Assembly (NCBI GenBank): GCA_029247265.1 | Contig: JAQWLN010000177.1 | Location: forward strand, 1-64,000 | Source: Fuerstiella sp. | Lineage (GTDB): Bacteria > Planctomycetota > Planctomycetia > Planctomycetales > Planctomycetaceae | Direction: 5' to 3' | DNA: 64,000 nucleotides | In this document: piece after piece, positions 1 to 64,000 of the stretch | Layout of the letters: every line of letters starts with the position of its first letter | Position numbering within the stretch: position 1 is the stretch's first letter | The notes under the pieces: model-generated | The model's input: the letters and a program-made list of their open reading frames with translations, nothing else | What the model was told of the DNA's origin: nothing | Databases searched by the model: none | Position numbers and translations under genes: made by a program

Positions 1-49
1 GAATTGGCTTGATGAGCGAATCTTCTCTTAACTCAAGGAGGAGATATCG

Positions 50-357
50 ATGTAAAAGAAGTATATCGTGCGGTTGTCTAAGAAGGAGCGTGAGACGTAG
101 CTTGGTGTGAGCAAACGGCTGACAGGCTCTTCGCAGAAAGTCTGGCGAGCTCAGATTTTGTTGAAGTCAGATATTCGCGGACCGAACTGGACGGATGCTC
201 GAATCGCCGAAGCGTATTCCTGTCGCGGACAAACCGAGGAGAATCAGCGGAAACGGTAAGTGACGGAAGGGTTAGAGATTGCCCTGAGCGGCAAGCCGCG
301 TGAATCACTGCCCGACAAAAATGTCTCAAAGGAAAACAGGAGGCGAAGGTGATAGCC
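50..357 (+). pseudogene. Decayed N-terminal remnant of an IS630-family transposase
   Basis: Reading from ATG at 50 gives M*KKYIVRLSKKERET*LGVSKRLTGSSQKVWRAQILLKSDIRGPNWTDARIAEAYSCRGQTEENQRKR*VTEGLEIALSGKPRE..., which matches the helix-turn-helix N-terminus of IS630 transposases (RRAQILLKaD..GPnWtD..IAEAf.cr.qTVeniRqRfv.eGle.AL.gKpr). Several in-frame stops; the catalytic DDE part is absent. Confidence 0.75.
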
Positions 358-489
358 AATGGGGATCGCGGTTCAGGGCTTTCAGCCGCAGCATCCCTGA
401 CCACGAGAATTACACCATTGTCCTGCACGCCGTTCAGTCAGCTAAAGGAGAAGGAAGTCGGTCATCCACCGCCAACAACCCGGATGGCG

Positions 490-2100
490 CTATTCTGCGT
501 CAGGTTTCGAATCAGCAGCCTGTATACAAAGTAGTTCACGCATCGTTCTGTGATAAAGACGGCCGTTGCTGTAACTGGGTGTGTTGACGGACCATGTTTC
601 ACCAAAAGCACCAAGATCGTTCAAGGACACGAGGGCTCGCTCGTCAAACCGCTCAGCCCGGCCATCTATCACCTGGACTTGGCCACACATGAAGGTGAAG
701 TAGAGATATTGATTCACGGCGATAGTGTTTCCGTTGAAGCACCACCACCAGCCATCCCGAGCGGAGCGTTTGTCATCGGCAGCGTCGATACCCCGACTGT
801 TGATCGTCATGTTGGGATAAAGAATCCCATTGTTTGACGCCGTGGATCCATCGACTACCGGCACAGAAAACGGTAGTTCAAGGTATTCGACAGACTCTGT
901 CTCGACATTAATTCGCGCGAAGCTGTTTCGAGGCCCATGGTTGACGGCCTTTCCTCGACGTTTTCCCTGAAAGCTGAAGCACTGAAAATAGACGTACGGG
1001 TAGACACAGAGATTCGCATGCCACGCGGGAAACACTGTGATCGGGGGGTCCAGCTGGCTAAGACTGACCCCGGCACGACGGGTAAACTTGTGCGCGGCCG
1101 CATCCCATGCAGTTACCGCAACATTATCGATCCAGGAGACCCGCTTTGTTTCGCAGCCGTCATTCGTGTTCAGGACGACCAGATCAGTTCGCGTCTCGTC
1201 CAGCCAATAAGAAAACTTCCTGTCCCAGCACTGAGTCACTTGCGCTTTCCCGTCTGGCAGTGATTTCCAGCTCCAGATCGCCTGCCCCGCGTCCGCGCCG
1301 TCAACCCTTGTCAGCGTCAGACCTGCGGGTGTTTCGGGCGTCCCATGGTGGGCTCCGCGACCGGCGAGAATGGCGTGGCCACCGTCGGGCAGTTCACCAA
1401 GGACCGGCGTGTTGTAATGTGTCAGTCCGCCTTGGGCGGTCCATTTTACAGCGCCAGAATTCGCATCAAACGCTCGCAGGTAATTCCAAGCATCTTCACG
1501 ACGCATCGGATCCTCCGGGGCAAGCGGTTCGACGTTGAAGATAGTGTTGCGCAGTTTGATGGGCTCATACTGCTTGTTGAATGGACGCCCGAGTGTTGGT
1601 GTCCAGTCCCGAACCCAAACCTCGTCACCATCAACCGTCCAGCAGCCCATTCGGCCGCTGGCATTCCAAAACCAGACATGCTGGCCGTCCGTAACCGGGG
1701 TGGGGCTGCTGCTGCTGCTGAAGCCGTACGCGTACGAACTTGACGCCTTTGGGTGGCCCGGGAGATCATGTTGCCAGAGGACTTTACCGAGCGTAGCATC
1801 GACACAGTAGATGACGATGTCGCTCCCTTTTTTTGAGGATGCGCCAGCCGCAAGTGGCTTCATGGTTGAAAGGAAGAGCCTGTCTCCCCATACCGCGATA
1901 CCGCTTTGACCTGTTTCCGGCAACGGCAATCGCCAGCAGATATTCTCATTCTTCTCGCCGCTCCAGGACAGGGGTACGGGATTGCCGGTGGTGACGGTCC
2001 AGTTATGATTCGGTCCTGCTGCCTGCGGCCAGTCCTGCGCACACATCGACCGGCAACAAATGAGCAGTGTAAGTAGCGAGAGCAGTCGTCGTATGTTCAT
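490..2100 (-). CDS. Secreted PQQ-binding-like beta-propeller repeat protein
   Basis: ORF 490..2178; likely start is the internal Met (MNIRRLLSLLTLLICCRSMCAQDWPQ, signal peptide). Propeller-type motifs (VIYCVDATLGKVLWQHDLPGH, GDEVWVRDW, LRAFDANSGAVKWTAQGG). Confidence 0.8.
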   Translation of the reverse strand: MNIRRLLSLLTLLICCRSMCAQDWPQAAGPNHNWTVTTGNPVPLSWSGEKNENICWRLPLPETGQSGIAVWGDRLFLSTMKPLAAGASSKKGSDIVIYCVDATLGKVLWQHDLPGHPKASSSYAYGFSSSSSPTPVTDGQHVWFWNASGRMGCWTVDGDEVWVRDWTPTLGRPFNKQYEPIKLRNTIFNVEPLAPEDPMRREDAWNYLRAFDANSGAVKWTAQGGLTHYNTPVLGELPDGGHAILAGRGAHHGTPETPAGLTLTRVDGADAGQAIWSWKSLPDGKAQVTQCWDRKFSYWLDETRTDLVVLNTNDGCETKRVSWIDNVAVTAWDAAAHKFTRRAGVSLSQLDPPITVFPAWHANLCVYPYVYFQCFSFQGKRRGKAVNHGPRNSFARINVETESVEYLELPFSVPVVDGSTASNNGILYPNMTINSRGIDAADDKRSARDGWWWCFNGNTIAVNQYLYFTFMCGQVQVIDGRAERFDERALVSLNDLGAFGETWSVNTPSYSNGRLYHRTMRELLCIQAADSKPDAE

Positions 2101-2301
2101 AGGGGGTATGTCCAGCGTTCGGAAGTCCCAGGGACGTTCTACGGTCAGAGGGCGGCAAACAGCAATTACAAACCACACGCCGAGTCACTTTAAGCCGCCC
2201 AACAGTGTCGCTCCCTGCGAACAGAGTAGCACAGGCGTCCTGAAGAAGTGCACGACCAGAGACGCGAATGTAACCGACCCGGCAACCGGAACAAGTAGCA
2301 T

Positions 2302-4008
2302 TTGTACTTATACCATGGCTGGGCGGCGGTCAGGCCGGAGAGAAAACAAATAGTGGCATCAGTGAGGCAACACATTGAAAACGTGATCATCGGTCAGGGG
2401 CTGGCGGGTTCGGCGGTGGCGTGGACGTTGCACTGGGCCGGCCAGAGCGTGTTGTTATTGGATAGAGCAGAACCACAAACAGCGTCGCGAGTGGCGGCCG
2501 GACTGATCACACCAGTGACGGGCAAGCGCATGGTGGTATCGGCGGACTATAACCAGAATTTCGCGTCGGCGAAAAACTTTTACAGACGGGTGGAAACAGA
2601 AACGGGGGAAGCGTTTTACAGCGAAGTGGAGATGCTGAGGCTGTTCGAAGATGAACAGCGAAGAGCGGCGTTTCTTGAAAGAAGTGACAAGGCCGAGTCG
2701 TTGAAAATATCTGAATGGGAGGGGAAGGTGCAGGCTGGACAAGCCGTCCAGCAAGGGATCCGCATGCGGCAAGCCGCGCGATTGGACACCAAGAGATACT
2801 TGTCAGCGACTCGAAGGCACTTTGAAGAGCTCGGCAGTTATCGTCGGACGGAGTGGGCAGAAGGTGACTATCAATACACGGAAAGGAACGGCGGCAAAGG
2901 TAGCCGTGCAGCGGTAATCACGTTGGCGTCACAGGCAGTAACGACCAATAGGTTGATCATGTGTACCGGAGCAGCCACCACGAAATTGTTTCCCGAAGTA
3001 CCTAATAATCCAGCGAGAGGCGACATACTGACGGTGCGAATACCGGATTATGATCGGCCGGAAGTGGTGCATCGCAGTATCTGGATAGCGGCTGAGAACG
3101 ATGGTAGTCAGACCGTGGGTAGCACCTACGACTGGAACAACACATCTACGGCACCAACGGTAAAAGGTCGCCAGGAAATCCTGGGAAAGCTAAGTCGCAT
3201 CGTGGAAGGGCCGGTTGAGGTGTTAGAGCAGGTAGCGGCGGTCAGACCAACGATGAGGGACTACGAACCGGTATTGGGACAACATCAGAAGTGGCCCAAC
3301 GTCTTCATCCTGAACGGACTAGGGTCGAAGGGGGCGTTAAAAGCACCCATGCTGGCGAAGAAGCTGCTGGCATACATGACAGGGGCCACAGAGGTGGAAT
3401 CAGAACACAGCTACGATCGGCTGTTGGCAAGGAAAACAACACTTCAGCGTCCGTTGACCACTTTAGCCCAGCAAGTGGTGAGTGAAGTGCTGAAAGGTGG
3501 AGAGACAGTGATCGATGCCACCGTGGGCAACGGCTTCGATACGTGTTTCCTGGCGGAATCCGTGGGAACAGCGGGGCGAGTGATCGGTTTTGACGTACAG
3601 CACAGCGCCATAGAATCAACAAGTCGTCGTCTGAAGGCTGGCGGATTTGCCAACGTGGACTTGAAAGAGCAAAGTCATTCGGAACTGAAGACAGCGGTGC
3701 AGGCGGAAACCGTGACAGCGGTAATGTTCAACCTGGGATTTTTGCCTCGCAGCGACAAAACGATCGTCACAAAGGCAGCTTCGTCAACGCTGGCGATCGC
3801 GGCAGCATTGGAAGTGTTGGAACCACACGGTATTCTGACGATACTCGCATACCGCGGACACGACGGTGGCCAGGACGAATACGAGGCCGTTCAGCGATTG
3901 TTGCTGGCCTATGGCGAACAATATGATCAGCAGCGGATCGACAGCGTGCCGGCCCGACAGACGTCACCGGTGCTGTTTATACTGAGAAAGACGGAAACGA
4001 ATGAGTAG
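2302..4008 (+). CDS. Fusion of a FAD-dependent oxidoreductase (DAO fold) and an MnmM/YtqB-like SAM methyltransferase
   Basis: N-terminal Rossmann motif VIIGQGLAGSAVAWTL and GLITPVTGKR; C-terminal VIDATVGNGFDTCFLAESVGTAGRVIGFDVQ...VMFNLGFLPRSDKTIVTKAASSTLAIAAALEVL..GILTILAYRGHDGGQDEYEAV, matching the B. subtilis YtqB/MnmM pattern. The ORF-track start is a TTG; a downstream GTG near 2353 is possible. Confidence 0.85.
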   Translation: MYLYHGWAAVRPERKQIVASVRQHIENVIIGQGLAGSAVAWTLHWAGQSVLLLDRAEPQTASRVAAGLITPVTGKRMVVSADYNQNFASAKNFYRRVETETGEAFYSEVEMLRLFEDEQRRAAFLERSDKAESLKISEWEGKVQAGQAVQQGIRMRQAARLDTKRYLSATRRHFEELGSYRRTEWAEGDYQYTERNGGKGSRAAVITLASQAVTTNRLIMCTGAATTKLFPEVPNNPARGDILTVRIPDYDRPEVVHRSIWIAAENDGSQTVGSTYDWNNTSTAPTVKGRQEILGKLSRIVEGPVEVLEQVAAVRPTMRDYEPVLGQHQKWPNVFILNGLGSKGALKAPMLAKKLLAYMTGATEVESEHSYDRLLARKTTLQRPLTTLAQQVVSEVLKGGETVIDATVGNGFDTCFLAESVGTAGRVIGFDVQHSAIESTSRRLKAGGFANVDLKEQSHSELKTAVQAETVTAVMFNLGFLPRSDKTIVTKAASSTLAIAAALEVLEPHGILTILAYRGHDGGQDEYEAVQRLLLAYGEQYDQQRIDSVPARQTSPVLFILRKTETNE

Positions 4009-5785
4009 ATCAACCCTACCCAACAGGTTGTTATCGAAGCTGCTGGCGGCACTGTTCGTCATCGCCGAGTGTCAGACACAGCTTGGTATCGTGTCCGCAC
4101 AAAAGCCGAACGTATTGGTGATCCTGACGGACGATCAGGGTTGGGGCGACCTGTCGTTGAACGGAAATACGAATCTTAGCACGCCAAACATCGATCAGTT
4201 GGCTGCTGCTGGCGCCAGCTTTGGTCGGTTTTACGTGTGTCCCGTTTGTTCACCAACTCGGGCAGAATTTCTGACCGGGCGCTATCATCCTCGTAGTGGT
4301 GTCTACAGTACGTCGGCTGGTGGAGAACGGCTGGATCTGGATGAAAAGACGATCGGTGACACGTTTAAGTCGGGTGGCTACAGAACCGCAGCTTTCGGCA
4401 AATGGCATAATGGGATGCAGTATCCATACCATCCAAACGGTCGCGGCTTTGACGAATACTATGGATTCTGTTCAGGACATTGGGGCCATTATTGGAGTCC
4501 GATGTTAGAACACAATGGCGAGATCGTGCAGGGTAAGGGCTTCATTATAGATGACCTGACGGACCACGCGATCGACTTCATGAAGAAGGATTCCGAAGGG
4601 CCTTTCTTCGTCTATCTGCCCTACAACACGCCTCATTCACCAATGCAGGTCCCGGATCGCTGGTGGGACAAGTTCAAGGACGCGGAGTTGAAGCTGCACA
4701 ATCGGGATCCAAAGAAGGAGAATCAACAGCATCTTCGAGCAGCTCTGGCGATGTGCGAAAACATCGATTGGAACGTAGGAAGACTGCTGAAAACGCTGGA
4801 AGAAACCGGCAAACAGGACAACACGATCGTGGTCTACTTCAGCGACAATGGCCCCAATGGAACTCGCTGGAATGGTGGCATGAAGGGCCGCAAAGGGTCG
4901 ACAGACGAAGGTGGTGTGCGTTCGCCGTGTCTGATTCGCTGGCCAAAGAAAGTACCAGCCGGTCAAAAAGTGACCGCCAATGGTGCGGCCATTGATCTTC
5001 ATCCAACACTGGCGTCAATGGCCGGCATCAAAACGGTGAACACGAAGCCTCTGGACGGGATTGATCTAACGGAACAAATCAAGGGAACTTCACAGAGCAC
5101 AGAAGACAGGGTCATCGTGTCGCACTGGAGAGGGAAAGTCAGCGCAAAGACTGGCTCATATCGCATGGATACCGCCGGAAAACTGTTCGACCTCAATAAG
5201 GATCCTGGTCAGTATCACAATATCGCGGCAAGTCATTCGAAGGTCGCGGCTCAGCTGAAGTCAGCAATAGATAAATACAAAGCGGAAGTGACGCCAGGTT
5301 ACGACGATGACCAGCGTCCGTTTGTGATCGCTCATCCGGACTATCCATTGACGCAGATACCCGCCCGCGACGGTAAGGAACACGGAGGCATCAAACGCTC
5401 CAACCGTTTTCGCAACAGTTCCTTCTTTATGAATTGGACGAAACCGGAAGACAGTATTACCTGGGATGCCGAGGTGCTTTCCACAGGACGGTATGAAGTG
5501 GAAATCTATTACAGTTGCCCGGAAGGGGACGTAGGTTCAGAGATAGAACTCAGCTTCAACGACAGCACGTTGAGCGGCGCCGTAACCAAAGCTCAGGCAT
5601 CGGACCTAGTCGGTGCCGCCGAGGATCATTTTGAGCGAGCTGAATCATACGAACAGAACTGGACCAGCATGAAACTGGGAGAGATCAGTTTGAAGGCAGG
5701 CAAAGGCACCCTGAGACTACGAGCGACGAGGATACCGGGCAGCAAAGTGATGGACTTCCGCTTGATGATGTTGCGCCGCAAATAG
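4001..5785 (+). CDS. Secreted arylsulfatase A-type sulfatase (formylglycine-dependent)
   Basis: KPNVLVILTDDQGWGDL; C-x-P-x-R motif CSPTRAEFLTGR with the modifiable Cys codon at 4247; FGKWHNG; N-terminal signal peptide; ATG overlaps the previous stop. Confidence 0.92.
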   Translation: MSRSTLPNRLLSKLLAALFVIAECQTQLGIVSAQKPNVLVILTDDQGWGDLSLNGNTNLSTPNIDQLAAAGASFGRFYVCPVCSPTRAEFLTGRYHPRSGVYSTSAGGERLDLDEKTIGDTFKSGGYRTAAFGKWHNGMQYPYHPNGRGFDEYYGFCSGHWGHYWSPMLEHNGEIVQGKGFIIDDLTDHAIDFMKKDSEGPFFVYLPYNTPHSPMQVPDRWWDKFKDAELKLHNRDPKKENQQHLRAALAMCENIDWNVGRLLKTLEETGKQDNTIVVYFSDNGPNGTRWNGGMKGRKGSTDEGGVRSPCLIRWPKKVPAGQKVTANGAAIDLHPTLASMAGIKTVNTKPLDGIDLTEQIKGTSQSTEDRVIVSHWRGKVSAKTGSYRMDTAGKLFDLNKDPGQYHNIAASHSKVAAQLKSAIDKYKAEVTPGYDDDQRPFVIAHPDYPLTQIPARDGKEHGGIKRSNRFRNSSFFMNWTKPEDSITWDAEVLSTGRYEVEIYYSCPEGDVGSEIELSFNDSTLSGAVTKAQASDLVGAAEDHFERAESYEQNWTSMKLGEISLKAGKGTLRLRATRIPGSKVMDFRLMMLRRK

Positions 5786-5924
5786 CGGTGGAATCGCCGA
5801 CTCAGGGGACGTCAGCTTAGAGACCAGGCAAGAGTGACATCGATCGACGCAAAAGGCGAGAGAGTCAGGAAACACCACACAAAGGACGTTTGGGCTCGCA
5901 GAAGCCAAACGACAGAGAACCACG

Positions 5925-7028
5925 ATGAAAATAACGCGTATCGCGGCGTATCAAATAGATCTGCCGCTGCACGAAGGCAGCTACAAATGGTCGGGCGGCA
6001 AATCGGTAGATGTCTTCGACAGTACGGTCATCCGGATTGAGACGGACGAAGGAGTTGTTGGTCACGGTGAGGTCTGCCCGCTGGGACCGTTCTATCTTCC
6101 CGCCTATGCGGCTGGCGTGCGTGCTGGAATCGCTGAGTTGGGCCCATTGTTGCTGGGAAAAGACCCGATACAGATCGGAAAACTCAACAACTTCATGGAC
6201 AAAGCCATGAAGGGACACTCGTACGTCAAATCAGGCATTGATATGGCCAGCTGGGACATTCTGGGCCAGGTGGCCGGCTTGCCAGTGTGCGAGCTGCTTG
6301 GAGGCCGCTACGGAGACGATTTCGTACTGTACCGGGCGATATCGCAACAGTCACCGGCCGAGATGGCGAAGAACGTCGAGGGCTACCGCAACGAAGGTTA
6401 TCGTCGGTTTCAGTTGAAGGTAGGCGGGAATCCGGATGAAGATATCGAACGCATCAAGGCCGTCAGCAGGGTTCTGGAGCCTGGCGACAAATTGATCGCT
6501 GATGCCAACACAGGCTGGCTGATGCACGAAGCCGCCCGAGTCGTACGTGCTGTCAAAGACATCGACGTATATATCGAGCAACCGTGTGAATCGTACGACG
6601 AATGTCTGACAATTCGCCGCAAAACAGATCACCCGTTTGTGATGGATGAACACATCAACGGGATGGCTGTGCTGCTGAAGGCTCACGCTGATCGAGCGGC
6701 CGATGTCGTGAACATCAAAATCAGCAAGTTCGGTGGACTGACTCGCGCCAGGCAGGCCCGCGATCTTTGCGTGTCATTGGGTATCGCGATGACTATAGAG
6801 GACAGCTGGGGCGGTGACATCGTCACCGCCGCCATCGCTCATCTGGCTCACAGCACACCAACCGAAAACCTGTTCACAAGTACGGACTTCAACAGCTATG
6901 TGACCGTCAGCAACGCTGACGGCGCGCCACAACGGAAGAACGGTCGAATGGCAGCATCAACCGAGGCCGGACTGGGAGTTCGGCCTCGATTTGATCTGCT
7001 GGGTGATCCCAAAGTAGATACCCGTTGA
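5925..7028 (+). CDS. Mandelate racemase/muconate lactonizing enzyme family protein (hydroxyproline dehydratase/betaine epimerase-like)
   Basis: Enolase-superfamily pattern: QLKVG, IADANTGW, IEQPCESYDEC, VMDEHI, NIKISKFGGLTRARQ, IEDSWGGDIVTAA. Confidence 0.85.
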   Translation: MKITRIAAYQIDLPLHEGSYKWSGGKSVDVFDSTVIRIETDEGVVGHGEVCPLGPFYLPAYAAGVRAGIAELGPLLLGKDPIQIGKLNNFMDKAMKGHSYVKSGIDMASWDILGQVAGLPVCELLGGRYGDDFVLYRAISQQSPAEMAKNVEGYRNEGYRRFQLKVGGNPDEDIERIKAVSRVLEPGDKLIADANTGWLMHEAARVVRAVKDIDVYIEQPCESYDECLTIRRKTDHPFVMDEHINGMAVLLKAHADRAADVVNIKISKFGGLTRARQARDLCVSLGIAMTIEDSWGGDIVTAAIAHLAHSTPTENLFTSTDFNSYVTVSNADGAPQRKNGRMAASTEAGLGVRPRFDLLGDPKVDTR

Positions 7029-7045
7029 GCGACCGGACGACAGCC

Positions 7046-10000
7046 TTAGTCCTCTTTTCGTCGGCGTTTCAAGGTCATTGATGCCAGGGCGAAGCCCAGC
7101 AACGAAGCGCTTTTCCGGTCGTTCGACGTCGCTGTGTCCGGCGATACAGATACAGCGGACGACAACACTTCAGAAGAACCGTTTTCATTCGGCAGCGAAG
7201 CTGCCTCTTCAGCATCCGTAAATGGCGTATCCCACCAGTCAGCTGTGGCCAGTTCGTCCATGATGGTGTCAAGGTCGTGGTGCGGCATGTCCTCGTTGCT
7301 GACTTCGACAGAGGCTTCAGATTCCTCGACCAGTCTGGCCGCAACCACAGCCGCTGGATGTACAGTGATACTGACCAGATCATCAGACCATTGTTTATTG
7401 CTTATGGAAGCAACGAACGTTTCGGGGTCGAACGAGTTGTCACCAAGACCAGCAGGCTGTTCAGCCGCCGCAACGCGGAAATCAAGAGGCTGGCTCCATG
7501 GTCCCGGAGTGCCATCGGCGTTAACGCCTCTGATCCACCAGCGGTAGGTGCCAACCACCAGGGTGTTGGTCGTCGTGTAGGTGGCGTTGCCGGTATTTGG
7601 ATCAATCACAGGCGTTACTAATTCATTCAGGACAGTAGGTTGCCCCGTAGCCAGCATGTTCTTAACAAAGATTTCATAAGTCGTCAGGTTTGGCAGCGTT
7701 GACCATTCGAACGTTGGCGTATTATCAGTTGTGAATCTCTGGGGGGTGAGCGCCGTCGGAGCGTTGCTGATGGTGGAGTTCACAGAGAAGGTGATGGGAT
7801 TACTCCACTGTGAAGCATTCCCGTCAATATCGTGCCCTCTCACCCATGCACGAAAATCACCGTTCAAAAGAGGTAATTGAGCCGTGAACGTTACATCGGT
7901 CAGGTCGGGTTCGTAGATCACCCGGGACTGATTGGTCGTATCATTGTTTACCCAAAGTTCATATCGAACATACTCGGGGACACCAGTCCACGTGAAAGTC
8001 GGACGGTTTGTCGAGGCAACGACACCTACCGGCGCCGTCATGACGGGAGTAGGAACCCAGAACGTCTCAGAACTGCTCCACGCCGCCGCACCACTGTCTT
8101 CGTTGAATGCTCGAACCCACCACCGATAGGTCGCATTTCGAAGGACCACCGAGGAATCGGTGTAATAGATCGAGGTTGCACCTTCTACGTGTGGCACGTT
8201 GGTGTTGTGAATGATTCTGGGTGTCTGCGTATTCGAGTTGTTGACCCAGAGTTCGTAGTGAGTAGCGCCAGCGATCGCCTGCCATTCGAATATGGGAGTC
8301 CTGTCGGTCGTCGTAGCTCCCTGAATCGGTGATATCAGGACAGGACCCTGATTACGATTCTTCGTGAAGTCATACTGATCGCTCCATAAACCAGCTTCAC
8401 CGTCGTCGTCGATAGCTCGAACCCATACGCGGAAATCGCCATTTCCAAGCAGAGAGGTCGGTGTGTATGACGTAGCCCCGGAGACGATCTCGTTTGTAAT
8501 CAATTGTGAAGACGTCAGCGTAACGGTGTTGCCGCCGCTGTCCGTTATCGTACCGTTTAGCTGACTCAGCCAGATCTCATACTGATTTGCCCCGACGTCG
8601 CTCCACGTGATTGTGGGGGTATCGTCAAGCGTCAGTCGCGTCACAGGTTCAGGACCAGTAATCGAAGGACGAGTTATCTGGAACTGGCTTGCAGCACTCC
8701 ACGCTCCGGCATTGCCGGTGTCATCAAAAGCTCGTACCCAGACGCGGAAGAATCCTTCGGTCAGACGATTCGATGGCTCCCATACCGCTTGAGTGGTGCC
8801 CACGACAAGAGCCTGCTGAGCGTCAATAAAGCTTTCGTTAATAGGAATCGCGATCGTGGAGGTTCGGTCATCCGGATCAAGCTGAGACACCCAGACCTGG
8901 TAACGATCAGCGTCGGGGATAGCGGTAAAAGTAAATTCCGGTGACGTGTCAAATTCAATGTCAAAATTGAGCGGGTCGATCAGCGTCATTCGCTGAACAA
9001 TAAATGGATACGGATCACTCGAGGCAAAGCCGCTGGCATTCGACGCCGTGACAATGGCCTCATAATTACCGGGTACCAGATTAGTGGCTGGCGTGAAGCT
9101 GGTGGCCGTCAGGTTGGTCTCATTGATAACGGTCAGTCCGGTATCCACGTTCACGACCTGCAGACTGAATGTACCGGTGCCGGACTGCCATGAAATAGTG
9201 GGTGTCAGATCGCTGGTGCCGGCGCTCAGCGGCGAGATGATCACAGGGGCTGAAGGTGCAGCGACATTGAGCACCAAAGTGGAAATATCAGTCGCAGCGA
9301 CGTCGTCCGTCACACGCAGGGCTGCAGTGAAGGCTCCAAGGGCAGAGTAAGCGTGTGTCGCTGTCTGCCCGGTGGCGTCGGCGGTAAATGTTATACCGTC
9401 ATAGTCGAAATCCCATTCATACGAGACAATTCGGACGGTGCCCGGTGTCAAAGTGTGAGTGGAACCGGCACCGTCGAAAGAGACGTTTTCGTTGACACCG
9501 GCAGGGTTCGGCGTAGCCGTGATGATGGCCACGGGTTGACTGACAAAGAATTCTGAAGCACCGATATCAATGGCAAAAATACCATCATCGTTGCCTTCCA
9601 CAAGGCGTGGAGACAAAGCAGTATGACCCTGGTCCGATTCAGCGATGACAGCGGCGTCCGTATCGGGAATCTGCAGCTCGGTTGTAAAGATAGCACGGCT
9701 GCCGGCATCGATGACGAACGCATTGGCGGCGAGAGTGTGCAGCCAGGTGCCGTTGTGAGGGCTGGTTGACAATGCATTCAGCCCGGCTGTGGTGACACCC
9801 GCGGTGAGGTTTGCTGCCGTATCTGACGTCAACAGCAGCGATTGCTCCGGCGTCCCGTCCAGCACCCCAATAAAGTTGAATCCCAATGAACTAATTGGCC
9901 CGAACAGGTCTGCCGATGTCAGTGCCGTATTCTGATCGACGATCGTGTTGCCCAGCTGAACAGTTGAAAAACTTTCCTGGTAGATGCCGCCACCGGCCGC

Positions 10001-13000
10001 TTGCGCTTGATTGAGCGCGATGGTGGAATTGATCGCTTTCAGAGACCCAAACGCGCTGACCGGCTGAATAGACGTGTTCACGGCGGTGGACAGAAGTTCG
10101 TTGTAAACTCCACCACCACGTGAAACGGCGATATTTGTTGAAACGGTCGCGTTAAGCAGCGTGAGGTTGCCATGATTAAAGACTCCACCACCGCGCGAGC
10201 CAGCCGTATTTCGCGAGATCGAAGAGTACGAAACATCAACCAGGCCAAGGTTGTAAATACCACCACCCTGATTATACGCCTCATTGTCGATGACGTTGAC
10301 ATCTGTCATTCGGACAATGGCTGCCGACCCCGCTGTGATGCCCGTTGCTGTGGTACGACCTTCAACAAAAATGCCGGCACCATCAAACGTCTCGCCGTTC
10401 TGAATCGTCAGATTGTCAAGAATCAATTCCACACCGGGGAAGACGTGGAAAACTCGATCAAGCTGAGCAGCATCGATGACCGTGTCCAGGGCTGTGGCAC
10501 CGGTCCCTCGGATCGTTAAATCATCACGAATATCAAGGTCACCAGTTAGTCCACTGTCTTCAAAACGACCAGCCCGTGTAAGCGTGTAGGTTCCGGGAGA
10601 AAGCGTCAGAACGTCAGCACCGGGATTCGCGTTCGTCTCCATGATTCCGGCACGGAGAGAACGATCACCATTGACGTCAGCAATGTTGCCGTCGTCAGGA
10701 ATGTTGTCGATGGTGTCGCCGAAGAACGATACGCTGTTGTTGACAGTCCATGATTCTGTTTCAGCACCAGCGACCACAAGGGGGGCCTGGTCGGTATCGA
10801 GGACGTCGGAATTCGCAACAACGAAAGTAAAGATGTAGTCACCGTTTTCCCCGGTCAGGGATGCCAGGTTCGTTACCTCATACGTCGCAGCATCGATAGC
10901 GTTGAAGATCGCTCCGCCCTGGCCGAACACATCCAGCGCCACGCCATCTCGAGTCAGTTGAAAATCGGCTTCGTCGACCCCGGTGACATCTTCACTGAAC
11001 GTCACAATCAGGTTGTTAATGGACGTGCCGATCGGATCCGGGGATACCTGAGTAATGCTTTGAATGAATGGATCTTGGTTGGCGATCGAAGCGGCCGCTG
11101 TTACGCCAGGGCTGGAAGCAGACACGGCACTTGCGCCGCCGGAAGCGGCCGCAGGTGCTGCTGCTGCGAACACAGGTGCTGGTCCGGGAGGAGCATCGAT
11201 GGTCAACGAATAGCTGCGAACAGTACCGTAGTTGAAACTCTTACCCGCCGTGGCGGCGAAAGCAACGTTTGACGATTCATCGCTGAGGACCTCAACAATA
11301 TAAGAACGCCCGGCTACGACGTTCACCGTAATTGTAGCCATGTTGCCAGCAGTGACCGTCGTGCGGACAGGCACACCGTTCGCCGCCTGGACCATCGCGA
11401 CTTCGGAGGACGATTCGTTGAGATCGATCTCGTAGATCAAAAAACTGAGGAAGTCGCCGTTCGCGTCTGTGGCTGACAGGTCGACGTCCAGCGCCCCAGT
11501 GCCAGCGGCAATGAATTGATAATAGTCCCGGTCACCTTTTCGATCGATGTTGAGATTACCACCAGTCGCCAGTGAGTTGACGAGAAAAGTACCAGACACT
11601 GGTGTCTGGACGCCCGTCAACGGGTTCAGCAGCAGTCGCGAAGCTCCCACGAACGCATCGTTTTCGTCAAGAGAGTCGGCCACAATGGGTGCTTCACCGG
11701 TCTGAACATCAAATACGTCGCCACGTTGCAGAGAGTATGGCGTGACGCCGGCAAAGCCCGGCTGGCTGACGCCCGTATCCCACTGATAATGTTCTTCCGC
11801 GAAAAACGGCGAAATGTTTACCGTGTCGAAGAAGTCGCTGTATCCGGATATCGTACCGGTCTGAGCGAAATTGTTGAAGTCGAAGTCTGATTCCACGCGC
11901 CATGTCGGTGTGCCCCAGCCGTCATAAGACCAGAAGCCACCAGGAGCGGGAAGTACCGGCTGAGAAGACGGTACGTCACCGACAGAGTTCAGAAAGCCCA
12001 GTGTTCGAGTGGAGTTGCGACGTCGCTCGGTACCACCACGGCCGCCACCGTCCGAAAAAATACCATCATCATTCGGGGCGGGATCGCCGTTGGCAGTTCT
12101 GGACTTGAAAAGACGCTCATTGTTATCGATGAAGGCAAAACCATTGATCACATCCAGAGAGTTACCCGAGTTGTCGCGAAACGACAGGTCCAGCCTGGAC
12201 AGTGGATCACGAAAGCCCTGGTTCCACCGGTACGCCGGATTGTCATCAATATGAAAATTAGTAGCACTTTGTTGCGGGACCAAAGAAGAAAAGTTGTCGA
12301 AGTACACATCGGCGCCAAAGTTGCCATCGAAGTTGTTCTTCCAGACTTCAGCGTCAACACCAGAGCGACCGAGTTCGTTTTCAGGGTTTGCGACGACAAT
12401 TCTACCAGAAGTGTCAGTCGTACCGACTCGCAGCACAAGTCCTCCCAGTGTCCCCGTTATCTGATCTGTGAGTTCGTGATAATCTGAAGTCGCCGTGGCG
12501 CTGTCATTACCAGCGCCGTCGACCGAAAAGTTCACCGGCACGGTGGACTGCACGGCCGCTGTGCCGTTGGATTCAATCAGGTTGTCCTGAACTCGCAATT
12601 CGATGTTTGGTGTTCGAGAGGCTATACCGCCGCTATTCGAGTATTCCACATCCAGTGGATCGGTGGGGCCGTTCTGAAGTTGAAAGTGAGTCGACGTGTT
12701 GACCACGTACACACCTGAATATCCATTACCGATGATTTCGTTTTCGACAAGTGTGATACGTGAGTCTTCGTTGAAACGGTTCAGAACATCAACACCGCGC
12801 TGACCGTTGTTCTTGATGTCAGATCTGGAAATGGACAGCGAAGAAATGTCCGGGTCAGGCAGCAGGTCCTGGCCACTGCCGAACTCAGGAGGTTCACGCA
12901 GGATATCGTCAGCCAGGTATTCAACACCGTCGCCGAGGTTATTACTAAGCTCGGCGTCCGTAATGATCACGTTGGTGTCACTGACAACTTCTTCGCCATG

Positions 13001-16000
13001 CAGGACATTGCCGCCCTCGGTCGCCACGAAGTGTCCGATGTCCACGCCGTCACCGGTGTTGAACGTGAAAAAGTTGCCCTGAGTCTGAATCACACGTCGA
13101 TGAGCTCTTTCACGGAGATACGGTCCCGCGTCCTGTACGATCTTCAACCCGTCCTCGCCATTGCCCGCGGGCGAATTCACGGCCCCGTAGTCCGATCGGT
13201 TGGCATCCAGTCGACCACCGAATTCATTGGCAAAGTTTTCGGTTACGTCACCGCTGCCCAGGCTGGCGGAAACGCCCTGCCCCAGCACCAGACCGCTCTG
13301 TCCATTCAACTGGAAGTCATTCCCCAGGGCGACGACGTCAATATCCTGACCACCAACTCGACGGTTGAAGATGTCATTAACATCGACATTGGAAATGATA
13401 CGGGCACCATCCGTGCCATTTCCAACAAAGTCGCTGCGCGTCCATGTGTACGTACCAAAGGCAGCTCCAACGCTTCGGAAGCCCGTCAACGTGTTGCCAT
13501 TCAGGTCGCTGTCGACAAAAGTAGCGTTGACGTTCAGGGTGTCGAAGAACGTCTCAGCATCAACGCTGAAGCCATCGCCGATGTTCTCAGAAATATTTGT
13601 ATCGGTTGCAATGAAGTTGATGTCCACCTGCTGAAAACCGTGGATGCCGATGCCTCCAGCGGCTCCCGTCGCCCCGGCCCCGTCATTGGGATTGAAGCCA
13701 TTGCCATTGACGCCGTTCTTCCTGACGGAACTTCCCGAAATGTCCAGGTCAACTCTGGCGTCGGCCTGAACATCGACACGTATGCCGTACTCTCCATTGT
13801 TGTCGATACGGCTGTTTCGAATCTTGAAATCCAGGCGATCTTTCACAGTGTTTTCAGCAAACAGGTCAAAACCGTCGCCGGCGTTGTTGGTCGCATCATT
13901 GTCGTCAAAAATTACCTGGTTCAGATCACCATCTTCGGTACGAAGAAAGTGGAACCCGTCCAAACCGCTGTTCAGGAAGGAGTTGCTGGTGATCTCCAGG
14001 TCCTGAATCTTCGTGCGGTCGGTCAGCGCAAATGACAAGCCGTTGCCCTCGTTGCCGCGGGCGTCAACGCCGATCTGGTTTTCTGCAATAATCGACTCAG
14101 ACAGAAAAGCGACCGCTTCAGAATTTCGAAGATCACTGGCTAGGCGAACAACAATACCGTCGCCTTCGGGAGTGCTGTTGTCATTGTCGTCGATGTTGGC
14201 GTTGATCCTGTTGCCCTGAATTTCAAATGATCCAGTCGCAAAGTCCAGTGCTTCAACGACAATACCAGCCTGAAGGTTGCTCTCAATCCGATTGCCGTCG
14301 GTGGTTGCTGTGCCAATGTTGACATTGAAACTGATATCCTTCTGGCCCGGCTGAGCCGTGGCGTCATTCGGATCCAGGGGCAACCCGGTGCCCAGGCCAA
14401 AACTGTGTGATTCTACGTGAATACCCTTCGCCTCATTTCCGGAAACGGTATTGAACACCAGATCGCCGTCGAAACGCGTGCCGGTGGTCAGATTTACATA
14501 GAAACCCGCCTGACCATTTCCACTGATCGAATTACCGGAAACGACCTGTGGCAAAGGATCGCCCGTAAAGGTGGCTTCCGCAAGTGGAATCCAGTACCCG
14601 GTCCCAAGACGATAAGCACCGTTCGCTGTTGATCCCTGCAGCGAGAAGGTGTGATCAGTCAGTCGCGTTACGGTCCATGTGCCGTTGGCTGCTGCGGTAA
14701 CGGTGTCGTCTAGGAGACTGACATCCACAATTCGAACCTCATCTCCTGTTGTCAACGCGTGAGCGAGAGAAGTTACGACGATTTCACCCGCGCTGCTGGC
14801 GCCTTCGATAACGTTCGTGGTCCAGGTGGCCAGTCCGCCGGAGGTGTCGTAGGTGCCGCCGGTCGTGACACCATCCAGTGAGAAGGTATCGTTGTTGACC
14901 ACCGTGATTGGAAATACCAGAGTGCCGCTGATCAGTGTTCCAGCCGCACCACTGACTCTGACTCGATCACCGGTCGCCAGGCCGTGAGCAAGTGAAGAGA
15001 TCTGTACGTCTGCTCCACCGCCAGGAAACTGAATGTCCTGTATCCGACCCTGCGGTTCTGTTGCCTGCACATCAATTTCAACAAGGCCACGTGCGTCGCC
15101 GCCAACTTGAATGTTTGGTACATACCACGATCCGCCACCAACATAAACGAAAGTCGCCGGAAGACCGCTGACGCCCTGAAGACTGAAGTTGTTGTTATCG
15201 ATCCTGGTGACGGTATGCCGACCGTTTCCAGGGTGGTTGACTGTCGGATCATCATTGACCATTCCCTGAACGATGATCTCGTCACCGGTCTGCAGTTGAT
15301 GGTTCGTGGAAGTGATGATGACCGGACTGCCGTCTATCGCTGCTTCCACCAGGCCGGTTCGGCTCACGGACGGTTGAAAGTTAACACCGTGGCCGCTGTT
15401 GCCGCCAATCGTGTTGTCGATCACGCCTCCTGTGAAATTGCTGTCCAGCAAATCAAATCGCAGGCCATCCTGCCCACCAGAGACGACAGTGTTTTCCTTG
15501 ATGACAGCGGACACATCGCTTTGCTGGTGCGCGTCTACGTAAACGCCGTGCCCCGCGACGCCGGTGATCAAGTTGTTTGTGATCACAGCGTTCGTTAATG
15601 GCGAATTCGTCAGGTTAAGATTGATACCGTGGAAATTGGCGGCCGCTCCGGATCCGCGAGCGAAGACTGACGCATTAAAGACGTTGGCGTCGCCAATCAT
15701 CGTTCCTGAGACCTGCTTAGGCCCGCTGGTCAATCCGGCGCTAAAGGAAAAGTCGACCTGAGCGCCAATCAGATCACGGCCAAACACACTCAGGTCAATG
15801 GGCGGATCCCCAGGTATTGCCGGTGCGTCGTCCACGTCGACGACAAACAGAAATGTTTCGCTGGGACTGGAGTCGAAGTCAGTAAAATCGATCGTCAGGA
15901 CCTGATTGTTGCTGCTCAGAACCCCAGTACCCGCCCCGGTGAGCGTACCGGTGTTGGTACCACTGCTGTTATTTACCGCTTGATATGTGTTGGCCTCGAA

Positions 16001-16879
16001 CACCAGGCCAAGAGGTCGCAGGTCCAGGACGAATTGTGTCAGAAACTCGCCGTCGCCGGCATTGTTCGTCAATTCGAACGGCTGGACAAAAGTATCTCCT
16101 TCGGCCCGGAACGACACGTCCGCTCCCGGTTCGTTGCCAATGACGTTGTTCGAGATATTCAGACCGTCAACCGGCGCATCAGCAAGGTTGACCAAAACAG
16201 CATCGCGATTGAGAGCACTGATTTCGCCGTTGTTGATAATCCGAAAATCGTCAGCTGTACTGCCACTGGCAACGTTCAGCAGCACTCCCGTGACATTAGT
16301 AGGCGCCACGATCTGATTCTCAGTGACGACGCCATGGGCGATGTCCGATCCATTAACCGCCGTAATGCTGACGCCCGGCAGCAGCGAGTCCTCGACAGTC
16401 ACCGCGTGTGAATCCGAGTTGTCCAAAGACAGGTTGATGCCGTTACCGGTCCCAGCGTTCACGCTGATGTCTTCCAGGGCGATCGTCCGATTGCCAGTGA
16501 CATTCGTCAGGCTGATGTCGATGGCAGTACCATTGAACGCGTTGACATCGATAGACTCGATCGCTAGGCGAGTCAGGGCAATACCTGATAAGTCGATGGA
16601 AATACCGTCGCCCGTGGAATTTATCGCGACGTCCTCGATCACCAGCGTGTCGTGTGTGCCGAGATCACTGTTTGCGACCGACAAAGTGCCAGTCGCGTCA
16701 ACGAAGGCGTCGACGTTCGTGCTGTTAATGACCAGAGCAGTCAGCAAAGTACGGCTTTCCAGCATCTCGCCGGAACTGACACGCGTTTTCCGGGATGCAC
16801 CACTTCGCCGTGAGCCGGGATCGTGGGCAGACCCTAAAAGATGTCGTTTAGCCGTTGCAAGCCAAGTGTTGAGATGCAT
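7046..16879 (-). CDS. Giant (3277 aa) secreted mosaic protein: LEPR-XLL-like N-terminus, parallel beta-helix repeats, FCCH-like repeats, Pmp-like region, PKD-like and Fn3-like repeats, basic C-terminal tail
   Basis: N-terminus ..SSGEMLESRTLLTALV; many beta-helix-type repeats (IENNxI/GNSGHGVNF..); GGGIYN/GGGVFNHG repeats; repeated YELWVNN...FRVWVRAxDxxGxxxxWS units; C-terminus SASLLGFALASMTLKRRRKED. Confidence 0.9.
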   Translation of the reverse strand: MHLNTWLATAKRHLLGSAHDPGSRRSGASRKTRVSSGEMLESRTLLTALVINSTNVDAFVDATGTLSVANSDLGTHDTLVIEDVAINSTGDGISIDLSGIALTRLAIESIDVNAFNGTAIDISLTNVTGNRTIALEDISVNAGTGNGINLSLDNSDSHAVTVEDSLLPGVSITAVNGSDIAHGVVTENQIVAPTNVTGVLLNVASGSTADDFRIINNGEISALNRDAVLVNLADAPVDGLNISNNVIGNEPGADVSFRAEGDTFVQPFELTNNAGDGEFLTQFVLDLRPLGLVFEANTYQAVNNSSGTNTGTLTGAGTGVLSSNNQVLTIDFTDFDSSPSETFLFVVDVDDAPAIPGDPPIDLSVFGRDLIGAQVDFSFSAGLTSGPKQVSGTMIGDANVFNASVFARGSGAAANFHGINLNLTNSPLTNAVITNNLITGVAGHGVYVDAHQQSDVSAVIKENTVVSGGQDGLRFDLLDSNFTGGVIDNTIGGNSGHGVNFQPSVSRTGLVEAAIDGSPVIITSTNHQLQTGDEIIVQGMVNDDPTVNHPGNGRHTVTRIDNNNFSLQGVSGLPATFVYVGGGSWYVPNIQVGGDARGLVEIDVQATEPQGRIQDIQFPGGGADVQISSLAHGLATGDRVRVSGAAGTLISGTLVFPITVVNNDTFSLDGVTTGGTYDTSGGLATWTTNVIEGASSAGEIVVTSLAHALTTGDEVRIVDVSLLDDTVTAAANGTWTVTRLTDHTFSLQGSTANGAYRLGTGYWIPLAEATFTGDPLPQVVSGNSISGNGQAGFYVNLTTGTRFDGDLVFNTVSGNEAKGIHVESHSFGLGTGLPLDPNDATAQPGQKDISFNVNIGTATTDGNRIESNLQAGIVVEALDFATGSFEIQGNRINANIDDNDNSTPEGDGIVVRLASDLRNSEAVAFLSESIIAENQIGVDARGNEGNGLSFALTDRTKIQDLEITSNSFLNSGLDGFHFLRTEDGDLNQVIFDDNDATNNAGDGFDLFAENTVKDRLDFKIRNSRIDNNGEYGIRVDVQADARVDLDISGSSVRKNGVNGNGFNPNDGAGATGAAGGIGIHGFQQVDINFIATDTNISENIGDGFSVDAETFFDTLNVNATFVDSDLNGNTLTGFRSVGAAFGTYTWTRSDFVGNGTDGARIISNVDVNDIFNRRVGGQDIDVVALGNDFQLNGQSGLVLGQGVSASLGSGDVTENFANEFGGRLDANRSDYGAVNSPAGNGEDGLKIVQDAGPYLRERAHRRVIQTQGNFFTFNTGDGVDIGHFVATEGGNVLHGEEVVSDTNVIITDAELSNNLGDGVEYLADDILREPPEFGSGQDLLPDPDISSLSISRSDIKNNGQRGVDVLNRFNEDSRITLVENEIIGNGYSGVYVVNTSTHFQLQNGPTDPLDVEYSNSGGIASRTPNIELRVQDNLIESNGTAAVQSTVPVNFSVDGAGNDSATATSDYHELTDQITGTLGGLVLRVGTTDTSGRIVVANPENELGRSGVDAEVWKNNFDGNFGADVYFDNFSSLVPQQSATNFHIDDNPAYRWNQGFRDPLSRLDLSFRDNSGNSLDVINGFAFIDNNERLFKSRTANGDPAPNDDGIFSDGGGRGGTERRRNSTRTLGFLNSVGDVPSSQPVLPAPGGFWSYDGWGTPTWRVESDFDFNNFAQTGTISGYSDFFDTVNISPFFAEEHYQWDTGVSQPGFAGVTPYSLQRGDVFDVQTGEAPIVADSLDENDAFVGASRLLLNPLTGVQTPVSGTFLVNSLATGGNLNIDRKGDRDYYQFIAAGTGALDVDLSATDANGDFLSFLIYEIDLNESSSEVAMVQAANGVPVRTTVTAGNMATITVNVVAGRSYIVEVLSDESSNVAFAATAGKSFNYGTVRSYSLTIDAPPGPAPVFAAAAPAAASGGASAVSASSPGVTAAASIANQDPFIQSITQVSPDPIGTSINNLIVTFSEDVTGVDEADFQLTRDGVALDVFGQGGAIFNAIDAATYEVTNLASLTGENGDYIFTFVVANSDVLDTDQAPLVVAGAETESWTVNNSVSFFGDTIDNIPDDGNIADVNGDRSLRAGIMETNANPGADVLTLSPGTYTLTRAGRFEDSGLTGDLDIRDDLTIRGTGATALDTVIDAAQLDRVFHVFPGVELILDNLTIQNGETFDGAGIFVEGRTTATGITAGSAAIVRMTDVNVIDNEAYNQGGGIYNLGLVDVSYSSISRNTAGSRGGGVFNHGNLTLLNATVSTNIAVSRGGGVYNELLSTAVNTSIQPVSAFGSLKAINSTIALNQAQAAGGGIYQESFSTVQLGNTIVDQNTALTSADLFGPISSLGFNFIGVLDGTPEQSLLLTSDTAANLTAGVTTAGLNALSTSPHNGTWLHTLAANAFVIDAGSRAIFTTELQIPDTDAAVIAESDQGHTALSPRLVEGNDDGIFAIDIGASEFFVSQPVAIITATPNPAGVNENVSFDGAGSTHTLTPGTVRIVSYEWDFDYDGITFTADATGQTATHAYSALGAFTAALRVTDDVAATDISTLVLNVAAPSAPVIISPLSAGTSDLTPTISWQSGTGTFSLQVVNVDTGLTVINETNLTATSFTPATNLVPGNYEAIVTASNASGFASSDPYPFIVQRMTLIDPLNFDIEFDTSPEFTFTAIPDADRYQVWVSQLDPDDRTSTIAIPINESFIDAQQALVVGTTQAVWEPSNRLTEGFFRVWVRAFDDTGNAGAWSAASQFQITRPSITGPEPVTRLTLDDTPTITWSDVGANQYEIWLSQLNGTITDSGGNTVTLTSSQLITNEIVSGATSYTPTSLLGNGDFRVWVRAIDDDGEAGLWSDQYDFTKNRNQGPVLISPIQGATTTDRTPIFEWQAIAGATHYELWVNNSNTQTPRIIHNTNVPHVEGATSIYYTDSSVVLRNATYRWWVRAFNEDSGAAAWSSSETFWVPTPVMTAPVGVVASTNRPTFTWTGVPEYVRYELWVNNDTTNQSRVIYEPDLTDVTFTAQLPLLNGDFRAWVRGHDIDGNASQWSNPITFSVNSTISNAPTALTPQRFTTDNTPTFEWSTLPNLTTYEIFVKNMLATGQPTVLNELVTPVIDPNTGNATYTTTNTLVVGTYRWWIRGVNADGTPGPWSQPLDFRVAAAEQPAGLGDNSFDPETFVASISNKQWSDDLVSITVHPAAVVAARLVEESEASVEVSNEDMPHHDLDTIMDELATADWWDTPFTDAEEAASLPNENGSSEVLSSAVSVSPDTATSNDRKSASLLGFALASMTLKRRRKED

Positions 16880-17646
16880 TTGAAGTACCCAACAGGGAGT
16901 CAGAAAAGACAGAGATAGACGTAAGTGACCATCAACCGAACACGGGACACCGAAGTGTACAGAGCGCTCACGAGCGCACTGCGATCCTTACAATCAGGAT
17001 GTTCCCATCTCTAAGTTCGGTTTATGCCGCTTTTTCGGTTTAGGAAATCTGGTCAAGCAGACCGGCAAAAACCAGGAAATGTAAACGAGCAGACGCTGGC
17101 TGGTGGTGTTTCCAACAAGCGGAGTCGCCGGAATCCTTCGCGTTGCGGATTCCGCTGACAGTTTTAACGGAAGAATGCATCCGCCCGAATGCCATTGGAG
17201 GCGTGTTAGCAGCAGCTCCATTCAGGCATTGCTGGCCATTATTCACTTATCGCAAAGCCATTGTTAGAAACGGCTTAGGGTCTTTATGGCCAAACGGTCG
17301 GAAAAAGCAAAACAGCAGGTCCGGTTATGCAAAGCCATTTCGATGTGCTTTGTACCGGCTCCTGAAAGATTTTTCACCAAGCGACACATCCGAACACCAG
17401 CAGCCGGCTTGTGCGGTGTTGAGCTGGAAAAGCAAGAAGTTCAGCCTAAGCACCAAGAGCGTTTGCACCACTTCGAACTTTTTCAGCTCACCCGCACTTT
17501 TTCCTCATCAGTGAAATGCTGTCCTGGCTTGATAAGCGGGACTAGTCATTGACTGCAGCAAAGTCTGCATGAGTCGGGTTCCTCTTCCCGAAATTGCCGG
17601 TTTTTGCTAAACCACCTTTTCTGTTGTCGATCTGCAGGGAAGCGTG

Positions 17647-19215
17647 ATGGAATATCTCATACTCGGTTTGGTTTTCCTGCTGTGCCTCAGGTTCCTCGCC
17701 ATGATGTTTGGCGAACGATTAAGCCTGCTGGGATTTGTTGAAGGCAAGTGGCTGACGGCGCCTTTCGAATTGGCCGCTCAGTCCTGGGACATGGTGTGTG
17801 AGGCAGTCGATCGGATCTGGTGCTTCGTATTCGATCACTTCTGGTGGGTCACAGCCACGGTATCCGGTGGAGTCGGCGTTTTACTCATCGCCCTGCTTAT
17901 GGCGAGTGGTCTTTCTCAGGAAGCCAGGGCTGTTCGCAATGAACAGGCTGCTGTCATGAATGTTGGCAGTGTTCTGGACCATACGCCCGTCCTTGAACCT
18001 GATCGTGTTCTGTTGACGAAAGCGAAGGACGACAACCAGGCTCTTACGTCGCAGCTAATCTATCAGAGATCGTCGCGGGACTGGTTGCAGGCTCCGTTTA
18101 CCCGTCCTCCTGTCGTTTCCGATATCCCCTCCCACCGTTATTTGATGCCCGAACGGCCAGTCGGGGAAGGACGTCCGTCCGATGATCAGTGGCCACGTTC
18201 GTCAGGAAGCCGTTTGCAGCTTTCGATGGAACCGTTTCTGGAACGCCGCGGCCGCCCCGTACACTCCAGGCTTCTAGGCGACCTGATTCAACAGGCCGTG
18301 ATGTCTCTGCGGCATGACGACTGGAGAACATTCAGTGCCACGCGCTCCTTTGCCAGGGGGGTGACCCCCGCTGAACTTCGGCAGGACTCAGAGGTTGCAG
18401 TCGAGGATCTGTCGTCCGCGGTCCGGGTTTTCGCTGGTGAGTTCATTTCGAGGAATCAGATAGAAGTGGAAAAAAGTACGCCGAATCGGTCGTCCGGAAA
18501 CCTCTTTGACATCGAAATTCGCATTACCAATACGGGCCGGGAAAGAGTAGACGGGCTGCTTGTTCGCGAATTGCTTCCGCGAACGTGGGTTCCCGTGAAC
18601 GTTCAGCCTCAGGCTGTTTACCGGGATTCCGTTGTGATGTGGCTGGTCAGTCTTGATCCGTGGAAGGAACAGGTTCTGCAGCTACAAGTGAAGGCAGATG
18701 AACCAGGTTCAAGTCAGTCCGTCACCGAAGTTTCCGCGTCAGCAGCCGTCAGGGCCTCCGTGCCAGTGAGTGGAGAGCTGCTGCGGCGACCAACGCCGAA
18801 CGAACCACCGGATTACGAAAGAAGCCTGCCAATAGTAGAGCTGCCGGAAGTCCGGTTAACACTGGAGAAGCTGCCATCGACAGTGATCGTAGGTAAGTGG
18901 GTGGACGTCCGTTTTCGAGTCAAAAACGTGGGAACTGCTCCGGCAGAGGGTGTGTCTCTTCGTATTGATCTTCCTCACGGCCTAGACCATCGTACGCTGG
19001 AAGCCAGCGACACGAATCGTCTGGTGGAATCGAATGTAGCGCAGCTACAGGTGAATGAAAGCAGGTCTATGACGCTGTCCGTGCGGGCGACTTCCAGCGG
19101 GCGACTTCTGTCGATAGCCCAGCTCATGCTGCAGGATAAAGAGCTGGACCTCCGCGATTTTGAAATCGTCGCAGAGGAAGCGCCACCAATCATGCCCGTG
19201 CCGGATTTCAACTAA
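17647..19215 (+). CDS. Membrane-anchored protein with DUF11-like repeats
   Basis: N-terminal TM segments (ILGLVFLLCLRFLAMMF, VGVLLIALLMASG); DUF11-like blocks FDIEIRITNTGRERVDGLLVRELLPRTW.. and VDVRFRVKNVGTAPAEGVSLRIDLPHGL. ORF track starts at GTG 17644; ATG at 17647. Confidence 0.65.
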   Translation: MEYLILGLVFLLCLRFLAMMFGERLSLLGFVEGKWLTAPFELAAQSWDMVCEAVDRIWCFVFDHFWWVTATVSGGVGVLLIALLMASGLSQEARAVRNEQAAVMNVGSVLDHTPVLEPDRVLLTKAKDDNQALTSQLIYQRSSRDWLQAPFTRPPVVSDIPSHRYLMPERPVGEGRPSDDQWPRSSGSRLQLSMEPFLERRGRPVHSRLLGDLIQQAVMSLRHDDWRTFSATRSFARGVTPAELRQDSEVAVEDLSSAVRVFAGEFISRNQIEVEKSTPNRSSGNLFDIEIRITNTGRERVDGLLVRELLPRTWVPVNVQPQAVYRDSVVMWLVSLDPWKEQVLQLQVKADEPGSSQSVTEVSASAAVRASVPVSGELLRRPTPNEPPDYERSLPIVELPEVRLTLEKLPSTVIVGKWVDVRFRVKNVGTAPAEGVSLRIDLPHGLDHRTLEASDTNRLVESNVAQLQVNESRSMTLSVRATSSGRLLSIAQLMLQDKELDLRDFEIVAEEAPPIMPVPDFN

Positions 19216-19730
19216 ACGACCTGCCGTAAAGCGCTGATGCACAGCCATGATGTCCTGATAAATCATGTTGCGGTGGCTGTTTAGATCTTTGCTCGTTCCG
19301 CTGCGGAATCCATGTTCAGTCACGCGCCAGCGGCTCAGCGTTTTTCCACCATCCGGTGTTTTCGTGAAGATTGGGCGAAACAATCGGGCGCACTGGTTGT
19401 TGACTCAGTAGCGCGACGACCGGTTCGTAGCGCTCGGTTTACTTTCGGTCTGATCACGAATCGACAACAATGAAAAACGTCAGCGTTTTCCCACAAAGCG
19501 TGACGTTTGCACCGCTGGTCCCAGCGGCGGATTGTGAGAAGTCTCACATGTCGGCGGTGGGCATACCGCGTTCCAGAGTCTCTGGTCCAGGGAATTCGCT
19601 GGAGCTGACGAAGGACAGACGTTTATCAGGCACATGCATGCCGGTCGGGGTTGAGTGGAATCGGATTACCGTTTTTTTGCAGGCTTCGGTTGTTCGGCCC
19701 GCTCAACCCCAACAACATGCATGTGCTTTT

Positions 19731-21065
19731 TCAATGAGCCGTGCCGCGACGTTTTAGTGTATCAACAAGGACGGCCAGAAGAACGACAGCACCCAGCACA
19801 ATCTGCTGTTCTGGTGCGCCCACTTTCATCAGATTCATACCGTTTTTTATGACGGCAATGATAAACGCTCCGATAAGCGTACCGAAAATCCGCCCTTCGC
19901 CACCCATCAGAGACGTGCCACCCACAACGACCGCGGCGATTACGTCCAGTTCGAACATCAGTCCGAGCTTCGGGTCGCCCGAGCCCAGTTTGGACGATTG
20001 CACGATTCCTCCCAGTCCGGCCAGCGCCCCACACAGCGTGTAGACCACGACAATCACGCGTTTTACCGGCACGCCTGACAATCGAGCAGCTTCAGCGTTG
20101 CCACCGACGGCGTAAGCGTAACGGCCAAATACCGTTCGGGACATCACCACGTGGGCAACACCATACAACACGACCATCAGAAAGACCGGGTTGGGAATTC
20201 CAAACGTCGCAGCGCCACCAATCCAGGTGAAAGAAGCGGGCAGCGCCTGAATGGAAAGTTCGTCCGAAAGTCGTCGCGCCAGTCCTCTGGCCATTAACAT
20301 CATGGCCAAAGTGGTGATGAATGGAGGGATGCCCAGGCGAGTAATCATGACACCATTGAACACTCCTCCCAGCGCACATATTCCCATACCGACGCAGCAC
20401 CCCACGATCATCAGGCCAGCGCCCGTTTCAGTGCCGTCGCCCGCGTCGCGAATGAAAACTGCCGCTGCCACAGCGGAAAGCGCCACCAGCGAACCGACAC
20501 TCAGATCGATGCCTGCGGTGATGATGACCATTGTCATGCCAATGGCGATTATGGCATAAATGGCGGTCTGATTGGCCACATTCAGGATGTTCTCGGACTT
20601 TGCGAATGTAGGCCAGAGTGTCGGGGCAGCACTCACGCATCTGCTGTTGCCGACGGATTCAAATCGATCGTAGATGCTCCATCTTGCGGCGTCGCCCGTG
20701 GCCGCAATCGCATCGATCGAATGTCCTTCCTGCAGAACGCGCTCGATTGCTCTGCGAGCATCAGCCGGCCTGCCACCTACAGTGGCCGCGACCGTGACTC
20801 CCGCTGCTTCAAGCGCGTCGGTTGCTTCCCGAAGAAAAGATTCGTCCGGCGGCTTCAGGCCAGCGACGACAACGACGGTGCTGGATGATCCATGGGCATT
20901 GACAATATCGCGAGCCACCACCCGTCCGGCGTCAGCCCCCGTCGAACTCTGGCGTTCCAGAGTCAGGACACTGAACGCCGCAATCAGGATCAGCAGGACA
21001 AGCACCATACCGTAGTTGTTGGCGAATGCCGCCCAGCGTTGTGGCTTTGGTCTTGTTTCGTTCAT
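19731..21065 (-). CDS. rbsC: Ribose/sugar ABC transporter permease (RbsC-type) with inserted N-terminal periplasmic domain
   Basis: AIYAIIAIGMTMVIITAGIDLSVGSLVALSAV, GGTSLMGGEGRIFGTLIGAFIIAVIKNGMNL are characteristic of BPD_transp_2/RbsC. Confidence 0.88.
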   Translation of the reverse strand: MNETRPKPQRWAAFANNYGMVLVLLILIAAFSVLTLERQSSTGADAGRVVARDIVNAHGSSSTVVVVAGLKPPDESFLREATDALEAAGVTVAATVGGRPADARRAIERVLQEGHSIDAIAATGDAARWSIYDRFESVGNSRCVSAAPTLWPTFAKSENILNVANQTAIYAIIAIGMTMVIITAGIDLSVGSLVALSAVAAAVFIRDAGDGTETGAGLMIVGCCVGMGICALGGVFNGVMITRLGIPPFITTLAMMLMARGLARRLSDELSIQALPASFTWIGGAATFGIPNPVFLMVVLYGVAHVVMSRTVFGRYAYAVGGNAEAARLSGVPVKRVIVVVYTLCGALAGLGGIVQSSKLGSGDPKLGLMFELDVIAAVVVGGTSLMGGEGRIFGTLIGAFIIAVIKNGMNLMKVGAPEQQIVLGAVVLLAVLVDTLKRRGTAH

Positions 21066-22561
21066 CAGTTGATCGCCAGCTGCATAATTTCTTCCTGGGT
21101 GGCCGAGGCAACGTCGCAGATTTCCCCGGTGATCCGACCTTCGTGCATGACCAGAATTCGATCACTCATGCCCAGAACCTCCGGCAGTTCAGAGCTGATC
21201 ATGATGATAGACTTGCCCCTGGCCGTCAGGTCGTTCATCAACTGGTAAATCTCGTGCTTGGCGCCGACGTCAATGCCTCGAGTTGGCTCATCAAAAATCA
21301 GCACTTCCGCGTTCTGCTGGAGCCACTTGGCCAACACTACTTTTTGTTGATTTCCTCCCGACAGATTCCTGGCCAGTTGCTGCTGGTGAGGAATTCGAAT
21401 ACTCAGGGAATCGACGTAAGCGGAAAAGGCTGAACGTTCATGTCGTTGTTGCATCACACCGAACGCAGACAACTGCCGTACGTTGGGCAGCGCAAAATTC
21501 TCACGAACGCAGCGGCACAAAACCAGCCCCTGCGACTTGCGGTCTTCGGTTAGCAGACAAATGCCAGCGCGAATGGCGTCGCGAGCAGAGTTAATATTCA
21601 GCACTTGGCCATCCAGTGCGATCTGCCCCGCATCTCTTGTGTCAGCACCGAATATCAGTCGCACCAGTTCCGTACGACCGGCACCGACAAGTCCTGTCAG
21701 CCCCAGAATTTCACCGCGGCGGACCTCAAAACTGACGTTCCTGACAGTGGCACCTCGACAAAGTCCTTTGACGACCAGTCTGGCATCTCCAATTTCGGCG
21801 GCTTGTTTCGGAAACTCGTTTTCAATGGATCGTCCCACCATCAATTCGATCAACTGCTGGCGGGTCATCTCAGAAGCGGGGGCGTCACCAACATATCGAC
21901 CGTCACGCAGCACGGTAATCGTGTCCGCGATATTGAAGATTTCATCCAGTCGATGACTGATGTAAATGATGCCAATGCCCTGACGTTTTAGCTCGTGAAT
22001 AATGGCAAACAGCTTGTTGACTTCCTGCTGCGTCAATGCCGCAGACGGTTCATCCATCACCAGCATGCGTACATCCTGAGACAACGCTTTTGCGATCTCC
22101 ACCAGCTGCTGCTGAGCGATCGACAATAGCCGACTCGGGATATCCAGAGGCACGTCAACACCCAGTCGCTCAAACAACACAGCGGCGCGTGATCGCTCGT
22201 CCGCACGATCGACTAACAGGCCTGTTCGCTCACGTCCCAGAAAAATATTTTCCCATGCTGTGAGCGCGGGAATCAGGTTGAACTCCTGATAGATGACGCC
22301 GATGCCTGCTTCGATGGCCGCTGTTGGGCTGGAAAGATCAACCGGTTTCCCGTCGATCGCGATCGTTCCGGCGTCGGGCCGGTGAGCCCCCCCGAGTGTC
22401 TTGATCAGAGTACTCTTGCCCGCTCCGTTTTCTCCCATCAGCGCTAACACTTCGCCGCGATGCAGCCTCAGTGATACGTCGGAAAGAGCCTGCACTCCGG
22501 GGAACGATTTTCGGATCCGGGACATTTCAAGCAGCGGGGCGGTGTTGACAGTGTTGACCAT
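21065..22561 (-). CDS. rbsA: Sugar ABC transporter ATP-binding protein (RbsA-type, two ABC domains)
   Basis: Walker A GENGAGKSTLIKTLGG; SIAQQQLVEIAKALS; LVMDEPSAALT; second domain LSGGNQQKVVLAKWLQ, LIFDEPTRGIDVGAKHEIY. TGATG stop/start overlap with rbsC. Confidence 0.93.
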   Translation of the reverse strand: MVNTVNTAPLLEMSRIRKSFPGVQALSDVSLRLHRGEVLALMGENGAGKSTLIKTLGGAHRPDAGTIAIDGKPVDLSSPTAAIEAGIGVIYQEFNLIPALTAWENIFLGRERTGLLVDRADERSRAAVLFERLGVDVPLDIPSRLLSIAQQQLVEIAKALSQDVRMLVMDEPSAALTQQEVNKLFAIIHELKRQGIGIIYISHRLDEIFNIADTITVLRDGRYVGDAPASEMTRQQLIELMVGRSIENEFPKQAAEIGDARLVVKGLCRGATVRNVSFEVRRGEILGLTGLVGAGRTELVRLIFGADTRDAGQIALDGQVLNINSARDAIRAGICLLTEDRKSQGLVLCRCVRENFALPNVRQLSAFGVMQQRHERSAFSAYVDSLSIRIPHQQQLARNLSGGNQQKVVLAKWLQQNAEVLIFDEPTRGIDVGAKHEIYQLMNDLTARGKSIIMISSELPEVLGMSDRILVMHEGRITGEICDVASATQEEIMQLAIN

Positions 22562-22675
22562 ACCGCGTGAATTCTACAGTGTATGACGCTGATTCATGGC
22601 CGCGAAAAACGTTTTCTGACCTGCTGCGCAGGCTTCCCACCAGCACGGCCGCATCACGTGTTGTCGAAAACTGCT

Positions 22676-23701
22676 CTATCCCGACTGCAATGCCGGATCC
22701 TTTTCGGCGTCTGCTTTATAGTACATCTTTGACGGAATCAGGATTTCTTTCGGCACATCGTCACCGTCGAAATATTTCAGAATCATTTCGATGGTTGTCT
22801 TTCCCATCTGGTCCGGAAACTGAATGGGATCGCACAGAATCGTCCCTTTCAGAATCGCTTCTTTGCCGGCTTTTTCACCGTCGAACCCGATGATCGTGAC
22901 CTGATCCTGCTTGCCGGCTTCCTCAAGTGCGCTGCGAGCTCCCAGTGCAGACGGGTCGTTGATGGCAAAGATCGCGGACAAATTCGGATTTGAAACGATG
23001 GAGTCCTTCGTCACGGCGTAACCCGCTTCTCGTGACCCTTTTCCGTCCAGGGTGGCTACGACTTCAATCTTTGCGGATCCGTCTTTGGCGTTGTGTGCGT
23101 CTACCAGTTCTGTGAATCCCTGAACACGCAACAGACAGGAAGACGCGTCCGGCTTGTGCACAACTAATACTGTGCCACCCGATTCACCCAGAAGTTTGAC
23201 CATGGCTTCACCGGCAAGACGTCCTCCCTGCAGATTATCCGTCGCGATATGGCATTCGACCAAACCTTCGTCACCATCGTATCCCGTGTCGTTGGTGAAC
23301 ACGGGAATCCCCTTGTCGTTTGCTTTCTTGATCGCCTGCCCGATGGACCGCGGGTCACAGGGTGTCAGTACAATTGCCGAGACACCCTTGACAATGAAAT
23401 CGTCTATCTGATTTGACTGTTTGTTCACATCGTCGTCGCCGGAAACAACGATGACTTCATAGCCGTGTTTCGCGGCTTCCTCTGTCATGCTGTCGCCAAT
23501 GACTTTGAAAAACGGATTGGTCAGTGACATCGTCGTGTAACCAATTAACCCTTTGGATTCTCCGGTGGCAGGGGCCGAATTATCCGAAGTAGCGGGGCCG
23601 GAACCTGTGCTGTTACTGACCTGAGAGTTGTCTCCACAACCAGACACCAGAAGGGCTGATATCAGGACAATCGCAAGCCGGGTTTGAGTATCCATCGACA
23701 T
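22676..23701 (-). CDS. rbsB: Sugar ABC transporter substrate-binding lipoprotein (RbsB-type)
   Basis: Lipobox ALLVSGCGDN; periplasmic binding pattern IGYTTMSLTNPFFKVIGDSMTEEAAKHGYEVIVVSGDDDVNKQSNQIDDFIVKGVSAIVLTPCD. ORF runs to 23740; Met at 23701 (or 23695) likely start. Confidence 0.88.
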   Translation of the reverse strand: MSMDTQTRLAIVLISALLVSGCGDNSQVSNSTGSGPATSDNSAPATGESKGLIGYTTMSLTNPFFKVIGDSMTEEAAKHGYEVIVVSGDDDVNKQSNQIDDFIVKGVSAIVLTPCDPRSIGQAIKKANDKGIPVFTNDTGYDGDEGLVECHIATDNLQGGRLAGEAMVKLLGESGGTVLVVHKPDASSCLLRVQGFTELVDAHNAKDGSAKIEVVATLDGKGSREAGYAVTKDSIVSNPNLSAIFAINDPSALGARSALEEAGKQDQVTIIGFDGEKAGKEAILKGTILCDPIQFPDQMGKTTIEMILKYFDGDDVPKEILIPSKMYYKADAEKDPALQSG

Positions 23702-23959
23702 GAGTAATTCACCAATACGTAGTGTTTGATCGTCGCTCAACAGGTTGGGCGGTTTCGACCCGCGTCAACAAGGTAACGAAAACGCCGAAGAAACCCCTGT
23801 ATGATCAGTGTTTTTCCTATCGAAACGCAAAATCGACAGGGCAGGAGGTTTTGGCGAAGTGTTCGGATTGCGAAATCCTTCAGCGGTGACTGATCGTGGA
23901 GCCGTGATTCCCGCGATTTCGCGCGTGAGACCAGCTAAAAACGTGCGTATAGTGGGCGC

Positions 23960-25456
23960 ATGGACACGTCCACTCTTCTGATGCACTTTGATTCGTCACC
24001 GGCGACCCGGCTGCTGCGAGCAGGTAATGCACCGTACGTCGTTGCGTTTCTGCACACTCAGTTCAAACAGACCGGGACGATCACCATTCCTCATTCTGAG
24101 CTGCTGCCCGCTCTGGCATCGTATCAGGAGGATTTGCAGCTTTCGTGGCCCGACGCTCTCCGAAACAACCCCGAGACCTATCTGGCCGACTGGTGTTCAC
24201 CGGACAAACTCTGGCTGCACAGGTTTCTGGAGGCGGGCCATGACGAACCGATCTACCAGTTGACACCACACTGCGAAGAAGTGATCGAGTTTTTGAATCA
24301 GTCGCTGCACAAAGACATCGACTTTGTCGGCACGGAATCACGACTACGCCTGGTGATCGAAACATTGCAGCAACTTGTCGTTGGCGCCTCAACCGATCCG
24401 ACTGTGCACCTGGACGAACTTAGAAAACAAAAGGCGATTATCGAAGAGCAAATCGGGAAGATTGAACGTGGTGAACAGGTCCCGGCCTTTCACCCCACTC
24501 GGATTCGAGAACAGTTCAACCTGGCCGTCACAATGCTGAAGGAGCTGGAACGCGATTTCCGCGCTGTTGAAGAGCGGTTCAAACAGATCACCCAGGACGT
24601 CCAGCAGAAGCAGATAAAAGGGATGGATAGCCGTGGTGGAATCCTCGGTGCCGCAATGGACGCCGAAGACGCTCTTCGTGCAGATGACCAGGGCGTCAGC
24701 TTCTATGAATTCTTCAGGCTGATTCAGTCCACGGAGCAGCAGCGACAACTGCGAGCCATCATTCAGCAACTCCCGGAGATTTCGGAATTAGCCGACCAAG
24801 CGGAAGGCCTGCAGGCGGTTCGTCGCATGATGCCGTTGCTGCTGAGCGAAGCGGCCAAGGTTACTCAGACAGAACGCCGCCTGTCGTCCACGCTACGCCG
24901 CCTGCTGGATGCTCCGACGCATCAGGAGAGCAAGCGTGTTGCTGAACTACTGCGTGAAATCCGAGGGCTGGCCGCGGCAATGGCCACTGATCCCCCGCGT
25001 GACGAAGTCGCAATTGACGTCGAAGATTCAGTCGCGTTACAGTCGCCGGTAAGTCGCCAGTTCTGGACAGAACCGACGGAATTCGAAACGATCGACCTGA
25101 CAGAACAGACAGACGATACCGTTCAGCGACACGACCTGTTCCGCGAATTTGCGAATCTGCAGCGAATAGATTTTCGATCCATGCGGTCACAGATTCACGA
25201 TGCCACTCGCTCAGGCGGCGAGGTGACGCTGGGCGAACTTCTGGACAGTCACCCTCCTCAATCGGGCGTGATGGATGTGCTTGGCTACATTCAGATTGCA
25301 ACAGACGACGGTCACCTGATCGATCACGACCTGCCTCAGGAAGTCGTCATTCCCAGCGGCCTGGACGACAGTCGCACACTGATTGTCACCGTGCCGCGAG
25401 TCATGTTTGTGGCGCAAGGGCATACCGTGAAGGACGCCAGCCACACCGCGGAATGA
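23960..25456 (+). CDS. jetA: JetA/MksF-like Wadjet condensin subunit (DUF3375)
   Basis: DUF3375 pattern: [77 protein letters not shown], followed by jetB/jetC-like genes. Confidence 0.88.
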   Translation: MDTSTLLMHFDSSPATRLLRAGNAPYVVAFLHTQFKQTGTITIPHSELLPALASYQEDLQLSWPDALRNNPETYLADWCSPDKLWLHRFLEAGHDEPIYQLTPHCEEVIEFLNQSLHKDIDFVGTESRLRLVIETLQQLVVGASTDPTVHLDELRKQKAIIEEQIGKIERGEQVPAFHPTRIREQFNLAVTMLKELERDFRAVEERFKQITQDVQQKQIKGMDSRGGILGAAMDAEDALRADDQGVSFYEFFRLIQSTEQQRQLRAIIQQLPEISELADQAEGLQAVRRMMPLLLSEAAKVTQTERRLSSTLRRLLDAPTHQESKRVAELLREIRGLAAAMATDPPRDEVAIDVEDSVALQSPVSRQFWTEPTEFETIDLTEQTDDTVQRHDLFREFANLQRIDFRSMRSQIHDATRSGGEVTLGELLDSHPPQSGVMDVLGYIQIATDDGHLIDHDLPQEVVIPSGLDDSRTLIVTVPRVMFVAQGHTVKDASHTAE

Positions 25457-25493
25457 ACGCCTCTCGAAGTTACAAGACCCTGCCCTCTGAACA

Positions 25494-26123
25494 ATGAATT
25501 CTCTGATGGACATAGCAACTAATACCCACAAGCCGGAACACTGTGAATGGAGCGAAGTCGCTGTCCGGCTATTCCAGGGGGTCGTGTATCTGGAAGACGG
25601 CAGATCGTGGGACGTACTGCTGCGCAACGTCACTCCGCTTGAAGATTACTTTGGCAGAGTCGGATTGCAGTTGGTGATCGATGAAGGTGAAGGGTTTGCT
25701 TTTCTACGGCAGCAGCAGACAGAGGATCTGCCGGACGGCTGCGACAGTCTGCCGAAACTATTTCGTCGTACACGACTGAGTTACGACGCAACCTTGCTGA
25801 CGATTCTGCTGCGTGAAGAATTGCGCCGTTTCGAAGAAGAAGAAGTCGACGATCAGCGCTGCGTAATGTCCGGCGATGTTTTATTTGAACAGTGGAAAGA
25901 GTTTTTCCCGCGTGATCAGGACGAGCTGAAACTGCGGAAAGCTCTGAACGCGGCGATCCGAACTCTGGAAGCACTTAAGTTCGTTCGGCGCTTCGGCCGG
26001 GAAACGGACGACTGGGAAGTCCGCCGCATTCTGAAGGCCCGCCTGATCGCCGCTGACCTGGAAGCTGTTCGAGACCAGTTCGAGAGTGCGTTTAAGCGAC
26101 GAAGGGCTGAACAGCCCTCCTGA
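25494..26123 (+). CDS. jetB: JetB/MksE-like Wadjet condensin subunit (DUF4194)
   Basis: DUF4194-like: LPKLFRRTRLSYDATLLTILLREELRRFEEE...LFEQWKEFFP..DELKLRKALNAAIRTLEALKFVRRF; located between jetA and jetC. Confidence 0.85.
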   Translation: MNSLMDIATNTHKPEHCEWSEVAVRLFQGVVYLEDGRSWDVLLRNVTPLEDYFGRVGLQLVIDEGEGFAFLRQQQTEDLPDGCDSLPKLFRRTRLSYDATLLTILLREELRRFEEEEVDDQRCVMSGDVLFEQWKEFFPRDQDELKLRKALNAAIRTLEALKFVRRFGRETDDWEVRRILKARLIAADLEAVRDQFESAFKRRRAEQPS

Positions 26124-26224
26124 CCGAACACCCCGCGGCCACAGGCAGGGCCTCATTTTTCAATCTCGCACTGCCATAGCTGCCGGCAAAAACGACAGAC
26201 CCCTCATTCAACAACCAGGCTACA

Positions 26225-29200
26225 ATGTCCCAACTTCTTGAACCAACAACTCTTACCAAACCTGGTTACCGCCTGCATCGGCTTGAGGCGTATAACTGGG
26301 GTACGTTCGACAGCACCGGCGAAGGTCATCGCGGCGAGGTTTACTGCATCGAACCAAAGGGCGACACCACTCTGCTGATCGGTCGGAACGGTTCCGGCAA
26401 GTCGACGCTGGTCGATGCGATGCTGACGCTGCTGGTTCGTCCCGCCATTCGAAACTACAACGTTGCAGCTGGTGCTAGGAAACGCGAAAGAGACGAACGA
26501 ACCTATATTCGAGGTGCATTCGATCGTCGCAGCGGCGATCAGGAAACGGGTGCTCAGGTGCAGTATCTGCGACCGGGCAACGCACACTATTCAGTGCTGC
26601 TGGCCAGTTTTCATAATGACGGTTCCGGCAAGACCTTCACGATTGCTCAGGTGTTATACATCACGGCCGACGGCAAAGCAGAACGAATTTACTGCTTCGA
26701 CGACCAACAGCGATCAATTGCGAAGGACTGTTCCGCACTGAATAAGGCAGATCTGCTGCAGCAAATGAAGAAACGCGGTTTTCGGGCGACTCGCAGTTTC
26801 ACTGAGTACCACCAGTGGTTTCGCAGGGCCACAGGTGTCCGAAAAAAAGCGATGGACATGCTGAACCAGACCGTCGCGGTGAAAGACATTCAGCGGTTGA
26901 ACGAATTTATCCGTGACCACATGCTGGAAGCTCGCTCATGGGGAGAAACCGTCGACAGCCTGCTGACCCACTTTGGTCAGCTGAGCGAAGCTCATCAGAC
27001 ATTGGTGAAAGTCCGAGACCAATTGAAGCTGCTGGAACCGATCGAAAAGCATGGACTGAAATGGCGTGAGCAGACAGACGGATTGCAGTCGTCCGAAAAA
27101 CTACTCGCCGCGACAGACACGTTTTTTTGCCAACAGGTTGTATGCCTTTTTGAGCCGGAGTGCGCTGCACGCCAATCCGAACTGGAGCAGATTCGCGGCC
27201 GGAAGGCCCAACTGGCGACGATGATCTCCGACTCGCAAAGGCTCATTCGCCGTCAGGAAAATGAAATAGAAAACGCCGGCGGTAATCGGCTGAAAGAGAT
27301 TCCTCGTCTGATTGAACTCGAACATAAGGATGCCGCGAGTAAGCGTTTGAGCAGCCGGCGATTCCACGATGCTCTGCGAACAGCCGGTGTCAACGCTGTA
27401 GCGGGTGATACCGAATCGTTTCATGCAGTCCTTGCCGATCTGCCCGATTTGACGACGAAGACAAAAGCTGAACTGTCCACCGTTCGGGCGACATACGACG
27501 ACGATGTGATTCAGCAGAACGATCAGCGAACCCGGCTGGCAGAAGCTCAGGAAGAACTTGCTGCTCTGGAAAAACGCCAATCCAATCTGCCGCGGCGGCT
27601 TGTTGACGTGCGTCAGCAGCTGTGCAACGTTTTGGATTTGTCTGTCCAGGATTTGCCATTCGCCGCAGAACTGATTTCTGTACTGACGGACGAACAGCAG
27701 TGGCAGTCATCAATCGAAATGGTGCTGCAAAGCTTTTCGTTCAGCCTGCTGGTAGCGGACAGGCACTATCAGGCCGTCAGCGCTTACATGAATCAGAATC
27801 AGCTCAGGGATTCACGAGGATTTGGCCAGAAGATTGTCTACCTGCGCGTGCGTGAACGTCAGCGGCGGCTGGACGGCTCCGTACTTGATCCTGATTCACT
27901 GGTTCGCAAGTTGAAGCTGCGGGAAGGTCACGTACTGCTGCCATGGGTCCAGGCCGAACTGGAGGATCGCTTCGATTACCGTTGCTGCACCTCCATCGAA
28001 GAATTCCGATCAGTTCACGGACCTGCAATCACTCCGGAACGTCACGTGCGCAACCGGAACCATCACATCAAAGACGATCGTGACTGCGCCGGCGATCCTT
28101 CCAGTTTCGTATTGGGCTGGGACAATACCGACAAGAAATGGTGGCTGAGCGACTCCATTCAACGGCTGCAGTCCGAATTGAAAACAGTGGATGAACGTAT
28201 TCGGCTTCGCCGTGGGGAAGAAAAGTCACTCAGAACGCGCCTTAATGCGATCAAAGAAGCGTCCACGGTGCAGAACTTTGCCGACCTCAATTTCACGGTT
28301 CACGATACGACTATTACGCAGCTGGAAGACGAACGTCGACAGCTGGAGCAGGACAACGACACGGTCCGAGTGCTGAAGCAACGATTGGCCGAACACGTGG
28401 CCAGCGAGAATCTGTACACAGTGAAGCGAGATGAATCCGGAGTGCATGAAGGCGAAGTCAAAAGCCAGCTTGCTGACGCACAGCGGCTGCTGGACACGGC
28501 CCGGCAGACTCTTCAGCAGTTGAACGACACAGGCGAACTGACGGAGCACATGGAGTGGTTTGAAGCGCTGTCGAGCCTTCTGGGTGACGAACCTCTGACA
28601 GCGGTCTCGTTTTATCAGCGGGAAAAAGACTTCCGCCGTGCGAGAGAAATGGAGCGAGACCGGCAGCGGGAAAAAGCGCAGCCTGTGCAGGAACGACTGT
28701 TGAGGGAAATGAGCCGCTTTCTGGCAAAATTCCCGCAAGAAAAATCGGACCTGCAGCCGTCGACGGAATACCTCAGCAGCTTTCTCGGCTTGCTGGAGGC
28801 CATTCGCGAAGAAGATCTGCCGCGCCATGAGCAGCGTTTCAAGGAACGTTTGAACGACAAAGTAACACGCGAAATTGGTCTGCTTAACAGCGAGCTGGAG
28901 CGGGAACGCTACGCCATCGAAGACAAGATCGACCAGCTGAACCAGGCGCTGATGCAGCTGGAATATCGTCCTGGCACTCACATGAAACTGGATGCCCGAC
29001 AGGCGAGCGATCGCGAAATCAGGGAATTTCGCAATGAGTTGCATGCCTGTCTGGATGAAACGCTGGCAGTATCGTTCGAGGCAGACGAAGCTCGGTATGT
29101 CCGCATTCAGAATCTAATCCAGCGACTACGCGACGAAGATCGGTGGCGCAACAAAGTCATCGACGTACGCCGCTGGTTCGATTTTTCGGCTCGTGAGCTC

Positions 29201-29632
29201 GATGATGCGACCGGTAAGGAGCGCAGCTACTACGAGGACAGTACGGGTCAGTCGGGTGGCGAAAAAGCCAAGCTGGCCTTCACCATTCTGGTGGCGGCCA
29301 TCGCGTACCAGTACGACATCGATCCCGGAACCGACGACAGTGACCGTTTCCATTTTGTTGTCGTCGATGAAATGTTCAGCAAAATCGACGATCAGTATTC
29401 CGAGTATGCCCTAGAACTTTTCCGCAAGTTCGGTCTGCAGTTGTTGATCGTAGCTCCGCTGGATGCCAAGGCCCGCGTGACTGAACGTTACGTCGGGTGT
29501 TATCTGCTGGTCGCCAAAGACGAACAAAGTCACTCTCGTATTCATTCCATGACGGCTCGGGAATTTGAAGAACAGACGACAGACACCGGCGCATCGACAA
29601 TCCAGACACTGCAGCGCAGGAAGCCGAAATAG
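26225..29632 (+). CDS. jetC: JetC/MksB-like SMC ATPase of a Wadjet-type condensin
   Basis: Walker A LIGRNGSGKSTLVDAML; long coiled-coil middle; ABC signature GQSGGEKAKLAFTILVAAIAYQY; Walker B HFVVVDEMFSKIDDQYSEYALELFRKFGLQLLIVAP. Confidence 0.9.
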   Translation: MSQLLEPTTLTKPGYRLHRLEAYNWGTFDSTGEGHRGEVYCIEPKGDTTLLIGRNGSGKSTLVDAMLTLLVRPAIRNYNVAAGARKRERDERTYIRGAFDRRSGDQETGAQVQYLRPGNAHYSVLLASFHNDGSGKTFTIAQVLYITADGKAERIYCFDDQQRSIAKDCSALNKADLLQQMKKRGFRATRSFTEYHQWFRRATGVRKKAMDMLNQTVAVKDIQRLNEFIRDHMLEARSWGETVDSLLTHFGQLSEAHQTLVKVRDQLKLLEPIEKHGLKWREQTDGLQSSEKLLAATDTFFCQQVVCLFEPECAARQSELEQIRGRKAQLATMISDSQRLIRRQENEIENAGGNRLKEIPRLIELEHKDAASKRLSSRRFHDALRTAGVNAVAGDTESFHAVLADLPDLTTKTKAELSTVRATYDDDVIQQNDQRTRLAEAQEELAALEKRQSNLPRRLVDVRQQLCNVLDLSVQDLPFAAELISVLTDEQQWQSSIEMVLQSFSFSLLVADRHYQAVSAYMNQNQLRDSRGFGQKIVYLRVRERQRRLDGSVLDPDSLVRKLKLREGHVLLPWVQAELEDRFDYRCCTSIEEFRSVHGPAITPERHVRNRNHHIKDDRDCAGDPSSFVLGWDNTDKKWWLSDSIQRLQSELKTVDERIRLRRGEEKSLRTRLNAIKEASTVQNFADLNFTVHDTTITQLEDERRQLEQDNDTVRVLKQRLAEHVASENLYTVKRDESGVHEGEVKSQLADAQRLLDTARQTLQQLNDTGELTEHMEWFEALSSLLGDEPLTAVSFYQREKDFRRAREMERDRQREKAQPVQERLLREMSRFLAKFPQEKSDLQPSTEYLSSFLGLLEAIREEDLPRHEQRFKERLNDKVTREIGLLNSELERERYAIEDKIDQLNQALMQLEYRPGTHMKLDARQASDREIREFRNELHACLDETLAVSFEADEARYVRIQNLIQRLRDEDRWRNKVIDVRRWFDFSARELDDATGKERSYYEDSTGQSGGEKAKLAFTILVAAIAYQYDIDPGTDDSDRFHFVVVDEMFSKIDDQYSEYALELFRKFGLQLLIVAPLDAKARVTERYVGCYLLVAKDEQSHSRIHSMTAREFEEQTTDTGASTIQTLQRRKPK

Positions 29633-29807
29633 CAGCCCGTCACCGGGGTTATCATCAGCGCAGCGAATGAAAACCGAAAAACGGGCACACTGCCGTCCAC
29701 GAGCCTCATGGAACCACGAACAGCCTGAGGTCGCCTGAAGTTCAACATCCGTCTGTTCACACATACAATTGTCGACACTGACATATCACAGCACGCGGAG
29801 TATTCAG

Positions 29808-30914
29808 ATGTTACAGCAACACGTGTTTTCGAAGTGCCGAACAGTCATTGTCGTCACCCTGGTCGTGTCGGGAGCCGGGCCTGTACTGGCCCAAACGCCG
29901 GCGCAGAAATCGTCGACGTTTGACCGCTGGGACAAAAACAATGACGGGCAGCTTTCGCGCGACGAACTACCTGCAGGTGCGCGACGGAATTTTGAGAAAG
30001 TGGATACAGACAACAGCGGGTTTATTTCGCGCAAGGAAGACCAGGCGTTCCGGATTCGAAGCACACGGCGTCGGCCACCAACTCCGAAATTGCCACAGGG
30101 CGTCCTCGTCGAACGCGACATCGCCTACGTAAAGAATGGTCACGAGCGACATAAGCTCGACCTTTACCGGACTGAGAAGTCGAATGAAGCTCGACCGCTC
30201 GTGATCTGGATTCACGGCGGCGGCTGGCGAAACGGCAGCAAGAATAATTGTCCCGCCGTGCCTCTGGTGAATCGCGGTTTTGTCGTTGCGAGCATCAACT
30301 ACCGCCTTAGCGGCCACGCCGTTTTTCCGGCGCAGATTACCGACTGCAAAGCGGCCATCCGGTGGCTGCGGGCGAATGCGGGAAAGTACGGGATAGACGG
30401 CGACCACATCGGCGTGTGGGGTTCTTCGGCGGGTGGACATCTGGTCGCATTGCTTGGGACGTCCGGAGACGTCGTGGACCTGGAGGGCGATGGTGGTAAC
30501 GTCGATCAATCCAGTCGAGTGCAGGCCGTGTGTGACTGGTTCGGTCCCACAGACCTGCTGCTGATGAATCAGCAGGCAGGCGATCGCGGCACGATTGACC
30601 ATGACGCAGCGGACAGCCCCGAATCGAAATTACTCGGAGGTTCGCTGCAGGATAACGCTGACAAGGCAAAGCGAGCCGGGCCGATCACATACGTGACGCC
30701 CGACGACCCACCGTTCATGATTGTCCATGGCGACCAGGACTCGCTGGTTCACTGGAAGCAAAGTCAGATGCTGGCAGATTCACTTACGAAATCAAAATGC
30801 GACGTGACTCTGACAATCGTCGCCGGCGCAGGGCACGGCCGCTTTCGGGATCCAAAAATAACCGAGGACAGTTTTCGCTTCTTCGAAAAGACTCTGCTGA
30901 GCAAAGTACGCTGA
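29808..30914 (+). CDS. Secreted EF-hand + alpha/beta hydrolase (carbohydrate-esterase/BD-FAE-like) protein
   Basis: Signal peptide; EF-hands DKNNDGQLSRDE and DTDNSGFISRKE; hydrolase motifs VIWIHGGGWRNGSK, GVWGSSAGGHLVALLG, IVHGDQDSLV. Confidence 0.85.
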   Translation: MLQQHVFSKCRTVIVVTLVVSGAGPVLAQTPAQKSSTFDRWDKNNDGQLSRDELPAGARRNFEKVDTDNSGFISRKEDQAFRIRSTRRRPPTPKLPQGVLVERDIAYVKNGHERHKLDLYRTEKSNEARPLVIWIHGGGWRNGSKNNCPAVPLVNRGFVVASINYRLSGHAVFPAQITDCKAAIRWLRANAGKYGIDGDHIGVWGSSAGGHLVALLGTSGDVVDLEGDGGNVDQSSRVQAVCDWFGPTDLLLMNQQAGDRGTIDHDAADSPESKLLGGSLQDNADKAKRAGPITYVTPDDPPFMIVHGDQDSLVHWKQSQMLADSLTKSKCDVTLTIVAGAGHGRFRDPKITEDSFRFFEKTLLSKVR

Positions 30915-30961
30915 CCTTTCGTTGTCCCGGCCGAAGGCGACGTACCGATCAACCATGCCAA

Positions 30962-31897
30962 TTAATGTGAGCCAGGAACATTTTCAGCGGGCAGAAAACG
31001 TGTTCCGGTCACTCGTTCGTGCGATTCACGAGACGGACTGAAATCGCGAAGCGCTGTCAATCCATCTGATGCGCGAAAGACACCCTGACCGGGGACAGAA
31101 AGGCTGGCATACGTCAGGCCGATCGACGACAGATCGTCAACAAGTTCAGGGTTCGTGAGATGGTACGGAAACTGGTACACAGCCCCCCGGAGCCCGAAAT
31201 CCTGTTTGCGAACCTTGTGGCTCCATTTCTCCAGCGCTGGAAAAACATCCGTCTGACGATTGTGGCGAACTGATCCGACCGGCAAGTATTTTTGACCGAA
31301 CAGCTTCAGCGTGATGTAGCCATCTACTGGAATAACATCACCAAACGCATTGAGCGGACGCACCACTACCCGAATACCGTCGAAGGCCACGTCGCGGTCC
31401 CAGTTGGCCGCCGTCGCTCTGAATTCCAGTGTTGCCACACGGTGTCGACGGGTGTTCGCCTGCCTCTGGTATTCGGTGACCGGGGCGACAGCCGGGCCAG
31501 CGGCGCCAGGAACCTCACCTGCTTCCGTGTTCGATGCGGCTGGCAATGAATGATTTCTGTCAGCCAATACCAGATCACCATGATCCAGCTTCGTTTTCTT
31601 CAGAAGAATCTTTAGTGCGTCTGATGTAAAAACCTGCTTCCCAACGTGCGCCTTGACGATGTGCTGCCACGGGACGAATCGACGCAGCAGGATGCCGGGT
31701 GCGGAGGACCTCAGGGCTAGGAACTGGTCGTCCGTTGCTGCATCCGGGACGGACGTGACCGTCGAGTCATCGACCAATGTTACAGTAACGATGATCGGCG
31801 GGGATGGCGCGGACCGTTCGTCAGCCTGGACCGACACCGCAGCGACCAAAGTGGCTGTCATCAGATGAGCGACTGCAATCGATGGGCGATAAGCCAT
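30962..31897 (-). CDS. Secreted hypothetical protein
   Basis: ORF extends to 32368 but Met at 31897 precedes a signal peptide (MAYRPSIAVAHLMTATLVAAVSVQADE); the longer N-terminus overlaps uvrA and looks spurious. Confidence 0.65.
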   Translation of the reverse strand: MAYRPSIAVAHLMTATLVAAVSVQADERSAPSPPIIVTVTLVDDSTVTSVPDAATDDQFLALRSSAPGILLRRFVPWQHIVKAHVGKQVFTSDALKILLKKTKLDHGDLVLADRNHSLPAASNTEAGEVPGAAGPAVAPVTEYQRQANTRRHRVATLEFRATAANWDRDVAFDGIRVVVRPLNAFGDVIPVDGYITLKLFGQKYLPVGSVRHNRQTDVFPALEKWSHKVRKQDFGLRGAVYQFPYHLTNPELVDDLSSIGLTYASLSVPGQGVFRASDGLTALRDFSPSRESHERVTGTRFLPAENVPGSH

Positions 31898-32104
31898 AAC
31901 ACGCCATAATAGTTGTGGCGGACAGGCAACCGTTAGAAGATTCCGAAAAAACAATGGCTTGGACGAATGTGGCCGCAAGTCAGCTGAATGCGACAAACCG
32001 AGGCCCGGGGTGATGACGACAGAGTTGCGGTTTCTATAATTCGCACGCTCGGTCAGCCGGGCTTCTGAATTCAACACAACACCGGCCGCGGCCCAGTACG
32101 ATAA

Positions 32105-35100
32105 ATGTCTGAAACCGAGATCGTTATTCGCGGGGCTCGCGAACATAACCTGCGCAATGTCAGTCTGGCGTTGCCGCGGAACAAGCTGATCGTGATGACC
32201 GGAGTCAGCGGCTCCGGAAAAAGCTCGCTGGCGTTTGATACGTTGTACGCTGAAGGCCAGCGGCGATACGTGGAATCCCTGTCGACGTACGCTCGGCAGT
32301 TTCTGGGACAGCTGCCCAAACCCAGCGTCGATTTGATTTCCGGGCTGGCCCCGTCGATTTCCATTCAACAGAAATCAACCAGCCGAAATCCTCGCAGTAC
32401 CGTCGGTACGATCACGGAAATTTTCGATTACCTGCGAGTTCTGTTCGCTCGAGTTGGCCAGGGCTACTGCCACGTCTCGGGGAAACCGATCAAGGCTCAG
32501 TCTGCCGATTCAATCATCGAAAGCATAGCGCGTCAGCCCGACGGCACTCGTTATTCGATTCTCGCTCCGATTGTGCAGAATCAGAAGGGCGAGTTCAAAG
32601 ATCTGTTCGAAGATCTGCTGAAGCGTGGACACCTGCGAGCCCGTGTGGATGGCGAAGTGATTTCGCTCAACGACGACCTGAAATTACGCCGACACCACAA
32701 GCACAATATTGAGGTCGTGATTGACCGACTCGTTGCCGGCCCGAGCAGCCGAAGTCGTCTTGCCGAAGCTGTCGAACAGGCACTGAAACTGGCGGACGGG
32801 CGCTTGATCTGTGCGACGGAGCGTCGAGAGACGAGCGGCGAGAGTCCAGGGAAGAAAACAAAGTCGAGCGGCGGCAGGGCTAAGGCTGCGTCAGCAGAGG
32901 ACTCAGGCATATCGACCCTTGACACTCTCTACAGTGCGAATTACGCCTGTGCCGAAAGCGGCATGAGCTACGAACCACCATCGCCTCAGCTGTTCAGCTT
33001 CAACAGTCCGCTGGGCATGTGTCATGAATGTCACGGGCTGGGAATGAGACATGGGTTCGGTCCGTCATCGATCGTGATTGATGAAAAGAAGTCAATCCGC
33101 AACGGAGCACTTCTGTTTCTGCCGTCCTTGAAGAAGGTTGGGCGCTGGCCACGGCACATACTGGTCAGCGCCGCTGAAGCCATAGAAAAGATTGCAGGCA
33201 TGGAAGCCGACACGCTGCTGAAGATAAAGTGGGTTGACGTGCCTGCGGAAGCGCAACGGCTGTGGCTTGAAGGAACCGGCGACCGGCACATCACGTTCAG
33301 TTGGAGAACTCGCGGCGGCGTCTATAAGCACGGTGGCACCTGGGAAGGCTGGACCAATCGGCTGCTGGAGAACTACCGCACGACGAAAAATCCGATGCAG
33401 CGGCGAGCCATGGAGAAGCATCTGGAAGTTGTACGGTGCCCGGCCTGTGATGGCGAACGGTTGAACCAGCAGGCTCGCAACGTACGCATCACCACCAGCA
33501 ACAGTCGAATCAGGAAACGCGGCCTGCCGATGGAGATGAGTCTGCCACAGGTGTGCGCGCTCAGCATCGAAGAAGCGGCAGAATTTTTTGCATCGTTGAA
33601 GCTGGACGCCACCCGACAGATGATTGCTGAAGAGGCGCTAAAGGAAATTTCCGGGCGGCTTGGTTTTCTGCTGCAGTGCGGACTGCATTATCTGACTCTG
33701 GAGCGGTCGGCCCCAACTCTATCCGGCGGAGAATCGCAGCGAATTCGATTGGCAGGGCAGATCGGATGTGGACTGGTGGGCGTTGTTTATATTCTGGACG
33801 AGCCGTCGATAGGTCTGCATCCTCGCGACAACGTCATGCTGCTGAAGAGTCTGCAACACCTGCGCGATCAGGGCAACACGGTAATTGTTGTCGAGCACGA
33901 CGAAGAAACCATGCGGGCGGCCGACCACATCGTTGATTTCGGTCCGGGTCCAGGTGTTCGTGGCGGCGAGGTGGTGGTTGAGGGTTCTGTTAAGAACCTG
34001 TTGAAGAACAAGCGCAGCGTCACCGGCCAGTACCTAAGCGGCCGCAAGGAGATAGAGGTACCAAAAAAACGCCGCACAGGTGGCAAAGACGCCATCGTCG
34101 TAAAGAACGGTCGACACAATAACCTGCAGGGTGTCGACATCAAATTTCCGCTGGGCCGATTCATTTGCGTGACCGGCGTCAGCGGCAGCGGCAAAAGTTC
34201 TGTCACCAATGATATCCTGTGGCAGGTACTGAATCGCGACGTCAACAGGGGGAAAGGCGAGCCCGGCAGGCATGACCGAGTGAATGGGCTGACGAAGATC
34301 GACAAAGCCATCGACATCGATCAGTCGCCTATCGGTCGAACGCCGCGCAGCAATCCAGCCACCTACGTCAAAGTGTTTGACGAGATCCGTAAGTTGTTCA
34401 CAGTTCTGCCGCAGTCAAAAATGCGGGGCTACAAGCCGGGACGATTCAGTTTCAACGTGCCTGGCGGTCGATGTGAAGCGTGCGAAGGGCATGGGGCGAC
34501 AAAACTGGCAATGGACTTTCTGGCAGACATCTGGATGCCGTGCGATGTCTGCGAAGGCCGCCGCTTCAGTCATGAAACTCTGGAGGTTAAATATAAGGAA
34601 CACAATGTCGCCGAAATCCTGAACATGGAGATCCGCGATGCTCTGCAGCTGTTCGAAAACGTTCCGAAAATCAGACGGCTGCTGCAGACTCTGGTGGATG
34701 TGGGCCTCGATTACATGCAGCTGGGTCAGCCGTCGCCAACTTTATCCGGAGGAGAAGCTCAGCGGATCAAGCTGGCTCGAGAACTCGGAAAACGGTCGAC
34801 GGGCAAAACGCTGTACCTGTTGGATGAGCCGACGACCGGATTGCACTTTGCGGACGTTCACAAACTACTGGAAGTGTTGCACGGTTTCGTGGAACAGGGA
34901 AATACCGTCATCGTTGTCGAACACAATCTTGACGTGATCAAGACGGCCGACTGGGTGATTGACCTTGGGCCGGAAGGTGGAGCGGGTGGTGGCCGGATCG
35001 TTTGCGAAGGGACGCCGGAGGACATCGCGAAGTGCAGGGATTCCTACACGGGTTCAGCCCTGCGAAGTGTCCTGCCGGGGATGAAGCCTCGAGCAAATAA

Positions 35101-38100
35101 TAAAAATCGACGAGGAATGGGGACAAAAGCGGACCCGTTTATTTTTAACCGGCTAATTCAGATTACCGGTGCGTCGCAGCATAACCTGCAGCGTTTGGAT
35201 CTGGAGGTGCCTCGGGGTGAAATGAGCGTCTTTTGTGGCCCCAGTGGCAGCGGTAAAACGTCGCTGGCAATGGATACGTTATACGCCGAAGGGCAACGAC
35301 GCTATGTCGAAAGTCTGTCCGCATACGCCCGGCAGTTTCTGGGCCAGATGCCGAAGCCTAAGGTCGAAAGCATTCAGGGGCTGAGCCCCGCGATCGCAAT
35401 CGAACAGAAGACGGTCGGCGCCACACCGCGTTCAACGGTTGGCACCGTGACCGAGATTTACGACTACCTGCGAGTACTCTATGCTCGACTGGGAATCGTT
35501 CATTGCCCGTCGTGCGGCATGGAAGCTCAGAAACAGACGACAGACGAAATTGTGGAAGCGGTTCTGAAGCTGCCCGCAAAATCGCGACTGCTGTTATTGG
35601 CACCCATTACCGTCGATCGACAGACGCCGTACGAAACAATCTTCGAGCGGATGCAGAAAAACGGTTTTGCCCGTGTTCGAATTGACGGCACCACCCATTC
35701 GCTCGGTGAAACGCCCGACATGGATCATCGTCGCGAGCACGAAGTCGAAATCGTTGTCGACCGAGTCGTTGTGGACCGCAGACAGCGCGGGCGGATCACC
35801 GATTCCGTGGAAGCCGCCCTGGATCTGGGCAAGGGCGTCCTGCGTGTCGTGGTGGCTGCAAAAGAAGTCGAGGAAGCCGATTGGGAAGATCACGTTTTCA
35901 GCCTGCACTTGTCCTGCCTCGACTGCGGCTACTCCTACGATCACCCGACGCCGCAGCAGTTCAGTTTCAACAGCCCGCTGGGCTGGTGCTGGTCGTGTGA
36001 AGGATTGGGCACAGAGTATGGGGCCAATCAATCACTTCTGGTTACCAGCCCGGAAAGCTCACTGCTGGACGGGGCCATAGGGGCCTGGCCGGATCCTCGG
36101 TCCAACTCACAGTTTGGCGTGATGCTGAAAGCGATTGGTACAGAGTTCGACATACCGTTGGACCAACCGTGGTATTTGCTTTCAGCGGAACAACAGCGAG
36201 TGATCCTCTACGGGACCGAGGACCGGTGGATCAATGTGGAGAGCGGAGAGAAAAAAGCGGAAAGCGGCAGAGCCGGAATGGCTGTCAACATAGGGCGATC
36301 GTCGTTTCGCTTTCGATATCGTGGTCTGTTTCCAACCATCGAACAGGCCGCGCGGCTGTCGTATTCGCACCGACGATCGCTGATGGAAATGGCTGGAGAA
36401 AAGGACTGCAGTGTTTGTAACGGAACTCGTCTGCAGGAAGTCACCGCCAATGTCCAGTTGAAAAAAACCACGTTGCCTCAACTGTGCCGAATGCCGTTGA
36501 TCAAGGCGTTGGAGTTTCTGAAATCGCTGAAGCTGACGAAAGCTCAGAAGCAAATTGCCGGAGACCTGCTGAACGAGTCGGTTCATCGACTGAAGTTTCT
36601 GGTGGATGTCGGTCTGGATTATCTGACGCTGGAGCGGTCGATGCCGACTCTGTCGGGGGGCGAATCGCAACGCATTCGTCTGGCCGGGCAGGTTGGCCGG
36701 TCGTTGACAGGTGTGCTGTACGTGCTGGACGAACCAACAATCGGCCTTCACCCGCGCGACAACGGACGACTGCTGGCGGCGCTGAAGCGGTTGCGGGATC
36801 TTGGCAATACGGTGCTACTGGTCGAGCACGATCGTGAAGTTCTGCAGGCTGCGGATCGGCTGTTTGACTTCGGTCCGGGTGCCGGGCGATTGGGTGGCAC
36901 TGTGGTTGCCCAGGGAACGCCCAGACAACTTGGTCGCCAGACGAAAAAGTCACTGACTGGCGGGTACCTCAGCGGCAAACTGGGGATCCCCGTCCCGGAG
37001 CAACGACGGCTGCCATCCGACGCGGTGGACTGGCTGCAGCTTTTGGGTGCTGCTCAGCACAATCTGCGCAACGTCGATCTGCGAATACCGCTGGCCACCA
37101 TGACTTGTATCACCGGCGTTAGCGGCAGCGGAAAAAGTTCGCTGGTGATGAGCACTTTGGCGCGAGCAGTGGCTAGGAAACTTAATCTGGCGACGGATGC
37201 GCCCGGACCGCACAAAGACCTGCGAGGCATAGAACATCTATCGAAAATCGTCGTCGTTGATCAAAACCCGATCGGCAATACACCAGCGTCCAATCCGGCA
37301 ACGTACACCGGACTGTTCGATCATATTCGAGAGCTGTTTGCTAAAATGCCGGACTCCAGAGTCCGCGGCTACGGCCCGGGGCGATTCAGTTTCAATCGGG
37401 CAGGTGGCCGTTGCGACGACTGTGAAGGTATGGGCCAGCGGAAAATCGAAATGCACTTCCTGCCCGACGTGTGGGTCGAATGCACCACATGTCAGGGCAA
37501 GCGTTACAACGCCGAAACGCTGAACGTGAAGTTCAACGACTACAGCATCGCCGACGTACTGGAAATGCCCGTAGAAAAAGCGCTGGAAGTGTTTTCGAAC
37601 GTACCGAAGATCCGAGCACCACTGGCAACACTGAACGCAATCGGACTGGGCTATCTGACACTTGGTCAGTCAGCGCCGACTCTGTCCGGCGGCGAAGCTC
37701 AGCGTATTAAACTGGCCGCGGAACTGGCAAAGCCCAATAAGGGAAAAACTCTTTACCTGCTGGACGAACCCACGACCGGACTGCACTTTGATGACATTGC
37801 CAAGCTGCTGGCAGTTCTCAGCAGCCTTGTGGAACAGGGCAACACAGTCGTCGTGATCGAACACAACCTTGATGTCATCAAGATGGCCGACTGGGTTGTT
37901 GACCTCGGTCCCGAAGCGGGCGCCGGCGGCGGACAGATCGTGGCAGAAGGTACGCCGGAGGACATCGTGTCGATTGCAACGGCGGCGTTGTCAGCAGGCA
38001 CTAGTCGACACAAACGATCGGCCACAGCCCGGCAAGCGGTGCTGCGGTCATGGACGGGAGAACTGCTGGGACCGGTGCTGGCGGAATCGAAAACCGGCAG

Positions 38101-39082
38101 CATCGACGTGTTCGATGTGGCCGGTGCGGCAAAAAAGCAGGCCGGCGATGTCACCGCAGATCAACTTGGCAAGTCAGCTCGGTTGCCATGGGAAACGGAC
38201 GGCCAGCAATGGCACACCAGGGAATGTCTGAGCCATGACGGAAAGCGTTGTCGGTGGGGAGGTGATGCTCTGCAGTTTGTGATCGACCTGCTGGCAAAGG
38301 AAGAACGGCTGGCTCCGGTCAATTGGAATCATCGTTCCACTGTCGAAGTCAAAGCCGCTGGCGGTCTGGGCTGGCTGCTGCACGCTCGCACCGGCCACGA
38401 GTGGATTCTGTCACTCTGTTTCCGAGTCAGGAAGCAGACGTTTGACACAAAGTCGCTGCGTGCCGCATTGGGACTGACACCGATCGACGATGTCGAAGAG
38501 ATCCAGTATTACAGCCAGTCACCGCGAGTCAACGTGCGAAACCTGAAGACGCCGTGGCAGGAAGTGACGATTAAGGTCTGGAACATAGAAGAGATTGATA
38601 ATTCGGCCTTCAAGTCATTCCTGCAGCAGGCTGTTGAGGCCCATCTGACCCAGGCAACAAAGGAAAAAGCCAATCCGGACGACTTGATGCCCTGGAAACA
38701 GCTTGGCCGCAAATGGCATCTGATGAAGAAAGGTCTGCCCAAGAAAGCAGGCTGGGACTTCCGAACGGTCGAAAAGCTGCTGCCTATAGTGGAAAAGGTG
38801 TTTGCGACCTGTGACGTCGACTACGGGGTTCGCAGCCGGACCAACTGGAAACACAAGGACAGCAGCGAACCGGCCGCCGAGTTGCACACCAAAAGAAAAG
38901 ACGGAGTCGATCTTGTGCTGTACGTGCCAAAGGATACTGTCACGATCGGAGCGATCGCTGATTTTGGTACCGAACAGGAAGTCAAACTGCACCGTGATGG
39001 ACGGGACCGCGTACGAATTCGATTTGAATCCCCGAGCGAAGTGTCTCCGAAGCTTGGCAAATGGCTCCGTGGCCAGCGCTGA
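32105..39082 (+). CDS. uvrA: Double-length UvrA (two tandem UvrA units) with C-terminal extension
   Basis: Four Walker A motifs ([36 protein letters not shown]), four LSGGE(S/A)QRI(R/K)LA signatures, four ILDEP/LLDEP/VLDEP Walker B motifs; two [16 protein letters not shown](T/A)YARQFLGQ(L/M)PKP repeats. Confidence 0.95.
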
Positions 39083-39168
39083 ATCAAGCAGGCCGCGTGA
39101 AACGCGACATCGAAGCGCAGTTGCGTGGAACACACGATCGATCCGGCTTCGTGTCTGGTTGTCCTTGT

Positions 39169-41205
39169 TTACGCGGAACCATCAGAGGCTTCCGGCAAGT
39201 CTTCAGCATCCGTTTCTGCGCTGGGCGTTGGCTGCGTCTGGTCCACAGCATCGTCTGCAGCGGGCACAGATGTTCGAGGTGCGATTTTGGGGCCATCGCG
39301 ATGTTCGTCGATAATGGCGTGCATCTGTTCTGCCGTCATTGTTTCCATTTCAAACAGATCGCTGCTCAAATGATCAAGTGTTTCGCGTTGCGAGGTCAGG
39401 ACCTCATAAGCACAGCGATAGGATTCATCGACCAGCCGTTTAACTTCCAGATCGATCTCACGCAGCGTTTCTTCGCTGTGCACCGATTCTTTCACCATCC
39501 CGCCCCCACCCAGGAACGGCGACGTCTGTGATTCACTGTAGAACATACGGCCCAGACGGGGACTCATGCCGAATTCCGTCACCATCCGACGCGCCATATC
39601 CGTAGCTCGTTGCAGGTCGTTTTGTGCGCCGGTAGACGTTTCACTGTAGGTGATCTGTTCGGCAGAGATGCCACCCAGCAGAACCGCGATTCGGCTTTCC
39701 AGTTCCGACTGGGTCAGCAGTTCCCGGTCGTCTTCGGGCAGCTGCAGCATGTAGCCGAGCGCTCCCATTCCACGTGGGATGATGGAAATCTTATGAACCG
39801 GGTCTGTGTTTGGCAGACTGGCGGCCACCAGAGCGTGTCCACACTCGTGGCACGCGACTCGTTTCTTGACTTCCTCAATAATAATTCGTGACGTTTTCTC
39901 GAGGCCGGCCATGACGCGTTCGATGCCATCCTCGAACGCTTTCATCGTTACTCGTTTGTCGCCTCGCCGAGCGGACAGCAGTGCGGCCTCATTGACCAGA
40001 TTGGCCAAATCCGCGCCGACGAATCCGGGCGTCAGCTTGGAAAGCCGCTGAACGTCGACGTCGTCAGCCATTTTCACTTTTTGAGCATGCACCTTCAGAA
40101 TCGCAGCGCGGCCTTTGATATCGGGTCGATCGACCAGCACGTGGCGGTCAAAACGGCCCGGTCGCATCAATGCCGGGTCCAGAGTTTCCGGACGATTTGT
40201 GGCCGCCATGACAATGACGCTGTGATCGGTACTGAATCCATCCATTTCCACCAGCAACGCGTTCAATGTTTGTTCGCGCTCGTCATGTCCGCCTGGCGCG
40301 CCGCTGCCACGCACCTTGCCCAATGCATCCAGCTCGTCGATGAAGATGATTGCCGGTGAGCGCTGCAGTGCCTGCTGAAACATGTCTCGAACGCGTGCCG
40401 CGCCAACGCCGACATACATTTCCACGAAGTCGGAACCGGACAATCCGAAAAACGGTACACCCGCTTCGCCTGCGACAGCCTTGGCCAGCATGGTCTTGCC
40501 AGTTCCCGGAGGACCAACCAGCAGGACTCCGCGAGGGATTCTTCCTCCCAGCGACTGATACTTTTCGGGCGTCTTCAAAAATTCAACGACTTCTCTCAAT
40601 TCCTCAACAGCTTCGTCAATTCCTGCCACATCTTCGAATGTCATGTTCACGTCGTCCTGAGCGTACAACCGCCCTCGACTGCGCCCGAACGACATCGCTG
40701 ATCCTGCTCCACCAAGGCGACGAAGCAGAAAAATAAACAGACCGACCATGATCGCTGTCAGAAACAGCATGGGCAGCATTTCGCTCCAAGCAGACGGAGT
40801 CTCACCCCCGGTGGCTTCAATCTTGTGTTCCTTCAGCAGTGTCATCAGTCTGTCAATGGAAACGTCTCCGATACCCCACACGGCGACGTATTGCCGTGTC
40901 GCTGATGCACCTTTCTGGACGTCTTCCGGCGACTTATCCTGCCAGACCATGCGCGTGGGACTGATGGTCAGTTCGAACACGTTGCCCGAATTCAGTTCAC
41001 CGGAGGCGACCTGCCGCTCAAATTCGGTGAGCGCCATGGAATCACCCATCGTCGGCTGGCCCAGCGTCGAAAACACCAGCAGGCCGATCACGCCGAAAAC
41101 CAGCAGATACCACAGGACATTTCCGGAAGGACCACGTTGTTCTTTCCGCGGATCTCGCCCTGGCGGTTTCTCGTTCGAGGGGGGAGGTCCCTGAGGATCA
41201 GACAT
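39169..41205 (-). CDS. ftsH: ATP-dependent zinc metalloprotease FtsH
   Basis: [54 protein letters not shown] region [20 protein letters not shown]; zinc motif HECGH; N-terminal TM segment. Confidence 0.95.
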
Positions 41206-41682
41206 AAATCAGCCAGAAGAATGCGGAATGAAAAGGTGAAAACACGACACCGCGGAGAAGCGAGTCCTCAACTTTAGACCTCAGAATCCAGCGGGTCAAC
41301 AGCGACGTTGTCGCGCGGGAAGACGTTACAGGGACTTTTCACTGTCAACCCGATTTTTGTGCAATTCCAATGCACACCATTGGTTGCGTTTGGTCGTTTC
41401 CCCATGGAAACACGGACGTGGGCGGCACGATCGGCGGGTGGCTGCTGATTTTGCCGAAGCTGATAAATCTGCCTCATCTGGGCCTTCGACCAGCCAGTTA
41501 GTGAGAATGGCGAAGATCGGCTGTGTTTTCTGAGTGTGACGTCTGTTTGGGAAAGACGGCCGCCTGAGCAGCAGGGCTGATTGTTTGACGTAATCAGCGA
41601 ACCCTCTCCACACGTCACAAGGGGTGCTGTCGATACCACCAGTGTTACTCCTATCAAAGCTTCGCTCGACAAGGATGTCATT

Positions 41683-42204
41683 ATGCGATCCAGCCTGATT
41701 TTTGCGATTGCCGTTTCTCTCCTGATGCCGCAGGGCACGTTACTGGCTGCAGACACTGTGACGAAGTCTTCCACTGCAGCAGTTCCGCCACGGTTGAAAG
41801 ACGTCGAATTGGGCGTTGGTGGTGTCCTGAACGGACAGCTCGTGGACGCAGCAGGAAATCCGGTCGGCGCTGTCGCTGTGTCGGTTATTCTCGGGGATAC
41901 GGAAATCAAGGTCGTAACCGACCGGGCCGGCCGGTTTGCAGTCAGTCATCTGAAGGGTGGACTCTGCGTCATCAAAATCGACGATGCCTCGTACGCGTGC
42001 CGGCTCTGGCACCGTGGGACAGCTCCTCCCAACGCCATTGATTCCATCGCCGTGGTTCAGGAAGGTAATGTCGCTCGTGGTCAGCAGAACTGCCCACCAC
42101 GAAAAAGACTGCATCGTCTCACGTCCGAACAATGTGGTGCGTTGTTCCTGACGGGGCTCACGGGAACCGCAATAGCGCTGGCGTTGACGCAGGACGCCAG
42201 CTAA
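41683..42204 (+). CDS. Secreted protein with carboxypeptidase-regulatory-like (CarboxypepD_reg) domain
   Basis: Signal peptide MRSSLIFAIAVSLLMPQGTLLAAD; GQLVDAAGNPVGAVAVSVILGDTEIKVVTDRAGRFAVSHLKGG. Confidence 0.6.
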   Translation: MRSSLIFAIAVSLLMPQGTLLAADTVTKSSTAAVPPRLKDVELGVGGVLNGQLVDAAGNPVGAVAVSVILGDTEIKVVTDRAGRFAVSHLKGGLCVIKIDDASYACRLWHRGTAPPNAIDSIAVVQEGNVARGQQNCPPRKRLHRLTSEQCGALFLTGLTGTAIALALTQDAS

Positions 42205-42240
42205 TCGCGCGCGATTTGTCCACAACAGGCGTGCTGCAGT

Positions 42241-43326
42241 CTAATCGGCTGCGGCGGCAACCCACGTAAAACCATCAGGACAAAGTGCATCTGCGCCGCC
42301 TTGTTCGGGGTCAGGTGAAACGTGTTCCTGCATTCGGGCGACAGCGGTCTCCGGTGCAACAGCCAGAATGTCCACATTTGTTCCGAATTCAAATCCGGCC
42401 ATGCGGCTGGGGCGTGGTAATAGATCCAGATGCCACAGAAATGCGGCCGGTGTCGCTGGTGGCGGAGGCAGCGTCAGAATCACGTTGTGAGCCACGTTGT
42501 CGGCGACCGCCTGGACGGCTGATGCGGCGGAGTGCAGTTCGGCGGCAAGCGAACAGATCTGTTCTGCTGACAACAGATCGAAGCGGCTGACGGTCAGCGG
42601 GACAATCCGACATTGCCAGGGGACTCGACTCGCAAACGGGCAGACCGTCGCGAAGTCGCGGCTCAGTCGCAGCACTCTCCGGTCTGCCGAAATTTCGGAG
42701 GACAACCACTGCTCGACAATACATTGCCCTGTCTCTTCTCGGGACTTCTGCGACCTGTCGATCAGCTGTGCAATGCGGTCGCCAATGAAGTCAGTTGCCA
42801 GAATCTGGGAGTGGCAGTGTGGAAGGGAAGCGCCCGCTCCGATGCCCTCGTTGCGAAACACACTGATTGAACTGATCCACGGTAACGCGGACAGCGCGCG
42901 GACTCGCAGCTGCCACGCATGCAGAACACGTGCGACTTCAGTGACGGCAAGGCCCGTCAGTTGAGCACGATAGTCAGGACATTCCAGGACCACTTCATGA
43001 ACGCCGCGGACAGGCTGCATCAGGAATACTTCCGGTGTCTCGCATTGCTGTGCAGGCTCCGGTTCGCTGGATTCAGCAGCTGGAAATTGGTTTGGCACAA
43101 CACGCAGCAGCCACCCCGGTTCGTTGGGTTGGCTGTCCACGGCCCGTAAAGCCAGAGTTTCTCCGGGGGTGAGCGATTCGCGACCTTCCATAAACGGGTC
43201 ATCACCAGCAGGTGGTGCTGCCGCGGACTGAGTTAGCCTGACCGGGCGTAGAGAACGGCTTTCCGCAACGATAACCTGCTGCCCCGTCAATACGTCCGTG
43301 CGCAGGTCCGGCGCGATCGGGCTCAT
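42241..43326 (-). CDS. Galactose-1-phosphate uridylyltransferase-like (HIT superfamily)
   Basis: RTDVLTGQQVIVAESRSLRP, VPNQFPA, GVHEVVLECPDY, VFRNEGIGAGASLPHCHSQILA, AFLWHLDLLPR. Met at 43326 chosen because the upstream extension overlaps the next gene. Confidence 0.75.
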   Translation of the reverse strand: MSPIAPDLRTDVLTGQQVIVAESRSLRPVRLTQSAAAPPAGDDPFMEGRESLTPGETLALRAVDSQPNEPGWLLRVVPNQFPAAESSEPEPAQQCETPEVFLMQPVRGVHEVVLECPDYRAQLTGLAVTEVARVLHAWQLRVRALSALPWISSISVFRNEGIGAGASLPHCHSQILATDFIGDRIAQLIDRSQKSREETGQCIVEQWLSSEISADRRVLRLSRDFATVCPFASRVPWQCRIVPLTVSRFDLLSAEQICSLAAELHSAASAVQAVADNVAHNVILTLPPPPATPAAFLWHLDLLPRPSRMAGFEFGTNVDILAVAPETAVARMQEHVSPDPEQGGADALCPDGFTWVAAAAD

Positions 43327-43516
43327 TGCTGGCTTCGAAAACTGAGGCGCAGCACCGTGTTCGCCACTCCGCACAAAAGAAGTCTTGTCGCGCCGTTCCG
43401 TGGCCATGTAGGGAATCAAATTCGGGACAATCCGGCCCTGCACGCGTGCAGGAAAATACGGGCGCTGAAGGTGGATTGGACGTCCAGTCCTCAGCGCCGT
43501 TTCTGGTTCCCGAAAT

Positions 43517-44935
43517 TTATTCTTTATCAGCCACACAATAAAGTGAGGTGGCCGAACGGATGAACAATTCTCCATTACTGATAGCAGGCGTTGAGCTGTA
43601 TTCGCCGCGATCTGAATCAAAGCTGTTGTGGGCCACCTGTTTCATGGATTCGCCGAGTTCGACCACATAGACGTCACCCGCTCGTGACGCCCAGTAAAGG
43701 TTGTTTCCGGCAATGATCGGAGACGAATAGTCCTGGCCGCCCATACCACCGCCGCCACCAAAACCACCGCGTCCACCCTGGCCACGGTCACCACCACGTT
43801 GGCCACGACCTTCGCCACCCGGCGGTCTTTCTTCGCGATTGCTGTCGCCAGGCGCCGCAGCTCCTCCGCCTGACCCCGTCAGTCGTGCCTGCCCCACCCG
43901 TTTTCCAGTCTTCATATCGACACTGGTAACGACTTTATTGTTGACCATGTACAGCTGGCCGCCACGGACCACCGGCGTGCCGATCTTGCTGGCATCGCGG
44001 CCTTCCCAAATCTGATGTGTATCCTTAACGTCGCCTTTACCTCCGGCCCGCACAGCGATGGCAGTACTGGCCCCGCGGCCACCGCCCATGGCGATGACGA
44101 CATCGCCGTCAGCGATTACGCTGGCTCGGGCATCATCAGCGCCTGGAATTTCGCAGTACCAGCGAAGTTTTCCGTTTGCCGGGTTCAGGCCCCAGACTTC
44201 GCCCGGGACGGCCAGAACCAGGTCTGTACGATCATTGGCTTCCACCAGAATCGGAGTGCTCCAGTTGCTGCGGTATCCGGGTGCTTCCTGTTTCCACGCT
44301 ACCTCGCCGGTTTTGCCATCTAACGCGACCAGCGCGTCCCCTTCAATGAACGCGGGGATGATCACCATGCCGTTATGAACTATGGGGCTGGAGGCCGACC
44401 CCCAGCGTTTGCCTTCCAGGTTTTCTCCTACACTTGCCTGCCACAACTTGCGGCCATCGCCCAGATCAAATGCCAGTACGCCGGTCTTGCCAAAAAAGAC
44501 GTAAACCCGTTCGCCATCAGTGGCTGGTGTGTGAGACGCATATCCGTTTTGAGCAAACATGCCCCCGAAAGTGTCCTCCGGCAGCAGTGCTGGTTCTTCG
44601 TGTGACCATAGGACATCGCCTGTCTCCCGATGAACACACACAACGTTGCGCTGCAGGTCTTCCAGCGACCCCTTGTCGTCGGCGCCGGCTGCGTAGCCGC
44701 TCCAACAGGTGATCACGACTCGGTCACCAACGACAATCGGGCAGGAAAGTCCAGGCCCTGGCAATTTTGCCTTCCACTTTATGTTTTCGGAATCACTCCA
44801 CTTTGTTGGTGGCTTCGCATTGTCGGGACTGACGCCAGAACCGTTCGGACCACGAAAACGAGTCCAGTCGGCAGCGGTGACAGAACCCGCCAGTAACAGA
44901 ATGCACAAAGAGAAAAGCAGATTTCGGGCGAACAT
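43517..44935 (-). CDS. Secreted PQQ-binding-like beta-propeller protein with Gly/Arg-rich insert
   Basis: Signal peptide; ADWTRFRGPNGSGVSPDNAKPPTKWSDSENIKWKAKLPGPGLSCPIVVGDRVVIT; propeller repeats; GGEGRGQRGGDRGQGGRGGFGGGGGMGGQD segment. Confidence 0.88.
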   Translation of the reverse strand: MFARNLLFSLCILLLAGSVTAADWTRFRGPNGSGVSPDNAKPPTKWSDSENIKWKAKLPGPGLSCPIVVGDRVVITCWSGYAAGADDKGSLEDLQRNVVCVHRETGDVLWSHEEPALLPEDTFGGMFAQNGYASHTPATDGERVYVFFGKTGVLAFDLGDGRKLWQASVGENLEGKRWGSASSPIVHNGMVIIPAFIEGDALVALDGKTGEVAWKQEAPGYRSNWSTPILVEANDRTDLVLAVPGEVWGLNPANGKLRWYCEIPGADDARASVIADGDVVIAMGGGRGASTAIAVRAGGKGDVKDTHQIWEGRDASKIGTPVVRGGQLYMVNNKVVTSVDMKTGKRVGQARLTGSGGGAAAPGDSNREERPPGGEGRGQRGGDRGQGGRGGFGGGGGMGGQDYSSPIIAGNNLYWASRAGDVYVVELGESMKQVAHNSFDSDRGEYSSTPAISNGELFIRSATSLYCVADKE

Positions 44936-45042
44936 GAAAAGACTCCGTGAGTAATGAACGGAAACGTAATTTCTTAAGAACGAAGAACGGGAAATATGAT
45001 AGCCGGCGGTGGAAGCCGCCGGCTGCCGATCATTTGGGCAAA

Positions 45043-45939
45043 CTATTCTTCTTCGATTGGGGGCCGCCGTCGCTGATCGCCGTCACCTCGTCCGCCTTCA
45101 CCACCACGCCCACCGCCAAACTGTCGAGCCATAGCTTCCAGTTCCGCTTTGTCGATGGTCTTGTCTTTGTTGGCGTCGATCTGTTCCAAGCGGTCCTGCA
45201 TGCGTTCCGGAATCTCGTCGCCGGCCAGTTTGCCGTCCTTGTCTTCGTCATATCGTTCCAGCATTCCACCAACAAAGCTTTGACCGCCGAACCCGCCACG
45301 TCCACCGCCTTCACGTCGACCGCCTTCACGGCCTCCACCTGGGGGGCCACCGCCGAATCCGCCGCCCGGAGGTCCGCCACCGAAGCTGGGGCGAAGTTCG
45401 TCTGCGTCAAGCTTGCCGTTCCTGTTTCGGTCGAGCTTCTTGAGCGCGGCTGTCGCGTTGTTGATCTCGTCCGCCGAAATCTCACCATTGCCATCTGCGT
45501 CCAATACCATCAAGACTGGAAACGGCGGCATGCCACGAGGCCCACCCGGTCCCGCGCCTGATTCGCTGCGTCCTCCGAATCCGCCACGACCGCCTCCTTC
45601 GCGGCTTCGTCCACCCTCGCGTCCTTCACGGCCACCTCGGCCCTCACCACGGCCGTTGCCCTGCTCTTCTGCCCGGCTTCGGAAATAGGCCTGCACCTCT
45701 TCCTTGCTCAGAAAGCCATCTTCGTCCTTGTCAGCGCGAGCAAAAATGCCTTGCAGCTGCCCCGGAACTTCATTCTTGCCCAATTTGCCATCTTTGTTTT
45801 CATCATGATTGAACATGCGGTCGACATTGCTTTCTGGCCCTTCACCGGGACCACGACCGCCGGGTGGCTGAGCCAGCGTCAGTGATGCTGTTGCCAGCAC
45901 GATGGCTGAGACACTCAGGCATGTTTTCAACATCTTCAT
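45043..45939 (-). CDS. Secreted multi-EF-hand protein with Gly/Arg-rich linkers
   Basis: Signal peptide; six EF-hand-like loops (DENKDGKLGKNE, DKDEDGFLSKEE, DADGNGEISADE, DRNRNGKLDADE, DEDKDGKLAGDE, DANKDKTIDKAE). Confidence 0.88.
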   Translation of the reverse strand: MKMLKTCLSVSAIVLATASLTLAQPPGGRGPGEGPESNVDRMFNHDENKDGKLGKNEVPGQLQGIFARADKDEDGFLSKEEVQAYFRSRAEEQGNGRGEGRGGREGREGGRSREGGGRGGFGGRSESGAGPGGPRGMPPFPVLMVLDADGNGEISADEINNATAALKKLDRNRNGKLDADELRPSFGGGPPGGGFGGGPPGGGREGGRREGGGRGGFGGQSFVGGMLERYDEDKDGKLAGDEIPERMQDRLEQIDANKDKTIDKAELEAMARQFGGGRGGEGGRGDGDQRRRPPIEEE

Positions 45940-46385
45940 CTACTCCTGTTTGGGATTTGCAGAAATCGCGGGCGGTTCTTGACGCGCAATTTGCTGCAGG
46001 CTGGAAACACAATGGCTGAAGAAAGGTTATCCCTCTCCGGTGAATTTGAACATGGTCACGCGCTTGCTCAGATCCTGCTGGAATGGCCTCAAACCGAGGG
46101 GCGGGCGTATCCACGAGGCGATCCGACCGTCAGTAGTAACCCCCTAAATTGATCAAGTAGTCGCCAAATTGACAGGATTTCGACAAAGGTCACCGGGATC
46201 GCTATTCGGGAGTTGCTGGCCAGACAAAACGCGTTTTAGCTCACATTCCGTCCGGCGACTTGTGGACGGTTTCGCAGTAACCTTGAAAAAGCATATAGTT
46301 TCTCGTCGACGACTATGACTGGGTGCCTCAGTACCATCACGGAAAACAGCGACGCTGTGAAATCATCGTTGAAGCAAGGACCATC

Positions 46386-46709
46386 ATGGCTCTTTTCGAG
46401 ATAGAAACAGAATCGCACATTATGGTTGGCTGGGCCAGCAGCTCGGAGCAGGCCGAGCACATCGCGCTGCAGCATTATCCCGAAGAAAAAATTGTGCGCA
46501 TTACACGGCGCCCGCGAGACCTGTGGGTGATCAGCAAACGATTGCTGGGGCTGACCGGCAAGGTGGAACCCTGCGATGTGGCGCGTGACTGCCTGACCAG
46601 AGCGTCCGGTGACAAATTGCATGCGATTCGGCTGTACATGCTCGAAACAGGTGTCGATCTGCACGAAGCTCAACGCGCCATCGAAACCAACATGTCCATC
46701 GGCTGGTGA
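46386..46709 (+). CDS. Small hypothetical protein (107 aa)
   Basis: MALFEIETESHIMVGWASSSEQAEHIALQHYPEEKIVRITRRPRDLWVISKRLLGL..., coherent amphipathic composition; start chosen at ATG 46386. Confidence 0.55.
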   Translation: MALFEIETESHIMVGWASSSEQAEHIALQHYPEEKIVRITRRPRDLWVISKRLLGLTGKVEPCDVARDCLTRASGDKLHAIRLYMLETGVDLHEAQRAIETNMSIGW

Positions 46710-46770
46710 AAGCCCCTGCGCGGCCCGTTGGGCAGACAGAAATCAACACAGCGTACAGCTGGTAAGCGGC

Positions 46771-47007
46771 TCAGGGCGCAGAGCTGATGGCAGAGGGCGA
46801 CGGAAGCGAAAAACCACTTCTCAGGCGCAGCTCGTTCTGGTTCTGCATGAACCAGAGTATTCCGCCGCCGATGATAGCGCTGGTCAGAAGTAACGACAGA
46901 ATTCGCCGGATTCGGTCCTTCTCCTTTTTCTTCTGCCTTGCTATTTCATCGAATGGATCGTCGTCGTGATCGAAGAATCGGTCGCTGTAGAGTTCCTGCT
47001 GTCCCAT
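46771..47007 (-). CDS. Small single-TM hypothetical protein
   Basis: MGQQELYSDRFFDHDDDPFDEIARQKKKEKDRIRRILSLLLTSAIIGGGILWFMQNQ...; one clear TM helix. Confidence 0.5.
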   Translation of the reverse strand: MGQQELYSDRFFDHDDDPFDEIARQKKKEKDRIRRILSLLLTSAIIGGGILWFMQNQNELRLRSGFSLPSPSAISSAP

Positions 47008-47313
47008 GATTCTCTCGACCTGCTAGAGCAATTTACTTATTGTCGTGAACGATACTGGCTCGTGGGAGTAACGAAACTGCTACTGAAAACTGTTCATCGC
47101 GGCCATAAGTCAGCGTGAAACGCTGTAAGCATTTGTCCGCCGATGGGACGTGACCATTCGATTGCCGGAAGTGAAATTCCTGACCACGAATTTGATCGTG
47201 GCCAACCGCTTCAAACGTAGGTTCGTCTATGACGGCATGGTGTGGGATTGAACATCTTTCCGAGTGTGAACCGAGCTTGGTGGCCGCAATATGTGCGCAA
47301 CCCGTACGATCCG

Positions 47314-48776
47314 TTACTTGTGCTGCTGCACATATGTGCTGAGCATTTCAAGATTGCGGCTGAATACGCTACTGGCCAGGTATTTCGTGCCAACCGGTAA
47401 TTTCAATTGACCTACGTGCAGCCCACCGGCGAACGTGCTGACCCAGCGGCCCTGCTTGTCAAGTGCCGCAATGACTCGGCGAACGTCCGTGGCGGTTGGC
47501 GTTACTGTTGCCGACACCGCAGTTGTCTGCCGCGACATTTCGGTCCTGTACCTATGTGTCAGTTCCTGCAGCCGCGATTCCGTCTTCCAGCCATAGTGGC
47601 GAGGTAGCCGCGAATCGTCGTACGATCGGTCGGTTTGTCCTGAGTTCGTAATAACGGGCCAGCCGTCCATCCGTCAGAACGGACCGCTGCAGGTACGCCA
47701 GTGCTGGCGGAACAGGTTCCAGGTATCTGCGGTCATTGGTAACGGACGAAATACGTAACAACGTCTCGATGGCTTCCTGCGATTCGTCTCCGAACACACC
47801 CGGCGGCTCAAATTTTCACGCCCATATCGGTCGCATGTCGTAGTTGTATTGCTGAGCCCAGCCGGGCTGAGGTTCGGGCATTTGCGCAAGCAGCAGAAAA
47901 TCGCCCAGTCGTTACACAGCGTTCAGATATCTGTCACCCCCGTAGACCTCGTGGGCGGCTAGCAGCGTTTCCGTGATGTATCCCGCAATGTTGTCATTGA
48001 GCGTTTACATGTGCCAGTACTGTTTGATTCGTCCTTCCGTACGCCAATCGTAGTCGGGGTAGTTCGCCTGGAGTGGTGGCGGATCGGGAGTCACGTCGTC
48101 GTCCCATATTTGTGGAAACGCTCCGTTGGGATATTGAGCTTTCAGCACTGCTGCGAGGCCAAACTCTGCCGCGTCGTGGATTTCAGAGTGCTGAAACCTG
48201 AGGGCCTCGTCTGCTCGGATCAACAGCAGCAATGCAGAAGCGGTCTGGCCATCATCAAACGATGACGTGTTGCGGCCCTGTCCCTTACCGTTGCGATATG
48301 ATATGATATCGCGCGACTCGATTTCCCTGAGGATTGAAGTCGACACAATTTGTCCAGCCGCCGGATTTCATCTGTCCGTAGACAAGAGCTTCTGCTGTTT
48401 CACGTGCCGCATCCAGATACATTTTTTCGCCGGTTGCGTGCCAGGCTCTCAGGAATGCCAATCCAACCGTCGGCGTGCCGGGTGGCTGCACCCAGATTTG
48501 GTCCGTCGTCGCCTCGCCTTCGCCCCAGCGACGGGAGAGGTCGATCGAGTAGTGATAAACGTACCCACCATGTGACGCGACATTTGTCCGAAAGTAGGTT
48601 GTCGCCCTTCGCATTGCACGCTGGACTTCTGTCTTCAGCGATGCGCTTTCGGACTGTGCCCGACTGCCGGGACTGATCACTGCAAGCAGCGCCAGTATGC
48701 AGAACGAACATGTGGACCACTGTCGAATCGCAAGCAACGACATTCCGGTGACACGGTCGAACGGAGTGGGTTTCAT
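47314..48776 (-). pseudogene. Decayed PelA-type pectate lyase
   Basis: Fragments in more than one frame on the minus strand reconstruct one protein: signal peptide...[21 protein letters not shown] / [33 protein letters not shown]...[88 protein letters not shown]... / [14 protein letters not shown]. At least three in-frame stops and about two frameshifts. Confidence 0.8.
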
Positions 48777-49355
48777 TCGGGTATTCCCGACTCAAGTAAA
48801 CGAAAGGCCGCCTTTACGGACAGACGCTCCGAATCTACGCCCGTGGGATATCACTGATTGAATACAGCCGGGAGAATACGTTTTTTCCGTGAACACTTCA
48901 CCCACATCAGACCGGTGCCGGAACTTTCTCCAGATGCGCGCCATCACATGTCCCTTGCTTCTGAGTGTGTTGCCTGAGGTGTTGGGACGCGGTGGTACGT
49001 TCCGTATCTCATTCCGTGGACAGTGCTTACAATGTGATTGGTTGGCGCACCTACCATGATTTGGGCAAGGGGCGACATGCTGAAACAGTCAATGAATTTC
49101 GGTGATCGGCCTTGATACGAGAATGCTCTGACAATTGACAAGCTTTCCAGCGAACGGCATGGTGTGCGTAAGGATATGCCGGTTTTTCCGCGTTTTTTAT
49201 GACTGACAGGTCTTAGCGGGAAAAAGGGCTGAGGAGCGGGTTAGACACTCTGCAGCACCGCGTCTGTACCCTTCAGATGCGTCCAAACCCGGTCTTTTAG
49301 ACGCGTCTGAGGGCAGAAACTCCCGTTTTTGTCAGTGTAGAATTGGAATCAGAGA

Positions 49356-49877
49356 ATGACCGATGAGCCGTCGATTGAGACGGATTACCTGGATGCAATT
49401 TATCGGGAAAACTCCCGCGAGTTGTGGGCCATCTTTTATTCGCAATGCAGCGATCCGGAACGAGCGTATGACGCTGTTCAGGAGGCGTTTCTTAAACTGC
49501 ATTCGTATACAGGAGAGCCAATTCGGGATCCCCGAGCGTGGTTGTTGAGAGTTGGCCAGAACTGGCTGCGTGATGTTGCTCGACGTAAGAGCAGTAGCTG
49601 CAAACTCACTTCAACACTGGATGAAATGTCGAACGAGCGTTTTGCTCCTGAACAATTAATGGCCTCGGATGAGAATCGTGGAGCGGTTCGAGGGGCATTG
49701 CAGCAAATGCTGGAAGACGATCGCAAGGTGCTGGTCATGAAGTATGCACTGGATTGGTCGTCAGCACAGATGGCGAAGGTGATGGACTGCACCGCGGCTG
49801 CCGTTGATATGCGGTTGTCTCGTGCTCGTCGTCGCCTGGCAGAGTTACTTGAAGAGCAGGGTTATTCCAATGACTGA
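49356..49877 (+). CDS. ECF-type RNA polymerase sigma factor
   Basis: YDAVQEAFLKLHSYTGEPIRDPRAWLLRVGQNWLRDVARR (region 2); ALDWSSAQMAKVMDCTAAAVDMRLSRARRRLAELL (region 4). Confidence 0.9.
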   Translation: MTDEPSIETDYLDAIYRENSRELWAIFYSQCSDPERAYDAVQEAFLKLHSYTGEPIRDPRAWLLRVGQNWLRDVARRKSSSCKLTSTLDEMSNERFAPEQLMASDENRGAVRGALQQMLEDDRKVLVMKYALDWSSAQMAKVMDCTAAAVDMRLSRARRRLAELLEEQGYSND

Positions 49878-50367
49878 CCAATCGAACACCGGGCCGGAAT
49901 TTTCCGACGATCAGATGGATCAGCTGCTGCACAGTTTTTACCGAATGGAAGTGCCCGCAGAACTGGATGAGCTGCCGTCGTCGTGGCCGGAAGTCACTGG
50001 TGGGTCGCCCGCGATGGCTCAGCAACAGGGGACGGTGACGCTGGCAGCGCCGGAATCACAAGCTGTTCATCGCACTTCGTCTGCGAGCCGTGGTCTGGCC
50101 GTGGCGGGCGCAACTCTGGCCGCCTGCCTGATGGTATTTGTCCTCAGTACGGGCAGCAATAACAGGGACAGTACGGAAACGGCCGGGACGAACAATAACA
50201 CGTCCGTGGTGGGCGATTCGGACACTCTGATGGACGTCCACAAAGGAAGTGGTGGTGTCGGTGTCGTCGACGACGCGAATACAACGTTGATTGAAATCGA
50301 CGGAGTTGATCTGGCACCTGAGCAGAAGACTGAGGACCAGTCCAAAGACTCAACTGAGCAAAAGTAG
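49870..50367 (+). CDS. Probable membrane-anchored anti-sigma-like protein
   Basis: Start overlaps the sigma stop by 8 nt (AATGACTGA); Asp/Glu-rich N-terminus, single TM segment GLAVAGATLAACLMVFVLST, extracytoplasmic tail. Confidence 0.6.
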   Translation: MTDQSNTGPEFSDDQMDQLLHSFYRMEVPAELDELPSSWPEVTGGSPAMAQQQGTVTLAAPESQAVHRTSSASRGLAVAGATLAACLMVFVLSTGSNNRDSTETAGTNNNTSVVGDSDTLMDVHKGSGGVGVVDDANTTLIEIDGVDLAPEQKTEDQSKDSTEQK

Positions 50368-50377
50368 TCGTGTCATA

Positions 50378-50410
50378 AAAAACGCCCACCGTTTCTGGCG
50401 GACGTTTATG
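50378..50410. terminator. Possible hairpin terminator between convergent genes
   Basis: AAAAAACGCCCACCGTTTCTGGCGGACGTTTAT: CGCC/GGCG stem flanked by A-run and T-run, imperfect. Confidence 0.35.
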
Positions 50411-50427
50411 TTCCCACTGCCCACTGC

Positions 50428-51897
<1,470 letters not shown>

Positions 51898-51984
51898 TGT
51901 GATCGCTCGAAGAGTGTGATTGTTGGTTTCGTCCGACAGATATCGTGGGTGCCGGGTCGGCACAGCCGGCCGGGCACAATTCGG

Positions 51985-53058
51985 TCACCGCTGAATACGC
52001 GCCGAACCACCGGACGCGAAGCCTTCGACTTCGCCGATGGACGCCATCGTAGTGTCGCCGGGATATGTCGTGAGCAGAGCCCCGTGAGCCCAGCCCAGGT
52101 TCAGGGAGGTCTGAGGATCTTTGCCTCCAAGCAGACCGTAAATCAGGCCGGACGCAAATCCATCGCCACCACCCACTCGGTCCAGTACCGTCAGTTCAGC
52201 TTCCGGGGCCTGGTACGTCTTGCCGTCCATCCACAGCACAGCGCTCCAGTTGTGGCGATTTGTATTCACGACTTCTCTCAGTGTCGTTGCCACGGCCTTC
52301 ACATTGGGCAGGTCTTTGGCGACGCCTTCCATCATTCCAAAGAAAGCCGATGGATCCAGCTTGCCGGATTTTTCCACGTCCTGACCTTTCAGGCCAAGAC
52401 CCTTCTGCAGGTCTTCTTCGTTACCGACCAGGACGTCGCAGTGTTCCACGATGCCTCGCAGTGTCTCCTGGGCCTTGTCCAGACCACCGCTGATGGCCCA
52501 TAGCTTGGCTCGATAGTTCAGGTCGAACGATGTGATCGCTCCGGCTGCTTTCGCGGCCTTCATGCCTTCGACAATTACTTCCGGAGTCGTCGATGACAGT
52601 GCGGCAAAGATTCCGCCGCAGTGAAACCAGCGTACACCACCTGAGAAAATCTTGTCCCAGTCAAAATCGCCGGCTTTCAGCAGGCCGGCTGCTTCGTTGC
52701 TGCGGTTGTAGAACACAACCGGTGCTCGAACGCCACAGCCCTGGTCGCTGTAAACGGTGGCCATGTTTGGTCCGCGAACGCCATCGTGCTCGAAGCGTTT
52801 GTAGAACGGTGTCACGCCCATGGCTCGCACGCGTTCGTTGATCAGGTCACCCAGCGGATTGTCGACCATTGCACTGACGACGCCCGTGTTCAGCTGAAAG
52901 CAATCCGACAGGTTTGCCGAACAGTTGAATTCACCACCGCTGACATGAATTGCGAGTTGGTTCGCTTTTCGAAACGGAATGCGACCGGGATCCAGGCGAT
53001 GAACCAACGCCCCCAGAGATACGAAATCAAGACCACCACTGGCTGGAATGTCGAGCAT
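51985..53058 (-). CDS. PfkB-family sugar kinase (2-keto-3-deoxygluconate kinase-like)
   Basis: SGGEFNCSANLSDCFQLNTGVVSAMVDNPLGDLI; ITSFDLNYRAKLW; VLVGNEEDL; DRVGGGDGFASGLIYGLL. Start Met at 53058. Confidence 0.85.
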   Translation of the reverse strand: MLDIPASGGLDFVSLGALVHRLDPGRIPFRKANQLAIHVSGGEFNCSANLSDCFQLNTGVVSAMVDNPLGDLINERVRAMGVTPFYKRFEHDGVRGPNMATVYSDQGCGVRAPVVFYNRSNEAAGLLKAGDFDWDKIFSGGVRWFHCGGIFAALSSTTPEVIVEGMKAAKAAGAITSFDLNYRAKLWAISGGLDKAQETLRGIVEHCDVLVGNEEDLQKGLGLKGQDVEKSGKLDPSAFFGMMEGVAKDLPNVKAVATTLREVVNTNRHNWSAVLWMDGKTYQAPEAELTVLDRVGGGDGFASGLIYGLLGGKDPQTSLNLGWAHGALLTTYPGDTTMASIGEVEGFASGGSARIQR

Positions 53059-53724
53059 TTTTTTCCTTGTTCTTACGATGGGTTGTTGTGCAGACCGATC
53101 GCGTAATCGATCACACAATGGTGCGTTGCCGTGATCGGGCAACTGCATTCTCGGCGGATATTTGTGCCGAAAATTCCTGAGTCACTACCTGCCGTTCCTG
53201 GCCATCATGACATGTTCGCCACGTTCCGAGATGGATGAGCCGCGAGCAACGGTGGCCGATTAATCAGCCGATTCAGCCGGGAAATGCCCTGGCTGAGGAC
53301 ACGTCACTCCGGGTTGACGTGGTGGTTTCAATCGGCCCCATATGTTACGGATTTGCCATGTCGAATTCAAAACAACCATCGGAACTTCCGAGCGGTTCCT
53401 GAAACAAAACAGCGATAATGCGGCAGGCCCACTTCCGAATCCGACGAATCCTGAGGGTTCCGGAGGACCGATCACACAGAAGCCGACGTTTGGGATCAAT
53501 TTACTCGCTCCCCAGATTCAGCACGATTCCTCATTGTTGCAACGGAAAACGCACCGTTTCCGGTGACTGCGTCTGGCCATTGAAGCACTCTCTGAGGATT
53601 ACAGAACATCCTGAGAGCAGTCGTCCGTTTCCCGATTTCAGCAATCGCCGGTCGCAATGAATCCCGATAACGGAAGTCAAACCGCACCCAGTCCGAGTTT
53701 CGATGTCAGCATGGTGGGGAGCAT

Positions 53725-54906
53725 TCAGGGCGTCGGGAACTTCAGCATGACGCCTTCGGCGTCGACCGTAACATCCACATTCCAGCTACGAAAGATTTGA
53801 GGGAAGAACTCAGCCCCTGGCGATTTGACCAGATCGAATTCAACCGTCTGCAGCAGCAGCGGCGCGAGTTCCTTGTCGGTGCGACCTTTTATTCGGATCT
53901 CGATTCCTGATTTGCGCAGAGTGGTGATCACGCGTCCGATTGGCGTGCCGGCGGCGGCTTTCATGGTAAACAGTCGGTCTTTAACGTCAGCGGCGGCGAC
54001 TGATCCAGTGTCGTCATTGCGAAGCAGTTCTCTCAGTCGCTCATGTGTCTCCACGGTGGCCGTCACCACGGCCGAACTGCCTTTCCAGTCTATAGCCAGC
54101 CGCGGGAATTCCTTCTGCCAGCGCTGAACGACAGACGTCTTTACTCGCGCCGGAACGCGATGCGTCCGTTCGATCGCAACGAACTCAACCCCGGCCACGA
54201 TTCGTATCGTGCTGTCAGCAGTGACTTCGAAATTCAAATTGAATTGATTGAGAACGAGTGTGGCAAAGTCGGTGAAAGTGAGCGGCGGAAGATGGACAGT
54301 TGCCCAAAGATCGTGAGGAATCATCTCCGGGTTATCCACCGTCGCGCCCAAACCATGTGCGGCCTCGACGATCAGCTTTCGCGGTTCACTCAGGTCAGGC
54401 CATGACCGGTCACGAGTTTTTACCAGAGAACGATACAGCTCAGCGTCCAGTTGCCGCCGCATGCTGAGAATCGATTTGCGGTTGTTCGCAGTCAGCGTTC
54501 GTAATCGACTGGTCGCGACTGGAGGTCCGATCACCACGAGGTTGTCGCCAAATGAGGCGCTGGCCGTTGCCGATTCCGCATACGCTGAAATGCTGTTCCT
54601 GGTGGTGAGATATTCCGTGGAAGCGTCGACCCGTTGGGAGGGGTCAATACGTCGGTCGAGCACGATCGCGATGCCGGTGTCCATCCTGAGACGTTGCAGG
54701 ACCTGCCGCAGGGGGATCCCCCGCGACGTCACGCTATGTCGCTTTTCAAGTGCGTCGCGCAGCGCTCGACCGGTCACCAATCGTTCGGGTTCTGCCGAAA
54801 GCACTGGCGGATCCGACTGTAGCCGGGCCACCGCATTCGTCATAGAAATCGGAAAAACCGCAGAAATCAGGATGTACCGGACGATCTGCGCGGCGTTACG
54901 TCCCAT
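53725..54906 (-). CDS. Secreted protein with STN/secretin-short-domain-like repeats
   Basis: Signal peptide; ALEKRHSVTSRGIPLRQVLQRLRMDTGIAIVLDRRIDPSQRV and LPPLTFTDFATLVLNQFNLNFEVTADSTIRIV resemble STN-like alpha/beta modules. Confidence 0.5.
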   Translation of the reverse strand: MGRNAAQIVRYILISAVFPISMTNAVARLQSDPPVLSAEPERLVTGRALRDALEKRHSVTSRGIPLRQVLQRLRMDTGIAIVLDRRIDPSQRVDASTEYLTTRNSISAYAESATASASFGDNLVVIGPPVATSRLRTLTANNRKSILSMRRQLDAELYRSLVKTRDRSWPDLSEPRKLIVEAAHGLGATVDNPEMIPHDLWATVHLPPLTFTDFATLVLNQFNLNFEVTADSTIRIVAGVEFVAIERTHRVPARVKTSVVQRWQKEFPRLAIDWKGSSAVVTATVETHERLRELLRNDDTGSVAAADVKDRLFTMKAAAGTPIGRVITTLRKSGIEIRIKGRTDKELAPLLLQTVEFDLVKSPGAEFFPQIFRSWNVDVTVDAEGVMLKFPTP

Positions 54907-55060
54907 CGTTTCATCTCCTGCCGTCGAATTACGCTGTGTTCTGTCCCGTAAACGTTTTTTCGACGGAAACAACGGTGGATTTCTCGTAGTTGTGTAACAG
55001 GCTGACTGGTAGCATGATGACGTAATGTGATGCGGGACTCAATCGGCGGAACGAACCTTG

Positions 55061-57055
55061 ATGAAACAGACCCAGGCGGTCGGCATCGACCTCGGCACAA
55101 CCTATTCCTGCGTCGCTTGGCTGAATGAGCACGGTCAACCGGTCACCATCCCCAATCAGGAAGGGGAATTGGCTACTCCATCGGTTGTTTTCTTTGACGA
55201 CGATGAGCCGATTGTTGGCACAGAAGCGTTGCGCAATGCGATCGCCCGGCCGGAACGGGTTGTGCAGAACGCAAAGCGACACATCGGGGACCCGGACAAA
55301 TTCTGGCGAGTCGGCCCGAATCGTTACAATCCTGTGCAGATCTCCGGATTGATTCTGCGAAAGTTGATTGCTGCGGCGCAGGAGCAGGTCGGCGAGATCA
55401 GCGAAGCGGTTGTCACCGTTCCCGCCCAGTTCAGCGATGCTCAACGTCATGCCACTGTGATGGCAGGGCATTCGGCGGGACTGGAGAAGGTGGAAGTCAT
55501 TAACGAACCTGTTGCCGCCGCGCTGTGCCACGTCCTTGGCGACGAAGGTCTGGCATTTACGGAACTGGCTGCCGACCAGCAGCTGCTCGTCTATGACCTT
55601 GGAGGGGGCACGCTGGATCTTGCCATCGTGAGTTACTCAAGCGACCAGGTTCGTGTGGTGGCGTCAGATGGTGACCTGGAACTCGGTGGCCTTGACTGGA
55701 CTCAGGTTCTTGTTGACATAGCGGCCGAGCGTTTTTTGACCGACTTTAGTGAGGACCCGCGGCAGGAGCCGCACAGCCATCAGTTTTTGGCGCTGGAAGC
55801 GGAACAGGCCAAACGTAGTCTGTCAGTGCGTCCGCGAGCTGCCATCACCGTTCAGCACGAAGGCAACCGCCGCACGTACCAGATTGAGCAGGAGGAGTTC
55901 GAACACCTCGGCCGGTCACTGCTGAAGCGTTCAAATGCAATCACTCGACGAATTCTGGCGGACAACGGCTTTGGTTGGGCTCACGTAGACGTTGTCCTGA
56001 CCACCGGTGGCTCGTCTCGCATGCCGATGGTGCGAGAGAGCCTGAAGAAACTCAGCGGCCGCACGCTAAATTCATCGTTGTCTCCGGATCAGTCGATTGC
56101 TCACGGCGCGGCGTATTACGCCGGCATGTTGCTTGCAAATCAGGAATACACGCGAACGATTTTCAACAGCAAGGCTTCGATACGGCTGGCAAAAATTCAA
56201 CAACAAAGCGTGAATGCTCGCGGGCTGGGAATTCTTATCCGCGATACGAAAACCGGCAATCGAGTGCCGCACTACCTGATTCCGCCAAACACTCCACTGC
56301 CAGCCTCTAAAACCCATGTCTTCGGGACCGTGGTGGATCAGCAGACGAAAGTGCACATTCGCATCGTGGAAAGTGGAGCCGGCCCCGACAAGCCTCACAC
56401 CATTCTTGGCGATTGCCTCATCAGTGATCTGCCAACGGATCTGCCGGAGGGCAGCGAAGTCGAGGTTACCATCAGCTACGACGGCCAGGCACGAGTACAT
56501 GTTTCGGCCCGCGAGTTGAAGAGTGGTAAGTCAGCAGAGACGGAAATCATTCGCCAGGAAAATATGTCGGGGCAGTTGCAGCAGGAAGTCGAAGTCAACA
56601 GGAAAGCTGTTCCGCCTGAGCAGTCGGACATAGTATCCCGTTCTGAAGAGGCAGAGAGCCAAAGTCAGGCTGAACCGTCATCGCCACCTGTTCCCCAGGA
56701 TCCACTCAGCGATGAATGGGCGGCTGTTAGTGCACGACTCAACGAATTCTCTGAGTTCTCTGGTCCTGTCGATCTTGCAGAACAGCCGGTGCTGCTGTGC
56801 AACTCGTGTGGCACCACTCTCGGCCCGAGAGGGAAGTGTTCCAAATGCAGTGCTGAACCGACCGGCCGAAAGCGGCGGCGTGGAACGAAAAAAAAATCAG
56901 CGCGGCGCACCAGCGTGGCAAAATCAGGTGTGGCGGGCACTGCTCCAGCCAAACGCAAGCGGAAACGGAAGAAGGCGTCCACAACGGAGGCTGCCGGTAA
57001 ATCAACCCAAGAGAAGCGATCCTTGGAAGACGACTTCTGGGATCTGGTGGATTGA
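55061..57055 (+). CDS. Hsp70/DnaK-like protein with C-terminal zinc ribbon and basic tail
   Basis: VGIDLGTTYSCVAWLNEHGQP; VVTVPAQFSDAQRHATVMAGHSAGLEKVEVINEPVAAALCH; VYDLGGGTLDLAIVSY; TTGGSSRMPMVRESL; C-term CNSCGTTLGPRGKCSKC + KRKRKRKK. Confidence 0.9.
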   Translation: MKQTQAVGIDLGTTYSCVAWLNEHGQPVTIPNQEGELATPSVVFFDDDEPIVGTEALRNAIARPERVVQNAKRHIGDPDKFWRVGPNRYNPVQISGLILRKLIAAAQEQVGEISEAVVTVPAQFSDAQRHATVMAGHSAGLEKVEVINEPVAAALCHVLGDEGLAFTELAADQQLLVYDLGGGTLDLAIVSYSSDQVRVVASDGDLELGGLDWTQVLVDIAAERFLTDFSEDPRQEPHSHQFLALEAEQAKRSLSVRPRAAITVQHEGNRRTYQIEQEEFEHLGRSLLKRSNAITRRILADNGFGWAHVDVVLTTGGSSRMPMVRESLKKLSGRTLNSSLSPDQSIAHGAAYYAGMLLANQEYTRTIFNSKASIRLAKIQQQSVNARGLGILIRDTKTGNRVPHYLIPPNTPLPASKTHVFGTVVDQQTKVHIRIVESGAGPDKPHTILGDCLISDLPTDLPEGSEVEVTISYDGQARVHVSARELKSGKSAETEIIRQENMSGQLQQEVEVNRKAVPPEQSDIVSRSEEAESQSQAEPSSPPVPQDPLSDEWAAVSARLNEFSEFSGPVDLAEQPVLLCNSCGTTLGPRGKCSKCSAEPTGRKRRRGTKKKSARRTSVAKSGVAGTAPAKRKRKRKKASTTEAAGKSTQEKRSLEDDFWDLVD

Positions 57056-57264
57056 TTCTGGTTGTCGTTCTTTTGCGGCAATTTGTCTGAGCTGTTCAGG
57101 CAGCCGGGACGTGGATATATTTCCCGGGGCTGACAGGTACAGAATAGTGCTGGCCTGTCGGCATGTGTACACAGGAGGAGTCGTGTGTTACTGGCAGAGC
57201 CAGTGTTTTCGTGAGCGTGCGAACCCTCCTGACACCCGCCCGATGGAATCATAAGACCGTAAAA

Positions 57265-57495
57265 ATGCAACGAACCTCTTACATCATTGGCTGCCTTGTT
57301 CTTTCCGCCAGCCAGGTATCCGCTCATCCGGGGCACGGCAGCCCTGCAACCGCCGATGGCATAGCGCATTATCTGCTCAGCCCGGTTCATTGCGGACCGA
57401 TTCTGGCGACGACTGTCGTTCTGCTGGTTGCCAGTTACGCACGGAAACGCGGAGTGATGCCGAAAAGACGCTCCGATGAAACACTCGGTGCCTGA
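57265..57495 (+). CDS. Small secreted/membrane hypothetical protein
   Basis: Signal-peptide-like N-terminus MQRTSYIIGCLVLSASQVSAHPGHGS and TM GPILATTVVLLVASYARKR. Confidence 0.5.
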   Translation: MQRTSYIIGCLVLSASQVSAHPGHGSPATADGIAHYLLSPVHCGPILATTVVLLVASYARKRGVMPKRRSDETLGA

Positions 57496-57546
57496 AGCTT
57501 TTTGTTGCAGCAAGGGTATGTCGTCTTTGTCGGTCGCAGCTGCCGC

Positions 57547-59415
57547 CTATACTTTGCGACCGGATTCGGGCGGGACCCTCTTCGCTGCTCGATTCACGTC
57601 GGCTATCGGCAAGTCCGATGTCAGCTCTTCATTCGCACAATACTCCGCGATTCTGTCGACGACGGTTCCACCAAACTCTTCCAGCTTTTTCTGGCCGATC
57701 CCGTAGATTTGAAGCAGATCATCAGCGTTGGTTGGCCTGAACCGGGCCAGTTCGCGAAGCGTCATGTCGCCCAGGATGACGTAGGGCGGAACACCGCGCT
57801 CGGCGGCAATATCCAACCGCATCTGCCGAAGGTTTTCGAACAGCCCACGGTCAACTCCTTCCCATTTATGTGTTGAAGAAGTGGCCTGCTGACGAGTTTT
57901 TGGGCGTGTCAGCTGAGGTGTCAGCTCTCCTTTCAGGAGTTGAAACCCGGCGTCGGTGATGACAAGGACTGAGTACTCACCGGATCGCCTGAGCAGTCCC
58001 TGAGCCACCAGCTGATCGATCCATCCGCGTACATCTCGTTCAGATTCGCCCTTCAGCAACCCATAGGTGCTGAGCTTATCGTGTCCATTCGTCAGCACTT
58101 TCTTGCTTTTCGACCCACGCAGCACAAGACTCGTGTACTCGGCGCCATATCGTTGTTCCTGCCGATAGATGCTGCTGACGATTTTTTGCGCTAGCTGCAG
58201 AGCATCCTGAAGGCACTCAATTTCGTTCAGACACACATCACAGGCGCCACAGTTGTCTTTCTCCAGCTGCTGACCGAAGTGACCAACCAGTTGTCGGTGG
58301 CGGCACACCGAACTGAAGCAGAACGACTCCATTTTCTCCAGCGCCTTCAGCGATGCTGCTCGATTATCCTCGTTCTCCGACTGGTTGATCAGGTATTCCC
58401 ACGTACTGGTGTCCCGCCCGGAATAGATCAGACTGCATTCCGCTTCCAGCCCGTCGCGTCCCGCGCGCCCACTTTCCTGCTGGTACGCTTCAACGCTTCG
58501 AGGCATCTCTGCGTGCACGACGTAACGGACGTTGCTCTTGTCGATGCCCATTCCAAATGCCACGGTCGCCACAATGATGTTTGTTTTCTCATCAATGAAA
58601 GCTTCCTGGTTTGCTTTGCGCTGGTCCGGTTCCAGCCCGGCGTGGTATGGCAATGACTTGTACCCGAGAGAATTCAACGTCTCTGCGGTCTCTTCAACGT
58701 TGGAGCGGCTGATACAGTAAACAATGCCCGACTCATTGGGATGTCGGTCAAGGACTTCACGAATCTGTCCGATGACATCGTGTCGCGGCTCCACCCGATA
58801 CAGAAGATTGGGGCGGTCAAAGCTGCCCACCAGGATCTTTGGTGCACGCAGATTCAGTTGCTCTGCAATATCCTGGCGAACCTGTTCTGTTGCCGTCGCG
58901 GTGAATGCGTGAATAGAAACGTCCGGGAATGCCTGACGCAGGCTGCTCAGGCGGCGGTACTCAGGCCGAAAGTCATGGCCCCAGTTGCTGATGCAGTGAG
59001 CTTCATCAATGGCGATGAAGCTCAGTTCCACGTCCGCAAGAAAATCGATCGTTCGCTGCTGGACGAGTCGCTCTGGAGCCGCAAAAAGCATTTTGAGTTC
59101 GCCACGCCGTATCCGACCGGCCACGGCCAGTCGCTCCTGTGATGTCAGGCTGCTGTTGACAAACGCTGCTGGCACACCGCATTCGGACAGTGCGTCCACC
59201 TGGTCCTTCATCAAGGCGATCAGTGGGCTGACAACAACAGCCATTCCGTTCCGGCACACCGCGGGAGCCTGATAACACAGTGATTTCCCGCCGCCCGTCG
59301 GCAGTACCGTTAAAGAGTCCTGCGACCTCATGGCGGCGGTCATTGCCTCACGCTGCAATGGCCGAAACGAGTCATAGCCCCAGTACTTTTGAATGACAGA
59401 AAGTAGAGCGTCCAT
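57547..59415 (-). CDS. recQ: ATP-dependent DNA helicase RecQ
   Basis: LTVLPTGGGKSLCYQAPA; IDEAHCISNWGHDFRPEYRRL; YQQESGRAGRDGLEAECSL; RQC cysteines; HRDC-like C-terminus. Confidence 0.95.
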   Translation of the reverse strand: MDALLSVIQKYWGYDSFRPLQREAMTAAMRSQDSLTVLPTGGGKSLCYQAPAVCRNGMAVVVSPLIALMKDQVDALSECGVPAAFVNSSLTSQERLAVAGRIRRGELKMLFAAPERLVQQRTIDFLADVELSFIAIDEAHCISNWGHDFRPEYRRLSSLRQAFPDVSIHAFTATATEQVRQDIAEQLNLRAPKILVGSFDRPNLLYRVEPRHDVIGQIREVLDRHPNESGIVYCISRSNVEETAETLNSLGYKSLPYHAGLEPDQRKANQEAFIDEKTNIIVATVAFGMGIDKSNVRYVVHAEMPRSVEAYQQESGRAGRDGLEAECSLIYSGRDTSTWEYLINQSENEDNRAASLKALEKMESFCFSSVCRHRQLVGHFGQQLEKDNCGACDVCLNEIECLQDALQLAQKIVSSIYRQEQRYGAEYTSLVLRGSKSKKVLTNGHDKLSTYGLLKGESERDVRGWIDQLVAQGLLRRSGEYSVLVITDAGFQLLKGELTPQLTRPKTRQQATSSTHKWEGVDRGLFENLRQMRLDIAAERGVPPYVILGDMTLRELARFRPTNADDLLQIYGIGQKKLEEFGGTVVDRIAEYCANEELTSDLPIADVNRAAKRVPPESGRKV

Positions 59416-60011
59416 TGTGGGTCAGAATGTCTGAATGAGGTCTTCCGGCCGTCGTGGTGACCAGTGATCCCCTCTGCGACTGAAGGCAACACCGCGCTGA
59501 TTCGTTGCGCTAACGACTGACAATAGGAGTCCATGCCGCGCCAGCAGCATAGCGTTTTGTGATTTGCGAGCCACGGTCGTGCGATGAGAAACAGCCGATG
59601 CTGAAACTTCCATCCCCAGCGCGACAGCATTCCCCGAACACCTGTCGCAATGTGCCAGCAACAGATCGCATAGGGTCAGTTGTTGCACTCTATGGGCTTT
59701 AGCCATCCCAGTGGCTGAGGGTTCAAATCGTTTACTTTAAGCGACCTCACACATCCGATGACGTCAATTTCCCGAAGCGCTCGGAACTTACCAAACGACG
59801 CGCAAGGATGACATCAGCGCCAACTCCCGCTCAGGCCGGCTGGCTGTATGAATGATGTAAGTGGCCCAGCGTAAGTGATTTATGGGCATTCCGACGACGC
59901 ATCCGGGATCTTCCAGGGATTTTCCGGAATACGGGGTCCGGGTTTGCAACGCTCCAGCGATTCCGTCGGTGAGACGCGTTGCCAATGTCAATTTTTGCCA
60001 GGTCCGGAATC

Positions 60012-60761
60012 ATGTTTAAATCACTAGTCGCTCCCCTTAAATTCGGGTTTTTGAACGGCCTGAAGCAATCCAAACGTCGGCGGCTTCAGTCGCAGAGCGT
60101 TGGGTTTGGTGATTCACTTGAGGTCCGGTTGCTGCTGACAGGCCCGCAATTGGTTAACCCGATCGCTAACAACGGACCGATTCTCACGGATGTCGTGTCA
60201 GATCACGGGGGCGATTTGACGGTGAATGTGGATGTCATCGGAGGCGGTGGTTACGAGCTCACCATAGAAGCGATGGAGGGCGAAACGGTTGTGATTGATC
60301 TAACAATGTATGTCGCACCGAATACGAGTGAGAACGTCACTCTGCAAATCGTTGAGAGTCCGGATCAATTCTTCGGAGGAGTGGAGATGAGCAATTCAGT
60401 CACGTTGAACGTGCCTGGTGTTGTCGTTCTGGCGACCGAGCTCGACTGGATTGCTGGCACTCTAAGTGGTGCCGTCGATTTGACGAACAGCCAGGGAACG
60501 ACTGAACTGCTGTATCGGACCGTGGGAGATTCTGAGTGGGACTTGGTGGGAGACATCTCTTCAGTCGATGGGAGTTTCCTGTTCCAGTTTGATGTCGCGG
60601 ATGGCGAAACGGACTTTGAGTTTGCCGTCGAACATTCGTTTATGGCGACATCGGTCATGAGTGGCTCCGTAACGATCATTGATATGACAGCATTCGACCC
60701 GACCCTCGACCCGGTCCTGGAGTCGGAGGTCGACGATCTGTTTGCCGAAGGAGATGTTTAA
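60012..60761 (+). CDS. Small LEPR-XLL-like secreted protein
   Basis: Basic N-terminus NGLKQSKRRRLQSQSVGFGDSLEVRLLLTGPQLV resembles the LEPR-XLL motif; beta-rich, acidic remainder. Confidence 0.65.
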   Translation: MFKSLVAPLKFGFLNGLKQSKRRRLQSQSVGFGDSLEVRLLLTGPQLVNPIANNGPILTDVVSDHGGDLTVNVDVIGGGGYELTIEAMEGETVVIDLTMYVAPNTSENVTLQIVESPDQFFGGVEMSNSVTLNVPGVVVLATELDWIAGTLSGAVDLTNSQGTTELLYRTVGDSEWDLVGDISSVDGSFLFQFDVADGETDFEFAVEHSFMATSVMSGSVTIIDMTAFDPTLDPVLESEVDDLFAEGDV

Positions 60762-60901
60762 CGATCATGAACCGCTGCGGTGTGTTTCTGATGGTCCAGA
60801 CTGCATGTGGTTTCATTATCAGCACGCCGTGCCAGAAAGTGAGTGACCGCTCGGGTTTTCGTAAGAGCTCTATTCACTGTCGCTGGAGTTTTCAAACCAC
60901 G

Positions 60902-61663
60902 CTAGACACCCAGATCGCGTTCCAGTCGTTGCAGACGGTCCTCAAGGTCTGCCATGCTGGATCCCAGACCTTGTATCAGCTCAGACTGTTCTTTGATTGT
61001 TGAGCGAAGTTGTTCGAGCATTTCTTCCGGCACTTCAGCAGAGCGTGAACACGGTGCCTCTGCCACTGCAGGGGCCTGCGGAACCTCGCTGTCTGCATCA
61101 CCATGATTGACAGATTCCGCAGACATCGGTGCTGAGCCAATCTGCATGTTCTCTTTGGGCAGGTAGAACGTGTGATCGACTTCCACGCCGCGTCGGTCTA
61201 ACGGACCGTTCGCCTGGAGATATCCCATTTCATGCAGGGCGGCTAATTCTTCCCGTAGCTGCCCAATACTTTCCACCCGAATCATCCGACTGGCGCGAGT
61301 TCGCAGCTCACCAGGGTGTTGAAGACCTCGCAGCAAAAGTTCCGCGATAATGCCGAACTGCGCCTCTGTGAAGTCGAATTTGTGCCGTGCGTAGTGGCGA
61401 TAACGCGGTGTTCGACCTCCGCCCGGGAACACTTCCGCCACCAGCAGATCTTCACGCATGGCATCCAAAGCATCCTGGACCTGCGATTCACTGTAGCCTG
61501 CGACGGGGCTGCGGTTACTTTTCTGATTGCAGGCAGTTGTCGCAGCCTTGAGCGTCAGCGGATACTGCTCCGGTGTGGTAAACGCTTTCTCCATCAACAC
61601 ACCAAGAACTCGGCGTTGAATTTTTGACAGATGACGGATCTGATTCTTCGGCTCTTCGTTCAT
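60902..61663 (-). CDS. YceH family protein (DUF480/UPF0502)
   Basis: LSKIQRRVLGVLMEKAFTTPEQYPLTLKAATTACNQKSNRSPVAGYSESQVQDALDAMR; AELLLRGLQHPGELRTRASRM. Confidence 0.92.
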   Translation of the reverse strand: MNEEPKNQIRHLSKIQRRVLGVLMEKAFTTPEQYPLTLKAATTACNQKSNRSPVAGYSESQVQDALDAMREDLLVAEVFPGGGRTPRYRHYARHKFDFTEAQFGIIAELLLRGLQHPGELRTRASRMIRVESIGQLREELAALHEMGYLQANGPLDRRGVEVDHTFYLPKENMQIGSAPMSAESVNHGDADSEVPQAPAVAEAPCSRSAEVPEEMLEQLRSTIKEQSELIQGLGSSMADLEDRLQRLERDLGV

Positions 61664-61975
61664 CTGAGTTCCGATGAAAGGTTGTTAACGACTTAGATGT
61701 GATTTGCACGGATCGTTGCAGTGAACCACGAAAGCGGACCGTTCTGTGTCGAGTGTCGTTCCGAACAGGCTTGTCGTCCGGCCCGCAGTGAACACAAATC
61801 TAAACGTTTGCTCAAGCGTCGAAAACTATTGCACGCGACGAATCTCAAAGCTGGCACGTTCCTTTGCGAAGTCGTTCGACATCTGCTCTGCTTTTCAGTC
61901 ACATGTACCGGGTTTCCGTGAGCGTGCGAAACGGATCGCCGTTCTCCAAAAAGACTCTAGCGCCGACCATTACGT

Positions 61976-63718
61976 ATGTTTCATGCCGTTCTTGCATCGT
62001 TGCCCATCCTCGTGGTTGCCGTCTTTCTTGTCGGACTGCGATGGCCCGCGAGTCGGGCAATGCCACTGTCGCTTGTGACAGCGGCGTTGCTGGCCTTGTT
62101 TGTGTGGCGCGTTCCTGATCTGCAGGTGCTGGCATTTGGCATTAAGGGCAGTCTGATCACATTCGACCTGCTGTACATCATCTTCGGAGCAATTCTGCTG
62201 CTGAACACGCTTCAGCAAAGTGGCGCGATCACTGTTATCAGAAACGGTTTTCGTCAGATCTCGCCTGATCGCCGGGTGCAGGCAATCATCGTAGCGTGGC
62301 TGTTTGGTTCGTTCATTGAAGGTGCTGCGGGGTTCGGAACGCCCGCGGCTGTTGCTGTGCCGCTGCTGGTGGCACTGGGATTTCCGCCACTGGCAGCAGT
62401 CGTGTGCGGCATCGTGATTCAAAGCACACCGGTTTCCTTTGGAGCGTTAGGAACTCCAATTCTGGTTGGTGTCGGAAACGGACTGGACGTGGCCGCGGGA
62501 TTCGGCGCTGATTCGGCCGTGCGGTCAGCCGCCGTTTCATGGAGACTGATCGCAGACGAGAACGTTGCGTCGACTGCGCTGCTGCATGCCATTGGCGTTC
62601 GCGTCGCGGCCCTCCATCTGGTCGTCGGAACATTTGTTCCACTAATCCTGGTGTGCCTGCTGACTCGGTTTTTTGGACGTGAACGGTCGTTGCTCGACGG
62701 CCTTGGCTGCTGGAAGTTTGCCATTTTCGCGGCATTCGCAATGACCGTTCCGTCCGTTGCGACGGCGATATTGCTTGGCCCGGAATTTCCATCGCTGTTT
62801 GGAGGCATGGTTGGCCTTGTTTTGGTGGCCTCCGCGGCCCGTCGCGGTTTCCTGATGCCGGCAGGTGAGCCATGGCAATTCCCGGAAAAAAAAGATTGGT
62901 CTGCTGACTGGCAACCTGTGGTGCAGGCATCAGAACTCGTGGCGGATTCAGTTCCCGCCGGCGCCGATACCCCGCAGGACGGCGCGCCGCTGAGTCTGTT
63001 TCGATCCTGGTTGCCGTATCTGATGCTGGCCGTATTGCTGGTTGCCTTCCGACTGCCTCAGCTACCCTTGAAAGCGTTGGTCAATCATCCCAGCGTGACT
63101 TTCGCAGTTACCGACCTGTTCGGAAGTTCGGCGGATCTCAAACACACGCCCCTGGCGTTACCGGGAACAATCTTTCTACTGGTATCCGGCCTCACGTTTG
63201 TGCTGCATGGCATGTCCGTAAAATGCTATCGCATCGCCTTCGCAGATTCGTTCCGCGCAACAGCGAAGGCTTCAGTGGCTCTGATTTTCACGGTGCCCAT
63301 GGTGCAGATCTTTCTTGGCTCAGGCGGCGGTGCGGCTGGATTGTCTGCCATGCCGATTGTTCTGGCCGAACAGATGGCCACGCTTGCAGGCGCAGCGTGG
63401 CCTTTATTGGCGCCTTTTGCTGGCGGTCTTGGAGCCTTCGTGGCAGGCAGCAATACGATCAGCAACATGATGCTGTCGATGTTTCAGTTCGGTGTGGGGC
63501 AACAGATCGGCAGCGACCCATTCTGGATTGTGGCCCTGCAGGCGGTCGGCGGAGCGGCTGGCAACACGATCTGCGTGCATAATGTTGTGGCGGCATCGGC
63601 AGTTGTCGGTCTGGTCGGTCGTGAGGGACAAATCATCCGTCGAACGCTGCCAGTGTTTCTGTACTATGCGACGTTCGCAGGTATTCTTGGGCTGATCATC
63701 GTGATGATGATTTCGTAA
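61976..63718 (+). CDS. L-lactate permease (LctP family)
   Basis: [79 protein letters not shown]; multiple TM helices. Confidence 0.92.
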
Positions 63719-63736
63719 CAGAGGAGTCGGGTCGTA

Positions 63737-64000
63737 GTGATCATTACCGGTATAGATGTTTGTCCGCTGACAGGCGCCACAGTTGACGGCGGCTGGCCGC
63801 AGGGCCACGAGCCACAGGAAGATCTGCATACGCTTGTCGTCGTCCACACGGATGCCGACATCATCGGGTATGGCAGCTGTTTTACTTCCGGAAAGCTGGT
63901 CACCGGTGCAGTTCAGCTGTTGTGGCCGCTGCTGAAGAATGAGTCGGCCCTGGAACCGGAACGCGTCTCTGAAAAGCTACACCAGTCGACGTTCTGGCAG
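63737..64000 (+). CDS. Mandelate racemase/enolase-superfamily protein, N-terminal part (truncated by window end)
   Basis: GTG start; VIITGIDVCPLTGATVDGGWPQGHEPQEDLHTLVVVHTDADIIGYGSCFTSGKLVTGAVQLLWPLL is an MR_MLE N-terminal pattern; no stop before window end. Confidence 0.7.
   Translation, partial: MIITGIDVCPLTGATVDGGWPQGHEPQEDLHTLVVVHTDADIIGYGSCFTSGKLVTGAVQLLWPLLKNESALEPERVSEKLHQSTFWQ

Follow-up and report, generated by a model that had tools for sequence, protein, structure and literature searches.

A Wadjet motor operon in Fuerstiella, probably MksBEF-like and derived by deletion of the nuclease gene jetD

Type I Wadjet systems (JetABCD, also EptABCD or MksBEFG) combine JetABC, an ATP-driven dimeric loop extruder, with JetD, which cuts after a small circle has been fully extruded (PMC10586767, PMC12647877). 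Known plasmid cleavage by Wadjet requires JetD (PMC10586767, PMC10123090), and an N-terminal motif of JetB, IFDR, contacts JetD (PMC10586767). It has already been proposed that MksBEF of Pseudomonas, and perhaps MukBEF as well, arose from Wadjet via loss of JetD. No transitional case between Wadjet and MksBEF was found in the literature searched.

The stretch of DNA analysed here, called the window, covers 64,000 nucleotides of a contig from the planctomycete Fuerstiella sp. (genome G000). It contains jetA, jetB and jetC genes on the same strand and in the core order of type I Wadjet (Table 1). In comparisons with solved structures JetA matched the PDB chains 8dk1 (E 4e-14) and 8q72 (E 3e-12), and JetC matched the JetC chains of 8as8/8q72 (E 2e-55) over residues 12-1115. 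The Walker A motif, the signature and the Walker B glutamate of JetC are all intact. Alignment with a congener, G099, suggests that the true start of jetB is possibly the ATG at 25506. The flanking esterase and RbsB-like genes are outside the Wadjet system and serve only as synteny anchors. Elsewhere in the window there are a double-length UvrA of 2325 aa whose single ORF holds two UvrA units (32105-39082), one ORF joining a FAD-dependent oxidoreductase (DAO) domain and an rRNA methylase domain (2302-4008), and a very large ORF of 3277 aa (7046-16879) with a weak PKD-domain match only, probably encoding a secreted or surface protein.

Table 1. Features of the jetABC locus and its flanks (window coordinates)
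Feature	Coordinates	Strand	Evidence and remarks
rbsC	19731-21065		upstream anchor block, with the RbsB-like gene
rbsA	21065-22561		upstream anchor block, with the RbsB-like gene
RbsB-like sugar-binding protein	22676..23740	-	divergent upstream anchor; PF13407 183.7 bits; syntenic in G045 and G099
jetA (MksF-like kleisin, DUF3375)	23960..25456	+	498 aa, intact; PF11855 306.9 bits (cut-off 28.6), PADLOC JetA1 343.9 bits
jetB (MksE-like KITE subunit, DUF4194)	25494..26123	+	209 aa; PF13835 121.2 bits, MksE PF21980 51.9 bits, PADLOC JetB1 157.8 bits
jetC (MukB/MksB-like SMC ATPase)	26225..29632	+	1135 aa, intact; PADLOC JetC1 1042.5 bits
JetC Walker A GRNGSGKST, residues 53-61	26381..26407	+	92-sequence JetC alignment
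JetC ABC signature QSGGEKAK, residues 1009-1016	29249..29272	+	92-sequence JetC alignment
JetC Walker B and catalytic Glu VVVDEMF, residues 1045-1051	29357..29377	+	92-sequence JetC alignment
jetC-esterase junction	29633..29807	none	about 175 bp; equivalent site in G099 holds a Uma2-like gene, jetD and further genes
EF-hand/BD-FAE esterase	29769..30914 (ORF as listed)	+	PF20434 235.7 bits; likely ATG 29808

The initial annotation described a JetABC operon with no jetD next to it, and the profile matches, the motifs and the null searches for jetD all confirm this, at a level well beyond chance. Within the window, tblastn with three planctomycete JetDs found nothing above chance level (E values of 1.1 and higher). 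In the whole genome (6.53 Mb in 280 contigs, 90.5% complete; the window is on contig C156) there was no match to the JetD_C profile (PF09983) or, at E up to 0.1, to the closest PADLOC JetD1 model (PDLC00522). The same was observed in the sister genome G045, which is 97% complete. The suggestion that jetD is encoded elsewhere was thus not borne out by either model in either genome. The sensitivity of these searches is adequate, because both models readily detect JetD in congeners and in other members of the family. The main caveat on the absence of jetD is the incompleteness of the fragmented G000 assembly.

JetC is present in six of the eight genomes of the genus Fuerstiella. Three of these (G018, G099 and G100) have jetD, and it was not found in the other three (G000, G045 and G097). 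The gene follows jetC in the operons of G018 and G099, and in G100 the two genes lie together on a single contig. The order without jetD, rbsC-rbsA-rbsB / jetABC - esterase - downstream genes, is conserved in G045. G099 has the same anchors, and there jetABC is followed first by the Uma2-like gene, then by jetD and then by other genes, one of them a DUF1501 gene, with the esterase beyond them. The Uma2-like gene, located between jetC and jetD (L072:6175-6741), encodes a putative endonuclease of the Uma2 family. The jetC-esterase junctions of G000 and G045 can be aligned end to end and retain no relic of jetD.

In the JetC tree, G000 and G045 are sisters (support 100/99), joined next by G099 (100/97), in a clade that also contains the JetD-bearing G018 and G100. 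The JetDs of G018, G099 and G100 form a single clade (SH-aLRT 100), and therefore jetD seems to be ancestral in the genus. As G000 and G045 share the junction without jetD, a single ancestral deletion is the simplest reading. The simplest history would then be an ancestral jetD that was deleted once, in the lineage of G000 and G045. Since three congeners carry an adjacent jetD, in G099 between the same flanks, its absence from the window represents a lineage-specific loss and not an old nuclease-free design. The initial annotation had itself named an adjacent jetD in relatives as evidence against its interpretation, which is thus supported only in part.

The reading frames of jetA, jetB and jetC are open in both G000 and G045. 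Between these genomes, dN/dS is 0.129 for JetA, 0.095 for JetB and 0.129 for JetC at dS of 0.87-0.98. These values are averages over all of the time since the two genomes diverged, and if each lost jetD on its own, some of that time may lie before the loss. The flanking esterase has a similar dN/dS (0.095), and that of the rbs genes is slightly lower (0.08). Among JetC proteins accompanied by JetD, 120 columns reach a conservation of 97% or more, and the JetCs of G000 and G045 depart from none of them. When conserved columns were chosen symmetrically (171 columns), each of the two deviated at 2, just as the JetD-bearing G018 and G099 did. The recurrently changed JetC columns that include G000 and G045 are changes shared across Fuerstiella. 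An apparent tendency of JetCs without JetD to break invariant sites (E444, K637, G352/353) was rejected, as the choice of columns had been biased to JetD-bearing rows and a symmetric test leaving relatives out gave p 0.33.

JetABC nevertheless evolves about three times faster in G000 and G045 than in their JetD-bearing sister G099. Lineage-specific amino-acid changes (singletons) in JetABC number 82 in G000, 91 in G045 and 23 in G099, against 36, 53 and 39 in the control genes rbsA, rbsB, rbsC and two DnaE (Fisher p 4e-5, with sites treated as independent and few genomes compared). The DnaE copies and the rbs genes served as species markers since the G045 assembly has no RpoB contig. Normalised by fourfold-site singletons, the JetABC values are 2.8-2.9 versus 1.2 (p 0.016); the rbs controls shift as well, but less. 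The JetC branches have lengths of 0.14-0.15 in G000 and G045 and 0.055 in G099. Judged from these comparisons, the motor is constrained yet faster-evolving, a pattern of altered or partly relaxed selection and not of pseudogene decay. The acceleration in the absence of JetD could also be a sign that constraint has been relaxed and the operon is slowly declining.

The N-terminus of JetB (25494-25560) contains a near-constant pattern P-E-[YF]-R-[DE], which reads P-E-H-C-E in G000 and S-D-T-Q-E in G097 and is kept in G045. It is possible that the change reflects a relaxed contact with JetD. Loss of a JetD-contact motif was rejected as a signature of JetD-less operons, as G045 keeps the pattern and its equivalence with IFDR could not be shown.

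Among 150 genomes of the order, JetA was found in 29 and JetD_C in 23. Intact jetABC operons without JetD occur in three complete genomes (G002, G003 and G036) and a near-complete one (G043). The GTDB contig collection yielded 71 full-length JetC loci, 41 with an adjacent jetD and 30 without, of which 26 have more than 2 kb of downstream sequence. On a FastTree tree of 92 JetC sequences, whose long branches leave details unsure, the state "no adjacent jetD" requires 15 changes, 11 of them forced by well-supported branches.

A genome-wide search for JetD_C divides the loci without an adjacent jetD into two sorts, those with an unlinked jetD and those with none that is convincing. An intact jetD at an unrelated locus was found in six genomes of the Pirellula clade (L233-L238), in G111 (L060 and L061) and in G134 (L062 and L133); none of these JetDs has lost the invariant acidic Toprim residues E299, D342 and D344 (G018 numbering). 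Such split systems, with a stand-alone jetABC and jetD elsewhere, occur in two distinct regions of the JetC tree. In about 20 further genomes, of unknown completeness and without an adjacent jetD, the search gave no convincing JetD. False negatives do occur: the search overlooked the JetD of L175, which runs off the end of a contig. On this evidence, both unlinking and loss of jetD are recurrent in the phylum, the window being one clear case of loss.

In G502 (L138:7154-8578) a JetABC locus without JetD has a JetC truncated to about 450 residues, indicating real decay after or together with the loss of jetD. One Pirellula genome, G542, has two jetABC operons (L188 and L218) with JetCs from different clades, and one unlinked jetD. 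The verrucomicrobial operons L171, L179 and L186 lie on a long branch and have no adjacent jetD, and no JetD_C was found in the two searchable genomes.

The initial annotation also considered a non-canonical effector. Clustering of neighbours revealed no gene family common to the JetD-less operons, and thus nothing conserved adjoins them that would support an adjacent one. The immediate neighbours identified by Pfam and PADLOC are an esterase, SBP_bac_5, MetW and a NACHT/WD40 protein. A shared replacement effector next to these operons was rejected, as the neighbours share no family and those scanned are housekeeping or unrelated genes. The window genome encodes a full canonical Smc (1370 aa). 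This leaves no vacant condensin role for JetABC, which counts against the extruder reading favoured here, and the candidate role of sole condensin was rejected.

Taken together, the genes and their history suggest that the locus is probably a type I Wadjet motor core whose jetD was deleted in a recent common ancestor of two Fuerstiella species, and which now is a nuclease-free extruder of the MksBEF kind. JetC (SMC ATPase), JetA (kleisin) and JetB (KITE) are predicted to build the usual dimer-of-dimers motor, which would use ATP for extrusion of DNA loops. With JetD missing from the cell, a fully extruded small circle would trigger no cleavage. JetABC would then act on plasmids, the chromosome or both, by a working principle comparable to that of MksBEF. 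We infer that the motor is active and has a JetD-independent job. The nuclease-free loop extruder, one of the options of the initial annotation, fits best as a derived state, because JetABC is still constrained; it was not inherently nuclease-free. A wider reading, which we consider as likely as not, is that Wadjet motors of Planctomycetota have survived their nuclease again and again, jetD being either lost in many independent events or unlinked from jetABC. Under it the Fuerstiella JetABC would be kept by selection for JetD-independent loop extrusion on plasmids or the chromosome, and the losses would be replicate recent cases of the switch that has been proposed from plasmid defence to condensin.

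One alternative is a decaying remnant, in which jetD was lost recently, JetABC has no selected function and the disabling mutations are yet to come. The roughly threefold faster amino-acid change in both JetD-less lineages, the longer JetC branches and the already broken JetC of G502 would fit it. However, the two species differ by about 0.9 synonymous changes per site, and in both of them all three genes are still open, with dN/dS of about 0.1, whereas an unconstrained operon of 5.6 kb would be expected to show stops and frameshifts at this distance. Moreover, no conserved column of JetC is newly changed relative to the congeners, and the mildly raised rbs controls in the same lineages indicate that the acceleration may be partly genome-wide. 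We therefore regard decay as unlikely.

It seems rather improbable that the system is a split Wadjet, with an intact jetD elsewhere in the genome that was missed through a missing contig or strong divergence. Intact unlinked jetD genes do exist in G111, G134 and the Pirellula clade, and a genome that is 90.5% complete leaves room for one, but neither model matched in G000 or its more complete sister, and the split lineages belong to other parts of the JetC tree. JetABC might instead be partnered with a different, non-homologous effector, adjacent or unlinked. The Uma2-like gene of G099 demonstrates that other nucleases can enter the operon. However, the genes downstream of JetD-less operons are mutually unrelated and often in the opposite orientation, and none of them is recognised by a defence model as an effector unit. 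Such a partner, above all an adjacent one, is considered very improbable.

What makes the locus interesting is the matched species pair together with the recurrence; the machine itself is not of a new kind. The loss can be seen within one genus and at one locus, where the JetD-bearing sister serves as matched control, and other planctomycetes show additional losses that arose independently. The locus offers a naturally occurring test of the way in which a machine that kills plasmids might become something else, and it allows one to ask what the JetABC motor does once the ability to cut is gone. It is also a warning: for many planctomycetes it will be wrong to call Wadjet present on the strength of JetABC alone, or absent because no jetD is adjacent.

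The locus resembles type I Wadjet in its JetA, JetB and JetC families, gene order and ATPase motifs, and its JetC is nested among those of JetD-bearing type I operons. It differs in that jetD is neither adjacent nor detectable: JetD, encoded with the operon or anywhere in the genome in type I Wadjet, was found in neither position in G000 (90.5% complete). The split systems of the Pirellula clade, G111 and G134 likewise have a stand-alone three-gene jetABC operon, but they encode an intact jetD elsewhere, and none was found in G000. The locus has what characterises MksBEF-like complexes, namely MukB-like SMC, kleisin and KITE genes without MksG and with intact ATPase motifs, and the condensin MksBEF of Pseudomonas aeruginosa is likewise a three-subunit MukBEF-like complex without a nuclease. 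The nesting of JetC among planctomycete type I JetCs, in a tree without MksB references, points to an origin independent of MksBEF. Compared with P. aeruginosa MksBEF, the Fuerstiella case would be a separate loss that took place recently within Planctomycetota, and a sister species still bears jetD at this locus. By this analogy it looks like an early, independent instance of the transition from Wadjet to MksBEF.
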